From assembly GCA_903892415.1 (NCBI GenBank), contig CAITIQ010000230.1, forward strand, positions 49,399 to 113,398: a stretch of DNA of 64,000 nucleotides, written 5' to 3'. The notes beneath the pieces were generated by a model that did no database searches, was not told the origin of the DNA, and saw nothing but the letters and a program-made list of their open reading frames with translations. Positions 1 through 64,000 of this stretch are shown piece by piece. The position numbers and the translations under genes were made by a program. The DNA is from an uncultured delta proteobacterium. Its GTDB lineage: Bacteria; Myxococcota_A; Polyangia; Polyangiales; Polyangiaceae. The stretch's first letter is position 1. Each line of letters begins with the position of its first letter.

Positions 1-888
1 CTCGAGGCGCTGATCGCCGGCGGTGCTTTCGACGCAACGCTCGCCAGCAAAGGGGTCTCTCGCGCGAGGGCGTTTGCTTCGGTCGAGCGCGTGCTCGAGC
101 GCTCGCGCAACGCCAGCCGCGACCGTGAGCGCGGGCAGACCTCGCTGTTCGGCTTGTTCGCCAAAACCGAGGTCTCGAACAAAGCGGCCTCCGAGGACTA
201 CCCGATGGTCGAGCCGTGGGACCTCAAGGAGACGCTGGTCCGCGAAAAAGAGGCGCTGGGCTTCTACGTTTCGGGCCATCCGCTCGATCGTTACGGCGTC
301 GAGCTCTCACGCTTCGAGGTGACCAAGACCTCGGCCCTGGCAACGATGGAGAATTGGGCTCGGGTGCGCGTTTGCGGCATGGTCGAGGAGTACCGCTGTC
401 GCATCTTCAAAGGCGGAGGCGGCAAGCTTGCGTTCTTCGTGCTCGAAGACCCAACCGGGCGCGTCGAGGTCAAGGTCCGCGAGAAGCAGATCAACCTGTA
501 CGAAGGCATTCTGCAGTCGAAGGAGGCCGTGCTGGTCAGCGGGAAGCTGAGCTTTCCGATGACCGAGGACGGGGAAGCGGAGTCGAGCGGTCCGCGCGAG
601 CCTACGCTGCTGCTGGACGAGGTGGTGCTGCTCGCCACCGTGCTGCGAGACCAAGCGCGCTGGGTTCACCTGCGGCTGCAAGAGTCGCGACACAGCGTGG
701 AGGCGACGCGCAAGTTGCGCGGCGTGTTGGATGCTTGCCCGGGGGCGTGCCCCGTGCAGATCACCGTGGAACTGGAGGGCGGCTCCGAGGTGAGTTTGAG
801 CGTTCCGGGGCTCAAGGTCGAACCAGGCGAGGGGCTGTTCTCCGGCGTCGAGAAGCTGTTGGGATCGCGCGTGCTCGAGCTGCGTTAG
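1..888 (+). CDS. dnaE: DNA polymerase III alpha subunit, C-terminal part (5' end lies outside the window)
   Basis: Open from base 1 (LEALIAGGAFD...), then OB-fold region VRVCGMVEEYRCR...LEDPTGRVEVKV; typical DnaE C-terminus. Confidence 0.9.
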   Translation, partial: LEALIAGGAFDATLASKGVSRARAFASVERVLERSRNASRDRERGQTSLFGLFAKTEVSNKAASEDYPMVEPWDLKETLVREKEALGFYVSGHPLDRYGVELSRFEVTKTSALATMENWARVRVCGMVEEYRCRIFKGGGGKLAFFVLEDPTGRVEVKVREKQINLYEGILQSKEAVLVSGKLSFPMTEDGEAESSGPREPTLLLDEVVLLATVLRDQARWVHLRLQESRHSVEATRKLRGVLDACPGACPVQITVELEGGSEVSLSVPGLKVEPGEGLFSGVEKLLGSRVLELR

Positions 889-1772
889 CGCAGCGGGGAT
901 TGGCGCAAGGCCTCGGCGAGCGCCGCTAGCTCGTCTGCTCGCACGTGGTCGCTGCGATACACCAAGCGAAAGTAATCCGACGAAAGCCGCGCTTTGGGCA
1001 GCGGTTCCACCAGCGTCCCGCGCGCGAGGTCCCGCTCGATGAAGTAGCGTGGGAGCACTGCGACGCCGCGCCCGCGCAGCACCTCGCGGGCGACCGCCGC
1101 GATCGTCCCCAGGCGAACGACCTCAGCGAAGGTCCACTGTTCTCCAGGGGCTCGGCCATCGAGGAAGTAGCGAAAGAGTGGGCGGTCGGGGTGCAAGTCG
1201 AGCAGCCGCCAGGCGCCAGCATCGTTGGCGGAGCGAAGGCCCTGCTTCGCCAGCACGGCCGGTGCTGCAACCAGCGCGTACTTCTCTTCATGCAGCACCG
1301 CGAACTCGACGCCTTGGCGCGAGAACCGGGCGCTGCTGATCAGCGCGTCTACCTCGCCGCGGTCGAGGGCGGCCAGGAGTGCTTCGGTATCGCCGAAGTA
1401 AAGATGCAAGCGGCGATCGGGCCGAGCCTTTTCGAGCGGGCCAAGCTGCGGCAAGAGCCAGGAGAGGCCAAGCTCGAAGCGGGTCCCGAGCACCAAGTCA
1501 AAAGGCTGTGGAGTCGTGGTGAACGCCGCTTTGCAGCGCAGCGCCGCGGCGAGCGTCTCCTTGGCGTGAGGCAACACGCGCTCGCCGGCCAGACTCAAGC
1601 GCGACGAGCGAGTGGTACGAACGAACAGCCGCTCCCCAACGTCATCCTCGAGTTTGCGGATGCGATCGGAGAAGGCCGCGGGAGAGAGCCCGACCTCGGC
1701 CGCCGCGCGGCGGAAGTTCTTGTGATGGGCGCACGCCACGAAACAGCGCAAACTCTCGAGATCAGGAAGCAC
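885..1772 (-). CDS. LysR-family transcriptional regulator
   Basis: N-terminal HTH MLPDLESLRCFVACAHHKNFRRAAAEVGLSPAAFSDRIRKLEDDVGERLFVRTTR; LysR substrate-binding C-terminus. Confidence 0.93.
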   Translation of the reverse strand: MLPDLESLRCFVACAHHKNFRRAAAEVGLSPAAFSDRIRKLEDDVGERLFVRTTRSSRLSLAGERVLPHAKETLAAALRCKAAFTTTPQPFDLVLGTRFELGLSWLLPQLGPLEKARPDRRLHLYFGDTEALLAALDRGEVDALISSARFSRQGVEFAVLHEEKYALVAAPAVLAKQGLRSANDAGAWRLLDLHPDRPLFRYFLDGRAPGEQWTFAEVVRLGTIAAVAREVLRGRGVAVLPRYFIERDLARGTLVEPLPKARLSSDYFRLVYRSDHVRADELAALAEALRQSPLR

Positions 1773-2796
1773 CTGCGACCTCGTCGAAGCTCGCGGCTGC
1801 GCTGCGCGCCTGCTCTTGGTCCTCCTGGAACTTCACGAGGACGCCCAGCGTTTCGACCACGGTGGCTTCGTCGAGACGGCTGCGGCCGAGCACGAGCAGC
1901 GCGCGCGCCCAATCGATGGTCTCCCCGACGCTGGGCGCTTTGCGTAGCGCCAGCGCGCGCAAACGGCGGGTAAACTCGACGATCGACGTCGCTAGTTGCT
2001 GGTCGATATCAGGGAGCCGGCTACGCAGGATGGCGAGCTCACGTTCAGGGCTCGGATAGTCCACATAGGCGAACAGGCATCGTCTGCGCAGCGCCTCGGT
2101 CATGTCCCGCGTGCCGTTCGTCGTTAGCAAGACGAACGGCCGCTGTTTCGGCGTGACGGGGCCCAGTTCAGGGATGGTGATGGTGAAATCAGCGAGCAAC
2201 TCGAGGAGAAACGCCTCGAACTCGGGATCGGCGCGGTCCACCTCGTCGATCAAGAGGACGCAAGGGGTCTCCGACTCGAGCGCCTGGAGCAGCGGCCTTG
2301 CGACCAAGAACCTGCGGTCGAAGAAGCTCGCTCCAGCGCTGCTGACCCGATCGATCGCCTCCGAAAGCGAGGCCGCACCCGCTGTTTCGACCGAGATCCG
2401 CTCGCGCACCAGCTGCGTGGTGAGCATCTGCTTAGCGTAGTCCCAGTCGTAGAGGGCCTTGCTCTCGTCCAGCCCTTCGTAACAAGAAAGTCGGATAAAG
2501 CTGCGATCCGTGGCTCGAGCGACAGCGCGAGCGAGCTCGGTTTTACCGACCCCGGCCGGGCCTTCCACCAGCAGCGGGCGCTCGAGACGCAGCCCAAGCC
2601 AAACCGCCATGGCGGTTTCGGAGTCGATGATGTAGCCGTATTCCGCCAAGGTCTGGGCCAAAACCGCGGCGGATGCTGGTCCGGAGGCAAAAAGCTCAGT
2701 CACTGGCGGCAGAAGGTAGCCCACGCCAAGCGCGGAAGTTAGGGAACTTTGTTGATTCGGCGAAGCACTCAAGGCGAACTTCGCGATGGACTTCAC
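1762..2796 (-). CDS. MoxR-family AAA+ ATPase
   Basis: Walker A VEGPAGVGKTELARAVA, Walker B CVLLIDEVDRAD, LLTTNGTRDMTEALRRRC; 11 bp overlap with the downstream LysR gene. Confidence 0.88.
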   Translation of the reverse strand: MKSIAKFALSASPNQQSSLTSALGVGYLLPPVTELFASGPASAAVLAQTLAEYGYIIDSETAMAVWLGLRLERPLLVEGPAGVGKTELARAVARATDRSFIRLSCYEGLDESKALYDWDYAKQMLTTQLVRERISVETAGAASLSEAIDRVSSAGASFFDRRFLVARPLLQALESETPCVLLIDEVDRADPEFEAFLLELLADFTITIPELGPVTPKQRPFVLLTTNGTRDMTEALRRRCLFAYVDYPSPERELAILRSRLPDIDQQLATSIVEFTRRLRALALRKAPSVGETIDWARALLVLGRSRLDEATVVETLGVLVKFQEDQEQARSAAASFDEVAGAS

Positions 2797-2829
2797 CAGA
2801 CGGCCCGTTAGAAACTATGAAAGGTTTGG

Positions 2830-4104
2830 ATGTCTGAAGAGCGAACGGACCTGGTGCGGGTAGACCCCACGGGAACTGCACATCCCGTCGGCCGCGTCGC
2901 GAGTCAGATGATGCGGCTCCGACAGGGCACGTTCCGCGTTATGCCCGGGCCCACCCATTTGCTGTTCATGCGGCACGTGGGGGAGGACGGTAAGCGCGAC
3001 GAGCTGGACGGCGCGGTCTGTCGCTTGGCCGGTGAGGTGACTTCGCCGGGCGCGATTTGTGACGTGGTGTCGCTGATCGGTCAGGCCGCCTGGCGCGGCG
3101 AGCTGATCGTGATGAGCGGCGGTTCGCAGCGCTCGGTCTTCTTCGACAACGGCCAGGTTATTTCGGCTTTTTCGAACGTGGAGGGGGAGCGGTTGGGCGA
3201 GGTGCTCTATCGCTATGGCGCGCTCACCCGCGAGCAGGTGGAGGTCGCGGCCAAGTCGGTCAACGCTGAGGTGCGCTTCGGTGAAGCGGCGGTCAAGCAG
3301 GGGTTTGTCTCGCGTGAGCGGCTCTTTCAGCTGATCGGCAGCCAGACGGAGGAGGTCGTGTATGCGGTGCTCCTCGTGTCCGACGGCATGTTCTACTTCC
3401 TCGACAACTTCGATGAGCATCGGCTGGCGGCACACCTGAACCTGAGCGTGAATTCGCTGCTGATGGAGGGCGTGCGTCGGATGGACGAGACGCGCTACTT
3501 CCGCGAGCGAATCCCGAGCGAATTGCACGTCCCGGCGCGGGTACCTGGACGGTCCACGCCGCCCGAGGAGAGCTCTGAAGCGTTGGCGCCGGTCTTCGGC
3601 GCGATCGACGGGCAGCGCAGCGTCGCCGAAATTTGCCGGGTGGTCGGCAAGGGCGAGTTCGAGGTGACCCACGCCTTGTTCCAGCTGTTGCAAGCCGGTG
3701 TGGTCACAGTGCATCCACCTCGGCTCACCGGGCCGCTGGCGATCGTGGCTCGTTTCAACGAGGCCATGCAACACCTGCTTCAGTCGGTGGATCAGTTGGG
3801 GAAAGGCGCTGAGCTTCGTGACCAACTCTCGAGTTTTGCTACCGGCGCCGGCATCTATGACGCGCTGTTCATGGGCGGCGCAGGCCCTGCAAAAGACGGC
3901 ACGCTGATCGGCGACAAGATCGTCGACAACATCGCGATGTTGGCTGGGCCGGGCGAGGCCGGCGCGCAAATGCTGTCCCAATGGCTCTACGACTACGCCT
4001 CGTTCGCCGTGTTCATCGCCGAGCCGATGTTGCGTTCGACCGAAAAGCAGGGAACCACGGCGCGCAAGGTCGGCGAGCTGATCGCCCCACTCGCGCCAAA
4101 GTAG
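2830..4104 (+). CDS. DUF4388 (PatA N-terminal-like) domain protein
   Basis: WRGELIVMSGGSQRSVFFDNGQVISAFSNVEGERLGEVLYRYGALTREQ pattern typical of DUF4388 proteins in delta-proteobacteria. Confidence 0.75.
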   Translation: MSEERTDLVRVDPTGTAHPVGRVASQMMRLRQGTFRVMPGPTHLLFMRHVGEDGKRDELDGAVCRLAGEVTSPGAICDVVSLIGQAAWRGELIVMSGGSQRSVFFDNGQVISAFSNVEGERLGEVLYRYGALTREQVEVAAKSVNAEVRFGEAAVKQGFVSRERLFQLIGSQTEEVVYAVLLVSDGMFYFLDNFDEHRLAAHLNLSVNSLLMEGVRRMDETRYFRERIPSELHVPARVPGRSTPPEESSEALAPVFGAIDGQRSVAEICRVVGKGEFEVTHALFQLLQAGVVTVHPPRLTGPLAIVARFNEAMQHLLQSVDQLGKGAELRDQLSSFATGAGIYDALFMGGAGPAKDGTLIGDKIVDNIAMLAGPGEAGAQMLSQWLYDYASFAVFIAEPMLRSTEKQGTTARKVGELIAPLAPK

Positions 4105-4198
4105 CGAATCAGGGCGCGATGCCGATCAACCGAGGGTTGATCCAGCTGATAGAAGTCACTTTGACGCGGCAGGAGCAAGGGACTAAACGGTCGCCCCG

Positions 4199-5173
4199 AT
4201 GGTTGATCGCCGCAGCGCCGTGTTGCTCCTCGCACTGACCGTGCAAGCCGTAGGCTGCGACATCACTACCTCCGGTGGTCCGCCGAAGCAGCTGACCTAC
4301 ACCGAGGACGCCCGCAAAGCCTACGCCGAGGCGATGCTCTCCTTCCAAGCGAAGGACTGGGAGTCGGCCAAGCCGCTTTTCGCCGACGTGAAGAAGCGTT
4401 TTCCGCAGACGCGGGAGGCGCGCATGGCCGAGCTGCGGCTAGCCGATATCGACTTCGCCACCGAGCGCTACACCGACGCGATCAGCGCCTACCGAACCTT
4501 CGTCACCACCTACCGCACGGATCGCGACGTTGAGTACGCTCGCTACAAGCTTGCGAAGGCGCTCTACTTCGACATCAGCGACACCTTCCTGCAACCGCCG
4601 GCAGAAGAGCGAGATCAGGCCACCACGGCCGACGCCAATCGCGAGTTGAAAGCCTTTTTGAAGGCCTTTCCGAAGAGCCGTTATCGCAAAGACGTCGACT
4701 ATATGTTGGAGGTGGTGACCGGCCGTTTGGTGCGTCATGAACTCTACCTCGCGCGTTACTACCGCAAGCGTGCGAACTACGACGCGACGCTTGCCCGCAT
4801 CGATTACGCGCTCAAGAGCTACCCGAACTCTGGGCTCGATCCGGAGGCGATGGTGCTCAAAGGCGAGACGCTGATGATGATGAACCGCAAACAGGAGGCG
4901 CGCATCGTGTTCGATGCGGTCGTCGCTGATTGGGGCGGTCCCTTCGCCAATGACGCTAAGGCTTTTCTGCAGGAGTTGGGAGCTCCTAGCCAGCCCGCAG
5001 CGCAGATCCGACGACCCGCGGATCCTGGCCCTAAGCCGGCGCCCACTGATCCCAAGGCACCAGCCGATCCCAAGGCGCCGGCCGATCCCAAGGCGCCGGC
5101 CGACCCCAAGGCACCAGCCGATCCCAAGGCGCCGGCCGATCCCAAGGCGCCGGCCACGCCGACTGGGCTTTAG
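4199..5173 (+). CDS. BamD/YfiO-like outer-membrane assembly lipoprotein with C-terminal DPKAPA repeats
   Basis: Lipobox-like AVGC; TPR pattern AMLSFQAKDWESAKPLFADVKKRFPQTREARMAELRLADIDF; repetitive C-tail. Confidence 0.8.
   Translation: MVDRRSAVLLLALTVQAVGCDITTSGGPPKQLTYTEDARKAYAEAMLSFQAKDWESAKPLFADVKKRFPQTREARMAELRLADIDFATERYTDAISAYRTFVTTYRTDRDVEYARYKLAKALYFDISDTFLQPPAEERDQATTADANRELKAFLKAFPKSRYRKDVDYMLEVVTGRLVRHELYLARYYRKRANYDATLARIDYALKSYPNSGLDPEAMVLKGETLMMMNRKQEARIVFDAVVADWGGPFANDAKAFLQELGAPSQPAAQIRRPADPGPKPAPTDPKAPADPKAPADPKAPADPKAPADPKAPADPKAPATPTGL
5048..5155 (+). repeat. Six tandem 18-bp units (GATCCCAAGGCRCCRGCC) encoding DPKAPA
   Basis: Direct reading; units are ordered A-B-B-A-B-B. 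Confidence 0.97.
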
Positions 5174-5174
5174 C

Positions 5175-5483
5175 GTGCTCGAGGGGCAGCCTTCCGCCGG
5201 TGTTCGGCTCGAGCTCGTGTTGGTCGAGCAGCGCGCAGATGAGGCCGTTTATCAAGGCCATGCGCACCTGCCGACGAGCTCGCTCGGGCTTTCGGTCGTG
5301 TCCAACCTCAAAGGTGCCACGGCCAGCTTCAGCGACGGTGCGGGCGCGAGCGAGGTGGTTCAAGCGGCGATCGTTCGCTTGGCAACGACGTTGGTGAGAG
5401 CTGCAACCAAGCGCGAGCTCGAGAGTGGTGAGCCGCCGCCAAAACGAATCGTGCGTTGGCGCCCCCTCGACGTTGGCGGTTGA
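5175..5483 (+). CDS. Small hypothetical protein (GTG start)
   Basis: Open frame VLEGQPSAGVRLELVLVEQRADEAVYQGHAHL... between bamD-like and M50 genes; overlaps the start of the next gene. Confidence 0.55.
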   Translation: MLEGQPSAGVRLELVLVEQRADEAVYQGHAHLPTSSLGLSVVSNLKGATASFSDGAGASEVVQAAIVRLATTLVRAATKRELESGEPPPKRIVRWRPLDVGG

Positions 5484-5514
5484 CCGATCGCGATCGGCAA
5501 CCCAGGATTCGCTT

Positions 5515-6183
5515 GTGGGTTCTTCTTGGAAACTCGGTTCGCTGTTCGGTGTGCCTATTCGCATGCACTGGACGGCGATCGTTGGTGCGCTGTTCTTCAG
5601 CGGCTTTCGCATCGCGCCAGGAGCGTGGCTGGGCTTTCTGATCGTCATTCTCGTGCATGAACTGGGTCACGCCCTGGTAGTGAAGGCCACCAAACAGCGC
5701 GTGCTCGGCGTCGAGGTTCACGGTTACGGCGGGCACTGTGAATGGTCGGGCAACCCTACGCCGCTCGGGCGTGCCTCCATCGCTTGGGGTGGCGTGTGGG
5801 CGCAAATGGGCTTGTTCGTGCTCGCCCTTCCGCTCGCTGTGATGTTCTCGGGAGGCGGCAGCTCTCACCTTGACGATCTTTTGCGTGCCCTCACGGTCAA
5901 CAACCTGTTCCTTGCCGGAATCAATCTGATCCCGGTACGGCCGCTTGACGGCGCTGAAGCGTGGAAGCTGTTTCCACTGTTGCGGGCTCGTTGGAATGCG
6001 TCTCGTCGCAGCGCACCGCGGCGCCCAGTGATTGAGGTGAAGGGGCCCGTTGGGGCACCCAAAGCAACCGCGCCCAAGGTGGTGAACCCGCCCGCGCAAG
6101 GTGGCGACCTCTCGCCCGAGCTGCGGGCGCTCTTCGCTAAAGTCGCAGCTGACGCGCGGGACGCTCGCCACAAACGCAACTGA
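5515..6183 (+). CDS. Site-2 protease family (M50) membrane metalloprotease; start uncertain (ORF opens at 5425)
   Basis: HELGH zinc motif (VILVHELGHALVV), multiple hydrophobic segments, NLIPVRPLDGAE motif. Confidence 0.88.
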   Translation: MGSSWKLGSLFGVPIRMHWTAIVGALFFSGFRIAPGAWLGFLIVILVHELGHALVVKATKQRVLGVEVHGYGGHCEWSGNPTPLGRASIAWGGVWAQMGLFVLALPLAVMFSGGGSSHLDDLLRALTVNNLFLAGINLIPVRPLDGAEAWKLFPLLRARWNASRRSAPRRPVIEVKGPVGAPKATAPKVVNPPAQGGDLSPELRALFAKVAADARDARHKRN

Positions 6184-6208
6184 GCGCTGCGAGCCAACCC
6201 CGCAGCGC
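6184..6208. terminator. Possible bidirectional stem-loop between convergent genes
   Basis: GCGCTGC gagccaacccc GCAGCGC inverted repeat between the stops of the M50 gene (+) and the 6228-8039 gene (-); no U-tract. Confidence 0.4.
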
Positions 6209-6227
6209 CCAGACCGAGCTACGTCGC

Positions 6228-8039
6228 TTACGACGACTTTTTGGTGCTAGCGGGGCGCGAAGTCCCAGCGACGAGCCACTGCGCCTCTACGCCGCGCGTA
6301 GCGGGCTTGAGCGTCGCCTTGCCCTTCGCCAACGTGAGGGCGATGCCGTCCCCCCACTTCGAAAGCGGCGGCAAGGCGAGCGTCTTTTGGCCTTTGATCG
6401 CCTTCATTCCGGCGTCGTCCACCAAGAAGCAGGCGATGCCTTCCGAGGCAAGCGTGGTAACGACCTGCCGGGGTAGCGTGACCGCAACGAGGCCGCGGAC
6501 GTGTTCACGAACGAGGTGAGTATCTCCAGCGCGACGAACGGCATCCAAGCTGTCGAGCACCCAGATGAAGCCCTCCGTCTTCTCGGTGCGAGTGGCCGGG
6601 ATGGCGGCTGACTCGAGCACCTCGAGGTTGAGCGCCTCTTTGTAACCATCCGCGGGGGTAGCGCCTGAAGGCTTCTTGGTTCCCTGCGACTCCGTGCCTT
6701 TCTTGTCGCGCAAGACGAGCACGTCGTCTGTCGGCAGGGCGCGAGGCACTGTCACGCGCACCGGGCGCTTGAAGCTGCGCGGGTCCCCGACGGTTCCTGT
6801 TGCCACGGCGTAGGCGAGCGTTTCCGCCGAGCCAACCACGAAGCGAGGCCTTCCGGGCTCCGGATCCGCGGTGCGCAGAGAAACGGTGCCTTTGGGCGGC
6901 GGGTACACCTCGGACGAGATAACCCGTAGATCCGGCTCGACGATGCGGGCGCCGGTCGCCACGAGATCCACGAGCGCGCCCGATTGAGCGAGCACCTCGA
7001 GTACTTGCCTCGAAGGCGGTGAAACCAACAGATCGAGCCGCGAAGGAACCCGCTTCGACTTGAGCAGCATGGCTGCCGCGAGCATGTCCCGCAAGGTCGC
7101 GCCGCTGTCCCCGCCGAGCACCACTTGCCCGACCGGTTTGCCTTGCAGATCACGCACCGGACGAACCACGCCATCCTCATCCATGATCAGCGGATCCACA
7201 GTGCCGAGATCCAGGCTGATAACCTCCTCGCAGGGGGCTCCCGGATCCGGAACGATGGCGCGATGCGCTTTGCTGCGACGCTGGTCACGAAGGAAGACCT
7301 CGGTCTTTTCGTCGCTCACGAAGATGGCCGCAGCAGCGCCAACTTGCGGCGCAATGCCTGCGAGCACGGCGCGCTCTGGAACGGAGAGCAAGCGCGCGCT
7401 CGGCCCAGCGAACTCGAGCACGACCGGCGCTTGATGCTCCGCCTCGATCCGGCGCACCACCTCATCAAGGCCGCGTCGCAACAGCTCGAGCGCGACGTCG
7501 CGGGCGCAGATGAAGGGCCGAGCCCGGCCGCCGAGATGAATCTGCACGCTGCGCGGTGGCCGCAACCAAACGCTGCCGGTTGCGAGGGCTTGCCCGAGCA
7601 TCGCGGGCGACACCACGAGCGCCAACATGCCGACGCCACCAACCGTGGCGAGCCTAGGGTCATCCGTCAAACACAGCCGAGCCGGCGCTGCGAAGCGCTC
7701 GAGGTGCACCGGGCCTGGAAAGCCGATGCCGGGCCGAGCAATCTGGATGTTGAACCCCGGCAGCTCGGCCGGTGTGCTGCGCGGTCCGCGATCCTCGGCG
7801 TCTTGTAGCGAGGCAGCGTCCGTCACGCACGTCCCGTCGTAGGCAATGGCGACCTCGATCGAGGTCTTCTTCATGCCCAGGGCCAGCGCCTCTCCAAGCG
7901 CGCGCCCCGCGGAACGCGAGAGCACCACCTGGTCCACTTTCACTTGCACCAAATCCCCTCGCAGCTGCGGATCAGCAGCCCGGCCGGCGAGGATCTTCTG
8001 AGGCATCGTGCGGGGAGGGTCCCCAGCTCGTGCACGCAT
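6228..8039 (-). CDS. Aconitase-fold (aconitase/IPM isomerase-like) protein apparently lacking the Fe-S cysteine ligands
   Basis: KILAGRAADPQLRGDLVQVKVDQVV, GIGFPGPVHLERF...LTDDPRLATVGGVGMLALVVS, SLDLGTVDPLI, VVLGGDSGATLRDMLAAAMLLKSKRVPSRLDLLVSPPSRQVL, swivel-like REHVRGLVAVTLPRQV. Confidence 0.65.
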   Translation of the reverse strand: MRARAGDPPRTMPQKILAGRAADPQLRGDLVQVKVDQVVLSRSAGRALGEALALGMKKTSIEVAIAYDGTCVTDAASLQDAEDRGPRSTPAELPGFNIQIARPGIGFPGPVHLERFAAPARLCLTDDPRLATVGGVGMLALVVSPAMLGQALATGSVWLRPPRSVQIHLGGRARPFICARDVALELLRRGLDEVVRRIEAEHQAPVVLEFAGPSARLLSVPERAVLAGIAPQVGAAAAIFVSDEKTEVFLRDQRRSKAHRAIVPDPGAPCEEVISLDLGTVDPLIMDEDGVVRPVRDLQGKPVGQVVLGGDSGATLRDMLAAAMLLKSKRVPSRLDLLVSPPSRQVLEVLAQSGALVDLVATGARIVEPDLRVISSEVYPPPKGTVSLRTADPEPGRPRFVVGSAETLAYAVATGTVGDPRSFKRPVRVTVPRALPTDDVLVLRDKKGTESQGTKKPSGATPADGYKEALNLEVLESAAIPATRTEKTEGFIWVLDSLDAVRRAGDTHLVREHVRGLVAVTLPRQVVTTLASEGIACFLVDDAGMKAIKGQKTLALPPLSKWGDGIALTLAKGKATLKPATRGVEAQWLVAGTSRPASTKKSS

Positions 8040-8300
8040 GGGCGTCGTTTTCCTTTGTTCCGATGGTCAGAAGCGAGGTGCTTTGACCCGAGATTCCCTC
8101 GACGTCCTCCGAAGCGGTGGGCGCGAGAGGCTCAGCCGCGCCAGAGTGGCTCTCGGGAGATTACTCCTTGGAGGCTCGGGCGATCAGTCCCTCGGTCAAC
8201 TGAGCGAGTGCACGTTACCCGCTCGAAACGGATAGGGTCAAGGCGCAACTAGAGGCCGGGCGCACGTGCCGTATCCACCGAATTCCGCCGGGACGCAAGA

Positions 8301-8322
8301 CGTAAACCTGCGAGGATTTACG
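8301..8322. promoter_or_regulatory. Short stem-loop in the leader region of the Roadblock gene
   Basis: CGTAAACCT gcg AGG(a)TTTACG, 9-bp stem with one bulge, about 55 nt upstream of the ATG at 8378. Confidence 0.35.
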
Positions 8323-8377
8323 CGCGATCAACCCTGTTCTTTACCTGCGCACCCTTTCGCCGATAGAGTTTGAAGCC

Positions 8378-8743
8378 ATGTTCCAAACCCTGCTGAAGGA
8401 AGTCGTCGACAACGTTGATGGTGGTCTCGCAACGACCGTCATGGACTTTGAAGGCATCGCGGTGGACACCTACGCCAAGCCGAACGCGCCTGTCGACTTC
8501 GACATCAACACCATCGGCGCCGAGTTCAGCGTGGTGCTCAAGGCGATTCAACGAGCTTCGCAAATGCTCGAATCCGGTGAGCCGGCTGAAGTGACGATTC
8601 AGGCAGAGAAGGTGATCACGTTGATCCGCGTGGTCTCGGACATCTACTTCGTCGCCATCACCATGACCCCGGGCGGCAACCTCGGTAAGGCGCGCTACAT
8701 GTTGCGCACGCGCGTGCCTGCGTTGCTCAAAGAGCTTTCGTGA
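8378..8743 (+). CDS. Roadblock/LC7 domain protein
   Basis: 121 aa; LLKEVVDNVDGGLATTVMDFEGIAVDTY...FVAITMTPGGNLGKARYMLR. Confidence 0.85.
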   Translation: MFQTLLKEVVDNVDGGLATTVMDFEGIAVDTYAKPNAPVDFDINTIGAEFSVVLKAIQRASQMLESGEPAEVTIQAEKVITLIRVVSDIYFVAITMTPGGNLGKARYMLRTRVPALLKELS

Positions 8744-8747
8744 GCGG

Positions 8748-9245
8748 TTGGTCGTGAGTTCCAGCAAGGGCACGCGCTTTCGCGTGCTCGTGCTCTCGGG
8801 GCCCAACCTGGCTGAACTCGGGCGGCGAGAGCCAGAGGTCTACGGGACCGAGAGCTATCAGACGATCATGACGGAGCTCGTGGCGGTGGCGCGAGAGACC
8901 TGCGCTGTCGAGTGCGTCGCCAGACAAAGCAACCACGAGGGCCAGTTGATCGATTGGATCGCGAGCGCCGCCGAAGACGGTTTCGCCGGCATCGTGATCA
9001 ATCCGGGGGCGCTGACACATACGTCGATCGCCTTGCTTGACGCTGTGCGTGGTTGCGCGCTGCCTTGCATCGAGGTGCACCTGTCGAACCCGGAGGCACG
9101 GGAGGCCTTTCGTCGCCGCTCGTACGTTGGGCGCGCTTGTCTAGGAAAAGTCGCTGGTTTCGGAAAAGAGTCGTATCTGCTCGGTGTGCGCGGGCTCCTG
9201 GCCCATCTCGAGCGAACAACGACGACGAAAGCTCGTCACGCGTAG
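8748..9245 (+). CDS. aroQ: Type II 3-dehydroquinate dehydratase
   Basis: VLVLSGPNLAELGRREPEVYG, RQSNHEGQLIDWI, IVINPGALTHTSIALLDA, EVHLSNPEAREAFR. Confidence 0.95.
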   Translation: MVVSSSKGTRFRVLVLSGPNLAELGRREPEVYGTESYQTIMTELVAVARETCAVECVARQSNHEGQLIDWIASAAEDGFAGIVINPGALTHTSIALLDAVRGCALPCIEVHLSNPEAREAFRRRSYVGRACLGKVAGFGKESYLLGVRGLLAHLERTTTTKARHA

Positions 9246-9400
9246 CGTCAATGCGTCAAAGCGTGGCACAGTGCGTCTCGCATTCGTGGTCCAGCGCTTC
9301 GGTAATTGAGCCTGGCGTTCCGATTTGCTAGCAGGGTGGGAACGGGTGTTCTCTACCGTGAGGTCGGGTCCACACGAAAACTTCCGGAGGATTCCCCAGC

Positions 9401-9880
<480 letters not shown>

Positions 9881-9894
9881 GGTCGAACGCCACC

Positions 9895-11241
9895 ATGTTC
9901 AAAAAGGTCCTGATTGCGAATCGCGGCGAGATCGCGATGCGTATCCTGCGCGCATGCCGCATGCTCGGCATCCGAACGGTAGCGATTCATTCGACCGCGG
10001 ATGATGAGGCTCTGCACGTCCGTTTCGCTGACGAGGCTGTGTGCGTAGGGCCTGCGGACGCGGCTAAGAGCTACCTCAACGTGCCGGCGATCATCGCGGC
10101 AGCCGAGGTCACCAACGCCGACGCCATTCACCCTGGCTACGGCTTCTTGAGCGAGAACGCGGCCTTCGCCGAGCTGTGTCGCAAGTGCCGTTTGACGTTT
10201 ATCGGGCCGACGCCCGAGGCGATGCGGCAGTGGGGTGACAAAGTCACCTCGCGCACCAACGCGGCCAAATTCGGGCTGCCGCTTTTGCCGGGTACCGGCG
10301 TCTTGGCGGACGCGGATGAGGCGGCTGCGCGAGCCGCGGAGATCGGCTTCCCGGTCATCCTCAAGGCCTCCGGCGGCGGCGGTGGGCGAGGCATGCGCAT
10401 CGTTCGCAACGCCGACGAGATCCACCGTGGCTTCGAGACCTGCCGGCACGAGGCCCAGGTCGGCTTCAAGAATCCCGACGTCTACCTCGAGCGCTATGTT
10501 GAAGAGCCGCGCCACATCGAGTTCCAGGTGCTGGCGGATCACCACGGCGGTATTTGGACACTCGGGGAACGCGAGTGTTCGCTGCAGCGCCGGCACCAAA
10601 AGGTGGTCGAGGAGGCGCCCAGTCCGGCGATGACGAATGAGCTGCGGGCGTCGCTCGGAGAGAAGATCCGCAACGCCATCGGGTCGACGGGCTACACCTC
10701 GCTCGGCACGCTCGAGTTCCTGATGGATGAGCGCAAGAACCTCTACTTCATGGAGATGAATACGCGCGTCCAGGTCGAGCATCCGGTGACCGAGATGACC
10801 ACCGGCGTGGATCTGGTGGAGATGCAGATCCGCGCTGCTGCGGGCGAGAAATTGCAGCTGGCAGACACCCGCCCGTGGAGCTTCCGTGGCCACGCGATCG
10901 AGTGCCGCATCAACGCCGAAGACCCGAAGACCTTCGCTCCTTGGCCGGGGAAAATCACCAGCTATCACCCGCCGGGCGGTGGTGGCGTGCGGGTGGACTC
11001 GGGCATTTACGGCGGCTTCCGCGTCCCGCCGAATTACGACGCGCTGCTAGCAAAGGTGATCGTCCATGCGCCCACGCGCGAGGAGGCCATGCAGAAAATG
11101 CGGGTCGCGCTCGACGAATTCATCATCGACGGCATTCGCACCAACATCCCGCTTCACATCGCCTTGCTCAACGAGCCAGCCGTGATCGCCGGGGACATGA
11201 GCACCCGAACCATCGAACGAGTGGTGGCGCGAGGCTTCTGA
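9895..11241 (+). CDS. accC: Acetyl-CoA carboxylase biotin carboxylase subunit
   Basis: MFKKVLIANRGEIAMRILRACR; GGGGRGMRIV; EMNTRVQVEHPVTE. Confidence 0.98.
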   Translation: MFKKVLIANRGEIAMRILRACRMLGIRTVAIHSTADDEALHVRFADEAVCVGPADAAKSYLNVPAIIAAAEVTNADAIHPGYGFLSENAAFAELCRKCRLTFIGPTPEAMRQWGDKVTSRTNAAKFGLPLLPGTGVLADADEAAARAAEIGFPVILKASGGGGGRGMRIVRNADEIHRGFETCRHEAQVGFKNPDVYLERYVEEPRHIEFQVLADHHGGIWTLGERECSLQRRHQKVVEEAPSPAMTNELRASLGEKIRNAIGSTGYTSLGTLEFLMDERKNLYFMEMNTRVQVEHPVTEMTTGVDLVEMQIRAAAGEKLQLADTRPWSFRGHAIECRINAEDPKTFAPWPGKITSYHPPGGGGVRVDSGIYGGFRVPPNYDALLAKVIVHAPTREEAMQKMRVALDEFIIDGIRTNIPLHIALLNEPAVIAGDMSTRTIERVVARGF

Positions 11242-11326
11242 GCGGTGGGCTCGGTCGTCTTTGTTGAAGGCGGCCGAGTCATTCTGTTTACCGCTCGTTC
11301 GACTGTGCTAGAGCGAGGGCGGTCAG

Positions 11327-14300
11327 ATGTCCGCTCAAGCAGAAATCAACGGAAAGTCCCACGGAATCTCGCACTCTTCTACGCCGCTTGGTAGCCAAGC
11401 AGCCGGTCCGCTACAGCGGGACTTCGAGCGTTGGAAGCAAGCGACCAAGGACCCCAGCGAGCTGAAGCTCGGGGTCAGCGGCTTCGCGTATCCGGACCTC
11501 TTCGACGCGGCCAAGCTCAGCGAGCTGATGAAGCTGTTCGAGGTCGGGCTGGCCGAGTCTGATCCAACGGCCTGGCAGCTGCTCGAGGCCTATCGCGCCA
11601 AAGGCGCAGAGCTCGGGCCGCTGGAGGTGAGCCGCGCGCTGCTCGCGGTTGCGCCGCACGTATCGCGTTTCATCGGTCGACTGTTCAACGTGCAAGACGA
11701 GTTGGAAGCGCGCCTCAACGCCGTTAACGAGCGCAAGCCGCTGTGGGACTTCAAGCGTGACTTCGTCAAGAAGCGCGTCCACAAAGCCAACGCCGCACAG
11801 AGCTTCGGCCAGCGCGTCGCAGCGTTGTCTCCCGCCGAGCAAGCAAGCTTGGCCAGCGCGGTGCTCGCTGCTGCAGTCGAGGTCGCGGCGCCGGGCAAAG
11901 CGACGCCGGTGCCCGGGAGCTCCGATGAAGAGGACCTCGTCGCGCGGGCCGTGCTGTTCGTGCTCGAGATCGATGAGACGGGGCGCAAGGCAGCCAAGGC
12001 TGGTGGTGCAGTGTGGACGGAGGAGCTCCACGCTCGCGTGGCGCGGCTCCGCGAGAAGTTGGCGCCGCTCAGTGGCGTACCCAGCGAGGTGCTGCAGTTG
12101 GCTGCGAGCGTCCCCTCCGACGCTGAAGATCTCGCGGTCACAGCCTTCGTGCTCGAGGCCGCAGAGGCCGCGTTGGCTTGGCGTTCACGTGACCACCATG
12201 ACCCCGTGTCGAAGTGGCCGTCTTTGCGCGCCGCCCACACCGTCGAGCCGACGCAGCTCGTGAAGTTGCGAAGGCCGGATGAAGCGTTGCCCGAGCTCTT
12301 CGTCGGGCCCGAAGATGAAGTGCGTGCGCGTGACGGCTTTGCGTTGACCGATCGTCGCCGAGACGGCCGCGCCGTCGAGCAAGAGGTGGACTACTGCCTG
12401 CTCTGTCACGACCGCGACAAGGACTCCTGCTCGAAGGGCCTGCGCGAGCCGAAGACGCAAGCGATCAAGAAGAACGCCCTCGGCGTATCGCTCGATGGTT
12501 GCCCGCTCGAGGAGAAGATCTCCGAGATGCACACCATGCGCGGGGCAGGGGATTCACTCGCGGCGCTCGCGCTGATCTGCGTGGACAACCCGATGTTGCC
12601 CGGGACCGGGCATCGCATCTGCAACGATTGCATGAAGGGCTGCGTGTTCCAGAAGCAGGAGCCGGTGAACATCCCCGAGGTGGAGACCAGCGTCCTCACC
12701 GACATCCTGAGTCTGCCCTGGGGCTTCGAGATCTACGGCTTTCTCACGCGCTGGAACCCGCTCAACATCGCGCGGCCAACGATGCGCGCGTATAACGGCA
12801 AGAACGTATTGGTCGTGGGCTTGGGCCCGGCGGGCTACACGCTCTCGCACCACCTTTCGCAAGAAGGCTTCTTCGTTACCGCGGTGGACGGCTTGAAGAT
12901 CGAGCCGTTGCCGGTCGAGCTGACCGGGGACGAGCAGCACTCGCCCCGGCCGATCTTCGACTTCCAGGGTCTGTACGAGGAGTTGGACGAGCGCATCTTG
13001 CTCGGGTTTGGCGGCGTCAGCGAGTACGGCATCACCGTGCGCTGGGACAAAAACTTCCTCTCGGTGCTCTACATCACGCTCGCTCGTAGCCGTAACTTCA
13101 AGGTGTTCGGCGGGGTTCGCTTCGGCGGGGCGATCACGCTCGAGGACGCTTGGCGGCTCGGCTTCGACCACGTGGCGATCGCCGCCGGCGCCGGCCGTCC
13201 GACCATCATCGACATCAAGAACAACCTCGCGCGCGGGATTCGCAAGGCCTCCGACTTCCTGATGGCCTTGCAGCTCTCCGGCGCTGCCAAGCGCAGCAGC
13301 CTGTCGAACCTCGAGGTCCGGCTGCCTGCGATCGTGATCGGCGGTGGGCTCACCGCCATCGATACAGCGACCGAACTGATCGCGTATTACCCGATTCAGG
13401 TCGAAAAGACCGCCGAGCGCATCGCCGTCCTGATCACCGAGAAGGGGGACAAGGCGCTGGTCGAAATGTTCGACGACGAGGAGCGGGCGTTCATCGCCGA
13501 GCAGCTTGGTCATGCGGCGCTGATTCGCGAGGAGCGAGCCAAGGCTGCAGCCCAGGGTCGCACGCCCAACTTCCAGGAGCTGATCGCCTCGTGGGGCGGT
13601 GTTTCCTTGGTGTACCGCAAGCGGGTGGTGGACTCGCCGGCCTACAGGCTCAACCACGAAGAGGTCGCCAAGAGCCTCGAAGAAGGCGTTCGCTACTTCG
13701 AGAACCTCTCGCCCGAGGAGGCCGTGCTCGACCGCTTCGGCGCGGTGAAGGCGATGAAGTTCGGCCGCCTCAAGCGCAACGAGGAGGGCAAGTGGGTGGA
13801 CGCCAAAGAGACGCTGGAGCTCCCGGCACGTACGGTGTGCGTCGCCGCAGGCACCCAGCCGAACGTCACCTACGAGCGTGAATACCCGGGCACCTTCATG
13901 TTCGATTCGCGCGGTCAGTTCTTCCAGCCGCACACGGCGCGCACCAACGACCAAGGCGAGCTCGTGGTGGAGAAGGCAGAGCGCGCTCGCGACGGCTTCT
14001 TCACCAGCTACAGCGACGGCAAGCACGCGGTGAGCTTCTACGGAGACAACCACCCTCACTACGCAGGCTCGGTGGTGAAGGCGATGGCCAGCGCGAAGGA
14101 CGCTTACCCCAAGGTCGCTGAGCTCTTCCGGCTGCACCTAGCGACGCTCGATCAGGAGCCGCAGGCCGCTCGCAACGCCCGGCGCGCCCGCTTCGTGCGC
14201 ACGCTGGAGGAGGAGTTCGGCGCGGTGGTTTACGAGGTCAACCGGCTGACTCCGACCATCGTCGAGGTGATCGTGAAAGCCACGGCCGCCGCCGCCAAGT

Positions 14301-15208
14301 TCGAGCCCGGCCAGTTCTATCGGTTGCAGAACTTCGAATGTTTGGCGCCGATCGTTGGCGAAGAAGAGGGCGGGCTCGGCACCCGGCTAACGATGGAGGG
14401 CATCGCTCTCACCGGCGCCTGGGTGGACAAGGAGAAGGGCCTGCTCTCGCTGATCGCGTTGGAGATGGGCACGAGCTCCAAGCTGCTCGCGAGCCTCAAG
14501 CCTGGCGAGCCCGTCGTGGTCATGGGGCCGACCGGCACTCCGACCGAGATCCCCGAGAACGAGACGGTGCTGCTGGCCGGTGGCGGCTTGGGCAACGCGG
14601 TGCTGTTCTCGATCGCTAAGGCGCTCCGTGCGCGCAAAGCCAAGGTGATCTACTTCGCGGGCTACAAGAAGGGCGAGGACCTGTTTAAGCAAGAGGATAT
14701 TGAAGTAGCGACTGACCAGGTGATCTGGTGCACCGACTCCGGCGTCGAGATCGCGCCGCGCCGCGAGAGCGACGTGCACTACCGGGGCAACATCGTTCAG
14801 GCGATGCTGGCCTACGCCAAGGGCGAGCTCGGCAAGCCGATCATCAAGCTGAAGGAGGTGCACCGCATCATCGCCATCGGCAGCGACCGCATGATGAACG
14901 CCGTTCGAGACGCGAGGCACGCGGTGCTAGCGCCGTTCTTGGATCCACGCCACGTCGCGGTCGCCAGCATCAACTCGCCGATGCAGTGCATGATGAAAGA
15001 GGTCTGCGCGCAGTGCCTGCAACGCCATGTCGATCCCAAGACCGGCAAAGAGAGCTTCGTCTTTACTTGCTACAACCAAGATCAAGATCTGGACGCGGTG
15101 GACTTCGAGAACCTGCGGGCCCGGCTCAAGCAATCGAGCACCCAGGAGAAGGTCTCCAACGCCTATTTCGACCACTTGGTCTCGGCCTACCATCTCGCTC
15201 GCGTTTGA
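11327..15208 (+). CDS. Large fused FAD/NAD(P) oxidoreductase (GltD/NfnB-like module plus PyrK/NfnA-like FNR module)
   Basis: DYCLLCHDRDKDSC and CNDCMKGC cysteines; VLVVGLGPAGYTLSHHL; AIVIGGGLTAIDTATE; FEPGQFYRLQ...VLLAGGGLGNAVLFSIAKALR; C-terminal CMMKEVCAQCLQ...C. Confidence 0.8.
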   Translation: MSAQAEINGKSHGISHSSTPLGSQAAGPLQRDFERWKQATKDPSELKLGVSGFAYPDLFDAAKLSELMKLFEVGLAESDPTAWQLLEAYRAKGAELGPLEVSRALLAVAPHVSRFIGRLFNVQDELEARLNAVNERKPLWDFKRDFVKKRVHKANAAQSFGQRVAALSPAEQASLASAVLAAAVEVAAPGKATPVPGSSDEEDLVARAVLFVLEIDETGRKAAKAGGAVWTEELHARVARLREKLAPLSGVPSEVLQLAASVPSDAEDLAVTAFVLEAAEAALAWRSRDHHDPVSKWPSLRAAHTVEPTQLVKLRRPDEALPELFVGPEDEVRARDGFALTDRRRDGRAVEQEVDYCLLCHDRDKDSCSKGLREPKTQAIKKNALGVSLDGCPLEEKISEMHTMRGAGDSLAALALICVDNPMLPGTGHRICNDCMKGCVFQKQEPVNIPEVETSVLTDILSLPWGFEIYGFLTRWNPLNIARPTMRAYNGKNVLVVGLGPAGYTLSHHLSQEGFFVTAVDGLKIEPLPVELTGDEQHSPRPIFDFQGLYEELDERILLGFGGVSEYGITVRWDKNFLSVLYITLARSRNFKVFGGVRFGGAITLEDAWRLGFDHVAIAAGAGRPTIIDIKNNLARGIRKASDFLMALQLSGAAKRSSLSNLEVRLPAIVIGGGLTAIDTATELIAYYPIQVEKTAERIAVLITEKGDKALVEMFDDEERAFIAEQLGHAALIREERAKAAAQGRTPNFQELIASWGGVSLVYRKRVVDSPAYRLNHEEVAKSLEEGVRYFENLSPEEAVLDRFGAVKAMKFGRLKRNEEGKWVDAKETLELPARTVCVAAGTQPNVTYEREYPGTFMFDSRGQFFQPHTARTNDQGELVVEKAERARDGFFTSYSDGKHAVSFYGDNHPHYAGSVVKAMASAKDAYPKVAELFRLHLATLDQEPQAARNARRARFVRTLEEEFGAVVYEVNRLTPTIVEVIVKATAAAAKFEPGQFYRLQNFECLAPIVGEEEGGLGTRLTMEGIALTGAWVDKEKGLLSLIALEMGTSSKLLASLKPGEPVVVMGPTGTPTEIPENETVLLAGGGLGNAVLFSIAKALRARKAKVIYFAGYKKGEDLFKQEDIEVATDQVIWCTDSGVEIAPRRESDVHYRGNIVQAMLAYAKGELGKPIIKLKEVHRIIAIGSDRMMNAVRDARHAVLAPFLDPRHVAVASINSPMQCMMKEVCAQCLQRHVDPKTGKESFVFTCYNQDQDLDAVDFENLRARLKQSSTQEKVSNAYFDHLVSAYHLARV

Positions 15209-15223
15209 CGCGACGGCAGCCTA

Positions 15224-15382
15224 GTGCAGCGCCTTCGAGATGGCATCAAGGGATCTGCCGATGATCGAAGGCGAGACCAAGGCGCGCCGACGAAGGACTA
15301 GCAGGGCTAATTCGAGGAGGCGGAACGATGGCATTGCCTTCGAGCGCGGCAGAAGATTGATGCCATCTCGAAGGCGCTGCAC
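15224..15382. repeat. 159-bp element bounded by 26-bp perfect inverted repeats, with further imperfect internal complementarity
   Basis: GTGCAGCGCCTTCGAGATGGCATCAA (15224-15249) and its exact reverse complement at 15357-15382. Confidence 0.93.
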
Positions 15383-15431
15383 CAGGGCGCAGGCCTTGCG
15401 CGGATGGGCCTCGGACCCCTAGGCTGCGCCG

Positions 15432-15734
15432 ATGCTGCTCCACATCACCTTGTCGGTGCGACGTTCCGAACTCGAAGCCTTTCGCACCTTCGAGCATCAC
15501 GCGGCTCGCGTGATGTCCAAACACGGCGGTGCAATCGAGCGGGTGCTGGTGCTCAAGACGCGGGAAGACGAGCCTCATAAGGAGGTGCACATCTTGTCGT
15601 TCCCTTCGGAGGACGCCTACGCGGCCTACCGCGCCAGCCCCGAAATTGCGGCCTTCCAGCCGATGCGCGAAGTCTCGGTGGAACGCACCGAGCTGGCGGT
15701 GGCCACGCCCGGACCGAACTACGGTGCAGCTTGA
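15432..15734 (+). CDS. Small hypothetical protein (possible ABM/dimeric alpha-beta barrel-like)
   Basis: 100 aa ORF MLLHITLSVRRSELEAFRTFEHHAARVMSKHGG..., good coding character. Confidence 0.6.
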   Translation: MLLHITLSVRRSELEAFRTFEHHAARVMSKHGGAIERVLVLKTREDEPHKEVHILSFPSEDAYAAYRASPEIAAFQPMREVSVERTELAVATPGPNYGAA

Positions 15735-15743
15735 GCTAGGGCT

Positions 15744-15815
15744 GCGCGGCCGTTCGGCGAGGTCGCAGCGCGCGGCCGTTCGGCAAGGTCGCAGCGCGCG
15801 GCCGTTCAGCGAGAG
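15744..15815. repeat. 2.8 copies of a 26-bp tandem repeat GCGCGGCCGTTCGGCRAGGTCGCAGC
   Basis: Direct reading: 15744-15769, 15770-15795, partial 15796-15815. Confidence 0.95.
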
Positions 15816-15822
15816 AGGCGAG

Positions 15823-16698
15823 CTAGTGCGCCTTGCGCCCGACGTGCTCGGCGTTGAAGGCGTTGGGGCAGAGGGTTTGAACGCCGCAGGCTGCGCAGGC
15901 CGGCCGTTCGGCGCCGCATACGCGGCGGCCGTGGAAGATCAGCGTGTGTGAAAGCGGATCCCAATCTTCCCGCGGGAACAGCGAACACAGCGCCTGCTCA
16001 ATCTCTTCCGGGGTGTTCTTGCGCGTGAAGCCGAGCCGTTGCGCGAGCCTGAGCACGTGGGTGTCCACCACCACGCCGTCGGGAGTGCCCCAAATCACCC
16101 CGAGCACCACGTTGGCCGTCTTTCTACCGACTCCCGGTAGTGCAACCAGAGCGTCGATCGAGCGCGGCACCTCGCCAGCGTGGTTTTGCACCAAGGCGGC
16201 AGCGAGCTTGACGATGTTCTTCGACTTGACGTTGTACATGCCAAGCCCTCCCGCCTTGAGCAGCTCCCCGACCTGTTCGGCGTTGGCGCTCCCGAGCGCC
16301 GCCGCCGTGGGGTAGGTCTCGAAAAGACGCGGCGTGACCTTGTTGACGGCCTTGTCGGTGGTCTGCGCCGAGAGCACCGTGGCCACGAGCAGCTGGAACG
16401 GCCCGTCGTGATCGAGCTCACAGTGCGCGTCGGGGTGGAGCTTTTTTAGTTCGGCAAAGGTGTTGCGCGCCTTGGCCGAACGCTCGGCGAGCGTGGGCGG
16501 GCGACGCGGGGATGCGCCCGCGTTGCTCTCGCTCTTTGCTTTGCTCTCGCTCGTTGCTTTGCTGGCCGAGGGATCGCTCTTGACCGCGATTTTCGCGGTC
16601 TTGGCTTTGGAAGGAGCGGCCTTGGCCTCAGATGAGGTTGCTGGGGCGCTTTTTCGTGTCTTGTTCTTCGAAGAACTTTTCGATGCTTGAGAGGCCAT
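15823..16698 (-). CDS. nth: Endonuclease III
   Basis: LLVATVLSAQTTDKAVNKVTPRLF, LPGVGRKTANVVLG, VDTHVLRLAQRLG, C-terminal [4Fe-4S] CGAERPACAACGVQTLC; low-complexity K/A/S-rich N-terminus. Confidence 0.95.
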   Translation of the reverse strand: MASQASKSSSKNKTRKSAPATSSEAKAAPSKAKTAKIAVKSDPSASKATSESKAKSESNAGASPRRPPTLAERSAKARNTFAELKKLHPDAHCELDHDGPFQLLVATVLSAQTTDKAVNKVTPRLFETYPTAAALGSANAEQVGELLKAGGLGMYNVKSKNIVKLAAALVQNHAGEVPRSIDALVALPGVGRKTANVVLGVIWGTPDGVVVDTHVLRLAQRLGFTRKNTPEEIEQALCSLFPREDWDPLSHTLIFHGRRVCGAERPACAACGVQTLCPNAFNAEHVGRKAH

Positions 16699-17893
16699 CT
16701 TCCACCGAGTCTGCAACGATCCGAAGGATCTTGTTGGGCTCTCCTTTGAGGGCCTCGTAATAGGCCTGACGCTCTTTGGCGTGGATGATCGCTGGGGGAT
16801 AACCGGCCCGGTAGAGCAACAGGTTCATGAACAGCCGCGCGATCTTGCCGCTGTCGATCGGGAAGGGGAACACCCGCAAGAGGTCATAGTGGGCGCGTGC
16901 TGCGATGCGCACGGCGTTGCGGGTCTTGCGCGTCTCCGGCTCATTCAGCCAATCCACCACCAAGCGAACCTTGTAGGCGATCTTGTCCGGGGCGGCGTAC
17001 TCGTGGAAGTAGAGCCGGTGCTGCGGGATGTCTTTGCGGTATTTGACCGTCTTGAGGTCACCCTCGCTCGGGTGGAGGATCAGGTACAGCTTGCGGATGG
17101 CGTCCACGGTGACTGGAAGCCGCTTGCGCAGGCCGAAATCCCGAACGTACTCGATGGCCTCGCGGTGACGCCGAATCTCGTCGGCGGCGGGCTGTAGGCT
17201 CGAATCCGCGAGGTTGGGCTCTTTGGCGAAGCCGGCTTCAATCTCTTCACGGGTGTAGACGGTGCCCTCGAGCGCGCTGTCATGGCTGACCCAAGCTTGG
17301 TCATAAAGCCGGTAGAACTGCGCCTTGAACTCTTCGTCCTTCCCCTCGATCTTCGCGTCGAGCCGCTGAAAGCGCTCTTCGATCGAAAGAGAGGGCTCGA
17401 GCTTCCGCACCGGGATGGGCATGGAAGCTTGAATGAAGCCTGCGGGCGGACGGTCACTGGCGGTGCGAGTCAGCGTCAGCGGGCCTTTTTGGCCTGCCTT
17501 CCCCGCGGCACCTTTGCCAGGAACCGACTTTGCCGGGGCAGGCACCCCTGCGGACGAAGGACGGGGTGCGCCCAGGCCCGAGGAGCGAGCGGGTAGCAGC
17601 GTCAGGCTCTCTCCCGACTTGGTCCTGACGACCGTGGCCTCGCTCTTCGGCGGGGGCTTGGGCGGAGCGCCTTTGGCAGGCTTGGTCAGCGGCTTCGGCG
17701 CGACGACCTTGGCCGCCTTTGCGTCTTTTCCGCCTTTTGCGTCTTTAGGCTTTTCCACCGATTTTGCGCCTCTTTCGGCGGCCTTGGGCGCCGCTGACTT
17801 CTTTGCCCCGGCAGCCTTCTTGGCCGGCGCCTTTGCGTTGGCGCCTGATTTCGAGTTGCTCGAGCCGCTTTTAGAGGTGCGTTTCGCCGCCAT
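16628..17893 (-). CDS. Fic-fold protein with degenerate catalytic motif and K/A/P-rich N-terminal extension
   Basis: AARAHYDLLRVFPFPIDSGKIARLFMNLLLYRAGYPP aligns with the Fic core (HPFxxGNGRxxR -> FPFPIDSGKIAR); HDSALEGTVYT resembles the inhibitory helix. Confidence 0.72.
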   Translation of the reverse strand: MAAKRTSKSGSSNSKSGANAKAPAKKAAGAKKSAAPKAAERGAKSVEKPKDAKGGKDAKAAKVVAPKPLTKPAKGAPPKPPPKSEATVVRTKSGESLTLLPARSSGLGAPRPSSAGVPAPAKSVPGKGAAGKAGQKGPLTLTRTASDRPPAGFIQASMPIPVRKLEPSLSIEERFQRLDAKIEGKDEEFKAQFYRLYDQAWVSHDSALEGTVYTREEIEAGFAKEPNLADSSLQPAADEIRRHREAIEYVRDFGLRKRLPVTVDAIRKLYLILHPSEGDLKTVKYRKDIPQHRLYFHEYAAPDKIAYKVRLVVDWLNEPETRKTRNAVRIAARAHYDLLRVFPFPIDSGKIARLFMNLLLYRAGYPPAIIHAKERQAYYEALKGEPNKILRIVADSVEDGLSSIEKFFEEQDTKKRPSNLI

Positions 17894-18043
17894 GTTTTGG
17901 TCTCAGGGAGGATGCGATGAAAATGCGGGCAAATTGGCCCCGACCCCAGTGAAAGGGCGCAGGTTAGCCATCCCGCCCATCAGAGGGCGCCCACAGTCGC
18001 GCGAGACTAGTAGGGCGCCCAGTGTTTCGTCAATGCAGACCCA

Positions 18044-21000
18044 TCAAGAATCGATGGCGATTCCCAAGCGTGTACGCAGAGTGAAGAACTCTTCTGTGGC
18101 CGTAAACAGCAGCAATTCCTTCTGCCGCTCGCGGTTTTCATCCTGCGACTTCACCATCTCGAGCGCGATTTCGAGGTCGTTGGCCAGGATTAGGCCTGCG
18201 CGATCCGACGAGTGATCCACGCCGATCACCCAGCGCTTCAGGTCGATGGCCCCGGATTGCAGCAGCTTGGTGACCGAGCTGGTGAGCTGATCCCGTTGCG
18301 GGCCGTGGATCGACTTTTCGAGCAGGGCGAGGTTGTCCCCGACCGGCCCTTCGAGTTCGGGGGCGACAGGGAAGGCCGATACGACCAGCCGAATCGCCGC
18401 GAACAGCCACGCTCGCAACCCGGTGCCGGTGGGCACGAGGTGGCGGATGTACAGGCCCGGCCGGTAGTAGGTGAGGTGCTTGGCCGCGATGAACGCTGCG
18501 GGCTGTTGCGGCAGCTCCAGCGCCAACGCTGCTTGGCCCAGGACGACGGCCGGGGTGTGCGCGTGAAGGAAGGCCAGACCGCCGCCGTCTTCCGGGTTCT
18601 GAAAGGTGAGGGGAGGCTCCATGCCGAGCACGCCGGCGGCGTAGTAGAGCGTCTGCGACATCGGGTAGGGGTGACGCAGCAGGTCGAGCGCGTAGGCGGC
18701 CTGGAAGCCCAGTGCCTCGAGCGGCTGGCCGTTGCGCTTGAGCACCGCCGGCTCGATCAGCTGGAAGATGTGCGTCAGCAACGGATCGGCGTCCGAGTGC
18801 ATCAGCAACTGCCAATCCTCGTTGCTGAGCCGGGATTGCGCTGCGGCCGGACCTTCTGGCCGCATGCGACGGAAGAAACGCTCTTCGTCGGGCTCGGCCA
18901 GGTTCATGTTGACCAGCGCCTGACACAAGCACCAGGCCGCGTCGGCGCGCTTCGACTCGGTGTACAGCTTGCGCAGCAAACGGTACGGCTCCGGCTTGAG
19001 CGGGTTCTTGCGGATGATCGGCTTTTGCGCCGCGACAGCCTTGTCGAGGTACTGGGCCGGGTCGCTGGCGTACAAGGTCGCCAAGAGCTCGTTGCGGGCG
19101 ACGTTGTCGGGCTCGAGCGTTTGGGCCGCCTCGAAGGCGTCGATCGCCTCCGACGTCCAGCCCAAGTTGTCGTGGTAGAGCTTCCCGAGCTGCTCGAAGG
19201 TCGCGAGGATCTTGTCGCGGTCATTGGCCTCGGTCGCGCGGTCGAGCTGGATCTTGAGCAGCCGATCCACCGACTCGAAGTCGCGCATCTGGCCGCGAAT
19301 GCCGATCGCCTCGAGCAAAGCCTTGTCCAGCGACGGGTCGAGCTCGAGCACCTCGTCGTAGAACTTGGCGGCGCGCTCGAGGTCCCCCATCTGCCGGCCG
19401 GCGACGATCGCGGCGGTGTGGAGGTATTTGGCCTTCTGCTTGGTGTCACCGACCATCGAGGCGAGCTTGAGCACCACGTCCACCAGGCGGGACCAGTCCT
19501 TCTCCTCGCTGTAGAGCTGCATCAGCTTGGTGAGCACGCGGCGATCTTCCGGACGCTCGTCCAAGGCGGCCACGTAACTCTTGCTGGCGCGAGTGCGGTC
19601 GTTGAGCTTCTGCGAGTAGATGTCGCCCACCTCGAGCAGCAGGTTGGTGCGCGCCTCGCCGGTGAGTGAATCGAGCCGGCGCATCTTCATGCGGATCAGC
19701 TCCTCCCAGTCGCCGGTCTGCTCGTACACGCGTGAGAGCGCATCGAGCGGCGCGTTCGACTCGGGATCGATGTCGTGGGCCTCGGCGAGGGGAGCCACGG
19801 CCTCCTTGAGTTCACCGAGGGCGATGCGGGCGTTACCGAGGCCGAGCAAGGCGTCGGAGCGCATGCGCATGGTGAGCTTGTCGTCGAAGCGCGTGAGCAC
19901 GTCTTGGAACAGCACCACTGCGCGTTTGTGATCCCCGGAGCCGTCGGTGACGCGGGCCGAAGCCATCAGCGCCTCGGGCGAGTCGGGGGCGAACTTGAGC
20001 AGCGTCTCGACGTGCGATTTGGCCTTCTCGGTCGAGCCGGTCTTGGACAGCGACTCGATGTAGCGCATCACCACGCGTTGAGCGTCGGCGGGCGGCAGCG
20101 CGTCGGCGCGACCAACCACCACGTCGTAGGACTTGGCAGCCTCGATGAAGCGGCCTGCCTCGAAGGCTGTGTCGGCGGTGACGGTGTGACCCAAGAGCGA
20201 CGTCGGATCGAGGTCGACAGCTTTGGTAGCGGCCTCGAGCGCGCGCGTGCTCTCCTTCAGCCGATCCCGCAGCAATACGGCCATTTCACCGTAAAGGCGG
20301 GCCTTGGTGATCTTGCCGTCGGTGACTTCGATCTCGCGGGCGATCAACTCGACGGCGCTGGCCGCGTCGCCGCGGGCCAGATACGCCTGGCGCAACGCGA
20401 GCGCCGCGATCGTGTTCTTGGAGGAGGCATCGAGGGCGGCCTTGTAGCGTTCGATCGCCCCGTCCTTGTCCCCCTTCTCCTCGAGCATCTTGGCCGCGCG
20501 AACCCAAAGATCGCTCTTTTGTTCGGGCTTTTCGGCCTTGCTGGCGAGCGATTCGACAGCGGAGATCGCCTCTTCGGCGTCGCCGGTGGCGATGCGAACG
20601 TTGGCCAAGGACTCGAGCGCTCCCGCATGGTTCGGGTCGATCTCGAGCACGCGCTCGTAGGCCGTCTTGGCGCGCAGCGGCGAGCCGACCTGCTCGACGA
20701 GCACGCGGCCGAGGGCGAGCAACGCGTCGACGCGAGCCTTGTCCTCGGTGATCAGCTTGAGTTGCTTCTCGTAGCCGGCGACAACGTCCTCCCAGCGATC
20801 GAGCGCGCGGTAGTGACGCATCAGCGACACGAGCGAAGCAAGATGCGTCGGGTCGATCGCCAGGATGCGCTCGAGGGTTTCAGCCGACTTGGTGTGGTCG
20901 AGGAACTCCTCGTCCTGGATACCGGCCATGCGCTCGAGCAGGTTGATCTTCTGCCGGGGCGTGGCGGCGATCGCCAACTGTCGCTCGAGGATCTCGAGCA

Positions 21001-23332
21001 GCTCGCCGTAGCGACCTTGACGATTGAGGATGCGGTCCACACCGCGCAGGGCGGTCAGGCTGCCGGGATCCACGTCGAGCGCGGACTCGTAACGACGTTG
21101 CGCCTCGGGCAGGTTGTTGAGCTGATCTTCGTAAAGCTCGGCCACGCGACAGATCGCCTCGACGCGCGCTTCACCGCGCAAAGCCTCGCTGCGTTTCTCG
21201 AGGATCTTGGCCAGACCTTCGGTGTCGTTGAGAGCTTGATAGATGCGGGTGAGCGCATCGCAAGCGGCGTCATGCCCGGGGTCTTCGGCGATGATCTGCT
21301 CGTACAAATCACGGGCGCGACCCGGATCGGAGAGCTTGGTCTCGAGCAGGTCGGCGGCCTCGGCGCGGATGCGGCGAGCCTTCTCCGGGGTGGCCGCGCG
21401 ATCGGCGCGACGGAGGAGCACCTGGCCGAGCTCATTCCATTGCTGTGCTCGGCGATAAACCTGCGTCATACCGCTGAGTGCGCCCTCGTTGGCTGCGTCC
21501 AGTTGGAGCACGGCCTGGAAGCAGGGCAGACCCAAGTCGGGGCGGGCGATCTTCTCCGAGTACCAAAGGCCCAAGCGGGTGAAGAGCGTGACCTTCGTCT
21601 CGGTGGGCATCCGCGGGTGGTTGGTCGCCTCGGCCAGGATCTGCAGCGCCTCGCCCCAAAGCTTCATGTCGGTGCCAGCCGCTCGCTCGAGATCGGCCGC
21701 GTACTCGTCGTTCTGAACGTCCTGCGCTGCCGCCTGCGCGTAAGCGAAAACGCCCTGCTCGTGATCGTCGAGCTCACGCACGTACAAATGCGCGATCTGG
21801 TTGAAGCAGCGCGCACGCTCGCTGTGGCTCTCGCTCTTTTCGCTGCGCTCGAGCAGCATCTCGATCAGCTCTTCATGTTTGCCGAGGTTGCGGCGCAGAT
21901 CCTCGAGCGCCGTCTGGGCGATCGGATCATTCGGGTCGAGCTCACAAAGCTGCTTGAGCGTCTCCTCCGCGGCGTCGTGTTGTTTGGCGCTCTCGAGGAT
22001 GCGCGCGGCTCGGAACAGCAGCGACTTCTTCGCCTCGATCGCCTTGTCTTTGCCTTCCTCCTCGGGCACTTCCACGCCCTCGGCGGCCATCGCGAAGGCC
22101 TCGGCGACCTTGGTCGGCTCGGCGCCCTCTTCGATCGAGGACTCCAGCGCGAGCGCCGCGTCGTGATCGTTCGGGTCTGCCACGAGGGCGTCCACGCGCG
22201 CCTCGAAGTCGGAGGCCGCTAGCGTCTTGGCGACAGCCGGCTTGCCGATGCCGCTCAACAGCTCGAGCACCGCCGCAGCTGACTTGGGGCGCTTGTCCGC
22301 CGTCTTCTCGAGCAGCTTCAAACAAAGCTCATCCACCTCTTTGTGGATCCAGCCTTTGGGCGCGACGCTCGACGGTGCAGCCGGCGGAGAAGCCAGGTGC
22401 GCCGCGACGAAATCAGCGCTCGAGGTGCCGGTGAAGGGCGGCTTGCCCGTCAGCACTTCGTACAAAATCACGCCGAAGGCGTAAAGATCGCTCGCTACGT
22501 CGGCGGGCTTACCGCGCAGTGATTCGGGGCTGGCGCTCTTGGCCCAGCCCGCGGCAGAGAGGGCTCCACCGAGCCGATCCGCGCCGGCGTCGGTCAGGAT
22601 GGCCTCTTGCGTACCGGCGGCCGTTCGCGTCACGAGCACGTTCTCAAGCTTCAGGTTGCCGTGCGATAGCCGAGCTTGGTGCAGCGCGACCAAGCCTTGA
22701 AGCACGCCCTTGAGGAACGGCTTGGCCTCGTTCAAATGCAGGGCGCCGGAGCGGCTGATGCGCGCCGAGAGCGGTTGCGCCTCGGACAGGCGGTAGCTGA
22801 CGAACACGGTGCCGTCCAAGCTGCCGCTGTCTAGCCCGGCGGCTAGATTGGGGCTCTCGACCTTGGCGAGCAGGCGCGTGTAGGCGATGAAGCGGCGGGC
22901 CACACCGGGGTGAGCCGTTAGGTCCCGGCGGATCAGCCGGAGCACGCGATCTTCACCGTCGCGCTTGGCGAGGTAGGTGGTGGCCCGTGCGCCATCGGCG
23001 ATCTTGCGCACGATGGTGAAGCGGCCAAAGCTCGCCCCGGGCTTGAGCTCCGGATCGGCCGGCATGCCGTTCTTCAACAGGTCACGCACCTTCGCGTCCA
23101 GATCCGGCCGCGAGCCGACCATGGCGTCCACCAAAGCCAGCGTGGAGCTCGTCTCCTGACAACGCTCCACCAACGCCTTTGCGAAGGAGGCTTTTGACGC
23201 CGTCCCGCCTACGTCGTCGGGCGGGAAACCCAGCAGCTCATCGGAGAGAAGCAGAAGCTCTTCGAGCGAGAAAAGCCTCTCTAGCTCGCCGCGAACGATC
23301 TCAGTCGACATGGTCCTCCTCGTCGGCGCCAC
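18044..23332 (-). CDS. Protein (pseudo)kinase domain fused to a very long TPR array
   Basis: N-terminal kinase-like lobe (FGRFTIVRKIADGARATTYLAKRDGEDRVLRLIRRDL, SHGNLKLENVLV, SPESLRGKPADVASDLYAFGVILYEVLTGKPPF) followed by about 1300 aa of TPR-like repeats. Confidence 0.85.
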   Translation of the reverse strand: MAPTRRTMSTEIVRGELERLFSLEELLLLSDELLGFPPDDVGGTASKASFAKALVERCQETSSTLALVDAMVGSRPDLDAKVRDLLKNGMPADPELKPGASFGRFTIVRKIADGARATTYLAKRDGEDRVLRLIRRDLTAHPGVARRFIAYTRLLAKVESPNLAAGLDSGSLDGTVFVSYRLSEAQPLSARISRSGALHLNEAKPFLKGVLQGLVALHQARLSHGNLKLENVLVTRTAAGTQEAILTDAGADRLGGALSAAGWAKSASPESLRGKPADVASDLYAFGVILYEVLTGKPPFTGTSSADFVAAHLASPPAAPSSVAPKGWIHKEVDELCLKLLEKTADKRPKSAAAVLELLSGIGKPAVAKTLAASDFEARVDALVADPNDHDAALALESSIEEGAEPTKVAEAFAMAAEGVEVPEEEGKDKAIEAKKSLLFRAARILESAKQHDAAEETLKQLCELDPNDPIAQTALEDLRRNLGKHEELIEMLLERSEKSESHSERARCFNQIAHLYVRELDDHEQGVFAYAQAAAQDVQNDEYAADLERAAGTDMKLWGEALQILAEATNHPRMPTETKVTLFTRLGLWYSEKIARPDLGLPCFQAVLQLDAANEGALSGMTQVYRRAQQWNELGQVLLRRADRAATPEKARRIRAEAADLLETKLSDPGRARDLYEQIIAEDPGHDAACDALTRIYQALNDTEGLAKILEKRSEALRGEARVEAICRVAELYEDQLNNLPEAQRRYESALDVDPGSLTALRGVDRILNRQGRYGELLEILERQLAIAATPRQKINLLERMAGIQDEEFLDHTKSAETLERILAIDPTHLASLVSLMRHYRALDRWEDVVAGYEKQLKLITEDKARVDALLALGRVLVEQVGSPLRAKTAYERVLEIDPNHAGALESLANVRIATGDAEEAISAVESLASKAEKPEQKSDLWVRAAKMLEEKGDKDGAIERYKAALDASSKNTIAALALRQAYLARGDAASAVELIAREIEVTDGKITKARLYGEMAVLLRDRLKESTRALEAATKAVDLDPTSLLGHTVTADTAFEAGRFIEAAKSYDVVVGRADALPPADAQRVVMRYIESLSKTGSTEKAKSHVETLLKFAPDSPEALMASARVTDGSGDHKRAVVLFQDVLTRFDDKLTMRMRSDALLGLGNARIALGELKEAVAPLAEAHDIDPESNAPLDALSRVYEQTGDWEELIRMKMRRLDSLTGEARTNLLLEVGDIYSQKLNDRTRASKSYVAALDERPEDRRVLTKLMQLYSEEKDWSRLVDVVLKLASMVGDTKQKAKYLHTAAIVAGRQMGDLERAAKFYDEVLELDPSLDKALLEAIGIRGQMRDFESVDRLLKIQLDRATEANDRDKILATFEQLGKLYHDNLGWTSEAIDAFEAAQTLEPDNVARNELLATLYASDPAQYLDKAVAAQKPIIRKNPLKPEPYRLLRKLYTESKRADAAWCLCQALVNMNLAEPDEERFFRRMRPEGPAAAQSRLSNEDWQLLMHSDADPLLTHIFQLIEPAVLKRNGQPLEALGFQAAYALDLLRHPYPMSQTLYYAAGVLGMEPPLTFQNPEDGGGLAFLHAHTPAVVLGQAALALELPQQPAAFIAAKHLTYYRPGLYIRHLVPTGTGLRAWLFAAIRLVVSAFPVAPELEGPVGDNLALLEKSIHGPQRDQLTSSVTKLLQSGAIDLKRWVIGVDHSSDRAGLILANDLEIALEMVKSQDENRERQKELLLFTATEEFFTLRTRLGIAIDS

Positions 23333-23387
23333 AGGCGCTCGGGGCGCGGATGGTACTTACTGGAGCTTTTGCGCGGAAGAGGAACCT

Positions 23388-24386
23388 TCAGTCAATCAAC
23401 CGACTTAGGCCGAACAGGCCAAGAATCAGCAACAACGCCGCCAAAAGCAGCAGCGGCAGCCAGCGGCGGCGGCCCGGGGAGTTGCTCGGCGCCGGTTTGG
23501 AGTCGGGGAGGGCCGCCAAGATGGGCAAGAGCGCTGCTTCGGCTTGGCCGGCGTCGGCGAAGCGTTGGCTGGCCTCTCGGTTGACCGCCTTGGCGAACCA
23601 GCCGTCGAAGGCTGGGCCAAGCTGTTTTGCTCCGAGCTCGCGGCAGCGAACCGAGGCTGGGGCGATCGGCTCACGCAGCATCTCCACGGCCAAATCGAAG
23701 GCGGTGGCTCCCTTGGCGTTCGCGCCGCGCCAATAGATCTGGCCGCTCAAGAGCCGAAAGGTGAGCAGGCCAAGCGCCCATACATCGGCGGCCGGTTTGA
23801 TGATCTGGCCCTCTTTGCCTTGTTCCGGCGCTGTCCAGAGCGGGGTTCCCAAGCCCGGTGCAGTACCGCCGTGGGTCGTCTCTCGAACGACCTTTGCGAC
23901 CCCAAAATCCAAAACCTTCAGCTCGGTACGCTGGCCGGGACTCGTGGTTTGGCACAGAAAGAGATTCTCCGGCTTCAAGTCGCGATGCACGATGGCCGCT
24001 TCATGTGCTTTGGCCAAGGCGCGGAACAGCTCTTTGACCAGATACACGGCCTCGGACGTGGGCAACTGCGGCTCTTGCGCGAGCCGTTGCTCGAGGTTGA
24101 TGCCGGTCAGCAGCTCCATGGCGAAGTACGGTTGGCTCTTCGGGTCTTGCGACCAACCGGAGTCGAAGACGCGCGCGATGTGCGGGCTTTGGATGCGTTC
24201 ACCTACGAGCGCCTCCGATTGAAAGCGCGCTACGAAGCTCGCGTCGCCGGCCAGGTCCCTGTTCATCAGCTTGAGCGCGCAAGCCCGCTGACCGCGTTGG
24301 TCGGTCGCTTCGTAGACGATGCCCATTGCCCCTTGGCCGAGCACACGATGGATCGTGTACCTTCCGTTGAAGACGCTGCCGGGCAT
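23388..24386 (-). CDS. Serine/threonine protein kinase with C-terminal TM helix (start could be 24434)
   Basis: GRYTIHRVLGQGAMGIVYEA, CALKLM, IVHRDLKPENLFLC, KVLDFGVAKVV, WTAPEQGK; terminal WLPLLLLAALLLILGLFGL. Confidence 0.92.
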   Translation of the reverse strand: MPGSVFNGRYTIHRVLGQGAMGIVYEATDQRGQRACALKLMNRDLAGDASFVARFQSEALVGERIQSPHIARVFDSGWSQDPKSQPYFAMELLTGINLEQRLAQEPQLPTSEAVYLVKELFRALAKAHEAAIVHRDLKPENLFLCQTTSPGQRTELKVLDFGVAKVVRETTHGGTAPGLGTPLWTAPEQGKEGQIIKPAADVWALGLLTFRLLSGQIYWRGANAKGATAFDLAVEMLREPIAPASVRCRELGAKQLGPAFDGWFAKAVNREASQRFADAGQAEAALLPILAALPDSKPAPSNSPGRRRWLPLLLLAALLLILGLFGLSRLID

Positions 24387-24432
24387 CAAACGGTGGCTGG
24401 TCACGGTCGCCGAGAGTACCTCGTTTCGCTTC

Positions 24433-24861
24433 ATGAAGCCGTTCACAGCAAGAGTGACTCGCAGTGTTGGTTTGGTTGGGCTTGCTTGGCTCGTTGCGGC
24501 CTGCGCGAGCTCGAGCTTCGAGCCGGAGCGAATTAGCCGAGTACCGTCGCGCGTGCTGACGGCGGAGGATCTGCGGACACGCGTTGGCCGGTTGGGTCGC
24601 GAGTTGGGGGTGGTCACCGAGTCGGTAACGGTGCACGGCCAATGTTTGAGCGACTGTGCTCCCAGCTCGACCCCGGGCAAGTGCGTGGCGATGTTTGGTG
24701 AGCGTGAAGGTGGCAAGCCCTTCGCCGCGCTGCTCGATCAGCAGGCGGACCTCGAGCCGGGCACGCGGTATGTGTTGCAAGGCTCGGTCGAGCTGAGCCC
24801 GGCGGTGCGCGACCATTGGCTACTGCGCGCGGAGGTGCTGGCGGTGGTGGTGCCGGAGTAG
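24433..24861 (+). CDS. Hypothetical lipoprotein
   Basis: MKPFTARVTRSVGLVGLAWLVAACASSS signal/lipobox. Confidence 0.7.
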   Translation: MKPFTARVTRSVGLVGLAWLVAACASSSFEPERISRVPSRVLTAEDLRTRVGRLGRELGVVTESVTVHGQCLSDCAPSSTPGKCVAMFGEREGGKPFAALLDQQADLEPGTRYVLQGSVELSPAVRDHWLLRAEVLAVVVPE

Positions 24862-24916
24862 CGAACGTGTTGCTGCGGGGTGGCGCTGCGCCCGCCCTCC
24901 CGCTATCGTTCGGGCC

Positions 24917-25888
24917 ATGCGCTTCTTCTCGGCCTCCCTGGTTTCGGCGGTGTTTCTTCTTGCTGCGTGTGGTGACGACAGCTCGAGCGGCGGAGGGGGA
25001 AGCGGGGCGACCGGTGGTAGCGGTGGAGAGACGAGCGGTGGGCAAGGCGGCACCGGCGGTGAAGTGGCGAGCGGTGGCAGCGGCGGCGGCGCGACGGGAA
25101 CCACGGTTGGTGGAGACCGCCCGGTGGAGGTGATCGTCCCCTCGAGCTACGACGAAGCGGTGGCGACGCCGCTAGTGATTTTGCTGCACGGCTATTCGGC
25201 CGATGGGCCGGTGCAGGACCTCTACTTTGGCTTCACCGAGATGGCCGAAGAACGCGGCTTTCTTTACGCCTACCCGAACGGCACGTTGGATCAGACCGGG
25301 GAGAACTTTTGGAACGCCACTCCGGCCTGCTGCAACTTTGGTGAGGAGCCGGTGGATGACTCGGCCTACTTGATCGGCCTTGTCGACGAGATCTCCAGCA
25401 AGTGGAACGTCGATCCGAAGCGCGTCTACTTCGTCGGTCACTCGAACGGCGGCTTCATGTCGCACCGCATGGCCTGCGATCACGCGGACAAGGTCGCGGC
25501 GATCGTCAGCTTGGCCGGCGCCAACTTCAATGACCCGGCCGATTGCACGGCCTCCGAGCCGGTCAGCGTGGTGCAGATCCACGGCACCGCCGACGACACC
25601 ATCGCGTACGAGGGTGGCAGCACGTTGGGCGGCGCCGCGACGACGTATCCGTCTGCCGCCGAGAGCGTGGCTGCGTGGGCCACGGTCGACGGTTGTATGG
25701 GCGAGCCTGTGGACGCAGGAACCAAGGACGTCAGCACGCAAACCACCAACGTGCTCAGGTATGAGGGCTGCGCAGCCGGTACCGACGTAGAGCTTTGGAC
25801 GATCGAGGGCGGCGGTCACATCCCGGCCTTCTCGTTTGGCTTTGGCCCGGCAGTGTTCGACTTCCTCGAGGCCCATCCGAAGCCGTAG
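24917..25888 (+). CDS. PHB depolymerase/feruloyl-esterase-like (LpqC-type) alpha/beta hydrolase lipoprotein
   Basis: VFLLAACGDD lipobox, Gly/Ser-rich linker, VILLHGYSADG, YFVGHSNGGFMSHRMAC, HGTADDTI. Confidence 0.87.
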   Translation: MRFFSASLVSAVFLLAACGDDSSSGGGGSGATGGSGGETSGGQGGTGGEVASGGSGGGATGTTVGGDRPVEVIVPSSYDEAVATPLVILLHGYSADGPVQDLYFGFTEMAEERGFLYAYPNGTLDQTGENFWNATPACCNFGEEPVDDSAYLIGLVDEISSKWNVDPKRVYFVGHSNGGFMSHRMACDHADKVAAIVSLAGANFNDPADCTASEPVSVVQIHGTADDTIAYEGGSTLGGAATTYPSAAESVAAWATVDGCMGEPVDAGTKDVSTQTTNVLRYEGCAAGTDVELWTIEGGGHIPAFSFGFGPAVFDFLEAHPKP

Positions 25889-26027
25889 TCGGCGAGCAGC
25901 GCACGCTGTTTCGCGTGCCTGCGTAGGCTTCGCGCTCGAGGCCGAGCGTCTGCGGGCTGGGCTCGCGTACTTCGGTGCGGTGAGGGCTGACGAAGCGTAG
26001 AGGCACAGCGGTTGCTCTACCGTCGGT

Positions 26028-26582
26028 ATGACTTACTCCCTTCGCACTTCGATTGATTGGACGTTGCGCGCTTTGCCTTCCTTCGCGGCCACGGCGCCGC
26101 GCGTCATAGCGTTCTTGTTCGCTTCTTTTTTCCTCACGGGCTGCAACGAGGTGGAGGCCGCGCGCTTCGAACTCTCGATACTGCTCGTCTGCGCGTTGAG
26201 CGTCTTCGGCCTGCAGGCCGTCGCGACAGGTCCCGCAGTTTTTCGGGTGAGTATCCGCGACACCTGGCGCGCCATTGCCTTCGTCGTCGGAGTCTTCGCT
26301 GCGATCGCCCACGCAACGCTGCTCGTCCTGGGGACCAACGTCGTTCAGGACGTGTCGATGAGCGCACGGCGCGAGCTGGCGACGCTGTATGCGCTACTTC
26401 TGTGGCCCGGCGTGTTTCATGTCGCGCTGCCGGTGCGGCTCCTGGAGACGCGGAACTCGACGACGCAAGACCAGCTCGTGGGCGTCCGGCGCCCGCAATG
26501 GAGCGTCTACGTCGGAGCGGCCTACGTGCTGATCGCCGCGTTCTTCGGCTACCACCTGCTTTACACGGGCCAGTTCGGCTGA
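26028..26582 (+). CDS. Hypothetical integral membrane protein
   Basis: 184 aa with about 4 hydrophobic segments. Confidence 0.65.
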   Translation: MTYSLRTSIDWTLRALPSFAATAPRVIAFLFASFFLTGCNEVEAARFELSILLVCALSVFGLQAVATGPAVFRVSIRDTWRAIAFVVGVFAAIAHATLLVLGTNVVQDVSMSARRELATLYALLLWPGVFHVALPVRLLETRNSTTQDQLVGVRRPQWSVYVGAAYVLIAAFFGYHLLYTGQFG

Positions 26583-26634
26583 GGTCGACCTGGGCGCAAT
26601 CGAGCCCTCGGCGCAAGCGCGGTTCGCGCGTCTC

Positions 26635-27921
26635 TCAGCTCTTGGCCGCCTTGACGACCTCTCCAAGAGGCGAGGCCAGCCGACTCTTGTGACCGCCTTT
26701 GCTGACCTCTGCGTCGCCTGCAAACGCCGCGAGGTCGAGCCCTTTGATGGCGGCGGCCAACAGGTCGGGCAGCCGCTCGGGCGTACAGCCGAAGCAGGGC
26801 ATCCCGAGCGTTGCGAGCTTCTTGGCGAGGTCCTCGTTGTAGGCCGGTTTGCCTTGATCACTGATGGCTAGCAGCGTGACCGCTTTGACGCCGCTCTCGA
26901 GCAGTCCCTCCATCTTGCGCACGAAGCGCGCTTCGTTGGGGCTGGTGTCGTGCAGGTCGGCCAGCAAGATGTAGAGCGTCTTGGCCGGCGTGTGCATGAA
27001 GCGCTCGCAGTAGCTGGTCGCCATCCAGTAGTCCTCGGCGCCGCTGAGCTGAATGCCGAACAAGAGGTCGACCGGGTCGTGACAAAGCTCGGTTAGGTCC
27101 ACGACCTCTTCGTGATTGAACGCCACCACGTGGGTCTCGACCGCCGGGATGCTGGCGAGGATCGCCCCCATGATCCCGCCGTAGATCAGCGAGCCGTGCA
27201 TCGAGCCGGACTGGTCCATCGCGATGATGATGTTCCACTGGTTCTGCCGCTGTTGACGGCTGAAGAAGGACATCTCCGCCGGGACGATGGTTTTGAGCTC
27301 GGGCAGGTAGTTCTTCAAATTGCGCCGAATGGTGCGGGGCCAATCAAGGTTCGGCAGACTGCGAAACGGGCTGTGCCGGTTGCGGTCGAGCGCGCCGCGG
27401 ATCGCTTGTGCGAATTGGTTCTCGAGCTTCCGCCGGACTTCCTCGACGACCTTGCGCACCAAATCGCGAGCGGCCTCTTTGGCCTTCTCCGGCACCAGGT
27501 TCTTCAAGCTCAACAGCGTGGCTGCGAGATCCACCGACGGTTCGACCTGACACAAGAGCTCCGGCTCGAACAGCAGCTCCTTCATCCCGCGCCGTTCGAT
27601 CGCGTCGGTTTGGATCAGCGCGACGACGTCATTGGGGAAGAACGTGCGCACCTGGTGAAGCCACTTCGCCACTTTGGGCGTGACGCGGCCTTTGACCGTC
27701 CCACCCCCGCGGCGATCGCGCGAACGCTCTTCCCACTGCTCGCGCGAGAGCTCCTCATCGCCGTCGTCTCCGCCGTAAATAGCGTCGAGCGCTTCATCCA
27801 TCTCGAGCCCGTCGCCGGAGAGCGAGCACGGAAGGCCGCCGCTGCAGCTCGAGAGCGCCTCTTGCGCCTCCTTCCCGAGAATCAGACGCCAGCGTTGAAG
27901 TTGGTTCGGGTCCACGGCCAC
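26635..27921 (-). CDS. VWA domain protein (last gene of the SWIM/MoxR/DUF5682/VWA operon)
   Basis: MIDAS motif NIIIAMDQSGSMHGSLIYG; ILLADLHDTSPNE. Confidence 0.88.
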   Translation of the reverse strand: MAVDPNQLQRWRLILGKEAQEALSSCSGGLPCSLSGDGLEMDEALDAIYGGDDGDEELSREQWEERSRDRRGGGTVKGRVTPKVAKWLHQVRTFFPNDVVALIQTDAIERRGMKELLFEPELLCQVEPSVDLAATLLSLKNLVPEKAKEAARDLVRKVVEEVRRKLENQFAQAIRGALDRNRHSPFRSLPNLDWPRTIRRNLKNYLPELKTIVPAEMSFFSRQQRQNQWNIIIAMDQSGSMHGSLIYGGIMGAILASIPAVETHVVAFNHEEVVDLTELCHDPVDLLFGIQLSGAEDYWMATSYCERFMHTPAKTLYILLADLHDTSPNEARFVRKMEGLLESGVKAVTLLAISDQGKPAYNEDLAKKLATLGMPCFGCTPERLPDLLAAAIKGLDLAAFAGDAEVSKGGHKSRLASPLGEVVKAAKS

Positions 27922-27923
27922 GG

Positions 27924-30305
27924 CTACAGATCTCCAAAGTCGAATTCGTTGAGTTCGCCGAGCTTCTCCTCTTCGGCCTCGGTCATCGGCTTCTCCAAAA
28001 GTTCGGCCGCTTCATCTGCGCGAACTCCCCAGTGTTCGGCGAGATTCTCGGCTATCTGCCTTTTCTCGCGTTTGGAGAAGGCACCGAAGGCGCGCCGCAG
28101 GAACACCACTGCGCGACGGAACTCGGTCTCGTCGAGTGCCGCTACGTAGTCCGCCAGCTGCGTCCACAAGGCCTGCCTTGCCAAGAGCGCATAGCGGTTG
28201 CGCCGGGCCAAGCCTTGGAACCAGCCAGCGCCGAGATCGGCCGGCACGCCGGGAGAGAGCCTGCGTGAGACCTCGCGCGCCAGCTCCTCATTGGGCAAGA
28301 GGCCGCGTTCGAGCAAGATCGCGCAGGCGTAGCCGGAGAGCGTGGGGTTGCGATCGTCTGCGTCGGAGAGCGCCCGCAGCGCCTCGATCCAGCGCGGTTC
28401 ATCGACGCGATCGCTGAACTCGAGCGCGACGGCGTTCAGCTCATCCAGCCCAACGAGCATCGCCTTGGCGGCTTCGTCGTTGCAGCCGGCCGAGGCGTGG
28501 AGCGAAAGCGCGCCTTGCACGAACAGCTCCTCGATCAGCGGAACCAGCGGCTCGCCATCGAACTGGCGTACATCGCCGTAACGCACCGTTTGGCCGAGCG
28601 CGCGGGCGGCGTGCGCGATCGCCGCGAAGTCGGACGAGCCCGAGGTGAGCTCTTGAAGCCGCTTGCGGGCGGCCTCCATCGCCCGCATCAAACCGCACAA
28701 GCAAGCGTCGCGAACGACGTCCCCGGCCGCCGCGATGTTGGCGCAGTTCTCCAACGTTTGGTTGAAGCGGTAGCCGACGGCGAGCTCCACCGTCTCACCG
28801 AGCAACACCGATTCCACCAATTGGATCTCGCATTCGGGCGTCCAGCGGAGTGTCCATTTTTCGGCCCAGGTCGTCGACTGCTGCTTCGTCGCGAGCGGCT
28901 CGGAGAATTGAACGCCGAGCACGCGCAGGCGATGGAAGAAGCGCGAACGGTGGAGGTCGAGGAAGGCGGCCTCCTCGGTCTTCGCCTGGCGGTTCTCACG
29001 CAGATCGAGGCTGAGTTCTTCGGCGGCTTGCTTCTTGTACTTCTCGAGCTTGAGTCGCGTCAGCTCGCGCGCGAAATCGGCTTGGATCGAGGTGCGGCTG
29101 ACGCCGTCGGGGAGCGAGCCGATTTGGTCGCCGATCTCAACCTCTTTGAGCGCCCCTGCGATCGCCAGCACCTCTCCCTGGCCGAGCAAGGTGACTGCGG
29201 CTTCGCGCAGATCGCGCAAGGTCGGCGCTAGGCCGCCGTAGAAGGCCGACATCGTCTTGGCCAGGCGAACGCCCTCGATCACCTCGGCGGTCGAACGATG
29301 CGTGCCGGATGCGCGCGTGTGCCTCGCGATCAGCGACAGATACCGCGCAGGCGTCTCGCTCAGTTGATCGCGCTGCAAGGCGTCCCACATCAACTCGAAG
29401 TAGGCCGGGGCTTGATTGCCGGCGCCGTAGCCCGATTGTGAGGAGAGCTTGAAGTACGAGTAGGGCATGAGTGTCAGCTTGCCCGCGCGTCGCGGCAGCG
29501 AGGCCAGCTCCTCGTCGCTCATCGCTGGCTGCTCGCGCGTGAGCACCGGCGCATGGAAGGCACCAACCACGGCCACGATCTGTTCGGGCTTGTAGCCCTC
29601 GGCTACGTAGGCCTCGATCTGGCGGCGCATGTACGCTTCTCGCACCAGGTTCTCCGCTCGCCAGCGCGGTGAATCTTGTTCGAGCTCACGCAGCGCGGCC
29701 CCGTACTCGAAGGCCGCCAAACGGTAGCTGTCTTCGCTCTGGTTGTGCTCGAAGGCCCGCTCCCAATAGGTCTCGTGGTCGGGCTCCCCGGCCTGTTTGG
29801 CGACGAGCTCGTAGAAGGAAGGCTCGCGCTCCGGCCGATGCGATAGCGGGGCCTTCTCGTCCTTTGACGGGGCTGCCGCGCCTGCAGGGCCTTTCGCGCG
29901 CGCCTGCTCGGCTTCCTCAGCGGCCTCTTCGGCAGCTTGGCGCCTCGCTTCGACCCAGCGAGCCTCTTTGAGATCGGCCAGGCCCAGAAATACCTCCGAC
30001 GGCAAGTCGATGAACGCCGTGCGCACGCCCTTCTGCGCGGCCCACGTGAGCGCCTGATATTCGGGGCTGTAGTTCGCGAGCGGGTAGACGATCGTCCGCA
30101 CTGGGAGCGAGTCGGTGTAGGCCAGGATCGCGATCGGCGGCTTCGAGTCGCTGCGCACCAGATCCGCGATCAATCCGCCGGCGTCGGCGAGCCCTTCAAT
30201 CAACACGAGCTTCGGCTTGATGCGATCGAGGAAGCGACGCAGATGCCACGCTCCCATCGGCGATAGGTGCCGCACGCCAAAGACGTGGATCGAAGAATCG
30301 CTCAT
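27924..30305 (-). CDS. DUF5682-like protein (TIKI/TraB/ChaN-like features)
   Basis: HVFGVRHLSPMGAWHLRRFLDRIKPKLVLIEGLADA ... IVAVVGAFHAPVLTRE; tightly packed with VWA and MoxR genes. Confidence 0.78.
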   Translation of the reverse strand: MSDSSIHVFGVRHLSPMGAWHLRRFLDRIKPKLVLIEGLADAGGLIADLVRSDSKPPIAILAYTDSLPVRTIVYPLANYSPEYQALTWAAQKGVRTAFIDLPSEVFLGLADLKEARWVEARRQAAEEAAEEAEQARAKGPAGAAAPSKDEKAPLSHRPEREPSFYELVAKQAGEPDHETYWERAFEHNQSEDSYRLAAFEYGAALRELEQDSPRWRAENLVREAYMRRQIEAYVAEGYKPEQIVAVVGAFHAPVLTREQPAMSDEELASLPRRAGKLTLMPYSYFKLSSQSGYGAGNQAPAYFELMWDALQRDQLSETPARYLSLIARHTRASGTHRSTAEVIEGVRLAKTMSAFYGGLAPTLRDLREAAVTLLGQGEVLAIAGALKEVEIGDQIGSLPDGVSRTSIQADFARELTRLKLEKYKKQAAEELSLDLRENRQAKTEEAAFLDLHRSRFFHRLRVLGVQFSEPLATKQQSTTWAEKWTLRWTPECEIQLVESVLLGETVELAVGYRFNQTLENCANIAAAGDVVRDACLCGLMRAMEAARKRLQELTSGSSDFAAIAHAARALGQTVRYGDVRQFDGEPLVPLIEELFVQGALSLHASAGCNDEAAKAMLVGLDELNAVALEFSDRVDEPRWIEALRALSDADDRNPTLSGYACAILLERGLLPNEELAREVSRRLSPGVPADLGAGWFQGLARRNRYALLARQALWTQLADYVAALDETEFRRAVVFLRRAFGAFSKREKRQIAENLAEHWGVRADEAAELLEKPMTEAEEEKLGELNEFDFGDL

Positions 30306-30309
30306 GGCG

Positions 30310-31449
30310 CTACTCGTTCATTTCGGAGCACGCTGTGTACAAGGCACGCCACTCGGAGCCGCGCTTCTTGAGCACGTTGGACAGGTACTCCTGCCACACC
30401 AGGCGGTCTTTCTCCTCGTCTTTGACCACGGCACCTTGCAAGCCGCTGGCGACGTCCTGCGAACTGACCGAGCCGTCGCCGAAGCTGCCGGCGAGCGCCA
30501 TGCTGTTGGCCAACACCGAGATCGCCTCGGCCGTCGAGAGCACGCCGCTCGGCTGCTTGAGCTTGGCCTTGCCGTCGAGGGTTTGGCCGGTGCGCAGCTC
30601 ACGGAAGATGGTGACCACCTTCTCGATCGCCTCGTCGGCTGGGATCTTGGCTTTGAGTTGCAGGTTGCTGGCGAGATCGTGGACGCGGCGGCGGACGATA
30701 TCGATCTCGGCTTCAATCGTTGCAGGCGTCGGTAGCACGACGATGTTGAAGCGCCGTTTGAGCGCGGCCGACATATCGTTGACCCCGCGATCACGCGTGT
30801 TGGCCGAGGCGATCACCGAGAAACCGCGAGTGGCTGGGGTCTCGGTCTCGAGCTCAGGGATCGAGATCCGCTTCTCCGACAACAAGCTGATCATCGCGTC
30901 CTGCACCTCCGATGCGCAGCGCGTAATCTCTTCGAAGCGCGCGAGTGTACCGGTCTCCATCGCGCGGAGGATCGGGCTGCGGATCAACGCGTCTTGGCTC
31001 GGGCCGTGGGCGATCAGCATGGCGTAGTTCCAGGAGTAGCGGATCGCCTCTTCGGTCGTGCCGGCCGTGCCTTGGACGACCTTGGTCGAGTCCCCGCTGA
31101 TGGCCGCGGCCAAGTGCTCGCTGAGCCAGCTCTTGGCGGTGCCTGGCTCGCCGATCAACAAGAGCGCGCGATCGGTCACCAAGGTGCTGATGGCGATCTG
31201 CACCAACCGCTCATGTCCGATGTACTTGGGGCTAATCGTCAGATCGCCGACCGTGCCGCCGCCGATATAGGTCTGCACGGCGCGCGGCGAGAGCTTCCAC
31301 CCGGGTGGGCGGTCGTAGGTGTCGGCTTTGGCCAGCGCTTGCAGCTCCGCTGCGAAGCCGACCTCCGCTGGAACGCGCAGCAAGTCGCTGTCTGGCTTGC
31401 TGCCCTGGGTCGTCGGGGGCGTCTCGGCGCCGTCTTTCTTCTTGGCCAT
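30310..31449 (-). CDS. MoxR-type AAA+ ATPase
   Basis: LLIGEPGTAKSWLSEHLAAAI; SEKRISIPELETETPATRGFSVIASANTRDRGVNDMSAALKRRFN. Confidence 0.92.
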   Translation of the reverse strand: MAKKKDGAETPPTTQGSKPDSDLLRVPAEVGFAAELQALAKADTYDRPPGWKLSPRAVQTYIGGGTVGDLTISPKYIGHERLVQIAISTLVTDRALLLIGEPGTAKSWLSEHLAAAISGDSTKVVQGTAGTTEEAIRYSWNYAMLIAHGPSQDALIRSPILRAMETGTLARFEEITRCASEVQDAMISLLSEKRISIPELETETPATRGFSVIASANTRDRGVNDMSAALKRRFNIVVLPTPATIEAEIDIVRRRVHDLASNLQLKAKIPADEAIEKVVTIFRELRTGQTLDGKAKLKQPSGVLSTAEAISVLANSMALAGSFGDGSVSSQDVASGLQGAVVKDEEKDRLVWQEYLSNVLKKRGSEWRALYTACSEMNE

Positions 31450-31480
31450 GGCTTTCTCCTCGTCTGCTCGCGTGGTCACG

Positions 31481-33271
31481 CTACTTCGCGGCCCGGTGCC
31501 TGTCTTTGAGTTGCTCAATCGCTCCCACCAACTGGTCGATGAGCCGCTCGTGCATCGTGGGTAAGAGCGCTTCGAGCGGGGCGATCGCCGTGGCCGGTAA
31601 GGCCGGAATCTCCCGAGCGATCAGCCAAACGTGCGTATGCGCGCGACCTTTGACGGCCTCCGCGTTCTTGGCCGCGAGCAAGCCGAGCACCGTCTCGACC
31701 AGCTTTGGGTGCTCGCAGCGAATCAGCGCTCCAAGCAAGTGAGGCCACCTGTCATCGGACTTCTCTTGGTCGGCCCTGCTGCTTAGATACGCGAGTAGGG
31801 CGGCATGCCCAGGCTGTGACACCGCTTCGACCAATGGCAGGTCCTCCAGGGCGATCGCTAGGTCGATCCAGCGCGTGTCGAGCACGGGCTGGTCGTCGGT
31901 TCGACGACTGCCGTAGTGCCAACTCGCTTGGCCACCCGCCCGGATCGCCGTTCGAATGGCTTCCCAGCGTTGTTGTTCCGCCGACTTCGCCCCAGTCCCG
32001 CGGCGCGCCGTTTCGGCGGTCGGCCCAAAGCGCTCGTAGACCTCCGCCGGGCCGAGCGTTCGGCGCGCAGCCAGGAAGGCGTGCTGCAGCGCGGCTCCGG
32101 TAAGCTCCGCCTGCTGGTCGATCAGCCGTTTGGCGAGCGCGGTGTCTCCGCTCCCCATGAGGAATGCCACGCGTTCATTGACGTCCGCTCCAGAGGGCGT
32201 GGTCTTGATCTTCGCGAGGAGCGCCCGTTTGTCGAATAGTTCGATCAGCACTGCAGAGGCGTTTGGATCCACGCGCCCAACAAACACGTGCAGCCACTGC
32301 AGCAACCTCAGGGTCTCCTTGCCTTGCTCGTCCTTCATGGCCAGCAATTGGGCGAGCTGTGCGCGGGTCTGCTCGACCAGCCAGGCGCTGAGGGCCGGCC
32401 AGGTCGCGTCGCGCAGCGGTTGGATCAGCGACTCGAGGTCCTTGGGTACGCGCGCCTTGAGCACCGAAAGCGAGGCTTCGGATTGGACCTGCATCAGCGC
32501 CGAAAGCGCCGCCACGCGCACGTCCTTGGCCTTGGACGTGGCCTGCTCCAAAAGGAAGCCGAGGTCCTCCTCGTCCGAGCCGAGGCAGGCGATCGCCGCG
32601 ACGCGCAGCTCCTTCGAACCTTCCTCGAGCGACTGCTTGACGATCGCTCTTGCAGCTTGTGGATCCAAGGAATGAAGCAGGCGCAGCCTGCGTGTGTCGC
32701 TTACGCGCCCACGCTTCGCCTCGAGCTGGGCCAAAAGCTCGCCGATGATCGCCCTGCCGTACTTGGGGAGCACCTCGCGTTGGATCCGTTCGGCGATCTC
32801 GGGGTACGGATCATCGAGCGCCCGCAACGCCGGTAGCACCAGGCGCAGGTCGTTGAAGACCCCCTGCTGGATCGCGTCGGCCACGATCTCCAAGCGGCCG
32901 CTGCCAGTGGTTGCAAGCGCCTCGAGCAACGGCTTGAGCGTGCGCGCGCTCGCTTGCGTCGGGGACGCGCGAAACTGCACCAACTCGATCGGCTCGAGGG
33001 CGCCCGCCGCTCCTGTCTCGCCCTGCGTGTAGAGGATCGCGCTCAGCAGCCCGGCGAGGTCGAGCAAGGCCTGCGGCGCGGTCTTCTCGTTGGCGTCCAC
33101 CACGGCCTGTGCAGCCTGCGCGACCTTGGCGAACACAGGCGCCTTTTCGCCAGCCTTTTCGAGCGCAGGGATCAGCTTCTTGAGGCGAAAGTCACCGGGC
33201 GCTACGGCGCTCCCGGCGATCGCCAGCCGCCGAGCTTCTTCCTGGGTTTGCGCCAATACAGCGATGCTCAT
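31481..33271 (-). CDS. HEAT/ARM-like repeat protein of the MoxR-VWA operon (DUF5691-position gene)
   Basis: Helical repeats (LRVAAIACLGSDEEDLGFLLEQATSKAKDVRVAALSALMQVQSEASLSVLKARVP); start assigned at MSIAVLAQTQEEARRLAI by comparison with the paralogue at 55216-56940. Confidence 0.78.
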   Translation of the reverse strand: MSIAVLAQTQEEARRLAIAGSAVAPGDFRLKKLIPALEKAGEKAPVFAKVAQAAQAVVDANEKTAPQALLDLAGLLSAILYTQGETGAAGALEPIELVQFRASPTQASARTLKPLLEALATTGSGRLEIVADAIQQGVFNDLRLVLPALRALDDPYPEIAERIQREVLPKYGRAIIGELLAQLEAKRGRVSDTRRLRLLHSLDPQAARAIVKQSLEEGSKELRVAAIACLGSDEEDLGFLLEQATSKAKDVRVAALSALMQVQSEASLSVLKARVPKDLESLIQPLRDATWPALSAWLVEQTRAQLAQLLAMKDEQGKETLRLLQWLHVFVGRVDPNASAVLIELFDKRALLAKIKTTPSGADVNERVAFLMGSGDTALAKRLIDQQAELTGAALQHAFLAARRTLGPAEVYERFGPTAETARRGTGAKSAEQQRWEAIRTAIRAGGQASWHYGSRRTDDQPVLDTRWIDLAIALEDLPLVEAVSQPGHAALLAYLSSRADQEKSDDRWPHLLGALIRCEHPKLVETVLGLLAAKNAEAVKGRAHTHVWLIAREIPALPATAIAPLEALLPTMHERLIDQLVGAIEQLKDRHRAAK

Positions 33272-33330
33272 AGACGTTTTTCCTTCGCAAACGTTGGACG
33301 CGGTGCAAGCGGGTCGGCCGAGTTCTCGCG

Positions 33331-34812
33331 CTACAGCGTCAAGCGAATCACCTGCTGCTCGGTCACCACCGAGAGCAGCTTGACCTGCAGCTTGCGCGTA
33401 TCGAGGTCTTGGCGGAAGCGAACGATCAAGGTCGGCGCGCTCAACGCTGCCTTCGGCAGCAGCGGGACCAAATGGCAACTCGGTGGCTCCTCCGACATGC
33501 CGCGATCGGTGAGCGTCAGGCGGTCCCCTTTCTCGTCTTCGATCACGAGCACGCCATTCACCTTGCCCAAGCGCTGGGTGCGCAAGGCGTAGATCGGCGT
33601 CTTGTCGGCCAGCGGTGACTTGAGCGTATTTTTGACCTCCTTGATGGTGCTGGCGAAGTCGGGGCGCGCGAGCTCACACACCCGCTGCAGATCGCCCGGC
33701 TCGATCGGTCGGCTGGTCATGCCGTCCCAGCGGATGCGGGGATTGACGTCGCCCGGGTAGATGCAAAGTTCGGGTGTCTTCGCGACCTGGAAGAAGCTGT
33801 CGTCGCTGTGAATGAACTTGGCGGCCTTGTACGGGCGGAAGTTCTGCGTCAGGCCGATGCGGCCGGTGCGGAGGTTCATCCACACGCCGGTGTCGACGAA
33901 CTCTTTGCGCGCTGTGTCGTTGTGCATGTTGAAGGAGAGTTGCAGCAGCTCGACCTCGCTCTCGACCAGGCCAGCGGCTTTGAGCTCGCTCAACTGCCAG
34001 GCGTGACCAAGCCACGCCGCGATCGGCGACTCGGTCTCCGGCTTGAGCTCCGGATCCTCGAGGCGCTTCTGCAGATAGGCGCGCCCTTGTTTGACGAGGG
34101 CGTTGAGGCGGGTGAGCTGATCGAGCGCCTCGCTGAACACCGACTCGCGCACGACGTTGGAGACGCTCGTATCGAACTCGCCGAGCTCGTTGGCGAACAG
34201 CTGGGTGTAGCGATGCAGCGCCGCTTGCGCCCCGGGGAGGTAGGCGTTGCCCAGCTGTTTGGCCTTCTCCTCGATCTCCCGTGCGGTCTTGGCGCTTATG
34301 TTGCCGATACCGAGCCGCATCAGATCCAGAGTGAGCGTCTCCAATAGATCGATGCCGTCGAGCTGGGCCGTGATCTTCTTGGCCAGCGCCGACTTATTGA
34401 CCTTGGTTGGCTTGGCCGCGGACTCCTTCTTTTTCTCCGACTTGTTCGCGAGCTTCTCGCGCTTCTCGAGCACGTCGGCGGGAACCTCCGCGACGGTGAA
34501 GGCGGCCCGCTTTTGCACGTAGGCGTACATCAAGCCGACGGTGTGTTTGCAGGGGAACTGCCGGCTCGGACAGTTGCAGCGATAGGTCGGCTGTTCGGGC
34601 CGCACGAAGTCGCACGAGCAAAGGTACGGATCTGCGCCGGAGCCCAAGCACTCGGCGAAAAGCAGCGAGCCTTCGGCGTCGAGGTGGAGCTTGGTGAACC
34701 TGCCCTTGAGCAAGAGCGCCCTCCCGTTCTTGGCGGCGTCGGCGTTGGGCGCTGCCGCCGAAACGAAGGCTTCGTCGATCGAGATCATTCGCAGCTCCGG
34801 TGAGAGTCGCAC
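33331..34812 (-). CDS. SWIM zinc-finger protein
   Basis: SWIM motif CSCDFVRPEQPTYRCNCPSRQFPCKHTVGLMYAY; first gene of the operon. Confidence 0.9.
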   Translation of the reverse strand: MRLSPELRMISIDEAFVSAAAPNADAAKNGRALLLKGRFTKLHLDAEGSLLFAECLGSGADPYLCSCDFVRPEQPTYRCNCPSRQFPCKHTVGLMYAYVQKRAAFTVAEVPADVLEKREKLANKSEKKKESAAKPTKVNKSALAKKITAQLDGIDLLETLTLDLMRLGIGNISAKTAREIEEKAKQLGNAYLPGAQAALHRYTQLFANELGEFDTSVSNVVRESVFSEALDQLTRLNALVKQGRAYLQKRLEDPELKPETESPIAAWLGHAWQLSELKAAGLVESEVELLQLSFNMHNDTARKEFVDTGVWMNLRTGRIGLTQNFRPYKAAKFIHSDDSFFQVAKTPELCIYPGDVNPRIRWDGMTSRPIEPGDLQRVCELARPDFASTIKEVKNTLKSPLADKTPIYALRTQRLGKVNGVLVIEDEKGDRLTLTDRGMSEEPPSCHLVPLLPKAALSAPTLIVRFRQDLDTRKLQVKLLSVVTEQQVIRLTL

Positions 34813-34912
34813 AGCCGTGGCAAGCGGCCGCGATTGTTCGCGATGTAGCGGCGAAGTTCAACTGCGTAGCGGCGAGCGGGGAGGGGGGAGGGGAGAGCGG
34901 CAGCGCCGTCCG

Positions 34913-35320
34913 CTAGACGAAACGAACCCACGCCTGCGCGAGGGCTCGAAATGCGGCTTGCTTCGCCTTGAAATCGCTTCGGGCGCCGAGCGAGACGAGG
35001 CAACGGTCTTTCGCCATCCACTTCTCGATCAGGCCGGCGGGATCCTCGACTGGGACGCCTGTCTCAGCGGTCGCCTTCTTCTTGATACCGGTGAACAGGA
35101 TCAGCTGAAGCGAAGTTTCTGAGCGCAGATGCACCGTGGCGAAGAAGTCGTTCGCGTTGCAAAAGCTCACCGAGTTCCACTTGATCTCCTCGCGAATCGA
35201 CGGGCTCATACCGAGCATCAACTCGCGCAGCGCGTTGATCTCCGCCTCGAGCGGGTGGCCCTTGCTGGAGAGAAACGTGGCCACGTCGCTGCTCGCCCCA
35301 GTCGGTGGTTTCTTTCGCAC
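34913..35320 (-). CDS. DUF1801 domain protein
   Basis: HPLEAEINALRELMLGMSPSIREEIKWNSVSFCNANDFFATVHLRSE; GTG start assumed. Confidence 0.75.
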   Translation of the reverse strand: MRKKPPTGASSDVATFLSSKGHPLEAEINALRELMLGMSPSIREEIKWNSVSFCNANDFFATVHLRSETSLQLILFTGIKKKATAETGVPVEDPAGLIEKWMAKDRCLVSLGARSDFKAKQAAFRALAQAWVRFV

Positions 35321-35360
35321 GGCCTGGACTCTACCGCATGCATGGGACAAGACGTCACGG

Positions 35361-35690
35361 ATGAAGGCCGAGTACCAGCATTCAGACGGTGAGGTATTCA
35401 CGCTCGAGCTCTCGCCCGATCAGTCCCTGCGCGACGCGCTGATCAAAGCAGGTCGCCCGCCACACAACGCGACCCGCTTCGCGAGCTGCCAAGGCTTCGG
35501 CACCTGTGGGACCTGCGCAGTACAGATTGAAGGCGAGGTCGAGCCGAAGTCGCCTGGCGCCATTGAAGCGTGGCGTCTCAACTTCCCGCCGCACAAGCGC
35601 GAGAGCGGCCTGCGCCTCGCCTGTCAGGTGAAACCGTGCGGCGACCTCAAGGTCAAAAAGCACCCGGGCTATTGGGGGAACGAAGTCTAA
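35361..35690 (+). CDS. 2Fe-2S ferredoxin
   Basis: CQGFGTCGTCAVQIEG ... RLACQVKPCGDLKV cysteine pattern. Confidence 0.88.
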   Translation: MKAEYQHSDGEVFTLELSPDQSLRDALIKAGRPPHNATRFASCQGFGTCGTCAVQIEGEVEPKSPGAIEAWRLNFPPHKRESGLRLACQVKPCGDLKVKKHPGYWGNEV

Positions 35691-35700
35691 GGGCGGGCGC

Positions 35701-37482
35701 TCACGCGTCGGTAAGCCGCTCTCTGGTCCGCTGATGAAGGTCCTCTAAAACTCTCCAGCGCAAGGCCAAGAACGGCGTTCTTTCGGCATCGGCGCTCACG
35801 ATCGAGTCGCCGAGAATAGCAACCGTGCGTGCGCTTGGAGCCAAGCTCTCGTCGTTCGCGTTGGACATCCTTCTAAACTCTGCTCGAAGGCGAGGCAGAC
35901 GCGCTGGGTCGAGGCTCGCTCTCTTGACGTGCGTCACCAGAGCGCTGATCGAGGCCCAGTCGTCGGGTGCCCGAAGCAATGCATCGAGCGCTCCGTCGGT
36001 TGCGTGCCAACAGCACGCAAGTTGCCAGCGCAGGACCCAACGTATCGCGTCCTCACCAGGGGGAGGTATCGAGGGCGAGAGGACGAGATCCACGAGTTCC
36101 TCCTCGCCGATCCGCGCAGGGAAGGCGGATGCCACAAGATCCTGGGGACGTTCCAGTCTGATCGTCCACGCTTGTACAACGCGCACGAGTTCGCCGCTCA
36201 ATGCTCCAGGCACTCGCGAAGCGAGCTCCCCGTACTCCATTGAGCGAAGGCCCGAGCTTGCGTCGATCGCAGGCGAGCCAACGCCAGGCAACGATAGTCG
36301 CCACGTCGCGAGCGCGCTCGGACAGATTGGACGCTCCCCACGGATGTGGACCTTCGAGGGTTCGTCGTGTGAGCCGACGCGCTTGATCAGGTCTCTGATT
36401 ACCCCGATCAGAGGATCGGTTGGGTCTGGAAAATGGGCTCGATAGGCGAGGAGATCACGCTGCAGTAGCTGAGCAAATGGGGACGTAGCGCTGAGTTTTG
36501 AGTCCTCTGTACGATCGGCGAGGGCCCGCGCGTAGAGACCGAGCGCGCGCATATCGTCGGGGATCGGCTCGCTCGATGAGCGGGCTCGCTCGAATTCGTC
36601 CGCAGCTTGGCTGACGCAGCCGTTCGCTAGGAGTGCACGAGCGAGTCGGAGTCGAGTGGGGGCATCCTCGGGCCGTAGTACCGTTGCGCGTTGGCTCCAC
36701 TCGAGGCGCGCTCGCTCGTCACCGTTCTCCTGAGCTGCCTCGGCGGCTTCGACCGCAGCTGCCCAAGAGGCCGGTGGCGCTTGGCGCGCGATCCAGGCAA
36801 GTGCAGCCGACGGCCCGTCCAAGAGTCGAAGCAGCTTGGAGCCGGCGACAGGAAGCGACTCGTCGCTTGGACGCTCCGCGCTTACAGTACGGAGGACGAG
36901 CATTGCCGATTCGAGGTCGGATTTGTCTATCGATCGTTCGTTTGCGTCGGTCCGCGCAACCAAGCTCGCGATGCCACGGCATAGCGTGGAGGTGAGGAGC
37001 CGGTCGCGGTCCCGCTTCGACTTGGTCCAGCGCACGATCCAGCGAAGGTAGCCGGGCGATCCATCGAATGCCGCAGCTCGGAAGACGTGGTCGACGGCGT
37101 CGTCGATCATCCCGAGGCGAGCCAGCGCCCAACCTCGGACAGCGCAGAGCCCGAAAAACGCCCCATTGGACAGCGCAAGAACCTCGAGGGGGGCCTTGGT
37201 CGACGCGAGGATATTGTCCAGCTGGCGTTGTAGCGCCGCCGAATGTGGGTCCAGCGCGAGTGCACCCGCCATTTGCTCGAGGGCAAACCGCAGCTTCTTG
37301 GCCTCAAACGCCCAGTGAGCTGCACGCGCGTAGTCCTGGGCAGTCGGCTTCTCGAGCCAATCCGCGGCGCTCGGCGGCGTGTGCGAAAGAAGGAGCGGCT
37401 TCAATGTTGATGCAGTTAACAGCGCAGCCAGTCTACCATCGAGCGTGGCCAGAACAGCACCCGTTCCCAATCTTCCCCCCAT
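35701..37482 (-). CDS. TPR-like hypothetical protein divergent from the RHS toxin (start uncertain)
   Basis: ARAAHWAFEAKKLRFALEQMAGALALDPHSAALQRQLDNIL; helical repeat composition; the ORF extension to 37773 is antisense to the RHS Gly-rich linker and is not believed. Confidence 0.65.
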   Translation of the reverse strand: MGGRLGTGAVLATLDGRLAALLTASTLKPLLLSHTPPSAADWLEKPTAQDYARAAHWAFEAKKLRFALEQMAGALALDPHSAALQRQLDNILASTKAPLEVLALSNGAFFGLCAVRGWALARLGMIDDAVDHVFRAAAFDGSPGYLRWIVRWTKSKRDRDRLLTSTLCRGIASLVARTDANERSIDKSDLESAMLVLRTVSAERPSDESLPVAGSKLLRLLDGPSAALAWIARQAPPASWAAAVEAAEAAQENGDERARLEWSQRATVLRPEDAPTRLRLARALLANGCVSQAADEFERARSSSEPIPDDMRALGLYARALADRTEDSKLSATSPFAQLLQRDLLAYRAHFPDPTDPLIGVIRDLIKRVGSHDEPSKVHIRGERPICPSALATWRLSLPGVGSPAIDASSGLRSMEYGELASRVPGALSGELVRVVQAWTIRLERPQDLVASAFPARIGEEELVDLVLSPSIPPPGEDAIRWVLRWQLACCWHATDGALDALLRAPDDWASISALVTHVKRASLDPARLPRLRAEFRRMSNANDESLAPSARTVAILGDSIVSADAERTPFLALRWRVLEDLHQRTRERLTDA

Positions 37483-40400
37483 CCCTGGAATGTGCCCGAG
37501 CGTCGCGGTCCTTGGCGGAGGAGGGAACGGCGGCGGTGGCTCAGGAAACGGGGCTGGTGACGGAAACGGAAACGGCCCCGGAGACGGCGACGGAAGCGGG
37601 GACAACGCACAGAGTGATGGCACCGGAAGCGGCGCGTGCGGCACGGGAGGCGCAGGAGCCTGCTCCAACTGCGGGCACAACGTGGCGGTAGGCGATCCAG
37701 TCGATGTCGTGTCGGGCAAGGTCTTCACGGTCCCCGTGCGTGAACTGCGTCTCCCCGGCACTTTCACCCTCACGTGGCTTCGGTCCTATGGGGCCGACAA
37801 CCGTCGCGTGGACGTGGGCATGGGCTTTGGTTGGTCTCACAGCCTGGGATGGCGCTTGGAGGAGCATCGGGATCACGTGCTCGTTCGCAGCGGCGACGGA
37901 TCGCGCACGGTGATGCCGCTCCCTCGCCCAGGCGAGCAAGTGCGGCTCGGCGGCTGGGGAATCCTTCGCGCGGACGAGTTCTATGTCGTTCGGCCGGGCA
38001 ACGAGTTCATCCACTACTTCGAGCGCCAACCGGGGAGCGACTACTTCCGCCTCGCGTTCGTCAAGTACCGCAACCGCGGGGTGATCTCGCTCCAATACGA
38101 GGGCACGCGCCTCGCCCGCGTCATTGACTCGGTTGGCCGCGTTATCCTGCTCGAGCGGGGACCCAACGATCGCGTCGCGTCGATTGCACTGCCGGACGCA
38201 CGAGGAAACACAATCGTCTTCGCGCGCTACGGCTACGACTCGGAGGGCAACCTCGTAACCGCGGCGGATGCGGATGGCGCAGTCACGACCTACGCGTACG
38301 ACGACGACCATCGCCTCGTGCGGCTGCAGTACCCGAGCGGGCTCACGTTCCATTTTCGCTACGACGCGAACGGCCGCTGTATCGAGACGTGGGGCGAGGG
38401 CCCCGACCTACCAGCAGCGCTCGCCCAGGACCTCCCCGCGACACTCGTGGATGGGTCGGTCGCGCGCGGTATCTTCCACTGCAAGCTCGACTTCGGGGTC
38501 GATGGCTACAGTGAAGTCGTCGATTCGACGCGACTGCGCCGCTTCTTCGGTGGTCCGGGCGACGCGGTTGCCAAAGCAGTCGACCCGCGTGGTGGGGTAA
38601 CGACGCGAGAGTTCGACGACGCGGGGCGCGTCGTCAGCCAGACGGATCCGAACGGTTCGAAGTGGCTCTATTGGTACGATGACGTGGACGAGATCATTCG
38701 CGAGATCGACCCCGAGGGACGCGAGGTGACGCTCCGTCGTGACGGCGCGGGTCGGGTCGTCGAGATGGTGGATGCAGCGAAGGGCGTCGTCCGCGTCGAT
38801 CGCGATGACTCGGGAGAGATCGTCGCCATTCATGACCAAGCGGGCGCGACCAAGCGCTTCGTGCGTGACGCACGTGGTCTCGTCGTCGAATGCCACGACC
38901 AGCGCGGCGCCCGACATGTGTACGAGTACGATACGCACGCCAACTGCATCGCGAAGCGTTCGGTCCGCGGTGGCGTGTCCCGTGCGTCCTACGACTCGTG
39001 GGGGCGCCTCCTTCAGGAGACGGACGCGCTGGGGTTCTCGCGGAGCTACACCTATTCGAACGGCGGTAAGCTCCTCACGGGGCGCGACCGCTCGGGTGGA
39101 ATCACGAGCTTCACCTACGACAAGATGGGCAACTGTACCTCGCAGACCGAGCCCGACGGCACCACGACGAGCTGGGAGTTCGGTGGTCTCAATTGGTGCA
39201 TCCTCGAGCGCCTAGCCACCGGTGACGAGACACGGATCCAGTACAACCGCGAGGGCTTCGCGACGCGCCTCGTCAACGCACGAGGGCAGACATATGAGCT
39301 GGAGCGCGACCCAATCGGCCACATCGCGTCGGAGACGAACTTCTTCGGCCAGCGAATTCGGTTCGGGTACGACGCGACGAGTCGCGTCGTTTGGTACGAC
39401 GAAGGCAGCGGCAAGCACGTTCTAGAACGCGATCAAGTGGGCAATGTCATTTCGCATACGGCTCCAGACGGCGCCTCGCGAACATTCGAGTACAGCCCGC
39501 GCAACGAACTCGTCTCGGCCAAGAACGGCAAGACCTCGTTTCGATGGACGCTCGATCCGGTCGGTCGCGTCCTACGCGAAGAGCTGACGGTGGACGAGGT
39601 CACGTATACCGTCGAGTCAGAGTTCGATTCGACCGGAGACCGCGTCGGGGTGCGCACCTCGCTCGGTCATCGACTGCTCTTTCGCCGCGACGTAGCAGGT
39701 CAGGTCATGAGCGCGATGGACGCGCGCGGAGACGTGGTGTCGGTGCGCCGGAACGAGATCGGCTTGGCCGTCGAGAGCAACCTCTCGGCGGGTGGCACGA
39801 TCAAGGACACCTACGATCCGTCGAGGCGACTCCGACGACGCGAGGTCCTGCCCGCCAATCATCGCCCGGCGGCGGGCGCGGGTGAGCCCGACTGGATCGG
39901 CGGGACAGCGCCCGGCGTGAGCGATCATCAGTTCGACTACGGGGTAAACGAAGAGCTGGTCAGCGTTCGCGGTACCAGCGACGTCGACTACGAATACGAT
40001 TTGCTCAAGCACCTTAGGAAGGCGCGTCGCAACGGGCGAGTCTCGGAGTTTCGGAGCGACCCCAACGGAAACCATCACGAGGTGGGCTCCAGCGCGCTCG
40101 CACGGCACTACGACGACGGCGACCGGCTGCTCTCTCTCGGTGCGACCAAGTATGTCTACGATGCACGCGGTCGGCTTGTCGAAGAGAGCACCACCGAAGG
40201 CGGAAAGACCTCCACGAAGCGCTTCGCCTGGGACGACTTTGGCATGCTCCGCACCGTGGAGAAGCCGGACGGTTCGAAGGTCGAGTTCGAATACGACGCG
40301 TTCGCGCGACGCCTCGCCAAGCGCGTCACGCGACGCGGCAAGCGCGCGCAGACGCAGCACTACGTCTGGGATCTCGTGAGCATGGTGCATGAGGTGTCCG

Positions 40401-41446
40401 CGCGAAAGGCGGCACCGGACGTACGCACCTATCTATTCCTCGACAACGACGATGTCCGTCCGCTCGGACATCGCGATGCCGTCGCTGAGACTTCGGGCGA
40501 TTGGCGCTTCTACGTGACCGATCCGCTCGGTACGCCGGAGGCCATCGTCGACGGCGGGGGTCGGACGCTATCCAAGGCCGAGCGCGACGTGTTCGGTGTC
40601 ACCACGTTCACCGGGACGGAGCGGACGCCGTTTCGCTATCCGGGGCAGCAGGCGGACGATGAAACGGGACTCCACTACAACCGCTTCAGAACCTACGATC
40701 CAGTGACGGGTCGCTACCTCAGCGCCGATCCGATCGCGTTGGAGGCTGGCACCAATCTGTATGCTTACGCGCGCAACCCGGTCGGATGGATGGACCCTCT
40801 CGGTCTGCACGATCTCACGCACTCGAGCGACGATCCAGGCTTCAATCGCACGCAGGGTAGAACCATGCAGCGGGGCCCTCACGCCGGCGAGACGATCTAT
40901 CGCTCTGGGCGCAACCCCAACATGCCGGCTCAGCTCGCATGCACGGAGGGCATGGATGCCCGCACCCACACGGAGCAGCAGTTCGCGCACGATCTCATCA
41001 GCCAGCGTGGAAACCGTAGGGGCGCCCACACCACACACAACCTGGTCGGCACGTTCCCTCCGTGCCCCACCTGTCACGGTGCGATGATGCGTGCGGCGCG
41101 CGAAACGGGCGCGACCATCAACTACTCGTGGACGCAGAACGGCGCGACCCAGACCATTGAGTACACAGGCTCTGGGGCCCGCGCGAGGTCGGGCGAGCTC
41201 GCCAGACGGTTGGCTGGGGATGGCACGAACCCAGGAGTCTATGACCACACGCTCCGCAACCAGTGGGGGGGCATCAATCAGCCCGGTGACGGGGGCCAGA
41301 CCTACACGTCAGACAGCCGACAGTACTGGGGCTTCAACTCGAGCTCGAGCTGCGAAGCCGAGTACCAGGACATGCGCGATGCTCGCAAAGCTGGCGGCAC
41401 CTACAATCCGAGCACTCCGACCGCTCGTCGTCCCAATCCGCGATGA
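37404..41446 (+). CDS. RHS-repeat polymorphic toxin with C-terminal deaminase-like (HTE...PCPTC) domain; N-terminus separated by an apparent -1 frameshift
   Basis: DUF6531-like GDPVDVVSGKVFTVPVRELRLPG; many YD repeats; RYLSADPIALEAGTNLYAYARNPVGWMDPLGL core; toxin tip RTHTEQQFAHDL...FPPCPTCHGAMM; SD AAGGAG 37390-37395 before ATG 37404. Confidence 0.9.
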
Positions 41447-43083
41447 GCACTATCGACTGGTCTTCGAAAGAGCATCTCTACGGCCCTGCGGACGACGTCC
41501 GAGAGCTGCTGGAGCTGCTGCTCTCGGATGACGAGGGTGCTGTCGAGGAAGCGTTCGACGGGATCTTCGAGCGATTCGTTGCTCGGGACGGCAGGTCGAC
41601 GAGCGCCGCTACGGACATGGTCACCGCCCTTTTGGATCTCCTCGCCGAGGTCGCGCATCCTGGCCCGGTGCTCCTGCTGATCGCCGAGATCCTGGGTGGA
41701 GACCACCTGCGTCAATGGGTCAGTCAAGAGCTCCTGTCCAGTGAAGGAGCGGCGATCGCCATCGCGAGGCACACAGCTTGGTTGCCGCTTCTCGAGAGCG
41801 ACGTCGGCTCTGTTCGGGCTTGCGCGACCGTTCTTGCATCGACCGTCCGGGCGTCGGGTGCTGTGGCAGCCCTCTCTGCGATGGCGACGCAGGACCCCGA
41901 CCCGATCGTGCGCGCGTCGGCCATCCTCGCGCTTGCTCCCTTCGAGAGCCCCGATTCCCGAGAGGCATGGGAGCGCGCCCGCGTCTCGGGCGAGCCAGTG
42001 CTGATCGGCGCGGTCGCGCTCGCCGCCCTTCGCGTGGACCCGTCGCGCAGCTTCGAGCAAGAGGTCGGCGGGCTCGAGGCGTGGCTTTCGTGGGATGCGC
42101 CACGCTGGTCGCCCGAGCGGACCGAATTCCCATGGTTCGAATGCGCCTGGGCGTCGACGTACGCCCTGGCCCGCCCACATGACGGACAATCTCGCGTGGT
42201 CGCCGAGCTCGCGCGACATCGCAACGCCACGCGCGAACTCTCGGCGCTGCTCCTTGCTCGTGCGGCCGCGACCGAAGCTGGCCCGTTTACGCGTCGAGCT
42301 GGGGCGCTCATCGCTGACCTCGGCGGCCTCATGGCCCGCTGGGTTCACTCCGATACGCCCGAGGTGGAGCCTTTCGAGGCGTTCACCGCAGAAGAGCAAG
42401 CGACGATTCGCGAACTTGCTGCGACCCCTCTGCTGCCCAACGCCACGCGCCAGATGCCTGCCGCAGGCCTTCCTCGACGCCGCTGGGCGGAGATGGATCC
42501 CTCTTCGCCATCGACTCCGGACCTTCTCGACCGATGGGAGTCAGCGGTGCAGACCTTCTCGGGTGCCTACGGGGGAATGGCCCCTGCACCTCGCCTCCCT
42601 CTGGAGGCAACGGAGCTTGCTCTCGCGGTTTCGGCGGTCGTCGATCCGACGAGGATGACCCCCGTCCTCGACGACATCGCGCTGCGGTTCACTCACAGTG
42701 AGCGGGAGGGCTTCGCGCCCCGGCGGAGCAGCGCGCTCACCGTCGTCGCGTTGCTTCCGCTCGTCCGCGCGGGAGTCTCTCTCTCTCCGCAGTGGGATGT
42801 CATCATCGCGCCATCGCTCGATCCGCTCGCGACGGAGGTGTTCTCGTCGCTCGAGCTCTCGCGTCGCGAACCAATTCTCTGGAGAGAGCTCTCTTCGCGC
42901 GGTGAGAGGGAAGTTGCGGGAACGAAGGAAGCTGTCGCGGCCGTGCACCTGGCGCCGTCCCCAAGGATCGTGGCAGCGCTTCGGGCGCGGTTAGCACACC
43001 GCGTGGTTGCCGGCTTCTTTGGACCCGGGGTCGAGGACCTCCGACGCCAGGTCGATGCCGCCGAGTCGATGCGTCAGTCTTAG
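41443..43083 (+). CDS. HEAT-like repeat protein, candidate immunity protein for the RHS deaminase toxin
   Basis: ATGA overlap with the toxin stop codon; helical repeat pattern ACATVLASTVRASGAVAALSAMATQDPDPIVRASAILALAPFESPDSREAWERA. Confidence 0.75.
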   Translation: MSTIDWSSKEHLYGPADDVRELLELLLSDDEGAVEEAFDGIFERFVARDGRSTSAATDMVTALLDLLAEVAHPGPVLLLIAEILGGDHLRQWVSQELLSSEGAAIAIARHTAWLPLLESDVGSVRACATVLASTVRASGAVAALSAMATQDPDPIVRASAILALAPFESPDSREAWERARVSGEPVLIGAVALAALRVDPSRSFEQEVGGLEAWLSWDAPRWSPERTEFPWFECAWASTYALARPHDGQSRVVAELARHRNATRELSALLLARAAATEAGPFTRRAGALIADLGGLMARWVHSDTPEVEPFEAFTAEEQATIRELAATPLLPNATRQMPAAGLPRRRWAEMDPSSPSTPDLLDRWESAVQTFSGAYGGMAPAPRLPLEATELALAVSAVVDPTRMTPVLDDIALRFTHSEREGFAPRRSSALTVVALLPLVRAGVSLSPQWDVIIAPSLDPLATEVFSSLELSRREPILWRELSSRGEREVAGTKEAVAAVHLAPSPRIVAALRARLAHRVVAGFFGPGVEDLRRQVDAAESMRQS

Positions 43084-43103
43084 GCTTGCTCTGCCGCTCT
43101 TCA

Positions 43104-43204
43104 AGATGCTGGCTTGGAGCGTGCTCGTCACGTCGCACCCGGATGAGCTGCTTGCGATCGATCCGACGTTGGGGGTCCAGCGGATTTACGACGGCGCCAC
43201 TTGA
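43104..43204 (+). pseudogene. Remnant of a PIN-domain toxin C-terminus
   Basis: FKMLAWSVLVTSHPDELLAIDPTLGVQRI; near-identical core to 62880-62967 (DLLAIDPTLKVQR). Confidence 0.6.
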
Positions 43205-46200
43205 TCCACGCCTCGCGTAGATCGTCGAGCCACACGTACATCACCGGCGTCGCGAGGAGGGTGAGCAGCAGGGCGAGCGTCTGACCGCCCACCAGCCCGA
43301 CGGCGATCGCCCGGTTTGTGCCCGAGCCTGGACCGCTCGAGACGACGAGCGGGAGGAGCCCGGCGACGAAGGCGACCGTCGTCATTAGGATCGGCCTGAG
43401 CCGCTGGACGTTGCCGAGGATCACAGCCTCTGTCCGCTCCATGCCGCGGGCGCGCAGCGCGATCACGTGGTCGACCTGGAGGATGCTGTTCTTCTTCACG
43501 ATGCCGAAGAGCACGAGGAAGCCCAGCGCAGAGAACAGGTTCAGGCTTTGTCCGCCGACGAGCAGCGATCCGAGGGCGAACGGAAGGGTGAGGGGGAGCG
43601 AGGCGAGGATGGTAATCGGGTGCAGCCAGCTCTCGAACTGCGCTGCGATCACGAGGTACATGAACACGAACGAGAGCAGGATCGCGGTGAGAAAGGCGCT
43701 CCCGGCCTTCTCCATCTCGCTGGCGTTGCCGATGACCTCGGCCCGATACCCGGCAGGGAGCTTCAGCTCGCGAAAGGACTGCTCGAGCGCTCCGACGACG
43801 GCGTCGTCGGAGGTGCCCGGCACCGTGTTCATGAACAGGGTCACCTGCCGCTGTCGGTTGGTCCTTCGAATGATCGGGGGCGCGGCGGAATCTCGAATCG
43901 ACCCCAGCTGGGGTAGGTACACCCGGCGGCCGTCCTCCGAGCGCGCCGCGATTGGTCGGCTCGTCTCGTTCGGCGGGCCGAGCGGGGTTCGGACCGAGAG
44001 GACGGCGGGGAAGGTGGCGTCTTCGGCCTCGCGCGGCGCACGTACGGCGCCGACGACGACCCCTTTGCGGCCAACGAGGCCGAGGGTCTCTGCGAGCTCG
44101 GCGTGAGAGACACGATGTTCCTTCATCCGCTCGCGGGTCCCGACGAACGCGAGGTCTCGAGCAGGCGGCGCCGAGGTCACCCCGTGGTCGGTGGTGCCCT
44201 GCAGCTTTCGGGCGTCGTCGAGCAGCGCCGAGGCGGCGACATCGAGGGTGCCGAGATCGTCCCCGCGGAGCACGAACTGCACGGCTGCGCCGTCGGGCCC
44301 CGCAGCCCCAAAGTCGCTGACCGGACTCACCATCACGAGCACCTCCGCCGGTAGCGCCTCAGCGAGCCGCGCGCGGAGGTTCTCGACCACCTCGCGCTGC
44401 ACGCCGCGTCGGTCGAGCGCGACGTAGATGGTTGCTTCGTGCGAGCCCCGAACCGGATCGTCTTCGGGGGCACCTGCCGCGGTCACGGTGCGCGCCACCT
44501 CCGGGTTCGTTCGCGTCAGCGCCGCGGCGCGCTCGGCCACCAGCGCGGTTTGCTCGACGACGGTGCCCGGCGGCATCCGCAGGTAGATCTCAAAGCGGGC
44601 CTCGTCCTCGTAGGGGAGGAAGGTCTTGGGCAGCGCGGCGCCGATCGGCAGGATCGCGACGAGCGAGGCGAGGCAAGCGAGCGCGACGATCTTCGGTCGA
44701 CGCAGCGCTGCCCGCAGTAAGACCTCGTAGCCTCGTTCGAGCGCGCCGCCGCCGTGCGCTGCTGCCGGTGCGTGCAAGACCTTCGGCGCCTTCAGCCAGC
44801 GCGCGCACAACATCGGCGTCAGCGTGAAGGCCACGACCAGCGAGAGCAGGATCGAGACCGACATCGTAAGCCCGAAGGACGAGAGGAAGCGCCCGACGAT
44901 GCCGCTCATGAAGCCGATCGGGAGGAACACAGCGACCAGCGACAGCGTCGTTGCAAGCACGGCGAGGGAGATCTCGCGCGTCGCCTCGAGCGTAGCGGCG
45001 ACTGGATCGAGCTGCTTCTCCTCCAAGACTCGATAGACGTTTTCGATCACGACGACCGCGTCGTCGATGACGATGCCGACCGCGAGGGTGAGGCCGAGCA
45101 ACGACAGCATGTTGAGCGAGATGCCCAGCCATCCCAGTACCGCGAAGGTCCCGATCACCGACGTAGGGATCGCGAGAGCGGCGATGACGGTCGCGCGACC
45201 ACTGCGCAGAAAGAGCAGGATCACGAGCGCCGCGAAGATCGACCCGAGTACGAGGTGCTCTTCGACGGCGTTGAGGGAGGCCTCGACGAAGACTCCTTCG
45301 TCGCGTACGACGGTGAGCTCGACGCCCTCGGGGAGGCCTGCTTCGGAGACCGACGCGAGCCGCGCGCGTACCTCTGCGAGCACCTCGAGGGTGTTCGCGC
45401 CCGACCGCTTGCTGACCGAGACGAGCACGGTCGGCCGCCCCGAGAGGGCGGCGAGCGAGGTCGGCGTCGCGCTCGCGTCTCGCAGCTCCGCCACGTCTGC
45501 GAGCTTCACGGGGTCGGCGTCGCGCGAGCCGATCACGACCTGCCCCAGTTGCTCCGGCGATCGAGCCTTCGCGTCGAGGCGCAGCTGCTGCTCTCGCTCG
45601 CCGATGGCGACGGCACCTCCCGGCGCGTCGAGGTTCTCGAGCTGGAGCGCCCTCGTGACGTCGGTCGGGGTTAGCCCCGCGGACTCCAGGCGCTCGAGCG
45701 AGAGTTCGACGCGGAGCGCGCGCTCGGAGCCGCCGCTGATGCGTACGCTGCCGACGCCGTCCACCGAGGCGAGGTCGCGCTTCAGGCGCCGCTCGGCGAG
45801 CTCGCTGAGCTCGACCGGGGTGTGCGAGCGTGAGGAGGTGAGGGCGATCACCAAGATCGGTGCCGCGTTCGCGTCGAAGAGCTCGGCGCGCGGGGTTCCC
45901 ACCGACCGCGGGAGCGAGACCCGGGCGAGCTTGTCGCGAGCCTCCTGGGCCGCCTCGGCGCCTGGCTTCTCCAGCGCGAACTGCGCCATGACGATGCTGA
46001 CGCCTTCCTGGCTGGTGGAGTCGATGCGATTGAGCCCGCCGATCGTTCCGAGCGCCTCTTCGATCGGGCTCGTTACGTCGGTCTCGACCTGACCGGACGA
46101 GAGCCCGTCGGCGATGGTGGTCACCGTCACGATCGGGACGTCCACCGAGGGGTAGCGCTCGACCGGCAGTCCGCGCAAGGTCGCGAGCCCAGCGACGACC

Positions 46201-46265
46201 ATCGCCAGCATCAGCACCCACGTGAAGACCGGGCGCGCCACGAAGACGCGGAGGGCGCTGCTCAT
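43128..46265 (-). CDS. RND-family (AcrB/D/F-like) efflux transporter
   Basis: MSSALRVFVARPVFTWVLMLAMVVAGLATLRGLPVERYPSVDVPIVTVTT; classic RND TM and porter motifs; ORF extension to 47432 is out-of-frame overlap with the TolC gene and is rejected. Confidence 0.95.
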   Translation of the reverse strand: MSSALRVFVARPVFTWVLMLAMVVAGLATLRGLPVERYPSVDVPIVTVTTIADGLSSGQVETDVTSPIEEALGTIGGLNRIDSTSQEGVSIVMAQFALEKPGAEAAQEARDKLARVSLPRSVGTPRAELFDANAAPILVIALTSSRSHTPVELSELAERRLKRDLASVDGVGSVRISGGSERALRVELSLERLESAGLTPTDVTRALQLENLDAPGGAVAIGEREQQLRLDAKARSPEQLGQVVIGSRDADPVKLADVAELRDASATPTSLAALSGRPTVLVSVSKRSGANTLEVLAEVRARLASVSEAGLPEGVELTVVRDEGVFVEASLNAVEEHLVLGSIFAALVILLFLRSGRATVIAALAIPTSVIGTFAVLGWLGISLNMLSLLGLTLAVGIVIDDAVVVIENVYRVLEEKQLDPVAATLEATREISLAVLATTLSLVAVFLPIGFMSGIVGRFLSSFGLTMSVSILLSLVVAFTLTPMLCARWLKAPKVLHAPAAAHGGGALERGYEVLLRAALRRPKIVALACLASLVAILPIGAALPKTFLPYEDEARFEIYLRMPPGTVVEQTALVAERAAALTRTNPEVARTVTAAGAPEDDPVRGSHEATIYVALDRRGVQREVVENLRARLAEALPAEVLVMVSPVSDFGAAGPDGAAVQFVLRGDDLGTLDVAASALLDDARKLQGTTDHGVTSAPPARDLAFVGTRERMKEHRVSHAELAETLGLVGRKGVVVGAVRAPREAEDATFPAVLSVRTPLGPPNETSRPIAARSEDGRRVYLPQLGSIRDSAAPPIIRRTNRQRQVTLFMNTVPGTSDDAVVGALEQSFRELKLPAGYRAEVIGNASEMEKAGSAFLTAILLSFVFMYLVIAAQFESWLHPITILASLPLTLPFALGSLLVGGQSLNLFSALGFLVLFGIVKKNSILQVDHVIALRARGMERTEAVILGNVQRLRPILMTTVAFVAGLLPLVVSSGPGSGTNRAIAVGLVGGQTLALLLTLLATPVMYVWLDDLREAWIKWRRRKSAGPPTSDRSQAAHPGAT

Positions 46266-47593
46266 CGCGCACCTCCTTCGAGCTCGCGCCGAGCCAGCGC
46301 GAGACGGAGCTCGGTCTCGGCGTCGAGCTCGCCGAGCTCTGCCGCAAGGTGCGCCGACTCCGCAGCGATCACGTCGGTGATCGTCGTGACGCCGCGCTCG
46401 AGCTCGGCTCTCCGATGCTCTGCGAGCCTGCGCGCCAACTCCGACCGCGCCTTCGCCAGGCGCCGGAGTTCGTCGCTGGACCCGACGCGAAGCTCGGTCT
46501 CGCGCTTCGCCCGGCTCGACTCGGAGGTCGCCTGCTCGAGCCGGGCGCGTGCTGCAGCGGACTCCGCTTGTGCGCGGCGTCGGGCGCTGCTGCCTACGGT
46601 GAGGCTCGAGAGCGACCATTCGAGCTGCGCGGTCAGCTCCCACGTGGGTACCGCGGTGAGGTCGGTCGCACCAAAGGCCCGCGCGCTCGGAGCGCTGACG
46701 TCCCCCGCCGCGATGAGCGACACGCGCGGTACGAGCGCGAGCGAGGCCTCGGTTTCTAGCAACAGCGCCGCTTCGACCTGCGCGTTCGCCGCCCGGATCG
46801 ATGCGTCTTCGAGCGCGCTGCGTCGGGGCGCGAGCGCGTCCTCCGGGAGCGGACCAACGACGGGAAGCGGCGCTTGCGCCAGGCCGGGGACGAAGACCGA
46901 GAGCGCAGTGAGCCCGCTCTCGACCTCGACCGCTGCGCGAGCGACCGACTCCCTGCGATCGAGCGCGCTCCCGCGCAAAAGCAAGACGTCGGCGGGGGAG
47001 CTTCGGCCGGCCTCTAGGTCGAGCTCCGCGACGCGAACCTGCAGATCTGCGACGTCCCGCGCGCGCCCTGCGATCTCGAGCGCGAGCCACGCGCGTCGGT
47101 AGGAGAGGAACGTGACTCGCGCTTCGAATGCGACGCGATCGCGGATCGCCTGCTCGCTCTCTTCGCAAGCTTCTACGCTGAGGCTCGCCGCGGGCGCGCT
47201 GAGTGACCACCTCACGAGCGAGTCGGTCAGAGGAACGACGACGGTCGCGCGCAACGCGAAGTTGTCGAGCACTTGCGGCAGCGTCACCGCCGACTCCGGT
47301 GGTGCGCCGGGGAACGTCAACGTGCGGAATCGCTCGGGAAGGCTCGAGAGGCGGGTGTAGCGAGCTTGCAGCGCGACCTCGGGTACGGTGCTCCAGAGCA
47401 CGGCGTCTCGCTCGCTTTCTGCGATGGAGCATGCGGCGCGGGTCTCGCGGAGCGCCGGGTGAGCCGCAAGGACCGCCTCGACGTAGGCCTGCTCCGATAG
47501 CTCGGGGAAGGCGGCTTCGTCGGCGCGCGCGACCGGTGCGTGCGCCGCGTGGATGAAGAGACTCGCTGCGATCAAGAGCTGCGTCTTGTTCAT
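46262..47593 (-). CDS. TolC-family outer membrane efflux protein
   Basis: Signal peptide, coiled-coil TolC pattern AVLAAHPALRETRAACSIAESERDAVLWSTVPEVALQARYTR; operonic with RND. Confidence 0.87.
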   Translation of the reverse strand: MNKTQLLIAASLFIHAAHAPVARADEAAFPELSEQAYVEAVLAAHPALRETRAACSIAESERDAVLWSTVPEVALQARYTRLSSLPERFRTLTFPGAPPESAVTLPQVLDNFALRATVVVPLTDSLVRWSLSAPAASLSVEACEESEQAIRDRVAFEARVTFLSYRRAWLALEIAGRARDVADLQVRVAELDLEAGRSSPADVLLLRGSALDRRESVARAAVEVESGLTALSVFVPGLAQAPLPVVGPLPEDALAPRRSALEDASIRAANAQVEAALLLETEASLALVPRVSLIAAGDVSAPSARAFGATDLTAVPTWELTAQLEWSLSSLTVGSSARRRAQAESAAARARLEQATSESSRAKRETELRVGSSDELRRLAKARSELARRLAEHRRAELERGVTTITDVIAAESAHLAAELGELDAETELRLALARRELEGGAR

Positions 47594-48725
47594 GGCATCA
47601 CCGCCCGGCCGTCAGCGACCTCGGAGCTGGGCGAGCGGACCACCCGCTCGCCTGGCACGGCGTTCCTCACTGCGAGACCGTCGGGGAGCTCGCGCTCGAC
47701 CTCGAGTAGTCGCTCTTCGACGCGGTCGTCGACCACGAAGAAGGCGCGGCTTACGCCGGCGAAGGTCCTCACGGTCTCCAGCGGCAGGACCACCAGGCCT
47801 TTTGCGTCGGTGTGGACGCGCACCCCGACGCGCGCTCCCATCGGCAGTCCAGACGACCGCGTGACCTCGGCCTCGACCCGCAGCGCGCGGGTCAGCGGAT
47901 CCACCTCGGGAGCGATGCGCGCGACCCTCGCTTCGAGCCCACGCTCTGACGATACGATCGCGCCCTCGGCGACCGAACTCAGCTCTTCCGGCGGCACGTC
48001 GAAGGAGAGGCGGAGTCCGCTTGGGTCGAGCACCCGCAGCGCTGGTGTGCCAGGCCCGAGCACGTCGCCGCGCTGCACGATCACCGCCGCGACGACGCCA
48101 TCGAACGGCGCGCGGAGCACGCTCGCCTCGACGGCGACACCGGTCTGCCGCAGCTCCACCCGTGCCTGTTCGGCCCGCGCTCGCGCGACGCTCGCTCCAG
48201 CTCGGGCCGACGTCCAGGCGGCGCGCGCGGCAGTCGCTTCGTGACGCAGGCGCGAGAGCTCCAGCTCCGCGACGGCCCCTCGCGCGGCGACCGACTCAGC
48301 GCGCGTCAGTGCATCCTGGGCCGTTTCCAGCGTCGACCGCGCTGACGTGACCTCGGGCGTCTCCCCCTCGTTGCCCGCACCCGCGAGCGCCGCCTCAGCC
48401 TGACGCAGCGCGAGGCTCGCGCTGGCGCGCGCAAGCTCTGCGTCCTCCGCCCGGAGGGTGAGGAGCGCGTCTCCGGAGCGCACCTTTTGCCCCAGGGTGA
48501 CGAGCACTCGCTCGACGCGGCCGCCCGTCGGGGAGGAGAGCGTCGCACCAACGGAGGGCTCGAGGGTCGCGACGTAGGTCGGTCCCATCGCGACCGTCCG
48601 TTGCAACACGACGTCGACCTCGACGGCCACCGGGGCTGCCGGAGCTATCGGCGCGGGAGGAGGGTCCGCACAGTGAAGGGACAGGATGAGCGAGAGGTAG
48701 AGTCCGACACGGCCGGCGACGGTCA
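47590..48725 (-). CDS. RND efflux periplasmic adaptor (MFP/HlyD-like)
   Basis: GGRVERVLVTLGQKVRSGDALLTLRAEDAELARA; LRAPFDGVVAAVIVQRGDVLGPG. Confidence 0.92.
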
Positions 48726-48827
48726 TGCGAATACCGTGGTCACTGCGTCTCTGCAGGGCCCGCCCTTCCCGACGAATGGTCCAGCCGCCCCGACGACTCG
48801 TCCCTCCGGAGGCACGAACCGGAGGCC

Positions 48828-49595
48828 TCAGTCCTCCCGTCCGACCCCGATCGACACTTCGAGCAGACGCTCCTTCACGAAGGCCAGGCGATCTCGGGCT
48901 ACCGGGACGCGGAGCTTCCCGGCCTCCCCAAGCGCGAGGGTCACCTCGCCGCCATCCCGAGTCAGCTCCCGCACGTGCTTCATCGCGACGAGCCAGCTGC
49001 GATGCGCACGAACGAACGAGGCCCCGAAGGCCGCCTCGAGCGCGGTGAGCGACAGATCGAGATCCAGCCTGCCTTCCGCGGTGTGGACGAAGGAGAGCCG
49101 CCCCTCGGCTTCGAAGGCCCAGACCTCCGACTCCCGCAGGAACCGCAGCGAGCGCTGTCGACGTGCGACGACGCGCCGCTCCTCTGCGACTGCTGGCGCG
49201 GGAGCCTGCGGCCGCGCCGCGCGCACGCGCAAGAGCGCCTCTCTCACGCGCTCCTTCGTGAACGGCTTGAGCAGGTAGTCGACGATGCCAAGCTCGAAGG
49301 CCGCGAGCGCGTGCTCGCGAGACGCCGTGGTCAGCACGAAGTGCGGGCACCTCGGCCTTGCGCGCGCGCTGCGCACGAAGTCGAGCCCAGCGGTCTCGGC
49401 ACGCTCGGCACCCACGAGGTGGACGTCCACGAAGGCGACGTCGAGCTCCACTCCCGAGGTCAGCACGAACTGCGCCTCGTCTGGATCCGAGACCGCCGCC
49501 TCGACGCGGGCGATGCCGACGGACTCGACGAGCTCCACGAGGTAGCTGCGAGCGGCCCGCTCGTCCTCGAGGATGAGGGCGCGGAGCGGGGTCAT
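48828..49595 (-). CDS. LytTR-family response regulator
   Basis: MTPLRALILEDERAARSYLVELVE, DVAFVDVHL, DYLLKPFTKERV; C-terminal LytTR FVRAHRSWLVAMKHVREL. Confidence 0.93.
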   Translation of the reverse strand: MTPLRALILEDERAARSYLVELVESVGIARVEAAVSDPDEAQFVLTSGVELDVAFVDVHLVGAERAETAGLDFVRSARARPRCPHFVLTTASREHALAAFELGIVDYLLKPFTKERVREALLRVRAARPQAPAPAVAEERRVVARRQRSLRFLRESEVWAFEAEGRLSFVHTAEGRLDLDLSLTALEAAFGASFVRAHRSWLVAMKHVRELTRDGGEVTLALGEAGKLRVPVARDRLAFVKERLLEVSIGVGRED

Positions 49596-50737
49596 GTGCG
49601 AGGCCGCTCCGGGAGCGTCACCTGTGCGCGCGTGCGGCCGGCGCCGGCCGTCCCCGACTCTTCGCGCTCGAACGACAGCGTCGCGCCTCCTGCTGGAAAG
49701 TGCAGCGCGAGGCGGCGCTCGACGAGCTCGATGCCCTGCCCCCCAGCGCGTCGCTCCCCCAGCGCCGGACCGTCGTTCTCGACGCTGACGCAGACCGCGC
49801 TCCCCATCGACTCGACCTTCACGTGGACCTTCCCGTGCTTCACTCGCAGCGCGCCGTGTTGCAACGCGTTCTCGATCAGCGGTTGGATCAAGAGCGCTGG
49901 TACCTCGCGCGTTCCCAGTGCCCGGTCGACCTCCCAGCTGATCGTCAGCTGATCCGGGAAACGCAGCTCGTAGATTGAGGCATAGCGACGAAGCCAGGCG
50001 ATCTCGTCGTCGAGCGGGCGCCACTCCTCGGTGCGGTTCGCGTCGCGGAAGAGATCTCCAAGGTGACCGAGCAGCTCCCGCGCTTGGGCCGGCTCGTCCA
50101 CGAGCATCCCGGAGATCGCGTTCATCGTATTCAGCATGAAGTGCGGCTCGAGGTGGCTGCGGAGGCGCAGCAGCTCCGCCTCGGCGAGCGCCTGACGCAG
50201 AGCCGCCGTGCGCTCGGCGTGGGCGCGCAAGACCGCCGGAAAGAAGAAGAGCCCGGTCCAGGCGGCGGTCAGCGGGATCGCGTCGGCGAGCGACGAGGAG
50301 ATCCCGTAGAGCAGCGTTTGGGGCTCGCTGCTGTCGAGCGCGCTCCACGAGGGAACCCTCAGCTGGATCATCACCGTGACGAAGTAGACCGCGATCGAGG
50401 CCAAGAGCGTGAGCCCGATCGACACGCCGATGGCCGTACGCAGCGCCACACGCCTGCGGAGCAGCGCGTGGAAAGACAACACCAGCGTGACCAGCGCGCC
50501 GGCGACCGTGAGCCCGAGCCAGAGTAGCGCCGCCAAGACAAGCTGCATGGAATAGACGTCAAAGTACGCTCGCACGAGGAGCGGTAACGCCACCAGTGCG
50601 AGCGTCAGCACGAACACGACCGCCGCGAGCCTCACCATCTGCCCGAGCGGGATCGGCGGCCCGTCGAGCGTCAGCCTTGCTTGGCGCACTGTCCCGTGAT
50701 CATGCTCGCATCCTACCGTTGCCTTAGCCTCCTTCAA
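49592..50737 (-). CDS. LytS/YehU-type sensor histidine kinase
   Basis: LRSHLEPHFMLNTMNAISGML (His_kinase), LIQPLIENALQHG, N-terminal TM helices; overlaps the RR start. Confidence 0.92.
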   Translation of the reverse strand: MKEAKATVGCEHDHGTVRQARLTLDGPPIPLGQMVRLAAVVFVLTLALVALPLLVRAYFDVYSMQLVLAALLWLGLTVAGALVTLVLSFHALLRRRVALRTAIGVSIGLTLLASIAVYFVTVMIQLRVPSWSALDSSEPQTLLYGISSSLADAIPLTAAWTGLFFFPAVLRAHAERTAALRQALAEAELLRLRSHLEPHFMLNTMNAISGMLVDEPAQARELLGHLGDLFRDANRTEEWRPLDDEIAWLRRYASIYELRFPDQLTISWEVDRALGTREVPALLIQPLIENALQHGALRVKHGKVHVKVESMGSAVCVSVENDGPALGERRAGGQGIELVERRLALHFPAGGATLSFEREESGTAGAGRTRAQVTLPERPRT

Positions 50738-50841
50738 GCGCTCGCTCAGCCGGCTTGAACGTCTTCAAGGTCCGCGTGCTCGTTTCGCAGTGTCAGGTTC
50801 TCGTCACCGCGGGGGCTCCAAACTTGCGAAGGCCCGGCGCC

Positions 50842-51821
50842 ATGCACCCCCGATCCTTGCTCGCCGTACTCCTCCTCGGAGCGGCCGCCCCAGCGTATGC
50901 GCAGCCCGTTGATTCGCAGCCGAGTGGGCCGCCGCCAGCTGTAGCCCCGCTGGCCCCGGCTGCGCCGCCGCAAAGTCTGCCTTCGGGCCCGCCGATGGAG
51001 TTCCCGTCGCACCTCGACTCGAGCTTGGCGACAGGCATCGTGGACCTCTCGCTCGGAGCTACGCTGGTCGGCTTGGGTGCGCTGCTAACGGATAAGCCCG
51101 AGAGAGGCTCGTTTCTCGGCGCGGGGCTTGGCACGCTCGCGGTTGGCGTTCCGATGCTCGTGGTCGGTACGCAGCGGGTAAAGTACCCGCGTAACAGCGA
51201 GCCGGTCTACGCGCTTGGGACGGCGCTTGCCTCGATGGGCGGAACGCTGAGCGGCCTCGGGATCGGCCTCGGGATTGGCCAGCGTCAGCGAGGGGAGGAC
51301 TACCTGGGGGACCCGTTCCGCGAGCCGAACTACGACGCTGCGATTGGCTGGGCATCAGCGGCGCGCTCCTTGGCCTCGCCGGTGCGGGCTTCATGACGCT
51401 CGGTGCGAACCGAGCTTCGCCTAAAGACGCGGCGCGCAGGCAGGAGGCGCGGCGTGAAGAGGTCGCGGAGCTCGTCGAAAATGCCGACGCGGACGGAAAG
51501 GTACCGCGCTCGGTTGCGCGCAGGACGGCGGGCCAAGTGCTCGTGACGATCGGCGGGGTCTCGTTCGTGGGCGCGCTCATCTCGGGTATCGCGCAGTCTG
51601 ATTGTTCGGGCGACCTATGCGGCTTTGGACAGCTGCTACTCACGGTGCCGCTGGCGGCTCAGGGCGTCATCACCACCACGATCGGTATTCCCCTATGGGT
51701 GAGTGGCGACTCGCGCGTGCTCCCCGAGGAACTCGTCGCTCAGGAAGGCGAGGCCCAGCCGACGTGGACGCCGGAGGTGAACATCGGCGCGGGAAACCTG
51801 ATGATGACGATGCGTTTCTGA
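50842..51821 (+). pseudogene. Secreted/membrane hypothetical protein split by a -1 frameshift near 51350 (ORFs 50842-51396 and 51393-51821)
   Basis: Frame 2 upstream of its ATG continues as GISGALLGLAGAGFMTLGANRAS, a natural continuation of AIGW in frame 1 if GGG (51350-51352) were GGGG. Confidence 0.7.
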
Positions 51822-51879
51822 TTCGGCGATGTGGCCACAAACCGCACCATACCGGCGCAGGCAGTAACCAGCGGGCCGC

Positions 51880-52695
51880 TCAGCGCGGCTTGCAGGCCGA
51901 AAGCACACCACCAGCGCAGGCCTTTGCCAGGAGGGCGCGCGCCTTCTCGGGGTCTTTTTTGAGACCGCCATTGCCATAGTGGTAGTCGTTGCCGAGCGTC
52001 TGGCAGCCGTACATGTCGCCACCATTGCAGCCGCGTTCGAGGTATTCTCGGTCATCGCTGAAGATGCCATAGCTCGAGCACAGGCTAGCATCCCCCTTAT
52101 CGCAGCCTTGCTTGCGTAGCTCCTGGGCCCGCTCCTCGAGCTGTTTGGCTTTGGCCTTGTCCTTCGGCAGGCCGTAGCCCCTGATGTGGGACGATGCCAG
52201 GTCCTCGCAGGCGCGCACCATTCCCTGTTCGCATTCGGTCAGCTCGAGCTTGACCGCCATTTCGGTGAGCGAAGCCGCCAGGTCGGGATCTTTCGGTACG
52301 CCGAAGCCGAATTCGTGCAATCCCCCGAGGTAGTAGCAGGCCGGGCCATGCTTCTTCTTTTTGCAGAGCTCGTCGACGATCGCCCGTGTCCGCTCGGGGT
52401 GCTGGCCTTGTTTGGTGTCGCCCACCTTGTTGTACATGCTGGCGAGGCGCATGCAGCTCTCGAGGTCGCCCGCGTCACACTTTGCTCTGCAGCCTGCCTC
52501 GTCGGGGTCGAGACAGGGCAGGCTCTTGGCGCTCGCGGTAGCGGTCGCGACGGCGCCACTCGACGCGTCCGGCAGCGCCGAAGCGGCTTCTGTCGCCGCC
52601 GAAGTGGTCGCGGTGACGCCGCTGCCGGCGCGGCTGCTCGAGCCACACGCGAGGCAGAGAACGACGAGCCCGGTGAGTGAAGTGAGACATCGCAT
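51880..52695 (-). CDS. Sel1/TPR-like repeat lipoprotein
   Basis: LVVLCLACGSSS lipobox; Cys-containing repeats CEQGMVRACEDLASSHIRGYGLPKDKAKAKQL, CNGGDMYGCQTLGNDYHYGNGGLKKDPEKARALLAKACAGG. Confidence 0.85.
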   Translation of the reverse strand: MRCLTSLTGLVVLCLACGSSSRAGSGVTATTSAATEAASALPDASSGAVATATASAKSLPCLDPDEAGCRAKCDAGDLESCMRLASMYNKVGDTKQGQHPERTRAIVDELCKKKKHGPACYYLGGLHEFGFGVPKDPDLAASLTEMAVKLELTECEQGMVRACEDLASSHIRGYGLPKDKAKAKQLEERAQELRKQGCDKGDASLCSSYGIFSDDREYLERGCNGGDMYGCQTLGNDYHYGNGGLKKDPEKARALLAKACAGGVLSACKPR

Positions 52696-52780
52696 GCTCA
52701 GCACTGTAGACGTCCCAGCCTGGGCTGTCCGGCGTTGTGCGACAGAGCCGCTATCGTCGAAGCAAGCGGCGCCCTGGCCT
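52501..52780. repeat. Segmental duplication copy A (5' part of the Sel1 lipoprotein gene plus upstream region)
   Basis: Near-identical to 58957-59230 (about 0.28 kb). Confidence 0.93.
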
Positions 52781-52879
52781 CGCGCGTTGCTGGCGGCCAT
52801 TCAGTTGGTGCACGCGCAGCGCGCGATAGCCGGGGCCCGTGAGCCCCTGTTTCGGGCTCGACCTGTTACGCTCGCGACC

Positions 52880-54677
52880 GATGGGGATCGCATTTGAACA
52901 CGTAGCCTACGATGTCGATCTGCTGCCGGATTCGGGGACGGTGGGCATCGTCATGCAGGTGACCGTACGGGGCGAGGCGGCTCCCACCTCAGAGCTGGTG
53001 CTGTTGCTCGATGGCGGGATGCTGGTGTCGGCGGCCGACGTCGGCGGTACGCCCGTCTCACCGGTCGCAACCCCGGCCGGATCGTTCGTGAACGTTTCCG
53101 TACCGATCACGTTGGCGGTGGGCGAGGTCGCGACCGTCACCATCGCGTATGGCGGCGTTCCGCTTTGCGATACCTATGCGCCAGGATTTGCCTTCTGCGA
53201 AGGGATTCCTGCGGGCATGAGCCGCTTTCAATCCGGATCCGTTTTCCCCATCCTGCTCGAGTCGGATGGCTCACCAACGACCGACGTCGGAACGCAGCTC
53301 ATGGCGCTCCGCGTTCCGAGCGGTACCAGCTTGGTCAGCAACTACGACGTCACCTCCGAAACGGACGACGGATCCGTGCGCACGCTCGACCTGGCGATCG
53401 GCGAGCCGCGGGCGATCTTCACCGTTTTGCTTCCGGGTGTCTTCGAGATCGATCCCCTCTCGGCTTCACCGCCCGTCAGCACGCTCGCCTACGCAGGAGA
53501 GCCCCCGGCGTGGGAATCCACCGCGCTAGAGGCCGGGGCCGAGCTGGTGGCCTTCATCGAAGCTTCCTCCGGTGTCCCGTTTCCGTGCGACGTATTGACG
53601 TTCCTCGCGCTCGAGCCGGAGCATCGTGACGTTTCGTTCTCTTATCGGTGCATCCTGGGTGCGCACCCGGGCGATGTGCCGTCGGACTGGAGATTCGAGG
53701 AGTACGCGGCCCATGAGCTGAGCCATCAGATCTGGGGCATTGCCCTCGCACCCAGCGACTCTTTGCGCACGAAGTTGCTTCACGACGGGGCGGCCCAGCT
53801 CGCGATGTACGACTGGGCGCACGCGAGGCGATTTGCCTCCGTGCCCTACGACGAGTACCTCGGGTTCCGGCACCGCGAGGCCGACATCATGCTGCGCTAC
53901 CTGGCGCCGCTCGCGGAGGCGACGCCGGTGCTGGTGCCCACTGTGGGCGAGTCGATCGACGTTGCGACTCATGGCGCGACGGAGGCGTGGGGCTGGCAGT
54001 ACCTCAAGTCGAGCGCCGCTCACGATGGGCTCCGTATTCTGGTCGGCGATCAGCTCTTGCCCGGGCGAACGGCGTTCCTCTCTTCGTGCATCGGAAGCCC
54101 ATGCGTGACAGCGGACTATCGCGATGCCCTGGAGGAGGCATCCGGACTCGACCTCGGACCGTTCTTCGACGCGTTCGTTACGGACGCCTACGTGCCAGAC
54201 ATCCGCATCAGCTTTGCGGTAACCGAATCCGCGGGGGGCTTCACCACGACGATCGAACTTCAGCAGAACGAGCCGCGCCCCATTCCCATTGAGCTGCTCT
54301 TCGAACTGGAAGACGGGGAGCTGGCGCGCAGCATCGTCGAGATCGACCAACTGACCAATGAGCTGACGTTCGAGCACGCAAAGCGGCCCATCGTCGTGCG
54401 TCCCAATCCGCGGTTGACCCCGCTCCTGCGAGACACGTCCGCCGTGGAGGGCGATGTGAACTTCGACGGTCGGTCGGACGGGATCGATCTGGTCCGCTGC
54501 AACTTTGCCTACGAGCGACAAGCCCAGGCGGCCTATCCCCCAGCTCTCGAAGAAAACCTTGGGTTCTTTGGGGTCGACCTCTTCTTCGATCCACGTTGTG
54601 ACTTCGACGCGGACGGCGTCATCAGCGACGCCGATCTGAGCTACCTGCGCTCGATCGTCGAGGGAGGCGAGCAATGA
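52880..54677 (+). CDS. M1-like metallopeptidase (gluzincin fold) with C-terminal dockerin-like Ca-binding repeats
   Basis: EEYAAHELSHQIWGIALAPSDSLRTKLLHDGAAQLA; C-term GDVNFDGRSDGIDLVRC...CDFDADGVISDADLSYLRSIVEGGE. Confidence 0.75.
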
Positions 54678-55186
54678 ACCGCCGCTGCATCCTCGTCATG
54701 GGAGTTGGCCTGTTCACCGGATGCGGTGACGACGAGACAACGTCGCCCGCCACGTTCGACTTCACTCCCGAGTCGTTGGGCAGCGGCCCGGCGCTCGGCA
54801 TTCGGGAGGGCAGCTTCGAGGGAAGCTCACTTCGCTTGGTATTGGCAGCAACAGGCCTTGCTGACCTCTTTGGCTTCGCCATCGAGATCGCGCACCCGGC
54901 GGGTCTTCGTTTCGAGTCGTTCGTTCCGACCGAGCTGTTCCCGGTGGGCACGGATGTCGTTACCCGAAAGCTTACGGAGACGACGCTTCATCTTGCGGTT
55001 GCGCCACGGCGCTCGCCTCCGACACTCTCCGTCGCCGACTACGATCTTGGCACTCTAACGTTTACGCGTTTGGAAGACCCGTCGGGCGAACTCCAGATAT
55101 ACGGCGCGCGCAGCGAGGTCTTCGCGCAGAACGGCTTTCCGAGGCGTGATGTGGCGTACAGTGGTGGGCGGATCGAACGACGGTAG
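54674..55186 (+). CDS. Cohesin-like domain lipoprotein
   Basis: LFTGC lipobox; SSLRLVLAATGLADLFGFAIEIAHPAGLRFESFVPTELFP...YDLGTLTFTRLEDPSGELQIYG beta-sandwich pattern; ATGA overlap with the dockerin gene. Confidence 0.55.
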   Translation: MNRRCILVMGVGLFTGCGDDETTSPATFDFTPESLGSGPALGIREGSFEGSSLRLVLAATGLADLFGFAIEIAHPAGLRFESFVPTELFPVGTDVVTRKLTETTLHLAVAPRRSPPTLSVADYDLGTLTFTRLEDPSGELQIYGARSEVFAQNGFPRRDVAYSGGRIERR

Positions 55187-55215
55187 TGAGCGGGCCAACA
55201 TCCCACGCCGGCACG

Positions 55216-56940
55216 CTACTTCGCAGCACCGTGTTTGTGTTTGAGCACTTTGAGCGGCGAAGCCAGGTGCTCGCGGAAGCTTTCGTGAAGCGTTGGCAAC
55301 ACTGCCTCGAGAGGTTCGATGGCGGTCGCAGGCAACGCCGGAATTGCGCGAGCTACGGGGAACACTTGAAAGACCCCTCGGTCCTTGCGCTTGTTTGTCG
55401 CCTCAAGAAAGCTCATCAAGATCTCGACGATCTGAGGGTGGCCGGCCTCGAGCAGCTCTTCCAGAAAGTACCGCTCGGCTAGATAGGCGTCGAGCGCAGC
55501 ATGCCCTGGCCGCGCCAGTCGGAGGACGGCCGAGATGTCGTCCAGCGAGATCATGAGGTCGAGCCAGCGTGGATCGAGAGGCGGGTAACCGCAGCTGTTG
55601 TACTCGACACGGCCAAGGCCGCTGATGCAGTCGCGCACGACTTGCGGACGCGATTGGGCGCAATGCTCTGGCCTTTCAGCACGCGCATCAGGCTCGAAGA
55701 GCTCGTAGAGCTCCGAAGACTCGAGCGTCCGACGAGCCGCATGGAAAGCACTCGCAAACAACTCGCCCGTCAGGTCGGCCTGGATGGCGAGCAGCCTCCG
55801 CCCAAGCGCTGGAGCGCCCACTGCCATGATGCGCGCCAAGAAGGCCACGAGTTCACGCGCCTCAACCTCACACGCAAGCCGCGAAACGTCCTCGCGCCGA
55901 TCCCATAGTTCGTGGATCACCGCCGTCGTTTCCGGATCAGTGTGGCCCCACAGTGCATCAAGCCAGTAGATCAGCAGGTTGGCTTCCTTCTTCTGTTGTA
56001 GAGGCGCCTTCGCGGCCAGCAGCACTCCGAGTTGCGCGCGTACTCGCTCAACTACCCACGCTCGGAGCGCCGGCCACTCCACGTCGCTGAGCGTGTGGCA
56101 AAGCGCCTCGAGGTCCTTGGGGACGCGCGCCTTGAGCACCGCGAGCGACTGATCGGATTCGACACTCATTAGCGCGCCAAGAGCAGCGAGCCGCACCTTC
56201 TTGACCCCAGACTCCGCGTACTCGAAGAGAGCTGGATGGTCCTCGTCTTCGCCGCCCAAACAGGAAACGCCTGCGACGAACATGTCGAGGGAGCCTCCGT
56301 CGACCGCCTGCTTGACGAAACGTCTCGCCGCATAGGAGTCCAACTTGTGGAGCAACAGCAGGCGCCGCACATCGCCTCGTCCGCCACGCCGGACATCAAG
56401 CCCCACGGCCACCTCAGAAGCGATGGCCTTGCCGAAGTTTGGGAGCACCTCCTCGAACATCAAGTCGGCGACCGCCCGATTCGATACGTCCAGCGCATTG
56501 ATCGCAGGCCTGACCAATCGCAGATCTCTGAAGATCCCATCCTTGATCGCCTTCCAGATGACCGGCAAGCAACCTTCACCCTTGGACGCCAGGGCCTCCA
56601 ACACCAGCTGCAAGCGCGGCGCGCTGGCTTGCACTGCGCATGAAGACTCCACTGCCTCGATCGGCTCGAGTTCGCCCGCAGCGCCAGTTTCGCCCTGGGT
56701 GTGGAGGATGGCGTTGACGAGCGCGGCGAGGTCCAACAGGGCTTGCGGCGCTGTCGTTGCGTTGGCGTCGACGAGCGCCTGCGCGGCCAGTGCAACCTTG
56801 ACCAACACGGGGGTCTTCGCCCCCGCCTTCTCGAGCTCCGGGATGAGCTGCTTCAGGCGAAAGTCTCCTGGTGCAAGGGCGCTTCCGGAGATGGCCAGGC
56901 GTCGGGCTTCTTCTTGTGTTCGCAGCAACACCGAGGTCAC
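55216..56940 (-). CDS. HEAT-like repeat protein, paralogue of the MoxR-VWA operon gene at 31481-33271
   Basis: Collinear similarity over full length: TQEEARRLAISGSALAPGDFRLKQLIPELEKAG...AIPALPATAIEPLEAVLPTLHE...KHKHGAAK; GTG start by alignment. Confidence 0.85.
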   Translation of the reverse strand: MTSVLLRTQEEARRLAISGSALAPGDFRLKQLIPELEKAGAKTPVLVKVALAAQALVDANATTAPQALLDLAALVNAILHTQGETGAAGELEPIEAVESSCAVQASAPRLQLVLEALASKGEGCLPVIWKAIKDGIFRDLRLVRPAINALDVSNRAVADLMFEEVLPNFGKAIASEVAVGLDVRRGGRGDVRRLLLLHKLDSYAARRFVKQAVDGGSLDMFVAGVSCLGGEDEDHPALFEYAESGVKKVRLAALGALMSVESDQSLAVLKARVPKDLEALCHTLSDVEWPALRAWVVERVRAQLGVLLAAKAPLQQKKEANLLIYWLDALWGHTDPETTAVIHELWDRREDVSRLACEVEARELVAFLARIMAVGAPALGRRLLAIQADLTGELFASAFHAARRTLESSELYELFEPDARAERPEHCAQSRPQVVRDCISGLGRVEYNSCGYPPLDPRWLDLMISLDDISAVLRLARPGHAALDAYLAERYFLEELLEAGHPQIVEILMSFLEATNKRKDRGVFQVFPVARAIPALPATAIEPLEAVLPTLHESFREHLASPLKVLKHKHGAAK

Positions 56941-57188
56941 GTCCTGCTCCGATGAGTCGCGCGCGATGGCACCAACGACCGGTTGAGCATGCCTAGCCCA
57001 AAGGCGACTTTCAACCATGCCGCTGACAATCTCGCGGCCGGGCACGACATTTCGTCGGACCTGAACTTCCAAGTCGAGGGCCCAGTGACCAACATCGGCC
57101 TCGTTCGCTTCTATGCGAGCGGCGAAGCAGAACTGACAGCGCGTGGCTCCACTCGCGGTGGATGGCGCTGGGCCGCGCGTATGCGGCT

Positions 57189-57881
57189 TCAGCAGATCAC
57201 GCCGACCTGGGTGAACTTCGCGGAAAATAGGCTGTTGCGCAGTGCGCGCAGCTGCGGATGGAGGCTCGCGGGTTTGCCGGTGTCCTCCGGTAGGTTCTTC
57301 CCGCAGTCGATCACCAGCGCGAAGCGGTGAAGCGTTTGGCCGCTCTCGAACGTCGCCGGGTCCTCACCACAATGGAGGCAAGCCGTGCGATAGAACGTCG
57401 GCTCCAGGATGTTTTTGCGCGGCAACGCGAGGTCCGCGCCGCACCCGCAGTGCCCACCAAATTCTGGCCCGTCGGCTTCGTCGGAAACGACGTCGCGGTA
57501 GTACTGGGACCAGTGAATCCCGAGCTCGTAGTAGAGGCCCTCGCGGTAGAAGGGGAGCGGCTCGACCGGGAACCGCCAACCGAGCTCGAGGACGTTGACC
57601 ATCGGCCACGCGAGCTCCAGCGAGGGCTTTTTGGAGCGTAGCCACTGGGCCGTTGGTGCGAACGGCGCCGGCTCCCACGTTTGTGCGGGCCCACGGAACA
57701 TCGCGCCGGGGCGACTGGCTGCCTTGGGCAGCCGCGAAGACGGCACCTTCTTCTCGCGCAACGTCTTCGGCGACGCGATCCATCCCGCTTCGGCCAGCGC
57801 CTGTGCGAACCGCGCGATGCGCTCGGCGGAAGGACGGTAGCGCCCTCGAACCAGCGCGATGTGTTGGTACTCGACGCCCAT
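57189..57881 (-). CDS. Hypothetical protein with two Cys pairs (zinc-ribbon-like)
   Basis: GGHCGCGADLALPRKNILEPTFYRTACLHCGEDP. Confidence 0.6.
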   Translation of the reverse strand: MGVEYQHIALVRGRYRPSAERIARFAQALAEAGWIASPKTLREKKVPSSRLPKAASRPGAMFRGPAQTWEPAPFAPTAQWLRSKKPSLELAWPMVNVLELGWRFPVEPLPFYREGLYYELGIHWSQYYRDVVSDEADGPEFGGHCGCGADLALPRKNILEPTFYRTACLHCGEDPATFESGQTLHRFALVIDCGKNLPEDTGKPASLHPQLRALRNSLFSAKFTQVGVIC

Positions 57882-58043
57882 GCGTGGGGATGAAAGCGAA
57901 GCGTTGGGGCAGGGTCAAGGTCGGCTGAGACACGCGGTTGGCGCCTTAGAGCCGGGATGCTTCGAACGTCGTCGGTGTATGTAACCGCAAGTAACCGCAG
58001 GATCCGACCGGCCCGCCGTAGATTCGTGCCGAGAGGACCACAC

Positions 58044-58769
58044 ATGCGAAGCTCGATTCTGATCGCGACGGCACTCTTCCTGGCCACCAGCTGCAAGGCG
58101 AAAAAGGAGATGCCCCCGGATGCCGATGCCATCGTCGCCGAAGCGCGCGCCGAGAAAGAGGCGCTGCAGAAGATTGCCAGCAAGGTCCCGGCCGCATTCG
58201 ACGCAAAGCTCGGCCCAGCGTGCGGCGAGCCTAAGAAGACGCTCGTCTTGTCACGAACCGATCTGGAGCGCGTGTTCGTGAAGAACCGCGAGACCTTCGA
58301 CTTCGCCAAAGACGGCCGCAAATACGAGTGCGACTACGCGCAAGAACCGAGCGGTTGGATCTTCCCGGCCAGCTTCTCCCCGAAGCGCATCGACATCTCG
58401 CTCGGCTACTGGGAGACCCAGCGCCACCCGGCCACGATCGCAGACTTGCGCAAGGCGCTCGACTCGCAACGACCGCACGAGCACGTGGCCGTCTACCTTG
58501 CCGACCAGGACACCACTGGTGGATGCGTGAGCTGTGGGCCGAACGGGACCTTTCAAGCCGCAACCCTGAATGCCTTGGTCGTCGTGTTCGACCGCAAGTC
58601 GACCGACGTGGTTTGCCAGCTCTCCCTGCAGGTCGAGAGCGACAGCAAGCTGAATTTCTCGGTCCGATCGGGGGAAACCGAGAACAGCGCCGCGACGCGA
58701 GCGCTCATGAACAACCTTCGAGACCGCCTGCGAGCCGCGGTGAAGAAGCGGTTCCGCGCCGAAGACTGA
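58044..58769 (+). CDS. Hypothetical lipoprotein
   Basis: MRSSILIATALFLATSCKAKKE lipobox, good coding character. Confidence 0.72.
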   Translation: MRSSILIATALFLATSCKAKKEMPPDADAIVAEARAEKEALQKIASKVPAAFDAKLGPACGEPKKTLVLSRTDLERVFVKNRETFDFAKDGRKYECDYAQEPSGWIFPASFSPKRIDISLGYWETQRHPATIADLRKALDSQRPHEHVAVYLADQDTTGGCVSCGPNGTFQAATLNALVVVFDRKSTDVVCQLSLQVESDSKLNFSVRSGETENSAATRALMNNLRDRLRAAVKKRFRAED

Positions 58770-58956
58770 TCCTCTCACTTCGTGACGCCAAGCTCCACCG
58801 ACCGAATCGTTGTAGCGTTCGCAGGATGCTCGACAGGATCCATGTCGTGGGATTTGGGGTCGCCCTGAACCCCGTCTTCGCCGCCGCGCCGCCGCGCAGC
58901 GAAGTTTGATCGCATTTGTTGCGACGTGACCGCGACCCGATGGTCTGATGGCCTCC

Positions 58957-59151
58957 GTCGAGGTCGAGACAGGGCAGGCTCTTGGCGCTCGCGGTAGCGG
59001 TCGCGACGGCGCCACTCGACGCGTCCGGCAGCGCCGAAGCGGCTTCTGTCGCCGCCGAAGTGGTCGCGTTGCCGCCGCTGCCGGCGCGGCTGCTCGAGCC
59101 ACACGCGAGGCAGAGAACGACGAGCCCGGTGAGTGAAGCGAGACATCGCAT
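58957..59151 (-). pseudogene. Truncated 5' fragment of the Sel1-type lipoprotein gene
   Basis: MRCLASLTGLVVLCLACGSSSRAGSGGNATTSAATEAASALPDASSGAVATATASAKSLPCLDLD then unrelated sequence. Confidence 0.85.
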
Positions 59152-59230
59152 GCTCGGCACTGTACGTCCCAGCCAGGTCTGTCCGGCGTTCTGGGACAAA
59201 GCCGCTCTCGTCGAAGCAGGCGCCCTGGTC
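58957..59230. repeat. Segmental duplication copy B
   Basis: Matches 52501-52780 with a few substitutions and small indels. Confidence 0.93.
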
Positions 59231-59292
59231 CCGCTGACCTTGTTGCGGTCGTAGACCGCGATTGACGCCGTCGTGTAGGCTCCACCCCATTC

Positions 59293-60858
59293 ATGCCTGG
59301 TTCATCGGAGATCGCCCCGGGCAGCGTCATATCCGATCGATATCGAGTGATTTCGATCTTAGGCGAGGGGGGAATGGGCGTGGTTCTCGAGGCCGTGCAT
59401 CTGGAGCTCGATGCACGCGTGGCCGTGAAGATTCTGCGTGGGGACGTCGCTCTACACGAGGAAACCACCGTCCGATTTCTGCGCGAGGCCAAGGCGGCCT
59501 CACTGCTTCGCAGTGAATTCGTGGCGCGGGTCACGGACTTCGGACGGAGCGATGGCGCGCCGTTCATGGTGATGGAGTTGCTCGAGGGCGTGGACTTAGA
59601 GCGCCAGCTGCAGCACGGGCCGCTGCCGATCGCCGATGCCGTCGACGCTGTGATCCAAGCCGCCGCCGGCCTCGCGGAAGCGCACGCTGCAGGCATCGTG
59701 CATCGCGACATCAAGCCCTCAAACCTCTTTCGCACCCAGCGCTCCGACGGCTCGATCTGCGTCAAGATCGTCGACTTTGGAATTTCCAAGCTGGTGCGCC
59801 TGCCGGGAATAGAAGGACCCCAGAGCCCTCTTCGCGCGATCACGGGGGATGCGCGTGTGATGGGAACGCCGCTGTACATGTCACCAGAGCAGTTGCGATC
59901 GGCGCGCGATGTTGATGAGCGTACGGATGTGTGGTCGCTCGGCGCAGTGCTGTACGAGCTTGTCACGGGCGAACCGCCGTTTCTTGCCGATGACGTCGCG
60001 CAGCTCGTCGCGCGTGTGATCGAGCAGGAGCCCGTTCGTCCCGAGGTGATTCGACGCGATTTGCCTAGCGAACTTTCCGACGTGATTTTGCGAGCGCTGG
60101 TCAAGGACCGCGAAAGGCGAACCGCGTCAATGACTGCGTTTGCCAGCGAGCTTTCGCCGTTTGGCTCTGCGGAGGGCACCATCGCTGCGCGCCGCGCAAG
60201 TTTGCCTGGGGGCCGCGGCGCGTCCGAATCCCTCGCCTCCGTGGCTGTTGCGCGCACGGTCGTCGCAGAGCTCGCCGCCGCTCCCCCTGCTTCGTTCGGG
60301 CCGTCGAGTTTGGCATCGACCTCCACGACGGACGAGTTCAAACCAGGCGCAGACGAAAGGACCCGACGCGCCTTTGCCTCGACGCGGCCGTCGGCGCCTC
60401 AGCCAGATGACGAACGCGTCGAACGAGCTCCGTCGCACCGTGGCGAGGCGAGTCGTGTCGACGATGCGCTCGATGCTACTGTGAAGCCACGCCTGCGCGG
60501 CTGGTTGATCGGCGCAGCTCTGCTCGCGGGGGGCGTTGGTGTGACAGCGTTGATTTGGAGTGGTGGGGCTTCGGGCACGGTCACGCCGGATAGCCGGCCA
60601 ACCCCCACAGCCTCGGTCGCCGGAGCAAAAACCGGAGCGCCGGAGCCCGATATTGCGCCCAAGCGAGATCAGGATGCTGGGCTATTGTCGACGAACTCCG
60701 GGACCAGCGCCCGAGCTAGCGCGCCGCGCACGGGTGAGCTGCCTCCTGTAAAGACGGCGGCTGCGTCCAGCATTTCAGCGTCGAACTCGACCAGCACGCC
60801 CACCGTAGTTGCCAAGCCCACAGCTCACGTAACCGCAAGCGGGAGAACCCTATGGTGA
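59293..60858 (+). CDS. Serine/threonine protein kinase with a C-terminal TM segment and Ala/Ser/Thr-rich tail
   Basis: DRYRVISILGEGGMGVVLEAVH, VAVKIL, GIVHRDIKPSNLF, KIVDFGISKL, GTPLYMSPEQL. Confidence 0.95.
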   Translation: MPGSSEIAPGSVISDRYRVISILGEGGMGVVLEAVHLELDARVAVKILRGDVALHEETTVRFLREAKAASLLRSEFVARVTDFGRSDGAPFMVMELLEGVDLERQLQHGPLPIADAVDAVIQAAAGLAEAHAAGIVHRDIKPSNLFRTQRSDGSICVKIVDFGISKLVRLPGIEGPQSPLRAITGDARVMGTPLYMSPEQLRSARDVDERTDVWSLGAVLYELVTGEPPFLADDVAQLVARVIEQEPVRPEVIRRDLPSELSDVILRALVKDRERRTASMTAFASELSPFGSAEGTIAARRASLPGGRGASESLASVAVARTVVAELAAAPPASFGPSSLASTSTTDEFKPGADERTRRAFASTRPSAPQPDDERVERAPSHRGEASRVDDALDATVKPRLRGWLIGAALLAGGVGVTALIWSGGASGTVTPDSRPTPTASVAGAKTGAPEPDIAPKRDQDAGLLSTNSGTSARASAPRTGELPPVKTAAASSISASNSTSTPTVVAKPTAHVTASGRTLW

Positions 60859-60922
60859 TCGAGCTTGCGGTCGTGCCCAATGAGACTGCAATTGAACGCC
60901 TGCTCGCGAACGAGCCAAGGCG

Positions 60923-62044
60923 TTGCATGCAACGTGGCACTTCGAGGGCGGGCTCGCGGCTGCCGAAAATCCGCTCAGCATAAAGGCTCGGGTTTCTGCG
61001 ACGTCTGGATCCTGTTACTTCTTCCGAGTGATTGCTTCTCCGGCCTCGAATTGGCGCCGCTGGTTTCCGCTGCTTGGGACCTTGGCGAGCTTGCTCGTTG
61101 TGCCGTTTTCGTTCGAGGCTATGGCTCAACCCGCGTCGGACGGAGCCGGGCGCGCCCAAGCTCTTTTTGTGGAGGGCGCCGCGCTGCTCGACAAGGGTGA
61201 AGTCGCCCTGGCCTGCCCGAAGCTTGAAGCCGCGGTCACGCTCACGCGTCGCGAGGCACTCGGCGGCATGTTGGTGCTCGAGGAGTGTTATGAACGCGTC
61301 GGGAAGCTCGCTAGCGCGTGGGGTCTCGCCAGCGAGATCGTTGGCAAAGCGCGAGCCAGCGGACAGACCGAGCGCGCGGATGAAGCGCAGCGTCGCTACG
61401 AGGCGCTCTCGCCCAGGCTTCACAAGATCGCGTTGAAGTTCGAACCAAAGACCCTTGAGCTCGATGGACTACGAGTGCTCGTCAACGGAGTAGAGCAACC
61501 TCGACAGGCACTGGAGAGTCCGATTCCCGTCGACGCCGGCGCTCTCGTGGTCCAGGTCAGCGCGACCGGCAGTGAGCCGGTGGAGACGCGCTTCGAGGTG
61601 CCAGAGGCACCCGGCGAGTCGAGTGTCATCGTCGCGGGCCCTGCGCCGCAAACGAAGAAGCAGCCGAGCGACGTCGTGCCTCAGACCAGCTATTGGGGAG
61701 CGCAGCGTATTGCTGGCGTGAGCATCGCTGCGGTGGGTGCACTGAGCAGCGGAGCGGGGCTGATTCTGGCCGGCGTGGCCGCGTCGAACTACGATGCAGC
61801 GTTCGAGGAACAACGTTGTTCGGGCGAGCCGCTGCTTTGCGACGACGTTGGACCGATCGACGCCGCACGCGGCCTTGGCGATCTCGCGACGGGATTTGTA
61901 TTGGCGGGACTCGGCTTGGCAACCGTCGGCGTGGTGGTCTGGCTAACGGGCAGCGATGCCGTCGAACTCGCACCTGCAAACGCCGCACGAGTGCAGCTGG
62001 GCTTTAAAGCGGGCGCCGTTTTCCTCGAGGTGAAGTCATGGTGA
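60923..62044 (+). CDS. Hypothetical TPR/PEGA-like membrane protein downstream of the STPK (start uncertain)
   Basis: AQALFVEGAALLDKGEVALACPKLEAAVTLTRREALGGMLVLEECYERVGKLASAW; two C-terminal TM segments. Confidence 0.78.
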   Translation: MHATWHFEGGLAAAENPLSIKARVSATSGSCYFFRVIASPASNWRRWFPLLGTLASLLVVPFSFEAMAQPASDGAGRAQALFVEGAALLDKGEVALACPKLEAAVTLTRREALGGMLVLEECYERVGKLASAWGLASEIVGKARASGQTERADEAQRRYEALSPRLHKIALKFEPKTLELDGLRVLVNGVEQPRQALESPIPVDAGALVVQVSATGSEPVETRFEVPEAPGESSVIVAGPAPQTKKQPSDVVPQTSYWGAQRIAGVSIAAVGALSSGAGLILAGVAASNYDAAFEEQRCSGEPLLCDDVGPIDAARGLGDLATGFVLAGLGLATVGVVVWLTGSDAVELAPANAARVQLGFKAGAVFLEVKSW

Positions 62045-62718
62045 GACAGGTTGTGGTCGCATGCTTGTGCGCTGCTTCATTGCTTGGCTGCAATCTGCTG
62101 TTTTCGTTGGACGAGGCAGGGCAGCGGACCGCCTCGGGCGGCGGTGGCAGCGGTGCGACGGGCGCCGGTGCTACGGGCGCGGGCGCGGCCGGCGGCACCG
62201 CGGCTGAAGGTGGTGGCGGTGGCGGCTCGGTCGGCGGTGCTGGTGGCGGCGGGATGGGAGGCGGCACGGGTGGCTGCGATCCGAACGAGACGGAGCTTCC
62301 GGGGAGGGATGTGTTGTTCAACGGCTCGTTTGAGAGCAACAGCTTTTGGAGCAGTGCGCCCTACTCGTTGGTGGATGACGCGCGCTGCGGTTGCACCTCG
62401 GGGCAGATGAACGCGACCGCCTATGACGAACTTCGTCAGAAGATCAATCTGGCCGGTCCCGGCAAGATTCACCTGTTTGCTGCGCTAAAGGCGCCGATGT
62501 TCGTCGATACGTCGGTTGTCATCCGGGAGGAGACAGGTCCAGAGGTCCAACCGCCGGTAGGTTTTGGGTCGCCTGGCCCGGATGGGTGGCGGGCAGCCAA
62601 CGCCGTGTGGGACTACGACGGGCCCGCCAAGGAATTGACTTTCGCCTTTATCTTTCACTCTCGGGAAGCGCAGGACATCCAACTCGATTGTGTACGCGTC
62701 ACCTTCGTGCCCGACTAA
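62038..62718 (+). CDS. Hypothetical Gly-rich lipoprotein
   Basis: SLLGCNLLFSLDE lipobox, Gly-rich linker, C-terminal globular domain; overlaps upstream gene by 7 bp. Confidence 0.75.
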   Translation: MVRQVVVACLCAASLLGCNLLFSLDEAGQRTASGGGGSGATGAGATGAGAAGGTAAEGGGGGGSVGGAGGGGMGGGTGGCDPNETELPGRDVLFNGSFESNSFWSSAPYSLVDDARCGCTSGQMNATAYDELRQKINLAGPGKIHLFAALKAPMFVDTSVVIREETGPEVQPPVGFGSPGPDGWRAANAVWDYDGPAKELTFAFIFHSREAQDIQLDCVRVTFVPD

Positions 62719-62838
62719 CGGGAGTCTGCTCAAATGCCGCGCACGGGTGCTGTCCGTCGTCTGCGCCACATCACTGCGCCCGCGAGCATCAATCCGAGCC
62801 CCGCTCCCTCGCGAGAGCTGCCACCGTCGGGCGCGGCA

Positions 62839-62967
62839 CGAGCAGCCAGCCGCGCGCACGTTGCTTTGCTCGCGCGGCAGCGGGGCTGGCCGGTGCTCAC
62901 CTCGGATCCGGATGACTTGCTTGCGATCGATCCGACGCTGAAGGTTCAGCGGACCTGGCTTGGGTAA
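62839..62967 (+). pseudogene. PIN-domain toxin C-terminal remnant
   Basis: RAHVALLARQRGWPVLTSDPDDLLAIDPTLKVQRTW without an upstream PIN N-terminus. Confidence 0.6.
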
Positions 62968-63076
62968 GGTTGGGGCGCGCGGGCTTGGGTTCGCTAAAAG
63001 CTGCTCTCCGCGAAGAGCGCGGCACCAGCGCCCAGGCGTCGAGCTGCGCCCGCGCTCGAGCGCCCCGACCTCGAAC

Positions 63077-63469
63077 TCAGATGGACTCCACCTCGAGCGA
63101 CGGATCGAGGTGGAGCAGATCCCCGGCATCACTCGAGACGACGAGCGCGCGGTGCTTGCGTGCGGTAAGCACGACCGAAGCATCGATCACATCCGAGGTT
63201 CGCGACCGGCCGCACAGGGTACCTGCTGCCTCTGCGGTGAGCAGGTCCAGCGGCAAGACCGTTGTTTGGGGACCTCTCAGGAGCGCTCGTAGCGGCACCT
63301 GGCGCGCCCCATCGCGGGAGACCTGACCCACGACCCCGGCGGGAACCACCAGCGCAATGCGTCCGCGCAGAGCCTCCGCGACCAACGCTCGCATGCGCGG
63401 GTCTGCACGCTCGAACGCGATCAGCGCGCCTGCGTCGAGGACGATCGTCGGAGTACTTTTTTTACCCAT
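63077..63469 (-). CDS. PIN-domain toxin (VapC-like)
   Basis: TIVLDAGALIAFERADPRMRALV; TSDVIDASVVLTARKHRALVVSSDAGDLLHLDPSLEV. Confidence 0.87.
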   Translation of the reverse strand: MGKKSTPTIVLDAGALIAFERADPRMRALVAEALRGRIALVVPAGVVGQVSRDGARQVPLRALLRGPQTTVLPLDLLTAEAAGTLCGRSRTSDVIDASVVLTARKHRALVVSSDAGDLLHLDPSLEVESI

Positions 63470-63669
63470 TGTCGTGCCGCTAGGTCAGGCTTGCCGTGCT
63501 CGCGGTCCATGGTGGCGAGGATGTCGGCGAGCTCCTCGTGACGGAGCTTCTCGTCGACCGCCTCCGTCACGAAGGCACTCAGCGACTTCGCCCGGCCCTC
63601 GCGGACCTTGCGCTTGGCGAGCGATAGGACCTCACTCGGCATGGAGATGGCTACCTTCGACGTGGTCAT
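63421..63669 (-). CDS. Antitoxin (ribbon-helix-helix / VapB-like)
   Basis: KVAISMPSEVLSLAKRKVREGRAKSLSAFVTEAVDEKL; overlaps PIN gene start. Confidence 0.82.
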   Translation of the reverse strand: MTTSKVAISMPSEVLSLAKRKVREGRAKSLSAFVTEAVDEKLRHEELADILATMDREHGKPDLAARQWVKKVLRRSSSTQAR

Positions 63670-63724
63670 ACTTTTATCCTACCCTCGTTGCAGCCTTCGT
63701 CAAGCGAGCGCTCGCCTCATTGAT

Positions 63725-64000
63725 TTACAGACACGCGGTTGGCACCTCGAGTGTCTCTGCATTCGGCGAGCGAATCCACGTAACGCTGATCCTGTCGGAG
63801 GGCGCGACCGAGGTGAGCTTGAAGGCGGCCCATTGTCGGGTGTTGCCGTCGATGGTGCGCACGACGTAGGTGTGATTCACGAGCGCCTGCAGGTCGTCAT
63901 GTTCACCCCAATTGCCGGTCGGATAATCGGCAGCGTCGAGCTCGGTTGGCACCGCATCCAGCGGCAAGTCTCCCAGATCGACGATGAAGGACTCGTCGTC
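63725..64000 (-). CDS. Partial hypothetical protein (possibly HmuY-like), 5' end outside window
   Basis: DDESFIVDLGDLPLDAVPTELDAADYPTGNWGEHDDLQALVNHTYVVRTIDGNTRQWAAFKLTSV; open to window end. Confidence 0.5.
   Translation of the reverse strand, partial: DDESFIVDLGDLPLDAVPTELDAADYPTGNWGEHDDLQALVNHTYVVRTIDGNTRQWAAFKLTSVAPSDRISVTWIRSPNAETLEVPTACL

Follow-up and report, generated by a model that had tools for sequence, protein, structure and literature searches.

Several bacterial systems pair a MoxR-type AAA+ ATPase with a VWA partner: NorQ/NorD, RavA/ViaA, CbbQ/CbbO, and CoxD/CoxE. The NorQ/NorD mechanism has been published, and NorQD inserts iron (PMC13036017). Midasin (Rea1/Mdn1), a single giant eukaryotic protein, also is an AAA+ plus MIDAS machine. 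Ternary conflict systems that comprise MoxR, a VWA protein, and a third component have been proposed (PMC7159879), in a paper without mention of SWIM, TIKI, TraB, or YehL. Escherichia coli K-12 has two MoxR systems; for the one to which YehL belongs, no function was found in the literature. Likewise, DUF5682 and DUF5691 go unmentioned in the 5.39 million open papers searched.

The E. coli operon, yehL-yehM-yehP-yehQ, encodes MoxR, DUF5682, and VWA proteins in that order, along with a SWIM protein. A related arrangement, SWIM-DUF5691-AAA-DUF5682-VWA, occurs in Deinococcus, Rhizobium, Methylosinus, and Nonomuraea.

The window, meaning the whole 64,000-nucleotide stretch of DNA analyzed here, contains an operon of five closely packed genes at positions 26635-34788, all on the minus strand, as are the features described below. 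Its products are SWIM, HEAT, MoxR AAA+, DUF5682, and VWA proteins. Three of these are homologues of E. coli proteins: MoxR, of YehL (40% identity over 361 aa by blastp); DUF5682, of YehM (24%); and VWA, of YehP (32% over 388 aa). By this homology, the operon is a YehL-type MoxR system, the counterpart of the uncharacterized yehL-M-P-Q, a relationship that the original prediction overlooked. The two operons differ in layout: upstream of the E. coli operon, as in other loci of its type, lie genes for WGR (yehF) and DUF4132 (yehI) proteins, its SWIM gene comes last, and it lacks the HEAT gene; moreover, YehQ matches the window SWIM protein only at the chance level in blastp. The NorQ/NorD-like chaperones belong to another subfamily, and the window operon differs from them in having a TIKI-like protein plus SWIM and HEAT proteins, and no known metalloenzyme client.

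Gene arrangement and its conservation

Inspection of open reading frames bore out the original description of five tightly spaced genes on one strand. Gene starts were reassigned on the basis of conservation and ribosome-binding-site-like sequence: SWIM, 34788 (M9); HEAT, 33271 (M70); and MoxR, 31449 (the first ATG, M24). The listed frames overlap because their listed beginnings lie upstream of these starts. A sigma-70 promoter scan found no promoter.

The order SWIM-HEAT-MoxR-DUF5682-VWA recurs in most of 80 fetched loci, which, together with the family E-values, excludes a chance arrangement. It is found in Planctomycetes, Verrucomicrobia, Firmicutes, Bacteroidota, and one spirochaete, and thus is conserved well beyond the actinobacteria. 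MoxR and VWA genes adjoin DUF5682 in 64 of the 65 loci with enough flanking sequence. When loci were retrieved by DUF5682 alone, both genes were present in 19 of 22 from Polyangiales and in all eight plasmid records; some Polyangiales loci lack VWA or carry MoxR on the opposite strand (L052, L050). The closest relatives of all five window proteins sit in the same planctomycete and verrucomicrobial loci, and the distances of the five families correlate (r 0.83-0.96). Natural DUF5682-VWA fusions occur in L036, L041, L055, and L147, and in L146 a SWIM motif at the start of a DUF5691-annotated protein makes a SWIM-DUF5691 fusion.

A sister form of the operon has DUF5691 in the HEAT position. The SWIM-DUF5691-AAA-DUF5682-VWA neighborhood named in the original prediction exists, sharing gene order and four of five families with the window; however, the second window gene is not detectably DUF5691.

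In E. coli, the yeh operon is near-core: it is present in 5,321 of 5,426 genomes, almost always on the chromosome. The dN/dS values of yehL (0.02) and yehP (0.06) indicate strong purifying selection. A yehQ value of 0.94 was set aside, the compared frames being misaligned, apparently by an indel. In the strain compared, yehM is annotated as frameshifted.

The MoxR, VWA, SWIM, and HEAT proteins

The MoxR protein (379 aa; 30310..31449, with the reading frame open up to 31518) matches AAA_5 (E=1.3e-36). Its Walker A sequence, GEPGTAKS (31129..31152), shows no variation at G123, G126, and K129 across 117 homologues, and E196/E197 and R255/R256 likewise are invariant in the homologue alignment. Planctomycete and verrucomicrobial copies are 72-74% identical over the full length. 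Similarity to YehL along its length, together with the Walker A and B motifs, places the protein by sequence in the YehL-type MoxR/VWA system. Among solved structures, the best sequence match of the MoxR profile is midasin (E about 1e-23), although in the window the ATPase and VWA functions reside in separate proteins.

The VWA protein (428 aa; 26635..27921) is of the CoxE type (VWA_CoxE, PF05762, E=2e-35). Within its MIDAS DxSxS motif (D236-Q-S-G-S240; 27202..27216), residues D236, S238, and S240 are invariant in 105 homologues, and the MIDAS aspartate D322 also is present. The site had been described as intact; this is correct for these elements but not for the MIDAS threonine, which the homologue alignment reveals to be replaced by Glu296 (27034..27036). 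Position 296 is threonine in 98 of the 105 homologues, glutamate in five, and asparagine in two, with glutamate confined to a small clade (the window, L064, L065, L035, and L039). The integrin beta I-like MIDAS likewise has glutamate at the threonine position, so metal binding by the window protein is plausible by analogy.

The SWIM protein (485 aa; 33331..34788, with an alternative GTG start at 34812) scores slightly under the Pfam SWIM cut-off (17.7 versus 19.6 bits). Nevertheless, the zinc-finger assignment stands: the ligands C79, C81, C88, and H90 of the motif C-N-C-x6-C-K-H (34543..34578) are retained without exception in the 75 aligned homologues covering those columns. The AlphaFold model (pLDDT 91.4) comprises the SWIM motif, a helical middle, and a C-terminal tandem OB-like region (residues 283-493; 33334..33966). 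A Foldseek search of the PDB matched this region to HIN domains of the AIM2/IFI16 type, with E-values between 5e-4 and 2e-3, probabilities of 0.96-1.0, and low TM-scores, and the model also resembles HIN/RPA tandem OB folds. OB folds therefore are predicted at the C-terminal end.

Gene 2 (31481..33271, with the reading frame open up to 33478) encodes a 596-aa HEAT-repeat protein whose HEAT_2 score is slightly under the Pfam cut-off (26.5 versus 27.7 bits). Its start, M70, is conserved, and the gene is found in most five-gene loci. Assignment to DUF5691 is unsupported at this depth: neither the window nor the Firmicutes HEAT proteins match PF18944 in Pfam, and profile-profile similarity is weak (hhalign 30%).

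DUF5682 and the TIKI/TraB family

The DUF5682 protein (793 aa; 27924..30305) matches PF18934 over residues 22-766 (E=7.9e-149). Its N-terminal domain (about residues 1-290; 29436..30305) is supported as TIKI/TraB-like by profile similarity, motif order, and model. The hhalign comparison with TraB gives 93.4% (E=2.4e-7), with a confident local alignment of 37 columns; the remainder comes from a low-stringency realignment. As controls, MoxR and VWA profiles compared with TraB reach at most 0.2%. The realignment places four TIKI/TraB motifs in order (GxxH, E, R..M, and GxxH), and TraB's own conserved residues, namely G, H, E, and R together with G-A-x-H, correspond to them. The first GxxH motif is G10-V-R-H13 (30267..30278), with H13 in 112 of 112 homologues that have the column; the second is G248-A-F-H251 (29553..29564), with G248 and H251 in 113 of 113. 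Across 113 homologues of 22-67% overall identity, H13, E37, R222, G248, and H251 are essentially invariant. In this hydrolase-like protein, the probable active-site residues almost never change.

The AlphaFold model (pLDDT 88.9) shows an N-terminal alpha/beta pattern, in which the order of elements fits the TIKI fold, and a large helical C-terminal half. A TIKI/TraB-like domain followed by a helical half is the predicted layout. Second among the structural matches is a viral TraB protein (E=0.054, prob 0.99). Together with the profile match and the ordered, nearly invariant motifs, this sustains the TIKI/TraB relationship originally proposed. The protein differs from the TIKI/TraB/PrgY family in its long helical half and in escaping Pfam, which finds no TraB match; the similarity lies below Pfam detection. 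A Foldseek search of the PDB with the whole model returned helical-repeat matches only, nothing at E<=0.001, as the helical repeats swamp the search. Comparisons by hhalign with Ere (2.6%) and ChaN (15%) were not significant, and a sequence search of solved structures for TIKI relatives gave nothing useful. Similarity between the C-terminal part and VWA (hhalign 63%) was rejected as probable contamination, because envelopes from fused frames had been merged.

Candidate mechanisms and physiological role

These observations suggest a model, to which we give an even chance, in which the operon encodes a YehL-type MoxR/VWA remodeling machine with the TIKI/TraB-like DUF5682 protein as its built-in partner or client and the SWIM and HEAT proteins as a targeting arm. 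That there is a MoxR/VWA machine at all, as originally proposed, follows from homology. By analogy to NorQ/NorD, MoxR subunits would assemble into a ring driven by ATP, to which the VWA protein would bind in a physical complex while holding the client via its MIDAS. Cycles of MoxR/VWA action then would open, gate, or activate DUF5682, whose predicted hydrolase-like fold carries the conserved His-Glu-Arg-His set and would act on a substrate; action in this direction is our inference. The SWIM-OB protein and its HEAT (elsewhere DUF5691) partner would recognize the target, which possibly is nucleic-acid bound. Belonging to the TIKI family does not by itself make a protein a metalloenzyme (PMC6254334), so metal loading of DUF5682 would be a guess; a non-enzymatic, ligand-binding role for the fold also is possible. 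In its boldest form, the model describes a TIKI-family hydrolase gated by AAA+ and VWA proteins and targeted by the SWIM-OB protein, and thus an unrecognized machine for ATP-dependent protein processing that nearly all E. coli and many bacterial phyla would share; we offer this version tentatively, as rather improbable in full.

An unlikely alternative is that the operon matures a metal cofactor for another enzyme, like CoxD/CoxE, NorQ/NorD, and CbbQ/CbbO, with DUF5682, SWIM, and HEAT as accessory carriers. The CoxE-type VWA protein is consistent with this role. So is the upstream WGR gene yehF, which lies at the position of molR and on that ground is tentatively equated with it. A gene tied to molybdate use, molR, is placed at 47.3 min in PMC4245954, citing Lee 1990, and NorQD provides the precedent of iron insertion (PMC13036017). 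A yehM mutation also is listed in one copper-evolution study, although as one gene in a long list (PMC12409786). However, a search of the five-gene loci for a conserved sixth gene, the expected client, found none, and DUF5682 keeps its complete TIKI-type residue set.

Regulated proteolysis, with MoxR/VWA unfolding substrates for a DUF5682 protease, is possible, though we consider it improbable. Some TIKI enzymes are proteases (PMC6254334), and the four motifs are conserved; however, TIKI relatives also include esterases and haem binders, MoxR proteins studied to date are chaperone-like (PMC3893208), and the present analysis gave no sign of peptidase activity or of a threading arrangement. We doubt to the same degree that DUF5682 is a catalytically idle scaffold in a pure assembly chaperone. 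Its large helical half would suit a scaffold, and the MoxR profile's closest solved relative, midasin, serves ribosome assembly; in addition, deleting the neighboring molR1 impairs growth synthetically when the translation factor LepA also is deleted (PMC4245954). Nevertheless, invariance of the five residues at such low overall identity would be unusual for a dead site.

The original prediction also envisaged a defense machine with SWIM and HEAT proteins as sensors. Such an anti-phage or other conflict system would have these proteins sense an invader, MoxR/VWA set a threshold, and DUF5682 act as the effector. The proposed ternary systems (PMC7159879) supply a precedent, although the bpMoxR model scores 26.3 bits on the window MoxR, under its 27-bit cut-off, and the other components of those systems were not found in the operon. 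Presence in the window's class is patchy and multi-copy (62 of 192 genomes over the cut-off, with up to five matches each); one plasmid copy (L148) adjoins type I restriction genes; and the resemblance to HIN domains also fits. Against this, PADLOC on the five window proteins found nothing beyond a weak similarity of the AAA protein to mad8 (E=8e-4), and a phage collection gave a single match in 50,697 records. Among 112 flanking proteins from 20 loci, PADLOC matches were scattered, with at most three per family and no recurring defense system, a survey that had no matched random set; by Pfam, these proteins belong mainly to ordinary families. With the E. coli operon near-core and almost always chromosomal, and with yehL and yehP under strong purifying selection, defense is the least probable reading, and a constitutive maintenance or stress function is more likely.

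The machine is widespread in bacteria and unstudied, and the identification of DUF5682 as TIKI/TraB-like bears on the YehL system of E. coli K-12. Its near-invariant residues and the near-core E. coli operon provide both the point mutants and the tractable organism with which the function of the machine may be sought.

Gene order and inheritance of the operon

Open reading frames and Pfam searches place five adjacent genes on the minus strand of the window, in the order originally predicted: SWIM (33331–34788), HEAT (31481–33271), MoxR (30310–31449; AAA_5, E = 1.3e-36), DUF5682 (27924–30305; E = 7.9e-149), and VWA (26635–27921; VWA_CoxE, E = 2e-35). The SWIM and HEAT_2 Pfam scores fall slightly below cut-off. 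With corrected starts, the successive intergenic gaps are 59, 31, 4, and 2 bases. The source genome comprises 10.85 Mb in 673 contigs.

Several neighboring genes also were noted. A DUF1801-like gene (34913–35401, minus; 25.3 bits against a cut-off of 27.2) lies upstream of SWIM, about 125 bp from its start, and possibly is co-transcribed with the operon. About 20 kb from the operon, the window encodes another copy of its HEAT protein (55216–57072, minus; 49% identity); Pfam searches of the neighbors of that copy gave no convincing match. On the plus strand, an RHS-repeat protein (37379–41446) carries a Pput_2613-like deaminase domain near its carboxyl terminus (PF14427, E = 1.4e-11), and the HEAT_2 protein encoded next (41443–43083) could be its immunity partner. 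Downstream of the operon, a kinase-TPR protein (1762 aa) adjoins a Ser/Thr kinase (18044–24716, minus); an AcrB/AcrD/AcrF-family efflux transporter is encoded at 43128–47432 (minus).

A search with the MoxR alignment gathered 80 named loci, most of which retain the five-gene order, as the prediction required: examples come from Planctomycetes, Verrucomicrobia, Paenibacillus, Bacillus, Lachnospiraceae and other Clostridia, Bacteroidota, and Treponema. Of the 65 loci with enough sequence, 64 have DUF5682 flanked by MoxR and VWA, as do most loci found through DUF5682 alone (19/22 from putative Polyangiales; 8/8 from plasmid records). Polyangiales as the order of the window is deduced from genome size, composition, and kinship. 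Deinococcus, Rhizobium, Methylosinus, and Nonomuraea (DUF5691, E = 8e-135) have a sister form, SWIM-DUF5691-MoxR-DUF5682-VWA; the last of these is an actinobacterium, as originally predicted. DUF4132, sometimes with WGR, lies upstream in E. coli, Iodobacter, Streptomyces, and several loci from the window's order; three loci with a divergent DUF5682 clade (L056, L057, and L059) have the order VWA-MoxR-DUF5682. Two tandem HEAT genes sit inside the five-gene operon in L071, L100, and L121.

Fusions of two kinds occur: a single reading frame encodes both DUF5682 and VWA in L036, L041, L055, and Streptomyces L147, and a Hymenobacter protein annotated as DUF5691 (L146) starts with SWIM. This suggests that DUF5682 acts together with VWA, and SWIM with its helical partner.

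The closest relatives of all five window proteins are found among three loci (L062, L064, and L065), and across 66 loci the five families show correlated pairwise distances (r = 0.83–0.96), values that a common species history would also increase. Full-length window MoxR best matches planctomycete and verrucomicrobial copies (72–74% identity; 75–78% over the HMM envelope), compared with 64% for the nearest copies from its own kin. These patterns fit inheritance of the operon as a unit, probably with horizontal transfer.

DUF5682, SWIM, and VWA proteins

For the proposal that DUF5682 is TIKI/TraB-like, the evidence from sequence is good and that from structure modest. A profile of residues 1–300 (112 members) matched a TraB profile (17 sequences from related genomes) at 93.4% (hhalign, E = 2.4e-7); MoxR and VWA controls reached 0.1–0.2%. 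The confident alignment, 37 columns long, surrounds the first GxxH and the Glu; low-stringency realignment added R222/M226 and the second GxxH in correct order. Residues conserved within the TraB alignment itself coincide with these: G, H, E, R, and G-A-x-H. Among 113 DUF5682 homologues, E82, D100, E186, R206, R222, M226, G248, and H251 are invariant, as are H13 and E37 wherever the column is present. One published TIKI enzyme uses two His, two Glu, and a conserved basic residue (PMC6254334); of these, DUF5682 has both His, a single Glu, and the Arg.

In the AlphaFold model (pLDDT 88.9), an α/β amino-terminal part precedes a long helical remainder; H13, E37, and the second GxxH fall at strand ends or directly after them. 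Foldseek matched only helical repeats in the PDB; among viral models, a Marseillevirus TraB protein ranked second (probability 0.99, E = 0.054).

The SWIM protein model (pLDDT 91.4) matches AIM2/IFI16-type HIN domains, RPA, and further OB-fold proteins (about 210–230 columns; E from 4.6e-4), at low TM-scores by target (0.3–0.4); tandem OB folds are thus likely. We infer only that this protein may bind nucleic acid.

SWIM ligands, MoxR Walker A residues, and the VWA DxSxS motif do not vary in alignments of the gathered homologues. The VWA MIDAS, described as intact, is so in DxSxS but not at the Thr position, where Glu stands in the window (Glu296), L064, L065, L035, and L039.

The E. coli yeh operon and the defence reading

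E. coli K-12 has the gene row yehL (MoxR), yehM, yehP (VWA), and yehQ (SWIM), and the E. coli control genome also contains DUF5682. By blastp, window MoxR is 40% identical to YehL (361 aa), VWA 32% to YehP (388 aa), and DUF5682 24% to YehM (794 aligned columns). This likeness in sequence is absent from the original prediction.

A defence role, also proposed, finds little favor. The five operon proteins gave no match of note in PADLOC. The yehL–Q stretch is present in 5,321 of 5,426 E. coli genomes (at least 80% complete in 5,181), chromosomally in all but 2 of 5,342 places; dN/dS for one strain pair, K-12 and BEN2908, is 0.020 (yehL) and 0.061 (yehP). In raw counts, no PADLOC family matched more than three of the 112 proteins that flank the operon at 20 loci; their Pfam families are transporters, tRNA synthetases, peptidases, and similar. 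One phage record has a homologue. In the window's class the role may be accessory, because presence there is patchy and multi-copy (62 of 192 genomes over cut-off). Separately, yehM is annotated as frameshifted in BEN2908 (L202, 1100–3372), where yehL and yehP are intact.

Function and proposed mechanism

One of the named MoxR subfamilies is YehL, and E. coli K-12 has no MoxR proteins besides YehL and RavA (PMC3893208). We found no paper assigning YehL a function, and no mention of DUF5682 or DUF5691 in the open papers searched; an earlier description may exist in subscription papers, outside that scope. From its position, we tentatively take molR1 to be yehF. Deletions of molR1 and lepA show a synthetic growth defect (PMC4245954), and copper-evolved populations carry a yehM mutation (PMC12409786): weak physiological leads for the E. 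coli locus.

In NorQ/NorD, the VWA protein inserts a finger into the MoxR ring; ATP hydrolysis twists this protein and so remodels the client bound to it (PMC13036017). We infer a complex of the operon proteins, its direction of action, activity, and substrate; by analogy, MoxR and VWA would remodel, open, or activate DUF5682, and SWIM and HEAT would serve as the recognition arm.

Follow-up and report, generated by a model that had tools for sequence, protein, structure and literature searches.

A Predicted Cohesin-Dockerin Tether for an M1-Fold Metallopeptidase in Myxococcota, with an Aberrant Copy in an Uncultured Member

Results and Discussion

An overlapping pair of genes found in a 64,000-nucleotide stretch of DNA from an uncultured delta proteobacterium (hereafter, the window) is very probably a member of a Myxococcota family of two-gene tethering units, each composed of an exported M1-dockerin enzyme and a cohesin lipoprotein that anchors it. 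The first gene of such a unit would encode an exported M1-fold metallopeptidase with a dockerin at its end, and the second, translationally coupled gene would encode a small lipoprotein made up of nearly just one cohesin, the coupling keeping enzyme and anchor in step. Once the enzyme is exported, calcium-dependent binding of its dockerin to the cohesin would hold one enzyme per lipid anchor in the envelope, on either the periplasmic or the outer face. We infer the dockerin-cohesin binding, its calcium dependence, the membrane location, the peptidase activity and the substrate from the gene products and their relatives. An earlier note had read the two genes as a system tethering a metallopeptidase to the lipoprotein; the cohesin fold, the dockerin, the M1 relatedness, the coupling and the phylum-wide pairing uphold that interpretation, whereas the missing signal peptide and Asp302 of the window copy count against it. 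The window copy is an aberrant member of the family, lacking a signal peptide and altered in one zinc ligand. The features of the locus are as follows.

52496-52783, strand not assigned: copy of a 289-base direct repeat, 93% identical, from blastn of the window against itself
52881-54677, plus strand: metallopeptidase-like protein of M1 fold, 598 amino acids, ending in a dockerin and lacking a signal peptide, from the translation
53712-53726, plus strand: HELSH, residues 278-282, containing the catalytic Glu of M1 together with zinc ligands one and two; HExxH is invariant in 34/34 aligned members
53784-53786, plus strand: Asp302, aligned with the third zinc ligand, which is Glu in 33/33 relatives; from the alignment column
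54447-54674, plus strand: dockerin, residues 523-598, from the family profile and from Pfam Dockerin_1 (E=0.002 when the stretch was searched by itself)
54453-54488, plus strand: Ca-loop 1, residues 525-536, DVNFDGRSDGID
54600-54635, plus strand: Ca-loop 2, residues 574-585, DFDADGVISDAD
54674-54677, plus strand: ATGA, the lipoprotein start overlapping the peptidase stop, from the sequence
54674-55186, plus strand: cohesin lipoprotein, 170 amino acids, from AlphaFold2, Foldseek and the family profile against the PDB
54713-54724, plus strand: lipobox GLFTGC of the lipoprotein, from the sequence
about 54752-55180, plus strand: cohesin domain of the lipoprotein

The gene overlap is conserved in close relatives

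The overlap of stop and start codons is present as the earlier note had described it, and translational coupling is supported. The window peptidase was searched against 184 genomes of the order, and the match reached into the dockerin in 13 relatives, which belong to Labilithrix, Polyangiaceae and other Myxococcales MAGs and whose peptidases are 22-28% identical to the window protein. The gene following each of these 13 peptidase genes encodes a cohesin lipoprotein, always with a 4-base overlap (ATGA in 8, GTGA in 5), and the overlap is kept while protein identity among the close pairs ranges from 24 to 75%. Since it is found at all of the close relatives, the gene arrangement in the window is more than chance. 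A further locus, L136, has the identical overlap and a cohesin-like lipoprotein that was read by eye.

The first gene encodes an M1-fold protein ending in a dockerin

The peptidase reading frame begins with ATG at 52881 and ends with a stop at 54675-54677; an alternative GTG start at 52839 would add 14 residues. The peptidase search revealed the product to be homologous over its full length to the 13 relatives. The AlphaFold2 model (pLDDT 85.7, pTM 0.86), when searched against the PDB with Foldseek, gave M1 enzymes throughout the best 50 matches, with a best value of 1.6e-28. When the window peptidase sequence was used alone, neither the PDB sequence search nor the scan of the genome contigs gave a match. 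The Pfam Peptidase_M1 model is matched by 13 of the 14 family members (best 2e-14), the window copy being the sole one that does not match, and the family profile searched against the PDB has as its first match the M1 zinc metalloprotease of Deinococcus radiodurans (2.2e-22). The earlier note's assignment of an M1-like peptidase is thus borne out by the model with its structural matches, by the PDB profile search and by Pfam in the relatives. The D. radiodurans protein (6a8z, 6iff) shares with the family the N-terminal and catalytic parts of M1 in a chain of 474 residues but, unlike the window protein, has no dockerin.

The HExxH-x18-E zinc site is altered in the window copy, which keeps HELSH but has Asp302 as the third ligand, with a spacing longer by one residue. 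Tyr occupies the proton-donor position in all 34 aligned members (Tyr374 in the window copy). GxMEN is a motif of M1 aminopeptidases, and this exopeptidase motif is absent from all 34 aligned members, the window copy included. We therefore rejected a plain aminopeptidase label for the window enzyme; to name it an M1 aminopeptidase would be an overstatement. With HExxH and Tyr kept but GxMEN missing throughout, the enzyme of this family probably departs from the standard aminopeptidases, and M1 enzymes lacking GxMEN as a group pose a catalytic question in themselves. In the M1 part, nearly all aligned members share Cys96 and Cys106, which fits an extracytoplasmic family.

Both Ca-loop repeats that had been quoted as fitting the dockerin pattern are present, and the dockerin is supported. 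The stretch has the anatomy of a type I dockerin (PF00404), with two F-hand Ca-loops carrying Asp/Asn at positions 1, 3, 5, (9) and 12, each followed in the AlphaFold2 model by a helix (residues 534-542 and 583-595). The Dockerin_1 score of the window stretch, 18.7 bits, falls below the curated cut-off of 22.9; what supports the dockerin label here is the anatomy together with the family profile. Dockerin_1 is matched by 9/14 family members, and some dockerins of relatives exceed the Pfam cut-off, for example those in genomes G314 and G468. The dockerin family profile, searched against the PDB, gave as its first match a type II dockerin (2y3n_B, 3.5e-5). A Cys pair at window residues 540 and 573 is invariant in the 14 close members (L032-L044 and the window), but none of the 20 distant members has it. 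Cys540 lies in the first dockerin helix and Cys573 directly before the second Ca-loop, so that the pair bridges both repeats, and in the close clade it may form a disulfide clasp.

The second gene encodes a cohesin lipoprotein

The lipoprotein begins with a hydrophobic leader and a lipobox Cys (MNRRCILVMGVGLFTGC in the window), and similar leaders are found in the relatives. Both stretches that the earlier note had quoted from it as resembling a cohesin are present, and the protein does model as a cohesin: the AlphaFold2 model has a pLDDT of 88.4, and its best 50 Foldseek matches in the PDB are cohesins or cohesin-like modules, the best being 6kgc (1.7e-7). Included among the matches are 2xdh, a non-cellulosomal cohesin of Archaeoglobus fulgidus, and cohesins of Clostridium perfringens.

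It is very hard to credit, given these results, that the lipoprotein is another beta-sandwich, such as a carbohydrate-binding module, merely resembling a cohesin. That the window lipoprotein sequence alone has no match in Pfam would suit such a reading, but Pfam Cohesin (PF00963) is matched by 9/14 lipoprotein family members (best 1.7e-5), a profile made from the 14 members has the cohesin 5g5d as its best PDB match (4.1e-5), and the PDB profile and Foldseek lists consist of cohesins.

In the cohesin lipoprotein at L086, the lipid anchor is separated from the cohesin by some 90 linker residues, among which Asp, Gly, Glu and Ala are abundant. Docking in cis at the same locus, with dockerin and lipoprotein in frame across a TAG, was considered and dropped, as the alignment had put cohesin rows on the dockerin.

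M1-family and cohesin genes are paired across the phylum

When 379 genomes of the phylum, which by the names of the close relatives we take to be Myxococcota, were searched with the cohesin profile, 33 further places were revealed. An M1-family gene adjoins the cohesin at 31 of these, found by profile at 29 (including L103, where the M1-family gene beside the cohesin is cut before the dockerin) and by eye at two (L091 and L097, where the start of the gene is visible before the contig end cuts it). The two remaining places are L108, which is cut by a contig end, and L109, a weak partial match. The peptidase gene comes first at 13 of the 31 places and the cohesin gene at 18; this swapping of gene order with adjacency kept argues for a functional pair. 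Searching with the dockerin profile brought to light a further five pairs (L114, L115, L116, L119 and L120), as well as L113 and L117, both cut by contig ends. L118 is the one clear exception, since no cohesin gene neighbours its M1-dockerin gene. When the two domains were searched independently and the six genomes that were sources of the profiles were left out, 13 genomes had both against about 2 expected (p=1.7e-9 in a test that ignores shared ancestry).

The genome of the window has one cohesin and one credible dockerin, as opposed to the multi-cohesin scaffoldin and many dockerin enzymes of a cellulosome. In several Polyangiaceae genomes the profiles likewise detect just one cohesin, the paired one, and one dockerin. 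A second Pfam dockerin match in the window's own genome (L110, on contig C492 of G000) was set aside as probable contamination; the 4.6-kb contig carries planctomycete-like dockerin and repeat proteins, and the contamination listed for the assembly is 6.3%. One-to-one pairing is not universal, because L118 has no cohesin neighbour and two genomes have many other dockerins (24 Pfam matches in G308 and nine in G468). Contig C137 of G237 carries an open frame of 3466 residues with at least two cohesins, and multi-client networks are possible in these three non-cellulolytic Myxococcota (G308, G468 and G237). In G237 and G347 there is an additional M1-dockerin paralogue (L117 and L118) for which no neighbouring cohesin was detected, L117 being cut by the contig end; it may use the same cohesin as the first paralogue.

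Two other explanations of the pairing were weighed against a tether. Simple block inheritance, in which the genes are neighbours with no joint action, draws on the origin of the close members, all from one bacterial family. We nonetheless reject simple inherited synteny, because other families have the gene order switched and yet the two genes adjacent; retention of the 4-base overlap in every close pair across so wide a range of protein identity argues against it as well, and we hold it to be highly improbable. The lipoprotein might instead be an inhibitor, chaperone or activator that acts on the peptidase through its cohesin fold rather than a mere anchor, and strict pairing and coupling would suit an enzyme with its regulator equally well. 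Dockerins are known ligands of cohesins, however, and the presence of a separate dockerin on the enzyme, together with the lipid anchor on the lipoprotein, points to docking, so that a regulatory role seems unlikely to us.

The window copy may no longer function as a tethered enzyme

Of the relatives, 11 have a complete 5' end, and each of these has a signal peptide, with a hydrophobic leader followed by an A-x-A-like site (recognized by eye) and no lipobox; the enzyme would therefore be exported in free form. The earlier note had seen no signal peptide on the window peptidase, and we also found none: the frame is closed by a stop 18 codons before the ATG, and the other two plus-strand frames, which were searched for a frameshifted leader, hold no candidate. 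The protein begins where homology begins, and the first strand of the model is formed by residues 3-15, so that the fold looks complete and the leader gone. The direct repeat ends 98 bases before the peptidase ATG. Its other copy lies at 58951-59234, these being the two copies in the whole genome, and the repeat is possibly the trace of a rearrangement that cost the peptidase gene its 5' end. The repeated sequence belongs to a minus-strand gene for a Sel1-type lipoprotein and covers its 5' portion; the copy near 59 kb is seemingly truncated after about 60 residues.

With no signal peptide and with Asp in place of the Glu ligand, the two products may never meet here and the enzyme may be inactive; the window copy may thus no longer work as a tethered enzyme. 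The copy could be a relic, in which the leader-coding 5' end was lost to a local rearrangement, leaving the enzyme stranded in the cytoplasm and the pair decaying while the tether works elsewhere. The lack of a leader in any frame, the repeat stopping just upstream of the ATG, the departure at residue 302 from all aligned relatives, and the solitary failure to match Pfam M1 favor decay. Against it, the 598 codons are still open and codon-biased (third-position GC 0.79), the copy retains its Ca-loops, HELSH, Tyr374 and the four cysteines of the family, and both the lipoprotein and the gene overlap are intact. We regard the choice between a relic and an altered but working member as about evenly balanced.

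Comparison with known cohesin-dockerin systems

Non-cellulosomal cohesin and dockerin modules of archaea (Archaeoglobus fulgidus and ANME archaea) are reported to bind specifically (PMC9012536). Here as there, cohesins and dockerins occur with no large scaffoldin; the Myxococcota system differs in that the client has an M1 fold, the anchor is a lipoprotein, and a single coupled pair is found throughout a bacterial phylum. Dockerin-bearing proteases are known from cellulosomes, namely an S8 protease of C. thermocellum and a cysteine peptidase of R. flavefaciens (PMC12484212). These are likewise peptidases held through a dockerin on a cell-surface cohesin, as we predict for Myxococcota from sequence, but they are of other peptidase families and dock on multi-cohesin scaffoldins at a Gram-positive surface, and a dedicated overlapping cohesin gene is not described there.

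Our search of largely open-access literature gave no description of an enzyme-anchor operon and no dockerin system of Myxococcota or myxobacteria. On balance, we favor the view that the coupled pair represents an undescribed, phylum-wide tether of the Gram-negative envelope, with one GxMEN-less M1 enzyme per single-cohesin lipoprotein and a gene order switched in evolution, which would make it about the simplest cohesin-dockerin system known. To our knowledge, which dockerin binds which cohesin is mostly unknown outside cellulosomes. The gene pair names its own partners, one client enzyme and one lipid-anchored receptor, across the phylum, and the role of a non-cellulosomal cohesin is therefore directly testable with two small recombinant domains. 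The pair also offers new orthogonal cohesin-dockerin pairs, and suggests a way in which Myxococcota may hold a proteolytic enzyme at the envelope.
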